A DNA stretch of 42,256 nucleotides from Clostridia bacterium. Lineage in GTDB: Bacteria > Bacillota > Clostridia > Oscillospirales > CAG-272. The notes beneath the pieces were generated by a model. The model searched no databases. It saw nothing but the letters and a program-made list of their open reading frames with translations, and was not told the DNA's origin. How positions within the stretch are numbered: position 1 is the first letter of the stretch; every line of letters begins with the position of its first letter. Below are positions 1-42,256 of the stretch, one piece after another. The translations under genes were made by a program, and so were the position numbers. Location of the stretch: NCBI GenBank assembly GCA_017550315.1, contig JAFZPN010000145.1:1-42256 (forward strand), given 5' to 3'.

Positions 1-795
1 ATCGGGACGCCCCCACCAGTTGAGATTCTGATACGTCAGCGTCATGCCCCCGCCATAGACATAGCTTGTCCAGATGCCCATCGCGTTCTTCAGGTAGAAC
101 GGATCACCCGTCTCCCGGAACATGCGGACCATGCCGCGTCCGGCGGTGAGCGTACAGTGTGTCTGGGCCCGGACGGCGCGTTTGTCGAGCGGCGCATAGA
201 AGGCGATCATCTCGTCCAGAAGGCCGCGTACCGCGTCATCCCGGAGGACCATATAGGCATGGGAGAGACCGTCGACCGCCATGAACGCCGCGCAGGTGTC
301 GCTTGAGAGGAGCCAGCGGCCGGATGTTTCGACCTCGCTTCCGCTGACGCCGCCCCCTTCTCCGGTCCGCAGGGGATAATCCCGAAACGCGCCGCGCAGA
401 GGGAGATAGAGGTTTTCGGTGATATCCCGGATCAGGCCGAGAGAAAACGCGTCGCCGAACGCTTCGTAGTGCTCGCAGAGCCCGCGCAACAGCCACGAAT
501 GCCCGGAAAGCTGTTCCTCGCGGATGCGCTCGCCGGAGCAATCGCCCAGGTAATGCCTTTCATTCAGCATGGAGGGCATTTTTTCGAGCATCTGCTCCAT
601 GCAGGGAATCGACCGCCCCGACATGCGCCAATGGGAGACGAACGCGAGCAGCGCCCGGCCTTCCTTGTCCCCCATCCATCCGTAGTCGGGAGGGGAAAAG
701 ACTTCGCCGATCCCGTAATAGGGATCGTTTTTCAGTCTTTGATAATTCCGCTCGATCCGTTCTTCGAGCTCCGTTTTCGATACCGGGAGTCTCAT
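1..795 (-). CDS. GH127-like (alpha/alpha)6-barrel protein, 3' end cut off
   Basis: The frame is open from ATG at 795 to the left window edge (265 codons, no stop), so the C-terminal part is missing. The start has a GGAGG box about 7 bases upstream. There is no signal peptide, so it should be cytoplasmic. The sequence is helix-rich with typical barrel segments: QLSGHSWLLRGL, a THCTLTAGRGMVRMF helix followed by TGDPFYL, and YQNLNWWGRPD right at the edge. This resembles the GH127/GH146 beta-L-arabinofuranosidase-like superfamily, where a GRPD(T)WTEPC stretch normally follows. The catalytic region lies outside the window. It is third in a leftward unit after the sialidase-like gene and SBP1 (89-base gap). 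The family call comes from motif memory only; another (alpha/alpha)6 glycosidase is possible. Confidence 0.6.
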   Translation of the reverse strand, partial: MRLPVSKTELEERIERNYQRLKNDPYYGIGEVFSPPDYGWMGDKEGRALLAFVSHWRMSGRSIPCMEQMLEKMPSMLNERHYLGDCSGERIREEQLSGHSWLLRGLCEHYEAFGDAFSLGLIRDITENLYLPLRGAFRDYPLRTGEGGGVSGSEVETSGRWLLSSDTCAAFMAVDGLSHAYMVLRDDAVRGLLDEMIAFYAPLDKRAVRAQTHCTLTAGRGMVRMFRETGDPFYLKNAMGIWTSYVYGGGMTLTYQNLNWWGRPD

Positions 796-884
796 CGGCG
801 TGTCCTCCGTGACGGGCTGTGATTTCGATCCGCCGTTATGCCCTTGTTTTCAGCGATTTCCCTTGCATGAGGAAGGATCGTCCC

Positions 885-2351
885 TCATCCTTTCATTTTG
901 GCGGCTTTTTCCATCATCTTGTTCAGCGACTTGTTCATCGCCTTGACCTGCGTCTGATACCAGGAGGCATAGTTTTCGCACAGACCGACCGAGAGCGCAA
1001 AGGTCGAGCCGTTCAGCGCGCCGGAATACACATAGCTGAAATCGCAGTGAACGTTCTCGAAGACGATGTCCAGCATGGCTGCCGATTCGGGATCGTTGAC
1101 ATATTTCTGGGAGAGCGCGATGTCATAATACGCCGGGCGCACCTGTTTCCAGGATTCGTATTCGAGCGCTTCAAGGAGGATGGCGCTGCGCTCCGCATCG
1201 GGCGCGTCCATCGGGATCCCCGTCACGAACACGGAGGACACCGAGCCGTAACGCTCCTGATCCTCGCGGTACTTCGGAGGCGTCAGGATGCCGTAGGTCC
1301 CCATCTCGCGCATCTCGTCGTGCTGGGCGTAGAACAGGCTGTTGATGAAGAACAGCGCCCGGTTGCTCGTGAACACGATCCGCATGTTGTCGTAGTTGTG
1401 CGGGCCGCCCTTGTCGTAGCCGCTGTAATAGTAATCGCAGTTGTACAGCAGGTTGTACAGGAGCTCGTTCGCCTCGTAGACCGCCTCCGTCGGCGTCGTC
1501 GCGACAACGGTTCCGTCATCGTTGAAGGTCACATACGAATACCCGGAGGAAGGATAGAGGAATCCGATGCAGTCCCACTGGGACGCGATCCCGTAACGGT
1601 CATTTTCGTCGTACTTGCCGTTGCCGTCGAGGTCTGTCAGCACGGATTCCGAGACGCCCATCATGTAGTCGTAGGTCCATTTCCCTTCTCTGACCGTGTC
1701 GTATAAATTGCCGACGCCGTACTGCTCGGCCAGTTCCGTGGAATAGAAGGTCACGAGCGTCCTTGCCATGGAGGGCATGTCGAAGAAGCCTGCCGTGAAG
1801 ACGAGCTTATCCCCGAGAACGATGTTGTCGTTGACGAACTGCATGTACCACGGTCTTTCAAAATCAAGGTATTCCCTGTTGTTCAGGTTCCGGAGGCATC
1901 CGGCGAGCGCGGTGGTGCTGAGATAGCAGCAGACGCCGGAGACCAGATCGTATGCATGCGTACCGGCGGAAATGGTGCTGATCAGCTCCTGCTGACTCCG
2001 CCAGTTGCTGGCGTCCAGATTGTACTGGAGATGGACGTTGAAGCGATCCGAAACCGTCGTGTTCCGGTTGAAGATCGCGTCGTTGACCACTTCCCCGTCC
2101 AGATCCGCGTCGTAAAAGACGTCGAATTCGGCCGTGTCCGCCCAGATCGTGACATCCGCGCCGTCAAAATCGCGTTCGGGGAGATCGTCGGTGATTGGCG
2201 GTTCGGTCTCCGCCGCGATTTCAGACGTCAGTTCCGGGGATGCGGGCGAGGATGGATTCTCGGCGGAATCCTGACCGTTGTCCGCCCCGGTCGCGCAAGA
2301 GGTAGCAAGCAGGATCATCGCCGTCAGGATCGCGAGGATACGTTTTTTCAT
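885..2351 (-). CDS. Extracellular solute-binding lipoprotein SBP1 (ABC sugar-binding, family 1 type)
   Basis: This 488-residue protein begins with a lipoprotein signal (MKKRILAILTAMILLATSC; lipidated Cys19). I chose the ATG at 2351, which has GGAAGGAG just upstream and directly starts the signal peptide; a longer frame to 2399 lacks an RBS. A D-x-D-G-N-G loop (residues 240-245, then END) is an EF-hand-like calcium loop like those of many sugar-binding proteins of this class. The C-terminus (AMNKSLNKMMEKAAKMKG) matches the tails of the other SBPs in this window. It should capture an oligosaccharide outside the membrane for an ABC importer. No permease or ATPase gene is next to it; its neighbours are the sialidase-like gene (37 bases upstream) and the GH127-like gene. 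Confidence 0.9.
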   Translation of the reverse strand: MKKRILAILTAMILLATSCATGADNGQDSAENPSSPASPELTSEIAAETEPPITDDLPERDFDGADVTIWADTAEFDVFYDADLDGEVVNDAIFNRNTTVSDRFNVHLQYNLDASNWRSQQELISTISAGTHAYDLVSGVCCYLSTTALAGCLRNLNNREYLDFERPWYMQFVNDNIVLGDKLVFTAGFFDMPSMARTLVTFYSTELAEQYGVGNLYDTVREGKWTYDYMMGVSESVLTDLDGNGKYDENDRYGIASQWDCIGFLYPSSGYSYVTFNDDGTVVATTPTEAVYEANELLYNLLYNCDYYYSGYDKGGPHNYDNMRIVFTSNRALFFINSLFYAQHDEMREMGTYGILTPPKYREDQERYGSVSSVFVTGIPMDAPDAERSAILLEALEYESWKQVRPAYYDIALSQKYVNDPESAAMLDIVFENVHCDFSYVYSGALNGSTFALSVGLCENYASWYQTQVKAMNKSLNKMMEKAAKMKG

Positions 2352-2388
2352 GGTTCTTCTCCTTCCTGAATTCATGGAATATTCTTCG

Positions 2389-3582
2389 TTATCGTTCAAC
2401 GGTCACGCGTCTTGTGAGGATGGTTTTGAGCGGGCGCCCGTCCGGTCCGGGATAACGGAAATCGGAATAACCGAAGAGGGCGGTCGTATCGTCGAGGGGG
2501 AGGATCGCCGTGTAGCAGCACGAATGCTCCACCTGCAGATCGACGGGTTCTTCCCAACGGAGCCCGGAAGGATCGGAACTGGCGCGCAGATAGACGCCCG
2601 GCCTTCCGTATCCGGCCAGACTCACGCCGCAACCGAGGACCCGGAGCTGGGGCAGGACCCCGCAGCCGTCAAAGAGCACGGGCTTCGACCAGGTATGGCA
2701 GCCATCCGTCGAACGGACAAGCCAGCTCGGGCATCCCGAACCCGTGCGGAGCAGCATGACCCACGAGCCGTCGGGCATCCGGGCCAGATTCGGCTCGCAG
2801 AACCCTTCCGCGTCCCGGTCTGCCGGACAGTATTCCGGCGTCGTCACGACCTCCGAGATCCAGTCCCACGTCCGGCCGCAGTCATCGCTCCGGAAAACAT
2901 AGGTTTTGTATTTGTCCCCCATGACAAGCTCACCGGTCCTCGCGGAAAATCCGTGTCCGTAGGTGGCGAACAGGAGATTCCCGTCTTCCGCGGGGACAAG
3001 CTGTCCCATGATGCCCATCAGGGAATCGAGCGGATAGACCAGATCCCGGTCGCGGGAGCGGAGGACCGTCACCGCGGCGTGGGGCCAGTTGACCCTGCTC
3101 GTGAATTCCGTCGTCTCTCGCGTCGCGGGATCGTATTCCTTCGCCGGGCAGGACCGGGGATATTCGGGTATCTCATCGGCCCGGTAGAGTTTCAACCCGC
3201 CGTCCGGCGAGCTATACGCGGGTGCGTATCGATCAAGCCACGGGACGGGATATGCGTTTTTCGCGGCCGGTTTGATATATTCCCTGCCGTTTTGCATGGG
3301 GGTGCCGACTGCCCTGTCCTCGCGTGTCCGCCCTCTCCACGTTCTCCCGCCGTCCTCCGATACCGCGCCGATGAAAACACCGTCTCCCACGGAGTCCTCA
3401 TATCCCTCGATGGAGTCTTCGCCGGTAGCCCAGGTGCAGAGGACATGGCCGCGATCCGTCATGGAAAGCGACGGGAACTGCCATGGTCCCCATCCGAGCT
3501 TCTCGTAGGATTCCCCCTGACCGACGACGACGGGCTCCTCGACCTCGAGAGAGAAGCCGCTGTATTGAAAACGTGTACCCAT
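2389..3582 (-). CDS. BNR/Asp-box repeat sialidase-like glycosidase
   Basis: This 397-residue protein has at least three Asp-box signatures (SEDGGRTWRGR, SDDCGRTWDWI, STDGCHTWSK), the hallmark of the six-bladed sialidase propeller. Other family-like segments are GPWQFPSLSM near the N-terminus and EPNLARMPDGSWVMLLRTGSG in the middle. I chose ATG at 3582 because AGGAGG lies 6 bases upstream. No signal peptide is seen, so it is probably cytoplasmic, which is unusual for a secreted-type sialidase. A clear FRIP motif and the arginine triad are not obvious, so sialic acid specificity is unproven; related BNR proteins act on other glycans. It is the first gene of the leftward unit with SBP1 and the GH127-like gene, under the promoter at 3684-3712. 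Confidence 0.75.
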   Translation of the reverse strand: MGTRFQYSGFSLEVEEPVVVGQGESYEKLGWGPWQFPSLSMTDRGHVLCTWATGEDSIEGYEDSVGDGVFIGAVSEDGGRTWRGRTREDRAVGTPMQNGREYIKPAAKNAYPVPWLDRYAPAYSSPDGGLKLYRADEIPEYPRSCPAKEYDPATRETTEFTSRVNWPHAAVTVLRSRDRDLVYPLDSLMGIMGQLVPAEDGNLLFATYGHGFSARTGELVMGDKYKTYVFRSDDCGRTWDWISEVVTTPEYCPADRDAEGFCEPNLARMPDGSWVMLLRTGSGCPSWLVRSTDGCHTWSKPVLFDGCGVLPQLRVLGCGVSLAGYGRPGVYLRASSDPSGLRWEEPVDLQVEHSCCYTAILPLDDTTALFGYSDFRYPGPDGRPLKTILTRRVTVER

Positions 3583-3683
3583 GATGTGCCTCCTGCAAAA
3601 AGTCAAATTCTTTTTCTATCTGTATCCTTCGGACGGTTTTTCGGGCGGGATCCGGCAGATGTTCTGCCTGTTGATCCGGTTTC

Positions 3684-3712
3684 ATTGTATCAGAAAGCAA
3701 AGGAGCTGTCAA
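3684..3712 (-). promoter_or_regulatory. Sigma-70-type promoter for the sialidase-SBP1 unit
   Basis: Read on the minus strand: TTGACA (3712-3707), a 17-base spacer, TACAAT (3689-3684). It matches consensus except one base in the -10 box. It lies about 100 bases upstream of the ATG at 3582 and is back to back with the lacZ-type promoter at 3753-3781. Confidence 0.85.
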
Positions 3713-3752
3713 GCGCGTTCGGACCGTTTTTTCTGCGGGTTTCTCCTTCGGA

Positions 3753-3781
3753 TTGACTATCCCGCTCTGATATGCTATAAT
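3753..3781 (+). promoter_or_regulatory. Sigma-70-type promoter for the GH2 gene
   Basis: TTGACT (3753-3758), a 17-base spacer, TATAAT (3776-3781); only the last -35 base differs from consensus. The GH2 start codon lies 35 bases further on. The two -35 boxes of this divergent pair are only about 40 bases apart, so one bound regulator could affect both units. Confidence 0.88.
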
Positions 3782-3816
3782 TTGCGTAGAAAACAGGAAA
3801 ACCGGAGGAACACACC

Positions 3817-6747
3817 ATGCAGAACCGATCCTATCTTGCGAATCCTCATCTCACCGGGGAGAACCGCCTGCCCGCCCGTTCCCTGCTGATCCCCGCGCAT
3901 AAGAGGGGCGTCACCCACAAAAACTTCACCCAGTCCGACCGCGTCTGCCTTCTGAACGGCCTCTGGAGATTCCGCTGGCTCGAAGAAGACACGGAGGAGG
4001 AGTTCTTTGCGCCGGACTTTGACGACGCGTCCTGGGACGAGATCCCCGTGCCGTCCATGTGGCAGTTCTGCGGATACGGGACCTGCTTCTACCCGAACGT
4101 CCGCTACTGTTTCCCCTACGATCCGCCCTATGTGCACGGACCGAATCCGGTCGGACTGTACCGCCGGACGTTTGTGGGCAGAAAAACCGACGGGCGGACG
4201 ATCCTCCGCTTCGGCGGCGTGGACAACGCGTATTTCGTCTGGCTCAACGGCACATACGTCGGTTTCTCAAAAGGGAGCAGGATCGCTGCGGAGTTCGACG
4301 TGACCGACTGGATCCGGGACGGGGAGAACCTCCTCGCGGTGAAGGTGTACACGTACAGCGACGCGTCCTATCTCGAAAACCAGGACATGCTGATGGCGAG
4401 CGGGATCTTCCGGGACGTGATGCTGATCCGGACGGGCAAGAACGCGCTCTGGGACTACACGATTCTGCCGGGGACGGACGGATTTGCCGTGAAATACACC
4501 TGTGACACGGACGGATCCCCCGCTTCCCTGCGCTTCACGCTGTCTGATACGGACGGGAAAGAAATCTCCTCCGCGGAGCGGGAGCTCTCTGAAACCGGCG
4601 AGGTCTTCCTCCCGCTGGAAAACGCCGTCACCTGGAATGCGGAGCGGCCTTATCTCTACACGCTCGTCATTGAGATCATCGAGAACGGCATCGTGACCGA
4701 GGTCCACACCAAGCGGGCGGGGATCGCACAGTCCGAGATCCGGGGGCATTTCCTCACGATGAACGGCGCGCCGATCACCCTCAAAGGCGTCAACCGGCAC
4801 GAGAACAACGCGAAGACCGGCCGCGCGATCACGGCGGAGCAGATCGAGAGGGAGCTATATGACATCAAAGCCTGCGGGCTGAACGCCATCCGGTGCTCTC
4901 ACTATACCAATCAGCCTCTCTTTTATGAGCTGGCGTCGGAGCTCGGCATCTACGTGATGGACGAGGCGGACTGCGAATCCCACGGGGCGGAGGCGTCCGG
5001 CGATCAGGGGGCGCTGAACAAGGATCCCGCCTGGTTCGACGCCTTCTTCGACCGGATCTCGCGGATGTACGCCATGAACAAGAACGAGACCTGCATCAAC
5101 ATCTGGTCGACCGGCAACGAATGCGGCGCGGGAGAGAACCATATCCGCTGTGCCGTCTGGCTCTCCGAACAGGACGTCAAGAAGCCCGTCCGCACGGATT
5201 CGGAGCTCCCGCCGGAGATGGAATCCTTCTCCCAGACGGGATATATGCCGATGCAGACCCTGTTCGACGTTCCGAAAGACGCGCCGCATCCCCTCATGAT
5301 GCTCGAATACGGGCACGCGATGGGAAACAGCCCCGGCGGACTTGAAGACATCTGGAACTGGGTATATGAAAACGAACAGTGCTGCGGCGGGTATGTGTGG
5401 GAATTCAAGAGCCACGGCTTCTGTGAGAAAGGCAAGGACGGGCGTCCGCGTTATCTCTACGGCGGGGACTTCCCGGATGTCTACCACTGGTCGAACTTCT
5501 CCCTCGACGGCTATCACACGAGCGACGGGACGCCGAAACCGACCTGGGACGAGCTGCGGGAGGTGTCCGCGCCGGTGCATGTCCGCTGGACGGAGGACGG
5601 TGCAGAGATCAAAAACACCTTCGATTTCACACCGCTCGACGGATTCGTCCTCCGCTGGTCCGTCAAGGCGGACGGCAGAACGATGAAGGCGGGCAAGGCT
5701 GTGCTCGACGGGATCGGACCGCATGCATGGCGTTTCTTCCCCCTGCCGATCGGCGAGGAGGATCTATGCGGCCTGACGGGGCTCGTCACCACGGACTGCG
5801 AATTCTACGATCCCGAAGGGCATAAGGTCGCGCACAAGCAGAAGATCCTGGCCGATCACCCGGCAGACCGTCCCGCTCCCGTTCCCTTTGCCCACACGGT
5901 CAGGACATGGGACTGCGGCGCGGAAATCAAGGGAGAGGACTTCACGATCGAGATCCGGGACGGGCTGCTCGCGCGGATCGAAAAAGGCGGAAAAATCCTG
6001 CTTGACAAACCGATGCGTCTCAACTGCTGGCGCGCGCCGACGGACAACGACGGGATCACCGGATTTTCCCCTCGTCTCGCGGGAGAGTGGAAGGATCGTC
6101 TGCTCGACACGATGGTTTTCGGCTGCTACAAGGTGGACGCGGAAGACACGGCGGATGCGGTGAAGGTGACGGCGGTCGGGAAGTTCCTCCCGTTTGCGCA
6201 CGGATGGGGCTTTGATGCCGTCCTGACCTACCGGATCACGGCGGGCGGGGAGATCGGCGTCCGGGTGAAGCTCGATCCCTACGGCGGAGGACAGCCGGAC
6301 GTACTGCCGAGAGTCGGCGTCGTCTTTGCGCTGTCGGAGGATTATGAGCACTGTGCATGGCTCGGACGCGGACCCGGCGACAGCTATCCGGACAGACAGG
6401 CGAATGCCCCGGTCGGTCTCTGGGAGGATGACGTCGAGCGGATGAATTTCCTCTACGATGTGCCGCAGGAGACGGGAAATCACGAGGACTGCCGCCGCGT
6501 CACGGTCTCGGGCGGTGATCTTGCCCTGACGTTCGAGGGGATCTTATCCTTCTCCTTCCACGATTTCACGCTGGAGAATCTGACGAACGCGCGCCACGCC
6601 GACGAGCTCGAAAAGACAAAAGAACGCTTCCTGTACATCGATCACCGGCACCGCGGTCTCGGATCGAATTCCTGCGGTCCGCAGCCGGAGGAGGAATACG
6701 AACTTCCGATGGGCGCGTTCGCATGGGACTTCCGGATCGTGCCGTAA
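3817..6747 (+). CDS. lacZ: Beta-galactosidase, glycoside hydrolase family 2
   Basis: This 976-residue protein has the full LacZ architecture: N-terminal jelly roll (DFDDASWDEIPVPSMWQ, then SGIFRDV), Ig-like domains, TIM barrel and the C-terminal small-chain domain (RAPTDND at about residue 740). The acid/base Glu is E435 in NIWSTGNECG and the nucleophile is E497 in MLEYGHAMGNSPGG. It hydrolyses terminal beta-D-galactosides. There is no signal peptide, so the enzyme is cytoplasmic and acts on imported oligosaccharides. The start has GGAGG 8 bases upstream and sits just downstream of its own near-consensus promoter. It is monocistronic and convergent with GH116. The symbol is given by architecture; the physiological substrate need not be lactose. 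Confidence 0.95.
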   Translation: MQNRSYLANPHLTGENRLPARSLLIPAHKRGVTHKNFTQSDRVCLLNGLWRFRWLEEDTEEEFFAPDFDDASWDEIPVPSMWQFCGYGTCFYPNVRYCFPYDPPYVHGPNPVGLYRRTFVGRKTDGRTILRFGGVDNAYFVWLNGTYVGFSKGSRIAAEFDVTDWIRDGENLLAVKVYTYSDASYLENQDMLMASGIFRDVMLIRTGKNALWDYTILPGTDGFAVKYTCDTDGSPASLRFTLSDTDGKEISSAERELSETGEVFLPLENAVTWNAERPYLYTLVIEIIENGIVTEVHTKRAGIAQSEIRGHFLTMNGAPITLKGVNRHENNAKTGRAITAEQIERELYDIKACGLNAIRCSHYTNQPLFYELASELGIYVMDEADCESHGAEASGDQGALNKDPAWFDAFFDRISRMYAMNKNETCINIWSTGNECGAGENHIRCAVWLSEQDVKKPVRTDSELPPEMESFSQTGYMPMQTLFDVPKDAPHPLMMLEYGHAMGNSPGGLEDIWNWVYENEQCCGGYVWEFKSHGFCEKGKDGRPRYLYGGDFPDVYHWSNFSLDGYHTSDGTPKPTWDELREVSAPVHVRWTEDGAEIKNTFDFTPLDGFVLRWSVKADGRTMKAGKAVLDGIGPHAWRFFPLPIGEEDLCGLTGLVTTDCEFYDPEGHKVAHKQKILADHPADRPAPVPFAHTVRTWDCGAEIKGEDFTIEIRDGLLARIEKGGKILLDKPMRLNCWRAPTDNDGITGFSPRLAGEWKDRLLDTMVFGCYKVDAEDTADAVKVTAVGKFLPFAHGWGFDAVLTYRITAGGEIGVRVKLDPYGGGQPDVLPRVGVVFALSEDYEHCAWLGRGPGDSYPDRQANAPVGLWEDDVERMNFLYDVPQETGNHEDCRRVTVSGGDLALTFEGILSFSFHDFTLENLTNARHADELEKTKERFLYIDHRHRGLGSNSCGPQPEEEYELPMGAFAWDFRIVP

Positions 6748-6795
6748 ATCCCGTCCGAATCCGACGGCTACACACAACCTCAAAACGATGCAGAA

Positions 6796-6828
6796 AAACG
6801 CCCCCGGTCCGCCATGACGGATCGGGGG
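6796..6828 (-). terminator. Hairpin terminator between convergent GH2 and GH116 genes
   Basis: Arms 6801-6811 and 6818-6828 form an 11-bp G+C-rich stem (one imperfect pair) with a 6-base loop. On the minus strand the hairpin is followed by a run of five T (complement of 6794-6798), so it ends the GH116 unit. On the plus strand the following sequence is only weakly T-rich, so termination of the GH2 transcript here is less certain. Confidence 0.7.
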
Positions 6829-6844
6829 ACATTGTATTGGAGGA

Positions 6845-9358
6845 TCAGTCTGCGTTCCGGATCGTGAGCTTCATCCCCGCGGGACATACGACCGTCCAGC
6901 CGTCGAGCGAGCCCTCGTGCACGGTGAGGATGCAGGATCCTTCGTCGAACACCGCCGTCGCCATGCAGAAGCAGGTGATGACCGGAATCGTCAGGGGGAG
7001 CTCGGCGGGATCGAGGCGGAGGATCTTCTTTTCCGCGTCCACGGAGAGACCGGAGGCCGCCGGCATGGTAGTCCAGGACGAGAGCGGGCGGGTGTAGCGG
7101 AAACCGCATTCCCAGTGATCCCACAGCGCGCCGAACCGCCGCTGATTTTCGTGGATCGTCGTGACGAGCCGGTCGGCGTTATCTCGGTCCCCGACGCTCA
7201 CGGCGAGGGCGGCGACCGCATACCCGATCCCGGTCCAGTTCGCCTCCGCCTGGCAGTTGCGGTAGGTCAGGAGGCTGACGGGCGCAATGGGCGTGGCGTT
7301 GACCAGCCCGCCGTCCTGGGTCCAGTTCTTCGCCATGATTTCCCCGAGGACCGCGCGCACCCGCTCATCGGGCAGGTTGCCGCCGATCCCGGAGACCCGG
7401 AGGAACCACTCGCCGTCCAGCTGTGCAGTCATGAGGGAGGCGTCGTATTCCGTTCCGTTCTCATCGTCCCGCAGCCAGAGCAGGTAGTACCGCCCGTTCC
7501 ATAGCCGGCGCTCGAGCGAGTCAAGGCCCCGGGCGCGGAGTTCCTCCCACGCCTGCCGTCTCTCCTCGTCGCCCATGACCGCGGCGATGCGGGCGGCGGC
7601 CTTCAGGGCGGAGAGCCAGAGGACGGAGATATAGACCGGCGTTCCCGATAAGTTCCACGCGTCGTAGGTGTTGCGCTTCGTCTCCCGGTCGGGCAGGCCG
7701 TCCCCGTCCGCGTCGAGCGCAAGCATGGAGGCCATCGCGCGCTGCACGGGGATCCAGAGGCGTTCGAGATAGCCGCGGTCTCCCGTATGAAGGTAATCCC
7801 GGCAGACCATGAGGACGAACTGATGGTTCATATCGACGCGGTCGAAGCCGTTGTCCACGTGATCGAGGTCGGGCGTGAAAAAGTGGTGCACGCGCCCGTC
7901 CTCCCGCTGGAACTTGGCGCCCATCTCCATCTGGCGCAGCTGCAAATCCGGGAACAGCGCAAGCAGCCCGAACGAGGCGTGATAGGTGATGTCCGTCGTG
8001 TGGAAGCCGCAGAATCCGAGCCCCTCCCAGAGCCCGAACTTGCCGTCGCGGAGCAGCCACGAATCCTTCACGATGGTCGAGAGGTGCGCGCTCCACGATT
8101 CCGCATAGACTTCGGGCAGGCTCGTGCGGGTGAGAAGATCGGCGAAGCGCACGGCTCCGTCTTCGATGCGGTCCCGTCCTTCGGCGAGGAAGCGGTTTGC
8201 CGCGCGGGCGTCGGAGAAGCGGTTCTCGTACCAGTGGCCGAGGCGGTTGTGATACGCGCCGTAGTGATTCGGGAAGTACCATGACAGGATGAAGCGGACC
8301 TTTCTGCGCTCTCCCGCCCCGAGCGTCATCTTGCTGCACAGGGCGCAGGAACCGAAGCGGTCCCCCATCCGCGCGAGAGAGGACCGGCACGCCTCGAGGA
8401 AGGTCTCCCGCTCTTTGCGCGAATTCGGGAAATCCGGACGGATCGCACGCACGCGCCCAAGGAGCGACTGTGCGAAGGGATAGGCGGAGAGAACATCGGT
8501 CCTGCGCTCGATCGCCTCGTCCGTGAGCTCGTCGAGGCGATCCGGGATCGGTTCGGGACGACGACCGACCGTCGTGTCCGGCAGCTCGCCCGTCTCGCGG
8601 AAGCCGAAAAGGAACGATTCCTGCGATACGCCGAGATCGGAGTCCGCGATGTATTCGCGCAGGAAACGGAAGTTCTCGCCTGCGATATAGGAAATATCCC
8701 CGCCGTCGACGGACAGGCACAGCGAACCGCGGTCCGCTTCCCTGCTCCGCTCTTCCCACGGATGGGACGGGCGGGCAGAGAGAAGGATCTCCGTGCGGTC
8801 CCCATTCGCCGAGACCTCGTTTTCGCAGCCGTCGCGGTTGCAGAAACTCGGCTCAAGGGATGACAGCAGGCTGACCGTCACCGGCGTTTTATGGGGATTG
8901 AAGAGAGTGAAATCGAGATAGAACCCCGGTGTCGCGCTGTCCTCCGTACGATGCGGGACGAAAGGCGCGACGGCTCTCAGCCGCACGTCGACGGGAAGCG
9001 CGGCGTCCGCGTAGGCGAGATCACAGACGGGAAACCGCCCGTCAAAGACGATGCGTTCAACCGGTTTGTTCCACGGGAACATGCGGTAGGTGAAGTCCTC
9101 CCACGCCGTCTTCATGCCGAGCTTGCGCATGACGGGCGCCTCTCCCGCCCGCTCGGTGCGTACCCAGAACGAGAGCGCGCCCGTGGAGCCCTCTCCGTCG
9201 TCGGCCGGTCCTTCCCAGCAGCGGGATGCCCACCGGGGCGGATTGGCGATCTGCCAGGCGTGAAATTCGCCGTCCGGGAAGAGCTCGACCGATCCCGTTC
9301 CGATCCCGCCGAGCGCGATCCCGCTTTTATGTTGTGTTTCCGTGATGATGGTTGCCAT
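6845..9358 (-). CDS. GH116 beta-glycosidase (GBA2-like)
   Basis: This 837-residue protein opens with GIALGGIGTGSVELFPDG and HAWQI, the signature N-terminus of GH116 (acid beta-glucosidase/beta-xylosidase, GBA2-like). The barrel carries E445 in FGLWEGLGFCG (expected nucleophile) and D566 in TYDAWNLSG (expected acid/base), with DGDGLPD just before. Both catalytic positions are therefore present. The start at 9358 has GGAGG 7 bases upstream. There is no signal peptide, so it acts in the cytoplasm. It is the second gene after SBP2 (46-base gap), so its substrate is probably the glycan bound by SBP2. Family members split beta-glucosides, beta-xylosides or beta-GlcNAc; the sequence does not decide between them. 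Confidence 0.9.
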   Translation of the reverse strand: MATIITETQHKSGIALGGIGTGSVELFPDGEFHAWQIANPPRWASRCWEGPADDGEGSTGALSFWVRTERAGEAPVMRKLGMKTAWEDFTYRMFPWNKPVERIVFDGRFPVCDLAYADAALPVDVRLRAVAPFVPHRTEDSATPGFYLDFTLFNPHKTPVTVSLLSSLEPSFCNRDGCENEVSANGDRTEILLSARPSHPWEERSREADRGSLCLSVDGGDISYIAGENFRFLREYIADSDLGVSQESFLFGFRETGELPDTTVGRRPEPIPDRLDELTDEAIERRTDVLSAYPFAQSLLGRVRAIRPDFPNSRKERETFLEACRSSLARMGDRFGSCALCSKMTLGAGERRKVRFILSWYFPNHYGAYHNRLGHWYENRFSDARAANRFLAEGRDRIEDGAVRFADLLTRTSLPEVYAESWSAHLSTIVKDSWLLRDGKFGLWEGLGFCGFHTTDITYHASFGLLALFPDLQLRQMEMGAKFQREDGRVHHFFTPDLDHVDNGFDRVDMNHQFVLMVCRDYLHTGDRGYLERLWIPVQRAMASMLALDADGDGLPDRETKRNTYDAWNLSGTPVYISVLWLSALKAAARIAAVMGDEERRQAWEELRARGLDSLERRLWNGRYYLLWLRDDENGTEYDASLMTAQLDGEWFLRVSGIGGNLPDERVRAVLGEIMAKNWTQDGGLVNATPIAPVSLLTYRNCQAEANWTGIGYAVAALAVSVGDRDNADRLVTTIHENQRRFGALWDHWECGFRYTRPLSSWTTMPAASGLSVDAEKKILRLDPAELPLTIPVITCFCMATAVFDEGSCILTVHEGSLDGWTVVCPAGMKLTIRNAD

Positions 9359-9404
9359 CCTGTCCTCCGTTGTGTTGTATTTCGGAATCGCGTGAGGCCG
9401 CCGC

Positions 9405-10898
9405 TCACGGATTCATGTTTTTCTCAAGCTCCGTGTACATTCTCTCGAGCGATTTGTTGGCGACCTTGAGCTTCGAGGCGACGTTCGACATGTAATTCGT
9501 GTTATTGTTCGTCACAAGGTCGCGCATGACCTGTCCCATCTGACTGATCATCGGAGAATAGGCAAAGAGGAAACTCGTGTAGATCGAGTCGTGGATCAGG
9601 TCGATGATGTCGGAAGACAGAAGATCGCGGGAGTATTTGCATTTCAGAGTGACCTCATACCATGCGGGCGTGACAGTCCGGTAGGTCTGCGCGTTCAGGG
9701 CTTCGAGGACCGCGCCTGCCATCTCCGCGCGCGGGGTGGTTACGGGGATCACGGTAAAGAGGTTGCAGTCTCCCACCAGATTCCGGTAATACTCCTGCTC
9801 CTCGTCCAGCTTCGGAGAGGGGAGGAATCCGAAGTCATCCGTCATGTCGCGGAAATTCTCCGCGGATTTCAGAAGGCCGTTGCAGAACAGAGCGCCTCCG
9901 GTCTGGAACGTTTCCGTCCCTTCGGTATAGACGCCTTCCTGATTGAAAAGGTTCACGACTTTTTCTGTCAGGGTGACGGCGCGCTCCTGGTTCATATCGA
10001 TGACGATCTTCCCGTCCGCGTCGCGTGAGGTATAGGGGATGTCGGCACAGTACATGAACGGGTCCACCGACGAGAAGGTCTTGTACGCCACATACCCAAG
10101 CTGATCGTCCGGCTCCAGCCTGCCGTTGCCGTTGAGATCGATGTAGGAGGCGGAGATCAGATCGCTCATCCGGTCGATCGTCCATTTTCCTTCGAGGACG
10201 GTATTGTATAGCTCGTCCGGATCGCCGAACAGATTGGCGTAGATCGCCTTGTTATAGTACTGTACGAAGAGCTGGCACAAGGTCGTGAGGTTGAAGTCCC
10301 CGGTGAGGAAGAGGCGGCAGTCGTCCGTCAGCTGCAGGTTTTCCATGAACGTGACGTTCCACCACGGCTGATCGAAATCAAAGTACGGAAGTTCATACAC
10401 GTTGCGGTAGTAGCCCTTGACCGCCGTCTGCGTGAGGCCGTACTGTTCGCCGAGGAACACGTCGTAGGTGTCGTCGTTCGCCATGATCAGATTGCTGACG
10501 AGGGTGTTGATCGTACTCCAGTCGCCGGCGTTCTCGGCATAATACGTGAGATCGATGTTGAGCCTCTCCGCGACGGACTGGTTGCTCTGGATGACGGTGT
10601 CGCAGACGACGTCCCCTGTCAGCTCCTCTCCGCCTTCGATCAGGTTGGTCCAGTTGAAGCCGTTGCTGTAATAGATGGTGAAGGTCTCACCGCCGTAATC
10701 GAGGTCGTCGGGCAGCGTATCGGGCGTCTTCTCCCGGGTGATCTCCGTCTCGGGTACGGGCTCTTCGGTCTGCGAGTCCGGAGAGACTGCCGTCGTCTGG
10801 GACGGTTCCGGTCGGGTTTCGCTGCAAGAGACAAGCGGAAGCGCCGACATAAGAAAAACCAGAAACAGGATGAGCGCGCGTTTTGCGTTCTTTTTCAT
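9405..10898 (-). CDS. Extracellular solute-binding lipoprotein SBP2
   Basis: This 497-residue lipoprotein has a signal peptide ending LPLVSC (Cys25). A linker rich in Pro, Glu and Thr follows (about 26-55), then a two-lobed binding domain with an EF-hand-like loop starting at D254 (DLNGNG...DD). It is a close paralogue of SBP3 at 31287-32780: same length, same loop position, and identical blocks such as VIDMNQERAVTLTEK, CADIPYTSRD and TPAWYEVTLKCKYSRDLLSS. It should bind an oligosaccharide for an ABC importer whose permeases are not in the window. It is first in the unit with GH116, with a promoter at 10991-11019. The start is supported by a GGAGT box upstream of ATG at 10898. Confidence 0.92.
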   Translation of the reverse strand: MKKNAKRALILFLVFLMSALPLVSCSETRPEPSQTTAVSPDSQTEEPVPETEITREKTPDTLPDDLDYGGETFTIYYSNGFNWTNLIEGGEELTGDVVCDTVIQSNQSVAERLNIDLTYYAENAGDWSTINTLVSNLIMANDDTYDVFLGEQYGLTQTAVKGYYRNVYELPYFDFDQPWWNVTFMENLQLTDDCRLFLTGDFNLTTLCQLFVQYYNKAIYANLFGDPDELYNTVLEGKWTIDRMSDLISASYIDLNGNGRLEPDDQLGYVAYKTFSSVDPFMYCADIPYTSRDADGKIVIDMNQERAVTLTEKVVNLFNQEGVYTEGTETFQTGGALFCNGLLKSAENFRDMTDDFGFLPSPKLDEEQEYYRNLVGDCNLFTVIPVTTPRAEMAGAVLEALNAQTYRTVTPAWYEVTLKCKYSRDLLSSDIIDLIHDSIYTSFLFAYSPMISQMGQVMRDLVTNNNTNYMSNVASKLKVANKSLERMYTELEKNMNP

Positions 10899-10990
10899 GG
10901 GATGTACTCCTTTCGGTGGATGGGAGAGATGCGCGGACGCACGGCACAGAGGCGGGACATCGGCCGTGTCCGCGGCTGTTCTTTGGTATT

Positions 10991-11019
10991 ATTATACATC
11001 ACGCGGGGGGAAAAAACAA
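10991..11019 (-). promoter_or_regulatory. Promoter for the SBP2-GH116 unit
   Basis: Minus strand: perfect TATAAT (10996-10991), 17-base spacer, weak TTGTTT (11019-11014). It is divergent from the promoter at 11127-11155. A weak -35 beside a perfect -10 would suit an activated promoter. Confidence 0.65.
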
Positions 11020-11126
11020 GTGTTTTGTGAAATCGAAGATCGGATGTGCGGTGTCGCCGTCCGTCCGGATATGCTCCCTTTTTCGGCAAAAAACGCCGAT
11101 CTGCGCCGGAAAGAGCCCGCACCGGA

Positions 11127-11155
11127 TTGACACGGGGGAGTTTTTCTGTTACAAT
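11127..11155 (+). promoter_or_regulatory. Sigma-70-type promoter for the oxidoreductase-PHP-MBOAT unit
   Basis: TTGACA (11127-11132), a 17-base spacer, TACAAT (11150-11155): eleven of twelve consensus bases. No other good promoter is seen before 17420, so it may drive all six genes. Confidence 0.88.
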
Positions 11156-11164
11156 GGCATCGAA

Positions 11165-11181
11165 GCCGGATCTCGTCCGGC
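11165..11181. repeat. Inverted repeat just after the start point (possible operator)
   Basis: GCCGGA (11165-11170), 5 bases, TCCGGC (11176-11181): perfect 6-base arms about 10 bases past the -10 box. The position suits a repressor operator or a short leader hairpin. Six-base arms can arise by chance in G+C-rich DNA. Confidence 0.4.
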
Positions 11182-11230
11182 ATCCATCCAAATCCAAAAT
11201 CATTCGGACAGAATCAGGAGGACACGATTC

Positions 11231-12316
11231 ATGGCAGCTACCAGAAGAAAACTCCGCATCGGTTCCGTGGGGATCGGCGGAATGGGAAACGGGCATCTCG
11301 GCGCGCACGTCCTGAACAAGCGCGTTAAAATCGTCGCGCTGTGCGATCTGATCCCGGAGAAATGCGAACAGGCGATCGTTCGCCACAATCTCGATCCGAA
11401 AACCCATATCTACACGGATTTCCGTGAGATGATCGAAAAGGAAAAGCTGGATGCGGTGGATATTGCCACGCCCAACGATTTTCACTCCATCATCGCCGTC
11501 TATGCGCTGGAGCACGGTCTGCACGTCTTCTGCGAAAAGCCGGACGCGATCAACGCACAAGAGGCGGAAAAGATGAAAGCGGCGGCGGAGAAGGCGGACC
11601 GCGTGCTGATGGTCATGCGCAACAACCGGTATTACAGCAACTCGCAGTATCTGAAAAAGTACATCGAATCCGGCAAAGCGGGCGAGATCTACTGCGGACG
11701 CTGCGGATGGATCCGGCGGCGCGGCATCCCCGGCAAGGGCGGATGGTTCACTACCAAATCGAAGTCCGGCGGCGGTCCTCTGATCGACCTCGGCGTCCAC
11801 ATGATCGACCTCTCCATCTGGCTGATGGGCAATCCGAAGCCGGTGGCCGTCAGCGGGTGCACCTACAGCAAGTTCGCGGACAACGAAGCGGAAGCGGATT
11901 CCGAACACGCGGCGTTCGGCGAAAAGCAGAGCGGCGGCACCTTCGACGTGGAGGATCTGGCGATGGGCTTTATCCGCTTTGACAACGGGGCCTGCCTGCA
12001 GATCGAATTCTCGTGGGCTTCCAACATCGAGCAGGAAAAGCGTTTCGTCGAGCTGCGCGGCACGAAAGCCGGCTTCACGTGGAACGACGACGGCACCTGC
12101 GGCATCTGGACCGAGGACAAAAAGGGCAAACTGGTCGATCTGCATCCCGACTGCGGAGACATGGGCAACGGACATGCCCGCGCGCTGGAGCACTTTACCA
12201 AGATCGTGCTGGACGGCGCCGAAAAGGACTATGTCCCCGAGCAGGGCGTCAACATGATCAAGATCCTCGACGCCATCTACAAGTCCGCCGAGACCGGGCA
12301 TGAGGTCCTTCTCTGA
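11231..12316 (+). CDS. Gfo/Idh/MocA-family NAD(P)-dependent oxidoreductase
   Basis: This 361-residue protein has an N-terminal Rossmann fold with the dinucleotide loop GIGGMG (residues 14-19). The family EKP motif is at 102-104 (CEKPDA) and the probable active-site region is DLGVHMIDL with H190. Family members oxidise or reduce a hydroxyl of a sugar, inositol or derivative. I chose ATG at 11231, where AGGAGG lies 9 bases upstream and the fold begins. A longer in-frame extension to 10883 crosses the promoter and lacks an RBS. It is first in a six-gene plus-strand run and followed after 69 bases by a PHP-domain gene, a common pairing in sugar-acid and modified-sugar pathways. The exact substrate cannot be read from the sequence. 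Confidence 0.92.
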   Translation: MAATRRKLRIGSVGIGGMGNGHLGAHVLNKRVKIVALCDLIPEKCEQAIVRHNLDPKTHIYTDFREMIEKEKLDAVDIATPNDFHSIIAVYALEHGLHVFCEKPDAINAQEAEKMKAAAEKADRVLMVMRNNRYYSNSQYLKKYIESGKAGEIYCGRCGWIRRRGIPGKGGWFTTKSKSGGGPLIDLGVHMIDLSIWLMGNPKPVAVSGCTYSKFADNEAEADSEHAAFGEKQSGGTFDVEDLAMGFIRFDNGACLQIEFSWASNIEQEKRFVELRGTKAGFTWNDDGTCGIWTEDKKGKLVDLHPDCGDMGNGHARALEHFTKIVLDGAEKDYVPEQGVNMIKILDAIYKSAETGHEVLL

Positions 12317-12385
12317 TCCGGCCTCCCATCCGGACAATGATCGTTTAAAATCGAAATCATCCAGAACAGAAACGAGGGAAAAAGC

Positions 12386-13318
12386 ATGAAGAGACAGCAG
12401 GCATTCGGCGGCAGCGAAAAAATGCTCAAGGGCGGCCTTCACTGCCATACCAGACGTTCCGACGGCTCGGGAGAACCGGATGAGGTCATCCGGCTGCACG
12501 CGGCGAACGGATACGATTTTCTGGCGCTGACCGATCACCGTTTTTACAACTACAAGAATTTTGCGCCGGAGGTTCCCATCACCATCATCCCCGGCATGGA
12601 ATTCGACGGGACTTTCGCTCACGATCACGGCTTCCGCTGTTTCCACACCGTCTGCATCGGTCCCGCCAAGGAGGACGGCAACGGATACGACCAGGATGAG
12701 CGAGTGGACTCCGCCAGAACGACCGGACAGGAGGACTATCAGCCCTATCTCGACGCGATCCACGCGAAGGGAAACCTGACGATCCACTGCCATCCGGAGT
12801 GGAGCTGCACCTCCGCGCGGTATTTCGAGAAGCTGAAGGGCAATTTCGCGATGGAAATCTGGAACAGCGGCTGCGCCCTGAACTGCCACATGGACATGGA
12901 CGCCGCCTGCTGGGATGAGCTTCTCGGCCAGGGCATTCACATCTACGGCGTGGCGGTCGACGACGGTCACAGCATGAGGGATCACTGTAACGGCTGGGTG
13001 CGCGTCCGTGCGGAGAACAGCATCGCCTCCATTCTCGAAGCCCTGAAGGCGGGCAAATTCTACTCCTCCTGCGGACCGGAGATCTATGATTTCTATGTCG
13101 ACGGGGACAAGGCATACATCGACTGCTCCGCGGCCGCCGCGATCCGTATCCAGAGCGACATGCACCCCACGAGGATCGTCACCTCGGCCGACGGGTCGAT
13201 GACCCATGCGGAATTCGGCCTGAACAGCTGGCCGGGGAGCTACCGGTACGTCCGCATGACGGTGATCGACAAGGACGGCAAGTTCGCGTGGACCAATCCC
13301 ATCTGGCTGGACGAGTGA
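12386..13318 (+). CDS. PHP-domain metal-dependent phosphoesterase-like protein
   Basis: This 310-residue protein shows the PHP metal-site motifs in order: HCHTRRSDG (H19, H21, D26), TDHR (D50, H51), GMEFDG (E72), HCHPEW (H134, H136) and DDGHS (D192/D193, H195). These fit a trinuclear metal centre that hydrolyses a phosphoester. A C-terminal beta-rich segment follows from about residue 235. There is no signal peptide. A GAGGGA box precedes the ATG by about 7 bases. It lies between the oxidoreductase and the MBOAT cassette and probably shares their transcript. The substrate is unknown; sugar phosphate or nucleotide-sugar chemistry would fit the neighbours (inference). Confidence 0.85.
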   Translation: MKRQQAFGGSEKMLKGGLHCHTRRSDGSGEPDEVIRLHAANGYDFLALTDHRFYNYKNFAPEVPITIIPGMEFDGTFAHDHGFRCFHTVCIGPAKEDGNGYDQDERVDSARTTGQEDYQPYLDAIHAKGNLTIHCHPEWSCTSARYFEKLKGNFAMEIWNSGCALNCHMDMDAACWDELLGQGIHIYGVAVDDGHSMRDHCNGWVRVRAENSIASILEALKAGKFYSSCGPEIYDFYVDGDKAYIDCSAAAAIRIQSDMHPTRIVTSADGSMTHAEFGLNSWPGSYRYVRMTVIDKDGKFAWTNPIWLDE

Positions 13319-13382
13319 TCCGGCGGAGCGGTAGGCTGATGAAAATCAGAAAAACCGAAAACTAAGCTTTTGAGGCAACAAC

Positions 13383-13925
13383 ATGAATCGAATTATTTTT
13401 CGCCGGATCCATGCCGTTCTGCTGGCGCTCGTTTTGCTGACGGCTACCCTGTTCCTCGCGGGATGCTCGAAGGACAAGCCCGAGACCTCGGACGCGCCGG
13501 CATCCTCTTCGGAGAGTGCCGGTCAAGGCGTCTTCCTCCTTTTTAACGGACAGAAGCTGCACATCGGAGACGAATTTGCCGCTCTGAAGGACGCACTCGG
13601 TCCGGAGAGCATGCCCTGCGAGACCATCAAGCCCTGCGACCCGAACTCCGACGCGGTGTCGACGCTGTATTTCTACGACGGCGTGGAGATCATGGTGCAG
13701 GAAGACGGATCGATCGAATCCCTCTCGGTCGGCAGGGACAGCGAAGCCGCCTTACTGGGAGAGATCCGCCCGGGCTCGGACCCGGACGCGCTCAAAGCAA
13801 GCCTCGGTGATCCCTCGGATGAGAACGAATACGCGCTGATATACATCGTGGACAGCGTCTGGATCAATGCGTATCTCGACGAAGGCATCATCTCCGGCTT
13901 TTACATCACCTTTACCGTGAACTGA
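13383..13925 (+). CDS. Small lipoprotein with tandem BamE/BLIP-like halves, copy A
   Basis: This 180-residue lipoprotein has a signal peptide ending LAGC (Cys28) and a Ser/Glu-rich spacer. Two similar halves follow, each with a G-x-x-x-x-(A)LK-x-x-LG helix and then beta strands: GDEFAALKDALG (first) and GSDPDALKASLGDP (second). The first half contains C-D-P-N-S-D then YFYDG and a DG turn. The same signature recurs in the 171-residue protein at 16905-17420 (CDDNSD, HFYDG, GATRDEVKAALGEP), so the two are paralogues bracketing the MBOAT and DHHW genes. The fold guess (BamE/BLIP-like) is inference from the pattern. It should sit on the outer face of the membrane. A GAGG box precedes the ATG; no terminator separates it from the PHP gene. 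Confidence 0.8.
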   Translation: MNRIIFRRIHAVLLALVLLTATLFLAGCSKDKPETSDAPASSSESAGQGVFLLFNGQKLHIGDEFAALKDALGPESMPCETIKPCDPNSDAVSTLYFYDGVEIMVQEDGSIESLSVGRDSEAALLGEIRPGSDPDALKASLGDPSDENEYALIYIVDSVWINAYLDEGIISGFYITFTVN

Positions 13926-13931
13926 CCGCTC

Positions 13932-13943
13932 TCCCGCGCGGGA
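13932..13943. repeat. 12-base perfect palindrome before the MBOAT gene
   Basis: TCCCGCGCGGGA lies 6 bases after the stop of the first lipoprotein gene. With no T-tract it is not an intrinsic terminator; it could be an mRNA-processing or attenuation structure, or chance. Confidence 0.3.
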
Positions 13944-14006
13944 ACAGCCTGCCCTATTGAAACCCATGACGCAAACAACACAGACATCAGGAGAGGTTCT
14001 GCAGAT

Positions 14007-15413
14007 ATGACCTTCAGTTCCCTGACCTTTCTCTTCGTGTTCTTTCCGGTCACGTTTCTGCTCTACGCGGTGATCCGGAATCACACGGCGAGAAATATCC
14101 TTCTTGCGGCGGCAAGTCTGGTGTTTTACGCCTTCGGCGAACCGGTTGCCGTCATGATCATGCTGATTTCCATCGTCCTGAACTATGTCTGCGGGCGCGT
14201 CGCCGCCGGGACAAGATGGGATAGGCTCGCGGTGGTTTTCGCGGTACTTGTGAACATCGGTCTTCTGGCCGCGTACAAGTACACCGGCTTCTTCGTCCAG
14301 ATCGTCGACGGGCTCTTCCGGTTATCGATCCCGGTCCCGCAGATCCGGCTGCCGATCGGCATTTCCTTCTTCACCTTCCAGGGACTGAGCTATGTCATCG
14401 ACGTCTACCGCGACAAGAAAAACGTCCAGAAAAACCTGTTCTCGGTGCTTCTGTACATCTCCTTCTTCCCGCAGCTGATCGCCGGTCCCATCGTGCGCTA
14501 TGCCGACATCGCGGCGCAGATCAAGCAGCGCGAATTCACGCCCGACCGCATCGGCAGGGGCGTCTGCCGCTTTCTGTTCGGTCTGGCGAAAAAGGTGCTT
14601 GTGGCTAACCAAATGGGACTTTTGGCGGACAAGGTGTTCTCCTTCGGCGCGGGGCAGCTCTCGACCGGCACCGCCTGGATCGGCGCGGTCTGTTATTCCC
14701 TGCAGATCTTCTTCGATTTCTGCGGGTACAGCGACATGGCGATCGGTCTCGGGTGCATCTTCGGCTTTGATTTTCGCGAGAACTTCAACTATCCGTACAT
14801 CGCCGGCAGCATTCAGGATTTCTGGCGCAGATGGCACATCTCCCTGTCCACTTGGTTCAAGGAATATGTTTACATCCCGCTGGGCGGCAACCGCAAAGGG
14901 AACGCGAGAACGACGCTCAACAAGTGGATCATCTTCTTCCTGACCGGCCTGTGGCACGGCGCGAACTTTACGTTCATTCTCTGGGGCCTGTGGCACGGAC
15001 TCTGGCAGATGCTCGAAACCTATCAGATCGTGCCGACGAAGAAAGCCTGGTTCAAGCCCCTCGGCCACGTCTATACCCTGCTCGTGGTGATCGTCGGCTT
15101 TGTGCTGTTCCGCGCGGACACGCTTGCACAGGGCTTCGGCGTCCTCGGGGCGATGTTCTGGCCGACCGGCGGAGATGGCGGCGCGGTTTCGGAGATCCTC
15201 GCGCTGTTAAACCCCTTGTTCTTCCTCAGCTTCGGCTTCGCCCTCCTGCTCTCGACGCCCGTCTTCCGCGTCCTGCGGCAGAAGGCGGAGGAAACAGGTC
15301 GATGCGCTGTATACAACTATGCGGCGTATGCGGGTTCGCTCGCGCTCTTCGCGCTGTCGGTGCTGTCCCTCGTATCGAGCAGCTATAACCCGTTCATCTA
15401 TTTCCGGTTTTGA
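14007..15413 (+). CDS. AlgI-type MBOAT O-acyltransferase
   Basis: This 468-residue polytopic membrane protein carries the AlgI/PatA/DltB-like MBOAT signatures: PIGISFFTFQGLSYVIDVYR, FFPQLIAGPIVRY, DFCGYSDMAIG, and the core block NFNYPY...DFWRRWHISLSTWF...YVYIPLGG. The conserved catalytic His lies in the later block TGLWHGANFTF. It should pass an acyl (usually acetyl) group across the membrane to a partner that places it on an exported polymer. An AGGAGAGG box lies upstream of the ATG at 14007. The stop is 15 bases before the DHHW gene, so the two are probably translated together. In relatives this pair O-acetylates exopolysaccharide or peptidoglycan; the polymer here is not encoded in the window. 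Confidence 0.95.
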   Translation: MTFSSLTFLFVFFPVTFLLYAVIRNHTARNILLAAASLVFYAFGEPVAVMIMLISIVLNYVCGRVAAGTRWDRLAVVFAVLVNIGLLAAYKYTGFFVQIVDGLFRLSIPVPQIRLPIGISFFTFQGLSYVIDVYRDKKNVQKNLFSVLLYISFFPQLIAGPIVRYADIAAQIKQREFTPDRIGRGVCRFLFGLAKKVLVANQMGLLADKVFSFGAGQLSTGTAWIGAVCYSLQIFFDFCGYSDMAIGLGCIFGFDFRENFNYPYIAGSIQDFWRRWHISLSTWFKEYVYIPLGGNRKGNARTTLNKWIIFFLTGLWHGANFTFILWGLWHGLWQMLETYQIVPTKKAWFKPLGHVYTLLVVIVGFVLFRADTLAQGFGVLGAMFWPTGGDGGAVSEILALLNPLFFLSFGFALLLSTPVFRVLRQKAEETGRCAVYNYAAYAGSLALFALSVLSLVSSSYNPFIYFRF

Positions 15414-15428
15414 GAGGAGGAAAACAGC

Positions 15429-16880
15429 ATGAAAAAAGCCTTCAAAATCGCGTATATCGTCCTGTTCTTCACCCTGCTCTGCCTGCCGATGCTCCTCATG
15501 CCGTTTTTCAAGAACGACAGCACTCTGGAAAAGCGCTCGCTCGCCAAGCTGCCGTCCTATCTCGAAGACGGGCGGCTGAACCTCGATTTCTCCGATCAAT
15601 TTGAATCGTACGCGAGCGACCATTTTCCGCTGCGCGCAGAACTTCTGACAGCTTCCAATACGATCAAAGGCGAGCTGCTTCACGCGCAGAGCTCCAATGT
15701 GATCGTCGGCAGGGACGGCTGGCTGTTCTTCAATTCCGAACAGGCGGACTTTCTGAACACGAACGCGCTCACGGACCGGCAGATCCGCTCGATCGCCGTC
15801 ACGCTCTCGCTGATCGAGGAGGATATCACGGGCCGCGGCGGACGCTTCGCCTTCGTACCCGTGCCGAACAAATCGACCGTTTACGGCGAGAAGATGCCCC
15901 CCACCTTCCGCCGGTCGTCCGAGAACAATCTGACCCGGCTGACGGAAGAGCTCACCCGGAGCGGCGTCTCCTTCACCGATCTGCGGGGGATCCTCCTCGC
16001 ATCCAAGGATCAGACGATCTATCACCGCCGCGATTCCCATTGGAATTACCGGGGCGCTCTCATCGGCTGGGGTGCCGTCATGGACACCCTCGGCAAAGAA
16101 CACGAGACCTATGCGGGTGCCGCCTATACGGTCGAGAACATCTGGCGCGGCGACCTCGACAAACTGCTGCTCCCGGCTGGCGGGGTGATGGACGAGCAGG
16201 TGGTGTATCAGATCGACCACGACAGCTTCCGCTTCACCTATTCCATGGGCGTTAGCGATCAGGCGGCGCAGCTTGCAAACTACATGAGCGACCGGGAGGA
16301 GCGCGACGATCTGTTCACCGCGCAGAATCTGGACCACAAGGACGGCAGCCGGCTCTACATGGTCCGCGACTCCTTCGGCCGGGCCCTCCTGCCCTTCATG
16401 ATCGACAGCTATGAGACATCGACCTTCAAGCGCACGGACTGCCCCAATGTCGCCTCCATCGAAGACGGGACCGACCTGATCTATGAGATCGCGGAACGCA
16501 ACCTGCACCGGATCATCGAGACCGCGCCGTTCTTATATGCGCCCCTCCGGGAGGGCATCTCGGCGGACGGTCTTCCCATCGGCGGCGAAATCGAAGGGCA
16601 CACGGAGACGACGGGCTATGGCACGCGGCTCTACGGTTCCCTGCCGGACGATCTGCCCGCCGGGGACTGCCGCGTCTATCTCGTGCTCGAACAGGACGGC
16701 GGGACCGTCACGCTCGAAGCCTTCCCGATCCACGAGGCAAGGCTCCTCGGCGACGGCGGCAAGAACGGCTATTCCGCGATCCTCTCCGAAGAGCTCGGCC
16801 TGTCCGGGACCTACCGTGTCACGGTCATCGCCGAGGGTACCGCATTCCCCTGCGGCACATTCACCGCAGGAACAGAATAA
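15429..16880 (+). CDS. DHHW/AlgX-AlgJ-like SGNH acyltransferase partner of MBOAT
   Basis: This 483-residue protein has one N-terminal membrane anchor (about residues 5-26) and an extracellular SGNH-type domain. Motifs seen are QFESYASDHFPLR (DHHW-family start), DGWLFF, PVPNKSTVY, RDSHWN (D202, H204) and VRDSFGRALLP (D314, S315). Ser315 with Asp202/His204 forms the expected catalytic set of AlgX/AlgJ-like O-acetyltransferases. A C-terminal beta-rich domain follows from about residue 380. AGGAGG lies 8 bases before the ATG, 15 bases after the MBOAT stop. It should take the acyl group exported by the MBOAT protein and transfer it to a polysaccharide. Confidence 0.9.
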   Translation: MKKAFKIAYIVLFFTLLCLPMLLMPFFKNDSTLEKRSLAKLPSYLEDGRLNLDFSDQFESYASDHFPLRAELLTASNTIKGELLHAQSSNVIVGRDGWLFFNSEQADFLNTNALTDRQIRSIAVTLSLIEEDITGRGGRFAFVPVPNKSTVYGEKMPPTFRRSSENNLTRLTEELTRSGVSFTDLRGILLASKDQTIYHRRDSHWNYRGALIGWGAVMDTLGKEHETYAGAAYTVENIWRGDLDKLLLPAGGVMDEQVVYQIDHDSFRFTYSMGVSDQAAQLANYMSDREERDDLFTAQNLDHKDGSRLYMVRDSFGRALLPFMIDSYETSTFKRTDCPNVASIEDGTDLIYEIAERNLHRIIETAPFLYAPLREGISADGLPIGGEIEGHTETTGYGTRLYGSLPDDLPAGDCRVYLVLEQDGGTVTLEAFPIHEARLLGDGGKNGYSAILSEELGLSGTYRVTVIAEGTAFPCGTFTAGTE

Positions 16881-16904
16881 AACGAATCCACAGGAGGAAC
16901 CAAG

Positions 16905-17420
16905 ATGAAAAAAGTCATTTCCCTTTTACTGGCACTGCTCGTCGTCGCGCTGTGCGCGGGCTGCGGCAAAAACGACGCGTCCGCGGGATCGGATTCCGCG
17001 GGAGCGAATACGGCTGCCGACGGCATCTATATCACGGTCAGCGGCCAGAATCTCACGCTGGGGATCCCCTACGCGGGCGTGAAGGATCAGCTCGGCGAGG
17101 AGACGCAGCCTGCCGAAGTCCTGACGTCCTGCGACGACAATTCCGACTGGCAGCAGACGATGCACTTCTATGACGGCGTCATCGTCACGGAGGACAAGGA
17201 CGGCAACATCGACGGCGTTCAGGTGAGCGGCGGCGATTCCGCGCTGATAGGCAAGATCAAAATCGGCGCGACGAGGGACGAGGTCAAAGCAGCGCTCGGC
17301 GAGCCGGATACCGACCAGACCTGGGGCATCTATTACACCACGACGAATCCCTGGGTCAATATCTACGTCGACGAGGAGACGGGACTGGTCACCGGTTTCG
17401 CGCTCATGCCGTCGATGTGA
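16905..17420 (+). CDS. Small lipoprotein with tandem BamE/BLIP-like halves, copy B
   Basis: This 171-residue lipoprotein has a signal peptide ending LCAGC (Cys20; Cys at -3 is slightly atypical). It is paralogous to the 180-residue lipoprotein at 13383-13925: CDDNSD, HFYDG, a DGNIDGV turn and GATRDEVKAALGEP align with CDPNSD, YFYDG, DGSIESL and GSDPDALKASLGDP. Each protein also repeats the LK/VK-x-x-LG helix internally (GIPYAGVKDQLGE in the first half here). AGGAGG lies 7 bases upstream. It is last in the plus-strand run and is followed by a strong terminator. The location suggests an outer-surface accessory of the O-acylation complex (inference). Confidence 0.8.
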   Translation: MKKVISLLLALLVVALCAGCGKNDASAGSDSAGANTAADGIYITVSGQNLTLGIPYAGVKDQLGEETQPAEVLTSCDDNSDWQQTMHFYDGVIVTEDKDGNIDGVQVSGGDSALIGKIKIGATRDEVKAALGEPDTDQTWGIYYTTTNPWVNIYVDEETGLVTGFALMPSM

Positions 17421-17456
17421 TCCCGGCTTGATGAAAATACCCTAAGCAAAAGAAAT

Positions 17457-17500
17457 GCACCTCAAAGACCGCCGGGCCTTTGAGGTGCTTCTCTTGTTTG
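17457..17500. terminator. Bidirectional rho-independent terminator
   Basis: Perfect 11-bp stem GCACCTCAAAG (17457-17467) / CTTTGAGGTGC (17478-17488), 10-base loop, then TTCTCTTGTTT. On the minus strand the stem is followed by ATTTCTTTT. It closes both the MBOAT unit and the convergent beta-helix unit. Confidence 0.9.
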
Positions 17501-17558
17501 TGATTTCCTTTTTCAACCCTACGGATCTGCCGGGAAGGAATCGGGATAAACGTCCCGG

Positions 17559-19592
17559 TTACGGATGTCTGCGTCCCATTTCACCGAAGGGAATGGGCGC
17601 AAATCCCGGGATCATCGCCGGCAGGACCGTTTCGCAGAGCACGCAGAGATCCTCCGTCGGCGGTTCTGCGAGCTCCGTATTGTTCTCCACCCGGTTATGG
17701 AAGCGCGGATCGTCCCACCGGAAATTGATGTCGATGGGCTTGTGGCCGATGAGCACGTTTCCGGACAGGTCGCAGTAGTGGGGACAGCACTGTTCGGTCT
17801 CGGGATCCCAGGTCAGGTATTCGGCGAGGTGCGGATAGGCCTGCCGCCAGAGGTCGCTCTGCCACGGAACGGCCCTGAGTCCCGCCTCGTGCGTGCCGCC
17901 GGGGAGCAGATCGTCCCAGTAGCCGTACCGGTGGAAGCGGATGGAGTACACGGACTTCGGGCATGCGCCGAGGATCAGATTCCCGGAAAAAGTCATGTCG
18001 TGTCCGCCGTGGAGCAGCAGGGCCGACTGGCAGCGCACGAACACGTTCTGCTCGATATCGCAGGAGCCGAGATTGTCGTCGCAGTACATGCCGAAGATTC
18101 CGATATGGCTGTCCGCGTCGCTGTGCATGTCGTGGAAATAGTTCCGGAACACGACGTTCCCGGAGCAGGTGTAGTCCCGTCCGGCATAGATGGCCGAGGA
18201 ATCGTCCGCGATCTTGCAGACCTCGTAGATCTCGTTGTATTCCATCCGGTGGTTGTTCCCGCCGAACAGGATCGCGGCGTGTGCGGAATCGTGGATCTCG
18301 TTGTGCCGTACGACCGTTCCGACGCCGGAGAGCCGCACCGCCGGGTTGTAGGTCCGGAAGATCTCGGCGATGTGGTGGATGTGGTTGTTTTCGATCACAT
18401 GGCCGGAGGGCGTGAGGGTTGCGCGGTCGCCGCCCGAGACGGAGATCCCGCCCTTCCCCGTCCGGGAGATCTCGCAGTCCCGGATCAGGCAGTCCCGACC
18501 ATCCAGCAGGATCGCCCAGCCCGCCACATTGCGGATCTCGCAGTTCTCCACCGTGAGGCAGGTACCCGTGAGATGCAGCGCGTCGCCCCGGGTGCACGTG
18601 AAGCAGAGGTTTCTCACCGTGATGTGCGCGCCGTCCTCGATCCGGAGCAGGTTGTCCGTCAGGAGGGAGAGACGGATCTCCGCCCCCGCGAGCGGCACGG
18701 CGGGATAGAGATACAAAATCCCCATCTCCCGGTCGAGATACCATTCGCCCGGCGCGTCCAGCTCTTCAAAAATGTTGTAGAAATAGTATGGCGCGTGCGG
18801 CTTCATGCCGTAGAGGGAGACCCACGCCGTCTCCATCCGGCAGGCTTCGGGATCCACGGACTTAAGCGGCGAGGACATGTCCGCCCATCCGTACATCGGA
18901 TAGCCGAACATCCAGACCCCGTCGAGGCTTTTCCATCCCGCCACGCGGCACGCGGTCTCCCCGTCGATCGAATAGATGTCGGAGACCGGATTGCGGACCT
19001 TCGCCCACTCTTCGCCGGACAGTTTTTTCCGCCCCGTGGTCTCGAGCCCCGCGCCTTCCCGGACCGGTTCGCCGGAAAAGAGGAAGCCTTCGTTCGGATA
19101 CCGCGCGATCTCCTGCCGGGTCCCGTTGACGAACAGCTCGCACCACATCGGGGAGAGGACCGCGCCGTCGTACTTATTCCCGGTGTGGTAGGTCCCGATG
19201 GCGCAGAGCTCGCCCCAGTCCTCCCGCGTCAGGCCGAGCGCGGTCAGATCGCACCGGACGACCGCCTCCCGCGCGCTGCCGTGCAGACGTGCCTTCTCCT
19301 CTTCCGTCAGAGGACCGAATAAACCGGGATCGAGCGTCATGCCGCCGCAGATCACCGCGCCGTCCTCGCCCTCCCACACGACGGGCGCATCCGCCGATCC
19401 GGAGTCGCGCGCGTCCAGCGTCATACCCGCCGTCCGGTATTCTCCGGGACCGAGATGAACGGTCACCCCTTCCCCCGGATGCTCCCGCAGAAAGCCGCGA
19501 ACGGCATCCCGCGCTTCCTCTGGCGCTGCAAACGGTCTTTCCTTCGATCCGTCGCCGCCCGGTCCCGCTGTCTTTGCTACGTAGAAGTTCAT
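17559..19592 (-). CDS. Right-handed parallel beta-helix carbohydrate-active protein (GH141-like candidate)
   Basis: This 677-residue protein opens with FYVAKTAGPGGDGSKERPFA and EEARDAVRGFL, the start typical of parallel beta-helix glycan enzymes. MWCELFVNGTRQEIARYPNEGF then appears at about residue 165. From about 300 to 600 it shows repeated short rungs rich in N-x-I/V and HxIH (ENNHIHHIAEIFRTYN, RHNEIHDSAHAAI, EYNEIYEV). This pattern fits GH141 and related pectin/xylan-acting beta-helix proteins; the catalytic residues cannot be assigned by eye. No signal peptide is present. GGAGG precedes the ATG by 5 bases. It follows the SGNH hydrolase gene after 17 bases, so deacylation plus chain cleavage of one polymer is likely. 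Confidence 0.75.
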   Translation of the reverse strand: MNFYVAKTAGPGGDGSKERPFAAPEEARDAVRGFLREHPGEGVTVHLGPGEYRTAGMTLDARDSGSADAPVVWEGEDGAVICGGMTLDPGLFGPLTEEEKARLHGSAREAVVRCDLTALGLTREDWGELCAIGTYHTGNKYDGAVLSPMWCELFVNGTRQEIARYPNEGFLFSGEPVREGAGLETTGRKKLSGEEWAKVRNPVSDIYSIDGETACRVAGWKSLDGVWMFGYPMYGWADMSSPLKSVDPEACRMETAWVSLYGMKPHAPYYFYNIFEELDAPGEWYLDREMGILYLYPAVPLAGAEIRLSLLTDNLLRIEDGAHITVRNLCFTCTRGDALHLTGTCLTVENCEIRNVAGWAILLDGRDCLIRDCEISRTGKGGISVSGGDRATLTPSGHVIENNHIHHIAEIFRTYNPAVRLSGVGTVVRHNEIHDSAHAAILFGGNNHRMEYNEIYEVCKIADDSSAIYAGRDYTCSGNVVFRNYFHDMHSDADSHIGIFGMYCDDNLGSCDIEQNVFVRCQSALLLHGGHDMTFSGNLILGACPKSVYSIRFHRYGYWDDLLPGGTHEAGLRAVPWQSDLWRQAYPHLAEYLTWDPETEQCCPHYCDLSGNVLIGHKPIDINFRWDDPRFHNRVENNTELAEPPTEDLCVLCETVLPAMIPGFAPIPFGEMGRRHP

Positions 19593-19609
19593 ACCGACCT
19601 CCTTGATGG

Positions 19610-20710
19610 TTATAGCACGAGGAACGCCCCGATCCGGAGCATGTGTCCCTCGGATTCCTCTGCCTTATCCGCCGATACCCAAAGCCGGAGCGTATGCTCC
19701 CCTTCCGGTAGATCCCTGATCACGCACGCGGCATTGGCGCGGTTGAACGATTTGCAGTAATGATCCCAGGACCGGACGGAGAATGCATTCCCTCCGTCCA
19801 CGGAGCAGAACGCGTCTCCGCTGTCCTTCGCCATCATCCAGTAGAGTCCGACCTGCCGGCCCATGAAGCGGAAGGTGAGTTCTCCGCCCGGCTCGCCGCA
19901 TGCGAGGTAACGCGGATACCGTCCGCAGAGAGACTCTTCTTTGAGAGTCCAACATTTGTCCGCCGCGGCTTCCCGGCAATCCACGATCCGCGCGCGCATG
20001 TGAGATTCCTCCTCCGGCACGAGCGGGGAGGGCAGTTCGTAGGTTCTCAGCCCGTCGAGCGGTTCCGCGCCGTCGATCCATCTGCCGAGCGATTCCCGGA
20101 TCACGTCCGCGCAGATCGCGTATCCGGCGTCGTTCGGATGGACCGTATCCGTGGTATAGCGCAGCCAGTCCGCCTCGTCCGCGCGGGGAGAGCCTTCCGC
20201 GAGCACACGGTGCCGCAGTGCTTCCCCGATGTCAATCTGCGGGATGCCGTACCGGAACGATACCGCTCCGTGCGCCGTTTTCGCGGGCTGAACCCAGCCG
20301 GCTGCCATTCGGTCGGAGAGGTATTTCGTCGTCGTGTAAACCGTCACGATCTCCGCCGCGGGATTTGCGGTCCGGATTTTACGGAAGCACGCTTCGGTGT
20401 TCTTCACGGCGGTGAGAAAATCCATCCCGCTGTCATTCACTGCGAACTCATAGAATACGAGATCCGGCTCCGCCTCGCACACATCTCGCTCGCAGCGGTG
20501 GACGCCGAGGGTGGAATCCGTCCCGCCGATCGCCGCCTGCACGGGCCGGATCGCACATGCAGGAAACCGCTCCCGGAGCCAAGCGGTGGTCAGTCCCGCC
20601 CAACTCGACGCGTAAGAGCTTGCTCCCGCCCCTTCCGTGATGGATCCGCCGAAATACGCGACGGTCAATCCGAGGCCGTGTTTCAATTTGTACGCTGTAT
20701 TTTCAAGCAT
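19610..20710 (-). CDS. Two-domain SGNH/GDSL carbohydrate esterase-like hydrolase
   Basis: This 366-residue protein shows all SGNH blocks: GGSIT (Ser23), AIGGTDS (Gly), FAVND (Asn92) and DTVHPND (Asp188, His191). A second beta-rich domain of about 150 residues (about 215-366) may be a carbohydrate-binding or lid domain. There is no signal peptide. It should remove acyl groups from imported sugars, matching the beta-helix gene downstream. AGGAGGAG lies 6 bases before ATG at 20710. It is first in its unit, with its own promoter at 20761-20789. Confidence 0.88.
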   Translation of the reverse strand: MLENTAYKLKHGLGLTVAYFGGSITEGAGASSYASSWAGLTTAWLRERFPACAIRPVQAAIGGTDSTLGVHRCERDVCEAEPDLVFYEFAVNDSGMDFLTAVKNTEACFRKIRTANPAAEIVTVYTTTKYLSDRMAAGWVQPAKTAHGAVSFRYGIPQIDIGEALRHRVLAEGSPRADEADWLRYTTDTVHPNDAGYAICADVIRESLGRWIDGAEPLDGLRTYELPSPLVPEEESHMRARIVDCREAAADKCWTLKEESLCGRYPRYLACGEPGGELTFRFMGRQVGLYWMMAKDSGDAFCSVDGGNAFSVRSWDHYCKSFNRANAACVIRDLPEGEHTLRLWVSADKAEESEGHMLRIGAFLVL

Positions 20711-20760
20711 GATCGTCTCCTCCTTACGCGGATAGATTGCCGCTTTCCGCGCTTTGCTTC

Positions 20761-20789
20761 ATTATAGCAGAAAATCCCCGTCCGCGCAA
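20761..20789 (-). promoter_or_regulatory. Promoter for the SGNH-beta-helix unit
   Basis: Minus strand: TTGCGC (20789-20784), 17-base spacer, perfect TATAAT (20766-20761). It is divergent from the perfect promoter at 20889-20917. Confidence 0.75.
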
Positions 20790-20797
20790 GTCCTTCG

Positions 20798-20814
20798 GCG
20801 GATTCCGGATCCGC
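20798..20814. repeat. Inverted repeat between divergent promoters
   Basis: GCGGAT (20798-20803), 5 bases, ATCCGC (20809-20814), just upstream of the minus-strand -35 box. It has the same 6-5-6 geometry as the repeat at 11165-11181 but a different sequence. It is a candidate operator only. Confidence 0.3.
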
Positions 20815-20888
20815 GGATGCCGCTGCGCCGCACGAGGAGACGGACCCTGTGTTTTTTCGCCGATCTCGGGAGACTGCCCGCTCCTCTC

Positions 20889-20917
20889 TTGACATCCGCC
20901 CCGACTTTCTGTATAAT
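20889..20917 (+). promoter_or_regulatory. Perfect consensus sigma-70 promoter for GH92
   Basis: TTGACA (20889-20894), 17-base spacer, TATAAT (20912-20917): twelve of twelve consensus bases. The GH92 start codon is 61 bases downstream. Confidence 0.93.
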
Positions 20918-20978
20918 ACAGGTAAACAACCCATCCCGGCGCAAAACCCGCCGCTTTGGATTCTCCGGAGGTATTCCC

Positions 20979-23045
20979 ATGAAAACGCCCGCCGCATCCG
21001 TCAATCCCTATATCGGGACCATCGGCCATCTGCTGCGCGCCACCCGTCCGATCACCGCTCTCCCCCACAGCTGGGCGCAGATCTTTCCCACCGTCACCCC
21101 GGACGTGACCGATTATTTCATCGCGGATCAGATCGCGTCCTTCCCCGCCGGGCCCTTGCAGATCGCGTTTGCACCGGCTGGCGCGTCCGACGCTGGGGAG
21201 GCCGTCTCGTACTTCGACGTCACGGCGGTCGAGTCCCATCCCTACGCGTTCGAGGTCTTCCTCGAGGACACCGGGATCGACGTATGCGGGACCACGGCAA
21301 TGCATTCCTTCGTTTACCGTGCAGAGGGAGCCGGTACGGTCTTCCTCCGTGCGCGCGGCGCGGTCTATGCGGAAAAGGACGGCGCGCTCCTCATCGAGGC
21401 GCCGGAGGGCAAACGGGGACGGCGCGCCTATCTTCTTCTGACGCTGTCCTGTCCCTTTGCCGTCGAGATCCGCGGTGAGGAGGCCGTGCTGACGGGGATC
21501 TCTTCTCCCTGCGAGCTGTACGCGGCCATGTCCTACATCTCCCCGGAAAAAGCAGCGGAGATATATCGGCGCGAACTGGAAGGCAAGGATTTTGCGGCCG
21601 TCTGCGCGGAATCGAAGGCGGTCTGGGAGGATCTGCTCGGGCGGATCGAGGTCTCAGGCGGATCGGAGGATGCGCGGATCGCGTATTACACCGCGCTGTA
21701 CCGGAGCTTCGGCAAGATGTTCCAGTACGGCGAGTACGGAAGCTACTATTCCGGGTATGACGGGAAGGTGCACGACGGCGAATTCTATACGGTGGATCAG
21801 CTCTGGGACAGCTTCCGCTCCATGCATCCCCTCCAGCTTCTCCTGGAACCGGAAAGGCACCGGGTCATGCTCGACAGCTACACCGAAATGTACCGGCAGA
21901 CCGGCGCGATGCCCTCCTTCCCTTCCGCCGACGGGGACCGGCCCGTGATGATCGGATTCCATGCGGCCGCCCTCTATACCGACGCGCTCGCCAAGGGGAT
22001 CCCGGCGGATTTTGAAACGGCTTATCGGGGGATCCGGCGCAATGCCACCGAGATCTCCATGCTCCCGTGGGTGGGCGACGTCCCGGCGGGTGAACTCGAA
22101 CGGTGCTACTACGAAAAGGGATTCTTCCCCGCCCTCGAGGACGGTCAGAAGGAATGGATCCCCGAAGCCGATTCCTTCGAGCGGCGGCAGAGCGTGGCCG
22201 TGACGCTCGAACACGCCTACGACGACTGGTGCGCGGCGCAGCTGGCAAAGCATCTCGGGTACGAAGACGATTACCGGCTCTTCTCCCGCCGGGCAAAGAA
22301 CTACCGGAACGTGTACAACCGCGCAATCGGCTTCATGGCGCCGAAAAACGCCGACGGCGAGTGGATTCGGGGCTACGATCCCATGCGGGGCGGCGGTCAG
22401 GGCGGTCGGGCGTTCTTCGCGGAATGCAACGCCTATACCTTCAATTTCTCCGTCTGGCACGACATCGAAGGGCTGGCGGAACTCATGGGAGGACCGGATG
22501 CGCTGGCGGATCGCCTCGATGAGCTCTTCACCACACCCGCCCCCGGGAAATACGGCTTCCTCGATCAGTTCCCGGATTCGACGGGCCTGATCGGTATGTT
22601 CTGCATGGGGAATGAGCCGTCCTTCCACATCCCGTATTTCTATAACTACGTCGGGAAACCCTGGATGGCCCAGCGGCGGCTCCGGACGATCATGGATCTC
22701 TGGTTCACCAATTCCCCGCTCGGCATCTGCGGAGACGAGGACAGCGGGGCCATGTCGTCCTGGTTCGCCTTCTCCGGCATCGGGCTTTATCCCGTCTGTC
22801 CCGGCAAGCCGGATTACGCCCTGTCCTCGCCCATCTTCGACGAGGTCCGGATCAAGACGGCGGGCGGAGAGTTCGTCATCCACGCACAAGGCGCGGGCGA
22901 GGGTATGCGGTACATTCAGTCCGCGGCGCTCAACGGCACGCCGCTGAACAGAGCCTTCCTCACCCACGGCGAACTCGTATCGGGCGGCGAGCTGGTCCTC
23001 GCGATGGGCCCCCGTCCGAACAAATCCTGGGGCACGGGACACTGA
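20979..23045 (+). CDS. GH92 alpha-mannosidase
   Basis: This 688-residue protein begins SVNPYIGT and carries the GH92 blocks: LWDSFRSMHPL (about 275), GFHAAALYTDALAKG (about 326), then GNEPSFHIPYFYNYVG (N545-E546) and GDEDSGAMSSWFAFSGIGLYPVCPG. GH92 enzymes are calcium-dependent exo-alpha-mannosidases acting on N-glycans or mannans; linkage (1,2/1,3/1,4/1,6) is not readable here. The N-terminal beta-domain is shorter and more divergent than in typical 720-760-residue members. I chose ATG at 20979 because CGGAGG lies 7 bases upstream; the longer open frame crosses the promoter. There is no signal peptide, so it is cytoplasmic. It shares a transcript with the HD gene. Confidence 0.93.
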   Translation: MKTPAASVNPYIGTIGHLLRATRPITALPHSWAQIFPTVTPDVTDYFIADQIASFPAGPLQIAFAPAGASDAGEAVSYFDVTAVESHPYAFEVFLEDTGIDVCGTTAMHSFVYRAEGAGTVFLRARGAVYAEKDGALLIEAPEGKRGRRAYLLLTLSCPFAVEIRGEEAVLTGISSPCELYAAMSYISPEKAAEIYRRELEGKDFAAVCAESKAVWEDLLGRIEVSGGSEDARIAYYTALYRSFGKMFQYGEYGSYYSGYDGKVHDGEFYTVDQLWDSFRSMHPLQLLLEPERHRVMLDSYTEMYRQTGAMPSFPSADGDRPVMIGFHAAALYTDALAKGIPADFETAYRGIRRNATEISMLPWVGDVPAGELERCYYEKGFFPALEDGQKEWIPEADSFERRQSVAVTLEHAYDDWCAAQLAKHLGYEDDYRLFSRRAKNYRNVYNRAIGFMAPKNADGEWIRGYDPMRGGGQGGRAFFAECNAYTFNFSVWHDIEGLAELMGGPDALADRLDELFTTPAPGKYGFLDQFPDSTGLIGMFCMGNEPSFHIPYFYNYVGKPWMAQRRLRTIMDLWFTNSPLGICGDEDSGAMSSWFAFSGIGLYPVCPGKPDYALSSPIFDEVRIKTAGGEFVIHAQGAGEGMRYIQSAALNGTPLNRAFLTHGELVSGGELVLAMGPRPNKSWGTGH

Positions 23046-23084
23046 ACGACCGTACGAAACATGGAACAACACGGAAAGGAACGC

Positions 23085-23669
23085 ATGATGGACAGCAAAA
23101 CCGACACATCCCTCCTCACCCGCGCCGCGATCTTCGCCGCCCTGGCACACGACGGGGATATCCGCAAGGGATCGAATCTTCCCTATCTTGTTCACCCGAT
23201 GGAGGCTGCCGCGATCACGGCCGGCATCACGGACGATCAGGCGGTGATCGCCGCCGCCCTGCTGCACGACCCCGTGGAGGACACCGGCGCGTCGCCCGAC
23301 ATGATCGAGCATCAATTCGGTCCCCGGGTCGCCGAGCTGGTCGCCGCGGAGAGCGAGAACAAGCGGGAGGATCAGCGCGCGGAGGACACCTGGAATATCC
23401 GGAAGCAGGAGACGGTCGAACATCTCCGGCAGTGCACGGACCGGGACGTGAAGATCCTTGCCCTCGCGGACAAACTGTCCAATCTCCGCGCCCTCCACCG
23501 GGACTATCTCGCGCTCGGTGAAAAGGTGTGGGACCGCTTCCATCAGAAGGATCCGAAGAAGATCGGCTGGTATTACCGCAGCTTCGCCGAGACCTGCGCG
23601 GAGCTGGCGGATACCGACGCGTATGCGGAATACATAAGCCTGCTCGCGCTGACGTTCGGCGAGGCGTGA
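23085..23669 (+). CDS. SpoT/MESH1-like HD-domain protein (possible ppGpp hydrolase)
   Basis: This protein is about 194 residues. It has the HD pattern of RelA/SpoT-type hydrolases: AAIFAALAHDGDIRKG (H22), PYLVHPMEAA (H37), ALLHDPVEDT (H61, D62, E65, D66) and LALADKLSNLRAL. There is no synthetase or TGS domain, so a stand-alone (p)ppGpp or nucleotide pyrophosphohydrolase is likely. Two ATGs in a row (23085, 23088) follow GGAAAGGA; spacing favours 23088 slightly, and the further ATG at 23061 has no RBS. The gene lies 39 bases after GH92 and ends before a terminator, so it is co-transcribed with a mannosidase. That pairing may be incidental. Confidence 0.82.
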   Translation: MMDSKTDTSLLTRAAIFAALAHDGDIRKGSNLPYLVHPMEAAAITAGITDDQAVIAAALLHDPVEDTGASPDMIEHQFGPRVAELVAAESENKREDQRAEDTWNIRKQETVEHLRQCTDRDVKILALADKLSNLRALHRDYLALGEKVWDRFHQKDPKKIGWYYRSFAETCAELADTDAYAEYISLLALTFGEA

Positions 23670-23711
23670 GAGGGAGTATCCGCCCGGCGTCATCCGCAGG
23701 AGAACAAAAAA

Positions 23712-23741
23712 GGCATCGCGGCAGCGGTGTCTTTTCCTTTT
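23712..23741 (+). terminator. Rho-independent terminator after the HD gene
   Basis: Arms GGCATCGC (23712-23719) and GCGGTGTC (23724-23731) pair with two G-U pairs around a GGCA loop, followed by TTTTCCTTTT. It ends the GH92-HD unit just before the zinc-ribbon promoter. Confidence 0.75.
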
Positions 23742-23795
23742 GGAACAGTCCTGCCCCGCCTGTTTGCGTTTTTGCAAATATTTCGTACAAAAACC

Positions 23796-23824
23796 TTGAA
23801 ATGACGGACAGATTCCGGTATAAT
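23796..23824 (+). promoter_or_regulatory. Sigma-70-type promoter for the zinc-ribbon unit
   Basis: TTGAAA (23796-23801), 17-base spacer, perfect TATAAT (23819-23824). A TTTGC/GCAAA inverted repeat (23763-23778) lies just upstream of the -35 box. Confidence 0.85.
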
Positions 23825-23893
23825 GAAATCGAAAAGATTGTTTAAGTCAAAGATAAAGAGAACGATCCGATCGCCTTGAGGGAGGAAAACGCC

Positions 23894-26842
23894 ATGTATT
23901 GCCGACATTGCGGAAAAGAAGTGGAGGCCGGCACAAAATTCTGCCGATTCTGCGGGGGGGCTCTGTCCGGAACCGGTACAAATGCCCCGGCGCAGAACAT
24001 CGCCGTGTCCTGTCCGGCCTGCGGAGCGGTCCCGCCCGTGGGGGCGAAGTTCTGCAACAAATGCGGGTATCCGATGCAGCAGGCGTCCGGCGGGATGACT
24101 TCTCCGATCCCGCCGCAGATCTCCGCACAGTCTCCGCGGCAGAAGCGAACAAAACAGAAAAGCCGTTTCTCCGGCTTCATGCGGGCGGTGGCCCTCCTGC
24201 TGGTCGCGGCTATTCTGGTGACGGGGCTCTGGAAGCCCGGCTTCATGCTGCCGTGGATCGAGAAGATCGGCATTTCCAAACCGGCGAATCCGCAGGTGGA
24301 ATACAACACCGACTCCCTGAAACTCGACAGGAAGGAAATCGACAAGATCGAGCCGCAGGTCTTCGACGTGAACGAGGATGAAACGCTCGTGACCGCCGGG
24401 GACATCACGGTCGATCTCGGCACGCTCGAAGGGGAGCATACGCTCGAGATCCGGGACGTCGGCAAGAAGCACGACAACTCCCTCGACGCATCGGTGACTG
24501 TCTGGGACTTCCGCATCGACGGCGGCAAGACCCAGCCCGACGGCTTTGTCAAAATCACCGTCCCCTATGATCCGACGAATGACGACCCGCTCGACACGAT
24601 CACCTTGCGGACGTACGACGACAAGACGAAGACGTGGACCACCCTCCCTGCGGAGTTTGACACGGACGCGAAGACGGTTTCCTTCTGGACGGACCACTTC
24701 TCCGGCAAGGGTCTCTTCGACACGACGGATTCCCGTATTGCCAACAAGGAATACGTCCACGGGGCCATCGCGGACGGCACGCTGGAACTGGCGCCGGGCT
24801 ATCAGGAATATAAGACGGACGGTACCGGCTTTGATCTTTCCGGCGCAGCCAGCGGAGCGGTCATCGGCAGCTCAGCCGTACCCACGCCCCTCAGCCCCGC
24901 CGGAGCCGCGATAGGCTTCTATATCGGCGGGAAAATGGCGGAATGGAATAACGACGAGGCCTTCTTATACAACCAAGAGGACATTCAGGAGGGCAAGGGC
25001 GCGCTCACGCGGGTCACATTCAACGCAAACCGCCTCACGCAGATCTCGAAGAACATCACCACGCAGTTTGACACCCTGAAAACCATCGCGCAGCAGGAGA
25101 ACAACTGGCAGGAAGATCCCACAGTCGCCGGGAAATCGGCTGTCGTACTCGGTTTTGTCGGGAACGGTGCCACCGCGACGGATAATATCCAGCAGATCCT
25201 CTCCTCGATGGGCATGATCGCCGAGGGAACCTCCAAGGCGCTCGCCAAGAAGTTCTTCGCCGTGGGTATCGTGCTGACCGGCATCAAGTTCGTCTCGACC
25301 TGGTATGAAAACGGCAGCTTTACCAGTGCGCTCAAAGACAATGCGGCGGACATCGGTCTGATCGTGCTCGGAGCGATTTCCCTGGCAACCCCAACGAGCA
25401 TCGTTGCCGGGGTTGCGGCCGCCGGGCTCTGGGCGTTGACGGCGACCGCTACCACCGATAAAGACCATATCACCGCACTCCGGAATGGACATTACGACAA
25501 CGACACCCAGAAGGCATACATGGTCTTCACCACCAACTACATCGCCTATTCGCAGCAGGCGGATCGGAGCGGCAAATGGCCGGGCGGGCTGACCTTTGCC
25601 CATCTGCCCGCATCGATGGAAAAGACGAGGGATTATCTCTTCAACACCTACAAAACCAACGGATTCCCCGACACCAAGCCCCTTGTCAACGAAAGGCACG
25701 ACAAGGAACTCTCCCAGTGGAGAAACTATCTCAACCTGAAGGCGTATAAGAATTCTCAAGATACGGCACAGCTCTCGGAAAACCTCGATGCCTGCTTCAC
25801 GAACGCAGCCGGCGTGTTCTGGAGACTGCCGAAAGAGGTCCGGCAGGAGTTTGCCAAGGACATCAAAGCATACGATTACAAGGAGCCGGATTCAGACACC
25901 ATCGGAACGTACAAGGAGCAGATGAAGCAGGTTCTCACGATGCTGAACACGGGGAACATCGAATATTTCTACAAGCAGTATGAGACGCAGGCGAGGGGTG
26001 CCGCGATGAAAAGCATCGACGAACTGACGAATGCGATGAACACGGTCACGAGCTTCTCCTTCTACGTGATGGAATCGGACGGCGGAAAAGCGAAGAAGGT
26101 GCCGCTCGCCGAGACGCAGTACAAGGGATATATCGCCGCTTTCTGCACGGGAACGGAAGCCGCGCCGAAGAACGCCGCTTACGGCATCCTCGACGACTGG
26201 ATCTTCAAGACCGGCGAGGACAAGGTGCAGTTCCAGTGCACCGCCTACAACTGGCTCAAGGCGGGCGAGGGGTATGGCGGATCGCTCAACTATGTCCGTC
26301 TCTTCAAGGACGAGAAGGCGCTGAAATACAACGAATCCTCGGCGGAAGCGAGCTTTGAATTTGCGAACGGCGGTGTTGAGGTCATCTTCGGCGGCCTCGA
26401 CGAGCTCGAAGGGGAATACACGGGCACGATCACCCCGACCGGCGTCTATCTCGGCGATCTGTGGTACAAGGTCTGGGGCGAACAGTTCGGCCTGAGCCGC
26501 GAAACCTGCGACGACTCCGTTTCCATCGACGAAGGCGTGCGCATCACCGGTGTGAAGGTCGAGAAGTCCGGCGGGATCCTGAGCAGCGGAAAATACAAGC
26601 TCATCTTCCATATCACGGATGAGAACGGCAAAAAGGTCGAGACCCCCGTGAACGCGGATTACAAAGGCGGGCAGTTCGTCATCAAGAACGACAAGGGCAC
26701 CACCGCGATCACGGTGATCCAGGAGGCGGGAAAACCGACCAGACTCACGGGCACGGGCGTGGTCCTGAATTTCAACCAGACCGAGGGCGGGTATTCGCAG
26801 ATCTACTGGATCATCGATATCGACGCCTCGAAAATAAAATAG
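23894..26842 (+). CDS. Large double-zinc-ribbon membrane-anchored protein of unknown function
   Basis: This 982-residue protein has two N-terminal zinc ribbons (C3-C6-C17-C20 and C40-C43-C54-C57), a basic stretch (PRQKRTKQKS), and a membrane segment at about 96-113. The region after it, probably outside the cell, contains a ZU5-like beta domain (about 130-270: FVKITVPYDP, TLRTYDDKTKTWTTL, VSFWTDHFSGKG). Then come Gly/Ala-rich hydrophobic stretches (about 320-350 and 455-520, including IGLIVLGAISLATPTSIVAG), a helical region, and a beta-rich C-terminus. I chose ATG at 23894, which follows GGAGG and begins the first ribbon. Its stop is one base before the Lgt-like gene, so translation is coupled. 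The function is unknown; the hydrophobic segments could be further membrane or pore-forming helices. Confidence 0.85.
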   Translation: MYCRHCGKEVEAGTKFCRFCGGALSGTGTNAPAQNIAVSCPACGAVPPVGAKFCNKCGYPMQQASGGMTSPIPPQISAQSPRQKRTKQKSRFSGFMRAVALLLVAAILVTGLWKPGFMLPWIEKIGISKPANPQVEYNTDSLKLDRKEIDKIEPQVFDVNEDETLVTAGDITVDLGTLEGEHTLEIRDVGKKHDNSLDASVTVWDFRIDGGKTQPDGFVKITVPYDPTNDDPLDTITLRTYDDKTKTWTTLPAEFDTDAKTVSFWTDHFSGKGLFDTTDSRIANKEYVHGAIADGTLELAPGYQEYKTDGTGFDLSGAASGAVIGSSAVPTPLSPAGAAIGFYIGGKMAEWNNDEAFLYNQEDIQEGKGALTRVTFNANRLTQISKNITTQFDTLKTIAQQENNWQEDPTVAGKSAVVLGFVGNGATATDNIQQILSSMGMIAEGTSKALAKKFFAVGIVLTGIKFVSTWYENGSFTSALKDNAADIGLIVLGAISLATPTSIVAGVAAAGLWALTATATTDKDHITALRNGHYDNDTQKAYMVFTTNYIAYSQQADRSGKWPGGLTFAHLPASMEKTRDYLFNTYKTNGFPDTKPLVNERHDKELSQWRNYLNLKAYKNSQDTAQLSENLDACFTNAAGVFWRLPKEVRQEFAKDIKAYDYKEPDSDTIGTYKEQMKQVLTMLNTGNIEYFYKQYETQARGAAMKSIDELTNAMNTVTSFSFYVMESDGGKAKKVPLAETQYKGYIAAFCTGTEAAPKNAAYGILDDWIFKTGEDKVQFQCTAYNWLKAGEGYGGSLNYVRLFKDEKALKYNESSAEASFEFANGGVEVIFGGLDELEGEYTGTITPTGVYLGDLWYKVWGEQFGLSRETCDDSVSIDEGVRITGVKVEKSGGILSSGKYKLIFHITDENGKKVETPVNADYKGGQFVIKNDKGTTAITVIQEAGKPTRLTGTGVVLNFNQTEGGYSQIYWIIDIDASKIK

Positions 26843-26843
26843 T

Positions 26844-27632
26844 ATGCTGCCCGTTCTTCGACTGTGGGGGTATTCGCTCTCCACGTACGTGCTGATGACC
26901 GCTCTGGCGTGCGCCGTGTTCTGGGTGCTCTTCGCGCGGGATTTGAAAAAAGATGTGCCCGTGCCCATGCGGATCCTGCTGCCGCCCCTCGTCGCCGTGT
27001 CCGCCCTGATCGGCGCGAGACTGCTGCATGCCGCGCTCAACCCGGGGCGCTACGGACCGGAGTATCCCGTCTGGAGCCTGCGCTGCGAACGGTTCTGTCT
27101 GATGGGCGGACTGATTCTCGGCATGCTGGTGCTCTACGCCGTCTGCCACGAGCTGGAGCTTCCCTTCTTCCGCGTCTCCGACGATCTGACAACGGGCGCG
27201 GGGGCGGCGCTGGCCATTCTCAAGGCCGGATGTTTTCTCAACGGCTGCTGTACCGGGAAGCCGACGACGAGCGTATTCGGTGTGGTTTTCCCCGCGCGCG
27301 AAGCCCTGTACGATCTGTTGAACACCCCGCCCGAGGCGCGGAGGCTGTGGCCCGTACAGCTCTTTGAGTGTATCGCCTATCTGCTCGGGATCGCCGTTCT
27401 TCTGATCGTGGCGAATAAGAAGAAACTGCCGGAAGGCACGCGCTTCCTCTCTTATGCTGCTTACGTATCCGCGATCCGGCTCTGCCTGCATCCTCTGCGG
27501 GAGCTGACCGTCACCGCGGCAAAAATTTTCTACCCGGTCCTCTACCTGATCCTGCTCATCGTTTCAGGCTGTCTCCTGATCCGGCAGATCCGCCGGGAAA
27601 CAAAAGAACGGGGACCTTCCCCCGCGTCCTGA
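26844..27632 (+). CDS. Divergent Lgt-like (prolipoprotein diacylglyceryl transferase family) membrane protein
   Basis: This 262-residue polytopic protein has Lgt length and order: MGGLILGMLVLYAVCHELELPFFRVSDDL, then ILKAGCFLNGCCTGKPTTSVFGVVFP, and RLWPVQLFECIAYL near the end. True Lgt carries HGG in the first block and an Arg in GR-x-G/N-x-F. Here these are LMGG and K (LKAGCF), so the canonical catalytic His and Arg are missing or changed. It may be a paralogue with another lipid-transfer or structural role rather than housekeeping Lgt. It starts one base after the stop of the large zinc-ribbon gene. The tight coupling suggests the two membrane proteins work together (inference). Confidence 0.8.
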   Translation: MLPVLRLWGYSLSTYVLMTALACAVFWVLFARDLKKDVPVPMRILLPPLVAVSALIGARLLHAALNPGRYGPEYPVWSLRCERFCLMGGLILGMLVLYAVCHELELPFFRVSDDLTTGAGAALAILKAGCFLNGCCTGKPTTSVFGVVFPAREALYDLLNTPPEARRLWPVQLFECIAYLLGIAVLLIVANKKKLPEGTRFLSYAAYVSAIRLCLHPLRELTVTAAKIFYPVLYLILLIVSGCLLIRQIRRETKERGPSPAS

Positions 27633-27677
27633 GTATTCATTTCCTGTCAAACCATTCTATATCATGGAGGAATCGTC

Positions 27678-28097
27678 ATGTTTTGCAGCAAATGTGCGGC
27701 GAAAATCCCGGACGGCAGTATCTTCTGCCCCGAATGCGGACAGAAGCTGACGGCGGACAACGCTCAGCAAGTCCCCGTTCGGCAGCAGCCCCTTTATACG
27801 CAGCCCCCCGTACAGCAGACGCGTGTTTCCGCGCCGGTGCAGCCTGCCTACGATCCGCAGAGCGCACCCCTCTCCACCGGGAACTTCTTCTGGATGCCCG
27901 TTCTGATCGGCATACCGGTCATCGGCTTCATCGTGCTTCTGGTGTGGGCGTTCTCGAAGGATACCAACCTCAACCGCAAGCATTACGCCCGCGCGGCCCT
28001 CATCTGGCTCCTGATCAGCCTGATCCTGGTCGTCATCGTCACCGTTGCCGGCGGAGGATTCCTGAGAAGTCTGCAGGATGCGATCGGCGTGAGTTAA
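27678..28097 (+). CDS. Small zinc-ribbon protein with two membrane segments
   Basis: This 139-residue protein has one N-terminal zinc ribbon (C3-C6-C17-C20), the same spacing as the large protein at 23894-26842. A Gln/Pro/Val-rich linker (about 25-68) and two hydrophobic segments (about 72-92 and 106-126) follow. GGAGG precedes the ATG by 7 bases. It is last in the unit, 45 bases after the Lgt-like gene and followed by a terminator. Proteins of this form are common in Clostridia and uncharacterised. The shared ribbon suggests it interacts with or regulates the large protein (inference). Confidence 0.82.
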   Translation: MFCSKCAAKIPDGSIFCPECGQKLTADNAQQVPVRQQPLYTQPPVQQTRVSAPVQPAYDPQSAPLSTGNFFWMPVLIGIPVIGFIVLLVWAFSKDTNLNRKHYARAALIWLLISLILVVIVTVAGGGFLRSLQDAIGVS

Positions 28098-28151
28098 GGG
28101 GTTCCCGAGATCCGGACGGATCGGCTTTCTAACTTTCATCATCAGAAAACA

Positions 28152-28186
28152 AACCTGCTGTGTTTGACGCACGGCAGGTTGTTTTT
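28152..28186. terminator. Bidirectional rho-independent terminator
   Basis: Arms AACCTGCTGTG (28152-28162) and CACGGCAGGTT (28170-28180) form an 11-bp stem (one wobble) with a 7-base loop, then GTTTTT. On the minus strand the following bases are TGTTTTC. It serves the zinc-ribbon unit and the convergent SBP3 unit. Confidence 0.85.
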
Positions 28187-28248
28187 CACAATTCGTCTCT
28201 TCGTTTTATTTGACCGGATCCTCGCTGTTCGATTCTTTCCCGATCGGT

Positions 28249-28647
28249 TCAAGGGGCATTTTCCCCCGGTTTCTCCTGCCGGGCAAGATAGGCTTCCTTT
28301 TTCCGTTCGTCCTCCGCGAGCAGAGAGGTAGAATTGCGGACGCCGCCCAAGGATTCGAGATGATGCCGGAACTCGTGGCGGAGCGTGCCGCGCAGGATGT
28401 TCCGGGCCTGTACCGCGTCCGCCTGCGGGTAGACCTGATCGAAGGAACCCTTGAACATGACGATCTGCCGCACGCCCGCATACACCTGATACTGTCCGAG
28501 GACATAGATATCGTTTTTCCGGGCGTAATCCGGGATCACCAGCGCCTCCGACACGACGACGCCGCCGGTAAGTTCCCGGAAAAATTCCTCCGGAAGCTCA
28601 TCCATGAGTTCCGATACGATTTGCTTGTATTCTTCGAGCGTGAGCAT
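28249..28647 (-). CDS. Small zincin-type metallopeptidase (minimal gluzincin-like)
   Basis: This 132-residue protein has an HExxH motif, H91-E92-F93-R94-H95 (TLRHEFRHHLE), with a preceding strand YAGVRQIVMFKGSF. It matches the short metallopeptidase family often called minimal zincin (PF06262-like). No signal peptide is present. GGAGAGG lies immediately upstream of the ATG. It is last in the SBP3 unit, 14 bases after the GH5-like stop, so it is translated from the same message. The role is unknown; a cytoplasmic peptidase in a glycan unit is unexpected. Confidence 0.75.
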   Translation of the reverse strand: MLTLEEYKQIVSELMDELPEEFFRELTGGVVVSEALVIPDYARKNDIYVLGQYQVYAGVRQIVMFKGSFDQVYPQADAVQARNILRGTLRHEFRHHLESLGGVRNSTSLLAEDERKKEAYLARQEKPGENAP

Positions 28648-28661
28648 GACCTCTCCTTTAT

Positions 28662-30134
28662 TCAGTCCCGTAAGAACGCCGCTTCGCTGTCGCAGACGCC
28701 TTCTTCCCTGTATGCAGCGTTCGCCTCGCCGAGCACCCGCAGCTTCATCCCGTCAGCCCCGGCGTCGGTGAAATCCTGGAACTGCCATGTCAGCGCGATC
28801 TGGATGCCGGAGGCGCGGATATCGTCGAGGAGGCCGCGGAAGTGTTCCTCGAGATCCGGCGCGCCGTTCATGTCCATGAAATCGCCCATTTCTCCGAAGA
28901 GACAGGCTTTCCCGCACGCGTCGGCGGCTTCCTTGTACGCGGTGAAATACTCCTGCTGGGTGATCGTCCTGCCGTAGGGCGCCATGGTCTCGACGTATTT
29001 CCCGGAGCCGTCGCCCGTGCCGTGCTGAAGATGGAAACAAACGCAGTCGAGGGGATCCGGCGTCATCACGGCGTTCATCTCGTCGAATTCCTGCCGGGTA
29101 TTGGTCTTCCAGTCCACTGTCCACGCATGTGTACCCGGATCCATGTTCCGCGATCTCTCCGCGCTGGCGGCGGCAAAGGACCGCATTTCGCCGTTCCCGG
29201 ATTCGATCATGCGCCAGCCGTCGTATGCGCGGATCTTCTCGGCGATCAGGGTGTAGAAGGTGATCATCTCCGCGGAGGAATAGTAGTCAAAGCCGCTCGG
29301 CTCCGCATCCGGGTATCCGCTCAGCCAGTTCCACCCCGACGTGTCGCACAGATCCGCCGAGAGGTTGTATTCGTTGCCGATCTCCCAGGCCCAGACCGCC
29401 GGAGAATCCGCGTACCGGCTGACGATCGCGGCGGTATAGTCGAGCGCGAATTTCACCGTATCGCTGTCGGGATCGCCCATCGACGAGCGGTGTTCCCCGA
29501 AGTAGAGCGGCAGAGCGGTATCGTGCCAGAACAGGGAGACGATGATCCCGATATGCGCCCGCTCCGCCTCCTCGACGATGCGGTCCAAATAGCGCAGGAC
29601 CGCTTCCGGATCCTTGGCGAAGGCCTCATAATAGTCCGTCCAGTACCCGCCGAAGGGCATGCGGATGAAATCCACGCCGTATGCCTTCAGCTTGGCGAAC
29701 GCGTCCACGAACGGAGTGTGATCGTAGTCGTCGTACCAGTAGTGCGCAAACGCGCCGAAATAGTTCACGCCGAAGCCGCAGAACCGTTTCCCCGCAAGCC
29801 GTATCTCGCCGCCGTCCGACACATGAAGGCCAAGGTGAGAGGGATTGCTCTCCCGGGAGACGGGGATTTCATAGTCAAAATACGCCGACATAAAAGTCTC
29901 TCCTGTATCTGTATCCTCCGATATTTCGTCGGTCACGACCGCCGCGGGATCCGGATGTGTCTCCGGCTGCCCGGTGTTCTCGGGTGCAGAAGCGTTCCCG
30001 CCAGACGGCTGCGCGCTGCACGACGGGAGACAGAGCGCGATGAGGAGCAGTCCCGCGGCGATGCGCGGCAGGATGCCATATCTCTTCGGGTCGGTATCGC
30101 GGGTCTTCGTCCTTCCACCGCATCGGATCATCAT
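28662..30134 (-). CDS. GH5-like cellulase-fold lipoprotein glycosidase
   Basis: This 490-residue lipoprotein has a signal peptide ending LCLPSC (Cys39), a Pro/Thr/Asp-rich linker, and a TIM barrel from about residue 90. The acid/base Glu is E255 in WEIGNEYN and the likely nucleophile is E415 in LFGEMGDF. These fit clan GH-A, near GH5 mannanase/glucanase-like enzymes. It is the only glycosidase in the window with an export signal, so it would trim the polymer at the cell surface before SBP3 binds the product. I chose the ATG pair at 30134/30131 after an AAGG box; the longer open frame (to 30251) does not start with a signal sequence. It follows the URO-D-like gene by 34 bases. Confidence 0.82.
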   Translation of the reverse strand: MMIRCGGRTKTRDTDPKRYGILPRIAAGLLLIALCLPSCSAQPSGGNASAPENTGQPETHPDPAAVVTDEISEDTDTGETFMSAYFDYEIPVSRESNPSHLGLHVSDGGEIRLAGKRFCGFGVNYFGAFAHYWYDDYDHTPFVDAFAKLKAYGVDFIRMPFGGYWTDYYEAFAKDPEAVLRYLDRIVEEAERAHIGIIVSLFWHDTALPLYFGEHRSSMGDPDSDTVKFALDYTAAIVSRYADSPAVWAWEIGNEYNLSADLCDTSGWNWLSGYPDAEPSGFDYYSSAEMITFYTLIAEKIRAYDGWRMIESGNGEMRSFAAASAERSRNMDPGTHAWTVDWKTNTRQEFDEMNAVMTPDPLDCVCFHLQHGTGDGSGKYVETMAPYGRTITQQEYFTAYKEAADACGKACLFGEMGDFMDMNGAPDLEEHFRGLLDDIRASGIQIALTWQFQDFTDAGADGMKLRVLGEANAAYREEGVCDSEAAFLRD

Positions 30135-30168
30135 ACGGACAGCACCTTCTTTCTCTTCTGCCGGGAGA

Positions 30169-31221
30169 TCACACCTGCATCCGGTGGCGGAATCCCCGTG
30201 ATACATCGGCGTAGGCGCGGTCTGCCGGGAAGCCGAGCAGCGGGATGCCACGGTCGACGGTGTTCTGATAGATGGTCTCCATGTCGTTCAGATGCGGCTG
30301 CGACATGTTCACGCCGGTCAGCATGGGCTGGCTGCAGAGGTCGGCGATGTAATGGTCCCCGCGTCCGCAGAAGTGCATCATGCCCCCGCCGAAGTGTTCG
30401 AGCAGGATCCTGTCGTACGGGACGGCAAACTCCCTGTACAGATCGGGGGAGAGGTTCATCGCGCTGTCGCAGCGCAGGGCGATCCGTCCCCGATGGCGCA
30501 GGTGGCCCCAGTGGACGTTCATCTCCGTCCCGCACGGGTACAGTTCATACCATTTATCGAGGAAGCGGATGTAGGTTTCCGTAATCAGGGACATAGCGGC
30601 GTGGACCAGCTCCGGCTCGTCGACCATCGCGTAAAACATGTCGCAGCCCCAGAGGAGCTCGCAGATGTCGAGCGGACCCTGCAGATCGGGATGGTAGACC
30701 CACACATACCGCCCGATTTTCGGATAAGCCTCCCCGATCTGACGGTAAAGCTCGCCGCAGCGGAAGACCCGCTCCCCGAAGTCTGCATAGAGATCGGGGA
30801 TGCCGGCATCGATCAGCTCCCGCATTTTGTCCGTACTGTTGAACGACCGCACGGTCGGCAGGGTGTTGGTGCTCCGCGGCATCTCGAAGATCTCGGCGCC
30901 GAACAGGGAGGCCAAGATCGCGGAACCGTAATTGGTGCGCACCGCCAGATTCGCCCCGCCGGACGCCAGTGCCCGGGAAACGCCCTGCATTTCCGAAACG
31001 ACCATGGTCTCGTAATCGGCGAGGGCATCGTTGATGTTGATGGCGTAAAGCGGCGTCCCGGGCGGGGAGTGCGTGTCCCTCTCCGGGTGATAGATCTCTC
31101 CCTCGAACGTGCCGCGCAGAAAAGAGAGCCAGCGGGCGTCGAGCGCGTCTTCGGTTTCCGGACGGATTCGCCGCTCAATATCCTCGAGCAGCGCGGTCGT
31201 CTCTTGTTTCAGCTGCATCAT
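30169..31221 (-). CDS. URO-D-superfamily protein (possible corrinoid/thiol methyltransferase)
   Basis: This 350-residue protein has the uroporphyrinogen-decarboxylase fold pattern: YVWVYHPDLQGPLDICELLWG, DEPELVHAAMSLITE, and MMHFCGRGDHYIADL, which has the H-x-C zinc-site motif of MtaA-like methyltransferases. No heme gene is nearby, so decarboxylation of uroporphyrinogen is unlikely. Homologous COG0407-type proteins often sit in carbohydrate clusters with unknown substrates. AGGAG lies 6 bases before the first of two ATGs (31221, 31218). It is second in the SBP3 unit. A demethylation role on O-methyl sugars is a speculative reading of the context. Confidence 0.82.
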   Translation of the reverse strand: MMQLKQETTALLEDIERRIRPETEDALDARWLSFLRGTFEGEIYHPERDTHSPPGTPLYAININDALADYETMVVSEMQGVSRALASGGANLAVRTNYGSAILASLFGAEIFEMPRSTNTLPTVRSFNSTDKMRELIDAGIPDLYADFGERVFRCGELYRQIGEAYPKIGRYVWVYHPDLQGPLDICELLWGCDMFYAMVDEPELVHAAMSLITETYIRFLDKWYELYPCGTEMNVHWGHLRHRGRIALRCDSAMNLSPDLYREFAVPYDRILLEHFGGGMMHFCGRGDHYIADLCSQPMLTGVNMSQPHLNDMETIYQNTVDRGIPLLGFPADRAYADVSRGFRHRMQV

Positions 31222-31286
31222 ACTATACTCCTCTGTAAAAGGCAGAACCGGTCTGCCCGGAAATGGGAATCCCGCTCTATCGGAGC

Positions 31287-32780
31287 TTACGGCTCACCGA
31301 GTTTTTCGAGCGCCGTGTACATTCGTTCGAGCTGCTTGACGGCAGGCTTCAGGATCGTGGCGACGCCGGACGCGTAGTTCGTGTTGTTGTTGTTTACCAG
31401 CGTGCGCATGATCTGCCCGATGTTGCTGATCATCGGGGAATAGGCAAAGAGGAAATCGGTATAGATCGAATCGTGGATCAGGTCGATGATCTCGGAGGAG
31501 AGAAGATCACGGGAATACTTGCATTTCAGAGTGACCTCATACCAGGCGGGCGTGACCGTGCGGTAGGTTTCGGCGTTCAGTGCTTCCAGAACGCAGGCCG
31601 CGAGATCGGCGTCCCGGCTGGTCACGGGGATCGTCATCAAAAGACAGACATCGGCGACGAGATCCCGGTAGGCGCTCTGCTCTTCGTCCAGCTTGGGAGT
31701 GGGCAGGAAGCCGAAATCGTCCTCCATCTCCCGGAACGTCTCCGTCCCGCCGAGCTGCGTCCCGCAGAACAGCGCTTTCCCGACCGGGAATGCCGCGGTC
31801 GATTCGGAAAACACGGCGCTCTGCTGGAAGAGGCCGACCGTTTTCTCCGTCAGGGTGACTGCGCGCTCCTGATTCATGTCGATCACGACCCGCCCATCCG
31901 TATCGCGGGAGGTATAGGGAATGTCAGCGCAGTACATAAAGGGGTCCACGGTCGAATACTTCATGTAGATCACGTATCCGAACTGGTCTTCCTGACTGAT
32001 CGATCCGTTTCCGTCGAGGTCCAGATAAGAGGCGGCAATCAGCTCGCTCATCTTATCGATGGTCCACTTTCCTTCGAGTACAAGATGGTACGGTTCATCC
32101 GGATCGCCGAAGAGTCTCTCGTAAATCCCCTTGTTGTAATACTGGATCCAGAGATCGCTCAGCGTGGTCAGGCTGAAATCGCCGGTCAGGAACATGCGGT
32201 TGTCCGACGTCAGCTGCAGATTGTCCATGAAGACGGCGTTCCACCACGGCTGGTCAAAATCCAGATAGGGGAGATCAAATGCGTTGCGGTAGAAGCCCTT
32301 CACCACCGTCTGGGTCATGCCGTACTGTTCGCCGAGGTAGACGTCGAAGGTATCGTCGTCCGCCATGATCAGGTTGCTGACGAGGGACGTGATGGTGTCC
32401 CAGTTTCCGGAATTCTCCGGATAGTACCGCAGATCGACGTTCAGGCGCTCGGCGACCGACTCATTGCAGGCAATCACGGAATCGCTCACGATCTCGCCGC
32501 TGAGCTCTTCTCCGCCCTCGATGTGTTTATACCGGTCTCTGCCGTTGCTGTAATAGATCGTACAGGTCTTTCCCGCGAAGTCCAGGTTGTCCGGAAGAGA
32601 GTCCGGCACGTTCTCACGGGTGATCTCCGTATCCGCCTCTTCCGCTGATGCGGATACTTCCTCACTCAGCAGAGGTTCCTCCGAGGATGCGGCATCCTGC
32701 TCCGGCTGCCGTTCTCCGCACGAGACCGCGGCAAGCAGGAGCATTTGCAGAACGAGGATCAGACAGCATGCTTTTTTCAT
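31287..32780 (-). CDS. Extracellular solute-binding lipoprotein SBP3
   Basis: This 497-residue lipoprotein has a signal peptide ending AAVSC (Cys21), a Glu/Ser-rich linker, and a binding domain whose EF-hand-like loop starts at D254 (DLDGNG...ED), the same residue as in SBP2. Long shared blocks with SBP2 (YCADIPYTSRD, VIDMNQERAVTLTEK, LAYRTVTPAWY-like region, FLFAYSPMIS) show a duplication within the locus. I chose ATG at 32780, after GGGAGGG, which starts the signal peptide; an upstream ATG at 32807 would add nine residues without an RBS. It is first of the SBP3, URO-D, GH5 and zincin unit. No permease genes are adjacent. Confidence 0.92.
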   Translation of the reverse strand: MKKACCLILVLQMLLLAAVSCGERQPEQDAASSEEPLLSEEVSASAEEADTEITRENVPDSLPDNLDFAGKTCTIYYSNGRDRYKHIEGGEELSGEIVSDSVIACNESVAERLNVDLRYYPENSGNWDTITSLVSNLIMADDDTFDVYLGEQYGMTQTVVKGFYRNAFDLPYLDFDQPWWNAVFMDNLQLTSDNRMFLTGDFSLTTLSDLWIQYYNKGIYERLFGDPDEPYHLVLEGKWTIDKMSELIAASYLDLDGNGSISQEDQFGYVIYMKYSTVDPFMYCADIPYTSRDTDGRVVIDMNQERAVTLTEKTVGLFQQSAVFSESTAAFPVGKALFCGTQLGGTETFREMEDDFGFLPTPKLDEEQSAYRDLVADVCLLMTIPVTSRDADLAACVLEALNAETYRTVTPAWYEVTLKCKYSRDLLSSEIIDLIHDSIYTDFLFAYSPMISNIGQIMRTLVNNNNTNYASGVATILKPAVKQLERMYTALEKLGEP

Positions 32781-32888
32781 AAGGCTTCCCTCCCTCATGG
32801 AATGCATCGGTGGGTATTCGGCTCCGGCAGTTCTCCGGGAAACGGGATCCGTCGGATTATGCGGTTGGGGCAGGATCCCGCTACTCAG

Positions 32889-32917
32889 ATTATACCGAAA
32901 AACAGCCTCTCTGTCAA
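32889..32917 (-). promoter_or_regulatory. Perfect consensus sigma-70 promoter for the SBP3 unit
   Basis: Minus strand: TTGACA (32917-32912), 17-base spacer, TATAAT (32894-32889): twelve of twelve consensus bases. It is divergent from the promoter at 33047-33075. Confidence 0.92.
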
Positions 32918-33046
32918 GAAGCTGCCGGTTTTTCCCGCCGTGTTCCCGCTCGTTTTCCTTCGCTTCGTTCCCATCCGTCCGTTTCCGCCCGCTCTTTCTC
33001 CGGAAAACGGCTTACGAAGAGGAATCGATAAAATACGGAAAGATGA

Positions 33047-33075
33047 TTGAAAAAACCGCGGCGATGTGATATACT
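33047..33075 (+). promoter_or_regulatory. Sigma-70-type promoter for the SGNH gene
   Basis: TTGAAA (33047-33052), 17-base spacer, TATACT (33070-33075). Confidence 0.8.
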
Positions 33076-33099
33076 GGATCCGGAAATCTTGGAGGGCCT

Positions 33100-33120
33100 G
33101 CGGGGATCCCGTTTCCCCGC
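33100..33120 (+). repeat. Leader hairpin of the SGNH gene
   Basis: GCGGGGA (33100-33106), 7-base loop, TCCCCGC (33114-33120): a perfect 7-bp G+C-rich stem about 20 bases after the predicted start of transcription. There is no T-run, so it is not a terminator. It may stabilise the message or bind a regulator. Confidence 0.4.
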
Positions 33121-33173
33121 CGGATATTCCCTTCACCGTTCCTTCGATCCACTCATTCTGAGGAGGTATATCC

Positions 33174-33794
33174 ATGAAAATCCTGTTCCAGGGCGACAGC
33201 ATCACCGATGCGGGCAGAGGCCGCGAAGATTATCACGAGCTTGGCCACGGGTATCCGAAATACACCGCCGAGCTGATCAAAAACCGCCATCCCGGCACGC
33301 CGTTCGAGTTCATCAACCTCGGGATCAGCGGAAACCGGGCGGAGAATCTGCGGGACCGCTGGCAGACGGACTGCGTCGATGTACAACCGGATCTCGTCTC
33401 CATCCTGATCGGCATCAACGACACCTGGCACCGCGCGGGCAACCGGGACTGGATGCCCCACGATTACTTTGAAGAATGCTACCGGTACTGTCTCACGGAG
33501 ATCAAGGAGAAGACAAACGCGAAGATCCTCCTGATCGAGCAGTTCCTCTTGCCCGTCCCGGACAAGGAATTCTTCCACGTCGACCTCGATCCGAAGATCC
33601 AAGTCACCCGGAAGCTGGCGCGCGAATTTGCGGACGCCTTCATCCCGATGGACGGCCTGTTTGCCTCGCACTGCATCGGAGAAGCGCCGACAGTATGGGC
33701 TGCGGACGGTGTACATCCGACGGAGGCCGGGGCGCGGCTCATCGCCGGGTATTACGCCGACGCGTTTGACAAGCTCTTCGGGCAGATGAAATAG
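33174..33794 (+). CDS. SGNH/GDSL hydrolase (acetylxylan-esterase or lipase-like)
   Basis: This 206-residue single-domain protein has all SGNH blocks: FQGDSIT (Ser9), INLGISGNR (Gly), GINDTW (Asn82) and DGVHPTEAG (Asp178, His181). Proteins of this size and motif set include bacterial carbohydrate esterases that remove acetyl groups. There is no signal peptide. AGGAGG lies 8 bases before the ATG. It is monocistronic, with its own promoter and terminator. It differs from the 366-residue SGNH protein at 19610-20710, which has an extra domain. Confidence 0.9.
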   Translation: MKILFQGDSITDAGRGREDYHELGHGYPKYTAELIKNRHPGTPFEFINLGISGNRAENLRDRWQTDCVDVQPDLVSILIGINDTWHRAGNRDWMPHDYFEECYRYCLTEIKEKTNAKILLIEQFLLPVPDKEFFHVDLDPKIQVTRKLAREFADAFIPMDGLFASHCIGEAPTVWAADGVHPTEAGARLIAGYYADAFDKLFGQMK

Positions 33795-33826
33795 GTCCCC
33801 GGACGCATGCGGTCGAAAACAAAGAG

Positions 33827-33862
33827 AGAGCCGGTGAACGGTCGTGTTCATCGGCTCTTTTC
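33827..33862. terminator. Rho-independent terminator, probably bidirectional
   Basis: Arms AGAGCCGGTGAAC (33827-33839) and GTTCATCGGCTCT (33846-33858) form a 13-bp stem with one wobble and a 6-base loop, then TTTT. It lies between the convergent SGNH gene and the SBP remnant. Confidence 0.88.
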
Positions 33863-33877
33863 CGTTATGGATGCGGA

Positions 33878-34300
33878 TTACGGCGTTTCTTCGGTAAAGC
33901 TCTTCAGCGTGCGTTCCATCGCCTTCATGACGAGCTTTTCTTTCTTCTGATAGGCGGAGGCGATGTCGCGGCTTTCGCTGTCGAGCAGTTCGCGCGGGAG
34001 ATGGGTGATGTCGCCCCAGTCGAAGCAGGCGCCGACGTCGTAGAGCACGGAGTTGAAGATGATTTCGAGCGACGTGCGGGATTCCTCGTCGCGGGTCGTC
34101 TTGCCTTTCAGATAGCTCTCATAATAGGCGGGCGTGAGCGTGTTCTTCCCTTCCGCGCCGAGCGCATCGAGCACCCATGCCGTGCGGGAAAGCTCCAGAT
34201 TCGTGACCGGGATCAGGCAGGCCGCCGCCGGACCGAAGTTTACCATCACGTGATACGCGTCCTGACTCTCGTCGAACAGCGGCAGGGGCAGGATCCCCGT
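33878..34300 (-). pseudogene. Remnant of a solute-binding protein gene (C-terminal third only)
   Basis: The frame ends at 33878 and upstream stays open to the reductase stop at 34349-34351. The similarity to SBPs begins abruptly near 34300: GILPLPLFDESQDAYH matches FGIIPVPKYNEAQGQYY of SBP4. Then ACLIPVTN, LTPAYYESYLKGK and LEIIFNSVLYDVGACF align with the C-terminal third of SBP1 and SBP4. The signal peptide, N-lobe and EF-hand-like loop are absent. The only start candidates (GTG 34249, ATG 34246) have no Shine-Dalgarno box and lie inside a conserved strand. It is best read as a gene whose 5' two-thirds was lost by deletion or rearrangement beside the reductase gene. A protein of 120-140 residues could still be made but should not bind sugar. 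Confidence 0.75.
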
Positions 34301-34348
34301 GTTTTCCTGTTTCCTATCTGAACCCTTCCGGGTGTTCGCCGTAGTCCG

Positions 34349-35473
34349 TCATTCTTCCAGTTCGCGGAAGCCTTTGAGGAGTTCCGTGATCGGCAGATGC
34401 TGCGGGCAGGCTTCTTCGCACTGGCCGCACTCGACACAGTCGCTCGCCTTTCCCTTGTCCTGCGTCACGATGTTGTATTCGCGGACGGTCCGGAAGCGCG
34501 GACTTCCCTTTTTGCGATTCGCGACGCCGAAGATCTCCGGGATCGGGATGTCCATCGGGCATCCCTCCGTGCAGTAATGGCAGGCGGTGCACGGGATGGA
34601 TTTGTCCTCTTCGATCGCCGCCTGCGCTTCCCGGATCACGGCAAGCTCTTCCTCCGTCATGGGACCGAAGTTCTTCATCGTCCGGAGGTTGTCCTCCATC
34701 TGCGCGAGGCTGCTCATGCCGGAGAGGACCGTGACGATGTGATCGAGTCCCGCGGCAAACCGGATCGCCCAGCCAGCGTAGGATAGCTCCTTGCCCGTCC
34801 GGTCGAAAACAGCCTTCACCGCGTCGATCGGATCGGCGAGAATCCCGCCCTTGACCGGCTCCATGACGGTGACGGGGATCCCGCGCTCCGTGCAGATCTC
34901 CCAGTTCCGGCGGGACGCCACGCCCGGATTGTCCCAGTCCGCGTAATTCAGCTGCAGCTGGACGAATTCCGTATCCGGATGCGCGTCGAGAAGCTGTTCG
35001 AGCAAGTCCGGATCGGCGTGGAAGGAGAATCCCCAGTGGCGGATCTTCCCCTGTTCCCTGAGTTTCCTGACGTAATCCCAGATGTGGTATTCGTCGTATT
35101 TGCGGTAGGTGCTGCGCTGGATCGCGTGGAGCAGATAGAAATCGAAATACTCCGCGCCGGTCCTCTCGAGGCTGATGTCGAACTGCCGCTTCGCGCTCTC
35201 CTCGTCGTGACACTGGGCCGCCGCGGCATGCAGCTTGGTCGCGAGCGTGTAGCTCTCCCGCGGGACTCTCTCGGTCAGGGCTTTGCGCACGGCCAGCTCC
35301 GATCCCCCGCCGTCATAGACGTAGGCGGTGTCGAAATAGGTCCCGCCGGCGGAAAGAAACATATCGGTCATCCGGATGGTCTGTTCGATATCGATGCTCC
35401 CGTCCGGGTTCTTCGGCAGGCGCATCAGTCCGAAGCCCAGTTTGAAAATCTCTTTACCCAAATAATCTGCCAT
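34349..35473 (-). CDS. Aldo/keto reductase with C-terminal [4Fe-4S] ferredoxin domain
   Basis: This 374-residue protein has an N-terminal AKR barrel with the tetrad visible: D48 (FDTAYVYD), Y53, K80 (LATK) and H116 (LLHA). The C-terminal region has two cysteine clusters (PCTACHYCTEGCPMDIPIP and CVECGQCEEACP), the pattern of ferredoxin-linked AKRs common in anaerobes. It likely reduces or oxidises a carbonyl with electron transfer through the clusters. AGGAG precedes the ATG by 8 bases. Promoter at 35524-35552. The decayed SBP piece begins about 50 bases past its stop, in the same frame. Confidence 0.93.
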   Translation of the reverse strand: MADYLGKEIFKLGFGLMRLPKNPDGSIDIEQTIRMTDMFLSAGGTYFDTAYVYDGGGSELAVRKALTERVPRESYTLATKLHAAAAQCHDEESAKRQFDISLERTGAEYFDFYLLHAIQRSTYRKYDEYHIWDYVRKLREQGKIRHWGFSFHADPDLLEQLLDAHPDTEFVQLQLNYADWDNPGVASRRNWEICTERGIPVTVMEPVKGGILADPIDAVKAVFDRTGKELSYAGWAIRFAAGLDHIVTVLSGMSSLAQMEDNLRTMKNFGPMTEEELAVIREAQAAIEEDKSIPCTACHYCTEGCPMDIPIPEIFGVANRKKGSPRFRTVREYNIVTQDKGKASDCVECGQCEEACPQHLPITELLKGFRELEE

Positions 35474-35523
35474 CGCCGTTCTCCTTTGTTCAGTTGAATG
35501 CGCTCTTCGTCCCTTCTGAGATC

Positions 35524-35552
35524 ATTATAGCAAATCCGCGGGCGGTTTGCAA
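35524..35552 (-). promoter_or_regulatory. Promoter for the aldo/keto reductase gene
   Basis: Minus strand: TTGCAA (35552-35547), 17-base spacer, perfect TATAAT (35529-35524). Three further TTTGC copies lie just upstream (35560-35583). Confidence 0.78.
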
Positions 35553-35625
35553 TGCGTTTTTTGCGTTTTTGCAGAGAATTTGCAGAGTCCGTTTTTCTCG
35601 GTTCCGCGGGGAGAGCGGCAGATCG

Positions 35626-35659
35626 CGCAAAACAGGCACCCGCTGCCACAGCGAGTGCC
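35626..35659 (-). terminator. Rho-independent terminator of the GH95 unit
   Basis: Arms 35635-35645 and 35649-35659 form an 11-bp stem on the minus-strand RNA (one G-U pair) with a 3-base loop, followed by TGTTTTG. It lies 23 bases after the GH95 stop. Confidence 0.78.
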
Positions 35660-35681
35660 CGATTTTGTTTGCAAAAAATGC

Positions 35682-38291
35682 TTATTCATCCGTCTCCGGG
35701 AGATCCACGCCGCCGCAGACCGCGTTGAGCTGGCGGACGAGATACCGATACCGCTGCCGCTCGATCGGCGTGGAATGGTTCAGCGTGACGACCGCGCCGG
35801 GTGCCGATCCGTCCTCCGCGTCCGCCCGGGTGATCTTGTAGGTGACGGTCTCCGCCTTCTCGAAGAGAAAGCCCGCGTCCGCGTACGATCCGCCGGTGAC
35901 GGAATCCGCGATCCTCTCGTAGACCGGTGCGCTGTCGACGGCCCGCCAGACCGAAACCGGCTCCGTATAGTCCCACGTCAGACAGAGATCTCGGTCCGCG
36001 TGAAGCGCCGTCGGCACAGGTTTCTTCTCCCATGCCGGGATCCCGGCAATCTCGTAGATCCCGCCGGTCTGTGTCGCAAATTCGATCCGGTCCTCGCCGA
36101 GCGCGGTGTGCGGGAAAGGGATCTCGGCCCGTGCGATGCCCGGATAGCGGATCCGACAGACATTCCCGGCGAGCGAGCGGACCGTCAGCCTTGTCGCGCA
36201 TCCGTTCTTCCACTCCGCGCCGATCTCAAAGCCGCCTCTCGCGACAAGGCCGGAGAAGGATCCTTCCTGCCAGGCGTCGGGGATGCAGGCGAGCGGCGCG
36301 ATGAAGGTCTCGTGGCTCTGTAAGAGCATTTCCGCCACGCCGGAGGTCCCGCCGAAGTTCCCGTCGATCTGGAACGGCGGATGGAAGTCCCAGAGATTGG
36401 GCAGAGTCCGCATGCCGATGAGGTTGCCGTAGAGCTTGTATGCGCGGTTGCCGTCGCCGGTCCGCGCCCATGCGTTGAGCCGGTGCGCCAGGGCCCATCC
36501 GGTCGATTCGTCGGAGCGGAAATCGAGGGTCTTTTTCGCGGCGTCGAGCCAGGCGGGCGTCTCGCGGTTGATCTGCGTACCCGGGTACAGGCCCACAAGC
36601 TGCGAAATATGGCGGTGACGGTACTCGCCGACCTCGCCGTAGAACTTCTCCTCGCGATACTCCTTGATCTGTCCGCTCCAGCCGACCTGAACGGGATCGT
36701 ACCGGTCGATCTGACTGCGCACCTCGTCGAGGACGGCGCGGTCCTTTTCGGGAAGATTCTCTTCCCCGATCAGCGCGGCGCAGCGCAGCAGATCCAAGCC
36801 GTTTTCGCGGATCATCTGCTGGTCGAACGCGCATCCGACCGTGTGATAATACTGAACAGGATTTGACCAGTTGTTGCAGATGATCTGCTCGGGAGACGCG
36901 GAGAAGACGGAGAGCACCAGCCCGTCGTATTCCCGCACGACCCGGAGAAGGTGCTTCGCCATCGATAACAGCGCGGGATAAGTCACCTCCCGCAAGGTCT
37001 GGGGGGATCCGGTGAAAGCATACGCCTCCCAGAACAGCTTGGATGTGAGGCCGCCCGTACCGGGTCCGGAATGGCCGCCCGGTCCGCTGATCGTATAGGC
37101 ATAGCTGCCGGTGCCGATGGTCCAGCCGCATTCGCCCGGCTCGTCGGTGTATTTCTCCGGGACGGTCGCCTTGACGTAGCGCCGTGCGTATTCCTCCGCC
37201 GCGGGACGGAACGCGAGGTTGAAATCCCGGTAGGCGTCAAAGGTCTCGGCCAGATTGGCGACAAAGGCCGGCCAGTAGTTCATCTGCACGTTGATGTTGT
37301 GCCAGTAGCCGCTTCCCCACGGAGAGCGGTCGTGGCAGTTCCAGGTTCCCTGCAGGTTGGCGGGCAGGCTGCCGGGACGGGACGAGGAGATGAGCAGATA
37401 CCGCCCGAACTGGAAATACAGGACTTCGAGATAGCGGCTCTTCTCCCCTTTTCCGTAGGCGGCGAGAAGCTCGTCCGTCGGCTTTTCCGGCACATCGCGT
37501 TCGCCGAGTTCAAAAGATACCCGCCCGAAGAGCTTGCGGAAATCCTCCATATGGCGGCATTTTAGTTCTTCATAAGGATGCGCCGCGGCGTTCATCCACT
37601 TCGAGACGTTCTCATGGGGATCGAAATCGCGCAGCTTTTTCCTGCCGTCCGGTTCGAGGAAGACCTCCGGACGAAGCTCGTAGTTCGTCCCGCAGCAGAA
37701 AACAAAGGTGGTTTCCCGGGCATCCTCCACCCGGAGCGCGCCGTCCGATGCCGTGAGCACGCCGTCGGTGAAGACCCGGAGCTGTCCCTCGAAGCGGACG
37801 TTGTAGGCGCACATCACGCCTGCCATGGTGATCGTATCGCCCTCCGCCTTCACCGTGCCGCGCTTCTGCCGGCCTTCCTCCTCGGTCAGGAACGGGATCT
37901 TCACTTCGACCCCAAAGGAGAGAGGCGCGGAGGTCGCAATCCGCCCGACAACGGCCCGGTCCGGATAGGAGGCGAAGTATTCCCTCTCCACATGGACGCC
38001 GTCCTGATCGTACCGGACAAACGCCAGCGCCTGCCCGATATCGAGGCCCCGCTCGTAGCCGGTCGTTTTCTCAAACGCATGGGGAAACCGGAGATAGAGA
38101 TCGGCAAAGCTGTTCAGCCCGCCGAGCCCGCCCGGGTTTTCCGCGGAATTCTCAGTGATCTGGATCCGCTCGTCCGCGACGCCGCCGAAGACGTTTCCGC
38201 CCGTATAGGCGTTCCCGATGGGCATGGAGTATTTCTCCCATCCCTCTTCGGAATCCGGAGCGGGTTTCGTATAGCGCAGTTTCAGTTCCAT
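35682..38291 (-). CDS. GH95 alpha-L-fucosidase / alpha-L-galactosidase
   Basis: This 869-residue protein has the GH95 layout: N-terminal PIGNAYTGGNVFGGVADERIQITENS, then WHNINVQMNYWP (N332, N334), SASPEQ (E468), HRHISQLVGLYPG and QIDGNFGG (D643). These match the catalytic set of characterised GH95 enzymes (two Asn, a Glu and an Asp), so it should be active by inversion on terminal alpha-L-fucose or L-galactose. There is no signal peptide, so it is cytoplasmic. I chose ATG at 38291 because AGGAG lies 7 bases upstream; the longer frame to 38330 has no RBS. It is third behind the DUF4230 and membrane-protein genes (54-base gap) and no own promoter is seen. Confidence 0.94.
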   Translation of the reverse strand: MELKLRYTKPAPDSEEGWEKYSMPIGNAYTGGNVFGGVADERIQITENSAENPGGLGGLNSFADLYLRFPHAFEKTTGYERGLDIGQALAFVRYDQDGVHVEREYFASYPDRAVVGRIATSAPLSFGVEVKIPFLTEEEGRQKRGTVKAEGDTITMAGVMCAYNVRFEGQLRVFTDGVLTASDGALRVEDARETTFVFCCGTNYELRPEVFLEPDGRKKLRDFDPHENVSKWMNAAAHPYEELKCRHMEDFRKLFGRVSFELGERDVPEKPTDELLAAYGKGEKSRYLEVLYFQFGRYLLISSSRPGSLPANLQGTWNCHDRSPWGSGYWHNINVQMNYWPAFVANLAETFDAYRDFNLAFRPAAEEYARRYVKATVPEKYTDEPGECGWTIGTGSYAYTISGPGGHSGPGTGGLTSKLFWEAYAFTGSPQTLREVTYPALLSMAKHLLRVVREYDGLVLSVFSASPEQIICNNWSNPVQYYHTVGCAFDQQMIRENGLDLLRCAALIGEENLPEKDRAVLDEVRSQIDRYDPVQVGWSGQIKEYREEKFYGEVGEYRHRHISQLVGLYPGTQINRETPAWLDAAKKTLDFRSDESTGWALAHRLNAWARTGDGNRAYKLYGNLIGMRTLPNLWDFHPPFQIDGNFGGTSGVAEMLLQSHETFIAPLACIPDAWQEGSFSGLVARGGFEIGAEWKNGCATRLTVRSLAGNVCRIRYPGIARAEIPFPHTALGEDRIEFATQTGGIYEIAGIPAWEKKPVPTALHADRDLCLTWDYTEPVSVWRAVDSAPVYERIADSVTGGSYADAGFLFEKAETVTYKITRADAEDGSAPGAVVTLNHSTPIERQRYRYLVRQLNAVCGGVDLPETDE

Positions 38292-38345
38292 GTTTTTCTC
38301 CTCCGCAATCTGTAACTGGCACGTTGTCAAGGATGCAAATCTGCT

Positions 38346-39158
38346 TTATGCGGCATCCGGGTGTTCCGGCGGACGTTCCGGGGGTCGTACGGACCGCACG
38401 CGGGCGATCACATCGACGCCGAAGAGCATCTTGATCAGGAGCAGGATGCACACCAGTCCGAGACACGGCAGGATGCAGCTCGTCACGACGAGGATCGCGA
38501 CGGATTCGACATAGTGATTCAAGAGATCCGCCGCTTTGGCCGACAGGCTCGTCGCCGTCTCGGAGAGGCGGTTCAGGATCGTCGAGATGATGGACGCGTC
38601 TTCATCCGCCTCGGCAAGCGGCGCGGTCTGCTCGTTCAGCTCTTCCGAGGAGGCGAGCGTTTCGTTGATCCGCGCGGAGTAGTTTTCGTAAATCTTATCG
38701 GAGATGAGCAGGCTCGCCGGGATGGCAATCGCAATCGCCACGGCAAAAATCGCCAGCTTTCTCGCCAGCAGCCGCCCCTTGCCCCAGAACCAGACGCCGA
38801 GGATCCCGACCGCACACGCCGCGGGAACGAGGATCTTGAACGCGGCGGCCCCGAGCAGGGTCAAAAGCGCCTTTTCGGTGTAAAGCACGCTCAATACGAT
38901 GAGAAAATACCCCGTCAGATCGGCCAGCTTTTCGGCGATCGGGGTCGCGGTGTCGCCGGGGATCGCAGTGATGCCGGCGGAGGCGATGGCAGCTGCGGAG
39001 GTGAGCTTCATGACCGTCGCGGTCTTGTCGTCGATGGAGGCGAGGAGCGAACGGTTGAGCGCGGAGTTGTCGCAGAGCCGGGCAATCGGGAAGCACGAAA
39101 CCACCGCGAGCAGGATGAGCAGAAGCGAGAGCAGGATTTTCACGAGTTTCTTTTCCAT
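38346..39158 (-). CDS. Multi-spanning membrane protein of unknown function
   Basis: This 270-residue protein has hydrophobic segments at about 5-25, 84-110, 112-130, 138-160 and 225-250, and a charged Pro-rich tail (RPPERPPEHPD). Between the last two is a soluble, acidic, helical stretch (about 165-222: ISDKIYENYSARINETLASSEE and beyond). I chose ATG at 39158, preceded by GAGGAGGG overlapping the DUF4230 stop, so the two genes are translationally coupled. I recognise no family. It lies between the DUF4230 and GH95 genes; partnership with DUF4230 is likelier than a role in sugar uptake. Confidence 0.75.
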   Translation of the reverse strand: MEKKLVKILLSLLLILLAVVSCFPIARLCDNSALNRSLLASIDDKTATVMKLTSAAAIASAGITAIPGDTATPIAEKLADLTGYFLIVLSVLYTEKALLTLLGAAAFKILVPAACAVGILGVWFWGKGRLLARKLAIFAVAIAIAIPASLLISDKIYENYSARINETLASSEELNEQTAPLAEADEDASIISTILNRLSETATSLSAKAADLLNHYVESVAILVVTSCILPCLGLVCILLLIKMLFGVDVIARVRSVRPPERPPEHPDAA

Positions 39159-39169
39159 TTTTGCCCTCC

Positions 39170-39862
39170 TCATTCCGTCGTCCAGAGAATGTCGTACTTC
39201 GTCAGGTCGAGGAAGCCGCCGATGAAATTGCTCACGACGCGCCGGGCATTCTCATCCGCCTGTTCGAGCAGGCCCCTCTCGATCGCACGACTGCGCGCCT
39301 TGTTTTCGAGATCGACGATGGAGCCGTTGTAATCCGAGATCGAGAGCGGATTCCCGAGGCCGTTCTTCTCCGAATACAGCACGAAACTGTTCGGATCGAT
39401 GTCCACGTTCTGGATCTCCGCTTCGGGCATCTGGACGGTGACGGTCTTTTCCATGATGTCGAGGCCGATCCGGATGCGCGTGAAATCGAGGCCCGCCGTC
39501 ACCACGCCGTCATACGTCGCGACATAAGTCGTCTCGGTGAAGCCGAGCGGGATGCTGAACAGCGTCTTGACCTTGGATTGTGTGACCGCGTCGGTGAAAT
39601 AGTATTCCTGGGTGATGAGCACACCCATGTCGCACACGCCCTCTTCGAGCGTCCTGACCATGATTTCCTGATCCACGTCGAGGATCTTGCCGCCCTTTTT
39701 GGATGTCTCCTTTTTCACGGCTGCCGTCTGAGGCTCTGTCACCGCCGCTTCCGCCGTGCTGTTGACCGCGCCCCAGATCACCACGCCGACAATGCCGAGG
39801 AACACCATCACGATCGCGGCAAGCAGGGCGACGGAGCTCTTGCTTTTGAACTTCTGGATCAC
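39170..39862 (-). CDS. DUF4230-family membrane-anchored protein (GTG start)
   Basis: This 230-residue protein has an N-terminal membrane segment (about 11-30: ALLAAIVMVFLGIVGVVIWG) and an outside domain matching DUF4230: RTLEEGVCDMGVLITQEYYF, then FTRIRIGLDIMEKTVTVQMPEAEI, and ENKARSRAIERGLLEQADENA. The function of the family is unknown. I chose GTG at 39862, which has GGGAGGG 7 bases upstream and begins just before the membrane segment. An upstream TTG frame to 39961 overlaps the promoter (39940-39968). It is first of the DUF4230, membrane protein and GH95 unit. Confidence 0.82.
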   Translation of the reverse strand: MIQKFKSKSSVALLAAIVMVFLGIVGVVIWGAVNSTAEAAVTEPQTAAVKKETSKKGGKILDVDQEIMVRTLEEGVCDMGVLITQEYYFTDAVTQSKVKTLFSIPLGFTETTYVATYDGVVTAGLDFTRIRIGLDIMEKTVTVQMPEAEIQNVDIDPNSFVLYSEKNGLGNPLSISDYNGSIVDLENKARSRAIERGLLEQADENARRVVSNFIGGFLDLTKYDILWTTE

Positions 39863-39939
39863 GCCGAATCCCTCCCACAATTCCAGTTGGAACGGATCGT
39901 GCGGGCTGTCAAAAACCGTCGAATCCGCTCCTTTTTTGT

Positions 39940-39968
39940 ATGATACCCGATTTTTGCGCAAGAATCAA
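39940..39968 (-). promoter_or_regulatory. Promoter for the DUF4230-GH95 unit
   Basis: Minus strand: TTGATT (39968-39963), 17-base spacer, TATCAT (39945-39940). The spacer contains the palindrome TTGCGCAA (39954-39961). Confidence 0.65.
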
Positions 39969-40021
39969 GAATCAATCTGTGTGCAAAATGTAAACTTCGG
40001 CGAGGAGGGATCGGCAGACAG

Positions 40022-40053
40022 AAAAAAGGCGGGGATCAAACGGTCCCTGCCTT
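40022..40053 (-). terminator. Rho-independent terminator of the MBL-hydrolase unit
   Basis: Arms 40026-40037 and 40042-40053 form a 12-bp stem with two wobble pairs and a 4-base loop. On the minus strand a run of six T (complement of 40022-40027) overlaps and follows the stem. It lies 25 bases past the MBL stop. Confidence 0.88.
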
Positions 40054-40077
40054 CTGTTCCGTGATTCTCGATTTCTC

Positions 40078-40770
40078 TCAGGCGCTGCACAGGAAGCCGC
40101 AGAAGCCGAAATCGTAGACCAGGATGGTTCTGCCGTGGAAATCCGTGGGCACTCCCTCCGCCTCTCCGTCGAGGATGCGCTGCGCGGCGTCCCGGAGCTT
40201 CGGAATGACCGCCGGCGAGACGGGAATGTCCGCGTGGGAGGGCCAGATCTCGTCGAACTGACCGGCGTACGCATCGAGGTGATCGAGGCTGTCGACATAG
40301 TCCCGCATGTTCCGGTGATCGCCGAACATGAAGATCCGACCGTGTTCCTGGATCGCGTCGCCGCTGATGAGGATGCGTCCCCGGACGTCGAGCACGGCGA
40401 TGCTCCCGGGCGTGTGTCCGGGCAGGTGGATGATCCGGAGTTCACGTCCGCCGAGATCGATGACGTCGCCCTCCTCGATGGGCACGACGGTCCCCGCCAT
40501 ACCGGAGCGGCGGTAGACGGGTTCCTCCGCCGGATGCATATAAAAGCGCTCGAACTGCTCGTTGCTGCCGATGTGGTCACGGTCCGCGTGGGTGTTGAGA
40601 AGCGAGAGCGGCAGATCGGTCAAGCCGGCGGCGACATCCCGCGCGGTCTTCAGATTCATGCCGGAATCGATCAGAAGCGCTCTCTCCGTCCCGGCCAGCA
40701 GAAAGAGGCGGACGCCGCCGTCCTCGATGCGCCAGGTGTTTTCGTTCATGGGGATGATTTCGCAGTTCAT
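40078..40770 (-). CDS. Metallo-beta-lactamase-fold hydrolase
   Basis: This 230-residue protein has the MBL motifs: NTHADRDHIGS (H61, D63, D65, H66), GHTPGS, SGDAI and a late WPSHADI. The first motif is HxDxDH instead of HxHxDH; Asp at the second metal position is a known variant in Firmicutes MBL proteins. It is probably a thioesterase-like or lactonase-like hydrolase of unknown substrate. GGAGG precedes the ATG by 5 bases. It follows the 71-residue gene by 47 bases and is the last gene of the SBP4 unit. Confidence 0.9.
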   Translation of the reverse strand: MNCEIIPMNENTWRIEDGGVRLFLLAGTERALLIDSGMNLKTARDVAAGLTDLPLSLLNTHADRDHIGSNEQFERFYMHPAEEPVYRRSGMAGTVVPIEEGDVIDLGGRELRIIHLPGHTPGSIAVLDVRGRILISGDAIQEHGRIFMFGDHRNMRDYVDSLDHLDAYAGQFDEIWPSHADIPVSPAVIPKLRDAAQRILDGEAEGVPTDFHGRTILVYDFGFCGFLCSA

Positions 40771-40784
40771 GAATACCTCCGATC

Positions 40785-40802
40785 GGGTTGGTAGGGTTGG
40801 TA
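40785..40802. repeat. Two tandem 9-base repeats
   Basis: GGGTTGGTA occurs twice in a row (40785-40802) in the short gap before the MBL gene, just upstream of its ribosome-binding site. It is minor and may reflect slippage. Confidence 0.5.
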
Positions 40803-40817
40803 AGGGTATTCCGTGTG

Positions 40818-41033
40818 TTACCGGGCGTCGGGATCCGGCATGGGCAGCTCGTCGAAGACCTCCCGCTGCGGGACGATTTCCGCTCCCCGGAAGGAGGCGG
40901 CGACGGCGTCGATGTAGACGAGCGTCGTTTCAACGTAGCTGACGAGCTGTCCTTCCCCGCCGCGATCCGGCAGAAGCTCACCGTACAGCCGCAGATAAGC
41001 CTCGGCGTCCGCACGGGAGCGCTTCAGGATCAC
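40818..41033 (-). CDS. Small 71-residue protein coupled to SBP4 (GTG start)
   Basis: The frame starts at GTG 41033, one base after the SBP4 stop, with GGGAGGC at the end of SBP4 serving as its ribosome-binding site. Codon use is G/C at third positions like the neighbours, which supports real coding. The product (MILKRSRADAEAYLRLYGELLP start, PMPDPDAR end) is helical and acidic, with no signal peptide, membrane segment or family I recognise. It lies between SBP4 and the MBL gene. Confidence 0.6.
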   Translation of the reverse strand: MILKRSRADAEAYLRLYGELLPDRGGEGQLVSYVETTLVYIDAVAASFRGAEIVPQREVFDELPMPDPDAR

Positions 41034-41034
41034 G

Positions 41035-42256
41035 TCAGCCTCCCGCTTCGGCGAGTTCTTTCAGCGGCATCATGAAGCTCTTCTCGAGCGACTTCGACAT
41101 CATCTTGGAATACTGCGCCAGGAGGGTGGCGAGGTTGATGCCCTTTTCGGCGGAGCGCGAGTAGAGGTTGCTCGAGATCGAGCCGAGCTCATAGATCTCT
41201 CCGGCGTCGTAGATGCGGTTCGAGAAGATCAGATCGAGCATTTCCGTGGACTGGACGTCGCGGGAGATCTTGCTGCCGAGGTTCTTCTCGTAATACGCCT
41301 CGCGCAGGCCGTAGTGGCCCTCCGCGTTCATGAGTTCGACGACCGCGCCGGTCATTTCCCAGTCGATGGCGGAGGTGTTCGGGATGCAGATCGTGGCGGC
41401 GGTGTATTTCGTCACGGTGCTGTAATACTGGCCCTGCGCCTCGTTGTACTTCGGAACGGGGATGATGCCGAAATCGGCCTCCATGTCGCGCAGGTTCTGC
41501 GCCACCCGCATCCGCAGCCACATGAAGAGGGCGTTGTTCGCGCGGAAGATGTTGCATTCGCCGACGTAGATGTCCGGATATTTCGAGGAATAGTTGTGCA
41601 TATTCTGGACGACCGTCGGGTCGAAGAAGATCTGGTCGATCTTGTCGAAGACGTCGTTCGCGTGTTCGGACGTGATGGTGTATTCCGGATCGCCGTCCGC
41701 GTTCTTGTCCACGATGCGGGCTTCCGCGCCGTGCATGAAGCTGACAATGGCGTCGCGCTGCCACAGGATGCCGAAGCGGTCGCCCTCAATATCGACTTCC
41801 CCGTTGCCGTCCAGATCTTCCGCGACGGCATTGGCAATTTCTGCCATCTTGTCGAGGGTCCAGGTGCCTTCCTCTACGAGATCATACGGAGAATCAAGGT
41901 GGTAATCTTCGATCAGCTGTTTGTTGAAGACCATGGCGCCGGTGGAGTCGTCGTCGAGAATGATCATATCGCCGGTGACATAGTATAGACGCCCGTAGTA
42001 GGAGGCGTCTTCGATACAGCGTTCGTCGTACCACGGCCTCGAGAGATCGACGTGCGGCATCTTGTAAAGATTGACGAGATAGCCCTTGGTCACGGTGTTG
42101 GGCAGGGACTGGATGCGCGCGGTGGAAATATTGTAGTCGGCAGAGCCGGATGTCACCTGCTTGGCGATGGTGTCCGGCATGTTGGCGACGTCCTCCGCCT
42201 GGATGACGACGTTCAGCTTGTCCTCGACGTATGCATTCCGGTCGAAGACGGCGTCG
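41035..42256 (-). CDS. Extracellular solute-binding protein SBP4, 5' end cut off
   Basis: The frame is open to the right window edge, so the signal peptide and about the first 70-80 residues are missing; an internal ATG at 42180 is not the start. The edge codons (DAVFDRNAYVEDKLNV) align with NDAIFNRNTTVSDRFNV of SBP1. An EF-hand-like loop (DLDGNGEVD...DRFG), a LEEGTWTLDKM-type segment and the C-terminal SKSLEKSFMMPLKELAEAGG are typical of the family. It resembles the decayed SBP piece at 33878-34300 and SBP1 more than SBP2 or SBP3. The following 71-residue and MBL genes share its transcript. Confidence 0.9.
   Translation of the reverse strand, partial: DAVFDRNAYVEDKLNVVIQAEDVANMPDTIAKQVTSGSADYNISTARIQSLPNTVTKGYLVNLYKMPHVDLSRPWYDERCIEDASYYGRLYYVTGDMIILDDDSTGAMVFNKQLIEDYHLDSPYDLVEEGTWTLDKMAEIANAVAEDLDGNGEVDIEGDRFGILWQRDAIVSFMHGAEARIVDKNADGDPEYTITSEHANDVFDKIDQIFFDPTVVQNMHNYSSKYPDIYVGECNIFRANNALFMWLRMRVAQNLRDMEADFGIIPVPKYNEAQGQYYSTVTKYTAATICIPNTSAIDWEMTGAVVELMNAEGHYGLREAYYEKNLGSKISRDVQSTEMLDLIFSNRIYDAGEIYELGSISSNLYSRSAEKGINLATLLAQYSKMMSKSLEKSFMMPLKELAEAGG

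Follow-up and report, generated by a model that had tools for sequence, protein, structure and literature searches.

The locus described here raises the question of what two small lipoproteins contribute to a pair of enzymes that would acylate a cell-surface polymer. MBOAT-SGNH and Dlt systems determine surface charge as well as resistance to lytic enzymes and peptides. The window, i.e. the whole stretch of 42,256 nucleotides from a Clostridia bacterium that was analysed, contains four open reading frames on the + strand between positions 13383 and 17420, in the order lipoprotein, MBOAT, SGNH protein, lipoprotein. This confirms the four-gene cassette proposed in a preliminary description of the same DNA. 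The genes are separated by 81, 15 and 24 bases, in gene order, and are followed by a hairpin:

13383..13925, + strand: lipoprotein 1 (P0001), 180 aa; lipobox Cys28, second conserved Cys85; family profile A2, E = 9.6e-35

14007..15413, + strand: AlgI-type MBOAT acyltransferase (P0002), 468 aa; PF03062, E = 7.9e-35; C-terminal FIYFRF (residues 463-468)

15429..16880, + strand: AlgX/DHHW-type SGNH protein (P0003), 483 aa; PF16822, E = 5.8e-21; PF14286, E = 2.1e-10; D-x-H-type motif DSHW at 202, serine motif DSFG at 314

16905..17420, + strand: lipoprotein 2 (P0004), 171 aa; lipobox Cys20, second conserved Cys76; family profile A2, E = 7.3e-37

17457..17488, no strand assigned: hairpin with a 14-pair stem, between the cassette and a convergent beta-helix gene; terminator-like on the - strand only

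Around the hairpin, the + strand (17440-17510) had a folding z of -5.7. Seven terminator-like sites were found in the region, compared with 4.6 expected from shuffles, and a search of 12200-17700 for sigma-70-like sites gave none. We infer a single transcript for all four cassette genes. Composition gave no sign of a foreign origin of the cassette (GC 0.596, and 0.602 for the window). When 21 genomes of the genus, many of them 70-80% complete, were searched with P0003, 19 yielded some match, the best ones outside the window having 34-37% identity, so that the cassette had no close copy among these genomes.

The two central genes had been described as an AlgI-type MBOAT and a DHHW/AlgX-like SGNH protein with visible catalytic residues, and the profile searches bore out this assignment. 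The MBOAT domain of P0002 scored 121.2 bits (Pfam cut-off 27) and the ALGX domain of P0003 75.8 bits (cut-off 26.5), with DHHW likewise above its cut-off. P0002 has WHG at 316 and at 329 in addition to its terminal FIYFRF, and these residues, together with DSHW and DSFG of P0003, can be read as catalytic by analogy. By their sequence features, P0002 and P0003 are an MBOAT-SGNH acyltransferase pair. The FXYXXF sequence is described in PMC12148441 as an acyl-shuttle motif: the MBOAT acylates its tyrosine, from which the SGNH protein then receives the group. Among the MBOAT open reading frames longer than 400 aa, 121 of 126 terminate in F-x-Y-x-x-[FYV] (proteins shared by overlapping sets are counted repeatedly), and the remaining five end in FIYGGTFN (four) or FIYQTQF.

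The flanking lipoproteins were thought to be paralogues of each other and not of AlgF. Indeed, P0001 and P0004 matched each other in BLASTP with 112 bits (E = 2e-36, 56 of 151 positions identical, 37%) and share the motifs PCDPNSD/SCDDNSD, FYDG and GSDPDALKASLGDP/GATRDEVKAALGEP that had been quoted for them. In the collected set they are reciprocal best matches at 112 bits, the runners-up reaching 49 and 48 bits. Since the two proteins are mutual nearest relatives in this set, the second lipoprotein of the window probably arose by local duplication, which accounts for the data most simply. No Pfam or NCBIfam family reached its cut-off with either protein. We rejected AlgF as their identity, as it was absent from the Pfam matches of both at E up to 10; Pfam presumably contains a model for this protein. 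DUF7738 (PF24880), which matched the N-terminal part weakly, was rejected as well (19.7 and 16.7 bits for the lipoproteins, cut-off 24.6). The N-terminal part of P0004 also gave a weak Pfam match to BamE (15.6 bits, below cut-off). Among PDB sequences, the BLIP-like chain 3d4e was a weak match (E = 0.0038) that was absent from the list obtained with a larger alignment, and the other matches were weak or confined to the signal peptide. An hhalign comparison of the N-terminal and C-terminal halves of alignment A4 (E = 1.2e-4, probability 55%) suggests that the lipoproteins may be built as a tandem repeat of a small unit in two copies.

A pairwise search had tied P0001 and P0004 to other members of a family before the family profile A2 was made. 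This trimmed profile of 13 rows includes both proteins, so its matches in the window are partly by construction. We used it because the pairwise search with P0004, which gave matches in 47 of the 394 genomes of the order, retrieved many signal peptides. Both window lipoproteins possess all three features by which we define the family: a match to A2, the lipobox cysteine and the second cysteine motif. In the source genome, A2 gave four matches: P0001, P0004, one on C147 (E = 1.7e-19) and a weak one on C137 (E = 5.1e-9). Beyond the class, 36 of 398 genomes of a phylum sample were matched, throughout at E = 7e-15 or weaker. We found no description of the family in titles and abstract openings of the papers retrieved from the open-access PMC literature.

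The neighbours of the family were counted within 8 kb of the lipoprotein gene in two sets of loci, and flanks were regarded as full when they extended for at least 6.5 kb on each side. The GTDB set, which started from a lipoprotein-only query, comprises the best 80 of 314 relatives, ordered by their similarity to a dlt-like member. The hand-picked set comprises 99 loci from pairwise and A2 matches, with most weak A2 matches and three further A2 matches left out; 98 of the loci were counted, the remaining one being without a lipoprotein open reading frame. The sets overlap (nine lipoproteins are identical across the last 100 aa), and the loci are kin by descent, whereas the Fisher values given below assume independence. 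The profiles for the MBOAT, SGNH, ligase and transglutaminase-like neighbours were built from the first loci, so the association had been noticed before it was counted.

An MBOAT gene was present near 66 of the 80 GTDB loci, and 10 of the other 14 have less than 3 kb on one side. At the 40 full-flank loci of this set (from the best 80 of 314 relatives), we found MBOAT at 37, SGNH at 39, either of the two at 39, AMP ligase at 36 and a transglutaminase-like gene at 36, so homologues of the lipoproteins are not found mostly away from MBOAT genes. The 98 hand-picked loci gave 74 with MBOAT, 83 with SGNH, 84 with a transglutaminase-like gene and 50 with a ligase; for the 69 of them with full flanks the numbers were 54 (15 being without MBOAT), 60 and 58 for the first three genes. 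None of the 40 control windows of 16 kb, whose positions were chosen by hand on 20 contigs (19 from lipoprotein-positive genomes), contained an MBOAT, SGNH, transglutaminase-like or lipoprotein gene, and two contained an AMP ligase. At the genome level, all 63 genomes with a lipoprotein match at E <= 1e-5, weak ones included, possess an MBOAT, vs 338 of 394 overall (hypergeometric 2.5e-5, from two lists compared by eye). These comparisons of gene neighbourhoods give good support to the link between the lipoproteins and MBOAT-SGNH acylation genes that was drawn in the preliminary description, and they show that this linkage recurs across Clostridia. It concerns some MBOATs only. Since just two of the eight MBOAT loci of the source genome have a lipoprotein within 8 kb, MBOAT acylation appears to have no general need for one.

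To describe the gene orders, we pooled both sets (178 loci, repeats kept) and wrote T for the transglutaminase-like gene, A for ligase, C for carrier, M for MBOAT, X for the AlgX-like protein, d for DltD, D for an SGNH protein without any Pfam or NCBIfam family above cut-off, and L for the lipoprotein. The commonest order was T-A-C-M-D-L (61 of 178), and T-L (13), A-C-M-D-T-L (12) and L alone (10, several of them at contig ends) followed; D-L occurred at 6 loci. Orders of the dlt type were L-T-A-M-C-d (6) and L-T-A-M-d (3), and those of the AlgX kind were M-X-T-L (9), T-M-X-L (4) and M-X-L (2), plus single cases. The window, with L-M-X-L, is of the AlgX kind. Most loci have one lipoprotein; several are present in L081 and L142, both dlt-type. 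The bracketed layout had been taken to indicate one undescribed four-protein complex. We do not uphold this view, as the order L-M-X-L occurs in none of the 178 other loci, one lipoprotein is the usual number, and the second copy in the window is likely a local duplication.

Among known systems, the alginate AlgI-AlgJ-AlgX-AlgF system likewise combines an MBOAT and an AlgX-type SGNH protein with a small exported protein that is not catalytic; AlgF is required for alginate O-acetylation and is given in PMC4148444 as a protein of unknown function. The window lipoproteins differ in that they have a lipobox and no listed AlgF match, and a Pfam scan of 14 window proteins revealed no alginate gene. 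PatA/PatB and the Bacillus cereus PatA1/PatB1 are described in PMC9487903 as peptidoglycan O-acetylation systems consisting of an MBOAT and an SGNH or DHHW transferase. They have the C-terminal FXYXXF motif in common with the window protein, as presented in PMC12148441; a lipoprotein partner of Pat systems is undescribed there, and the word 'lipoprotein' does not occur in the main text of that paper. The enzymes of the cassette are thus of a known kind, and it is the lipoprotein partner that is unusual.

Relatives of the lipoproteins also head dlt operons, which encode teichoic acid D-alanylation (DltABCDX). At one such locus, L058, NCBIfam models gave 487 bits for DltA (cut-off 476, NF003417), 452 for DltB (375), 79 for DltC (68) and 314 for DltD (150), with DltA remaining below the equivalog TIGR01734 (476 of 560). 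Titles and abstract openings of the papers retrieved from the open-access PMC literature did not mention a dlt operon that includes both a lipoprotein of this family and a transglutaminase-like gene. The window cassette itself was rejected as a Dlt system, since no ligase, carrier or DltD profile matched in the window; in the account of PMC12148441, a carrier protein is absent from the MBOAT/SGNH pathways except Dlt. Judged from these gene neighbourhoods, the unnamed lipoprotein family looks like a missing part of surface acylation machinery, including the systems that attach D-alanine to teichoic acids. Tied to surface acylation in many Clostridia, the family is a testable candidate for this missing part.

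In a tree of 47 MBOAT rows, which has few negatives and whose groups were named before it was built, the lipoprotein-linked proteins formed three groups, A-C-M-D (99/89), AlgX type (99/99) and DltB (100/100). The window MBOAT was in the AlgX-type group, and seven MBOATs labelled lipoprotein-free were outside all three, although for L146 (10480) this label is a judgement, a lipoprotein being present within 3 kb on the opposite strand in an apparently separate operon. The tree suggests that the lipoprotein may have been recruited separately or lost separately by the MBOAT groups. In the reverse comparison, the 22 MBOATs ranked closest to P0002 among 194 genomes of the family included 15 with a lipoprotein match within ~8 kb and 7 with none on the contig. 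Among the further MBOAT matches listed, none was on a contig with a lipoprotein match, the cut at 22 having been set retrospectively, at the last positive row, and the lists compared by hand. As far as these neighbourhoods indicate, the lipoprotein partner goes with an MBOAT subclade and not with MBOATs at large.

The second conserved cysteine was evaluated in the hand-picked set plus the window only, since the search pattern for the GTDB set includes it. All 104 open reading frames had the lipobox cysteine; the second one was present in 99 according to the MAFFT alignment and in 98 according to the profile alignment. An MBOAT, SGNH or transglutaminase-like gene was near all 98 members with the second cysteine and near one of the six without it. 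At full-flank loci, the ratio of members in and out of this context was 75:0 with the cysteine vs 1:4 without it (Fisher 3e-6, with kin loci counted as independent). The second cysteine is thus kept in the acylation context and mostly missing outside it. Because the six members without it are distant ones, retention of the cysteine, as far as the alignments go, is correlated with subfamily as well as with genomic context. Among the 173 members of both sets, 68 have one cysteine after the lipobox, 48 two, 19 three, 5 none and 3 more; the lipobox pattern was unmatched in 30.

We consider it somewhat more probable than the opposite that the four genes encode a unit for extracytoplasmic O-acylation whose lipoproteins would serve as membrane-anchored, non-enzymatic accessory subunits. 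The MBOAT would move an acyl group, presumably acetyl, from the cytoplasm onto the tyrosine of its own C-terminal FIYFRF peptide, and the SGNH protein would accept it on its serine and then esterify a surface polymer. These steps are borrowed from work on related proteins, as described in PMC12148441. The lipoproteins would act as adaptors, keeping the SGNH transferase or the polymer at the membrane or guiding it there; the conserved second cysteine may be part of their working site, and the duplication would supply two versions of them. Our search of the 42-kb window yielded no transglutaminase-like gene, so that the lipoproteins accompany MBOAT and SGNH alone there.

The latter observation bears on another explanation, in which the lipoprotein works with T, the exported transglutaminase-like enzyme, and the MBOAT is nearby because the genes for envelope modification are inherited as one locus. 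In this case, T would act on the lipoprotein or be positioned by it, perhaps via the conserved cysteine. T genes are about as frequent near the lipoproteins as MBOATs (36 of 40 full-flank loci from the best 80 of 314 GTDB relatives and 84 of 98 hand-picked loci, with 0 of 40 controls), and T-L or L-T alone makes up 17 of the 178 loci, several truncated by contig ends. Furthermore, the T matches retain Cys in 152 of 152, His in 152 of 152 and Asp in 151 of 152 cases (some are repeats), which we assign as a putative triad. Nevertheless, no T was found in the window in spite of the doubled lipoprotein, and the clusters M-X-L (2) and D-L (6) are without it; we regard this explanation as rather unlikely.

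Two further proposals assign a chemical role to the thiol. The family might comprise cysteine-bearing extracytoplasmic carriers or covalent anchors that work with both MBOAT-SGNH and T, an acyl or aminoacyl group being passed over the thiol or fixed to it. This is a doubtful proposal; if true, the models of Dlt and Pat presented in PMC12148441 and PMC9487903 would lack a thiol step. Still more doubtful is that the lipoprotein is an acyl acceptor or carrier with a thioester on the conserved cysteine, which would receive the group from the shuttle tyrosine before it reaches the serine of the SGNH protein. The distribution of this cysteine (98 of 104 members, 98 of 98 in context, with one of six Cys-less members in context) speaks for such a carrier, but the same operons retain the tyrosine shuttle motif, so that a further relay is unneeded, and the Cys-less members also rank among the distant ones.

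Finally, five solitary members of the hand-picked set without a nearby MBOAT, SGNH or T gene would fit a surface protein outside acylation, linked to these genes by chance or in a general envelope gene island, but this is highly improbable, because the empty control windows (0 of 40 with MBOAT, SGNH or T) exclude chance linkage, the order T-A-C-M-D-L is repeated in 61 of 178 loci, and all five solitary members are Cys-less.

Shared frames bear on the adaptor role preferred here in both directions. At 7 of the 80 GTDB loci (best 80 of 314), in six genomes, SGNH protein and lipoprotein share one open frame, which speaks for this role. The frame keeps the hydrophobic lipobox stretch between the two domains, however, and the topology that a single protein of this kind would adopt is puzzling. 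Relatives of the lipoproteins are present in complete genomes of named strains, e.g. Anaerocolumna sedimenticola CBA3638 (L217).

Relatives of the cassette lipoproteins were found in dlt-like operons that include an AMP ligase and a carrier protein, arranged in the order transglutaminase-like protein, AMP ligase, carrier, MBOAT, SGNH protein and lipoprotein (loci L065, L068, L217 and others). In those of these loci that were scanned, the SGNH protein scored below every Pfam and NCBIfam cut-off, and the FIYxxF motif forms the C-terminus of the MBOAT itself. The operons thus unite ligase and carrier with an MBOAT-borne FIYxxF motif, features that are separate in passages of the paper describing the FXYXXF acyl-shuttle motif (PMC12148441).

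Asp/Glu racemase genes (PF01177) were located at two loci:
L217:2399-3166, Asp/Glu racemase
L069:1839-2537, Asp/Glu racemase
The racemase motif was present at 27 of the 63 ligase-bearing GTDB loci, a count that applies only to these loci, drawn from the best 80 of 314 lipoprotein relatives. The group being transferred may be not D-alanine but another D-amino acid.

Exported transglutaminase-like proteins often adjoin the lipoprotein, dlt operons included:
L058:2823-3872, with choline-binding repeats
L132:10730-13339, with Ig-like domains

In L164, L165, L166, L167, L169, L179 and L181 (L164 and L165 being two contigs of the same genome record), a single open reading frame spans the SGNH protein and the lipoprotein, with the lipobox stretch retained mid-frame. 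Other relatives match only the N-terminal, cysteine-bearing half of the lipoprotein:
L160:7610-8185, adjoined by MBOAT-AlgX genes
L162:7642-8307, adjoined by MBOAT-AlgX genes
L142:12378-12656, within a dlt-type locus

In the window, glycoside hydrolase genes flank the cassette, with families 2, 116, 92 and 95 represented. Genes for a beta-helix protein and for a GDSL esterase also lie around it, and the positions for the whole group are 3817-6747, 6845-9358, 17559-20710, 20754-23045 and 35682-38330. This esterase could remove acyl groups.
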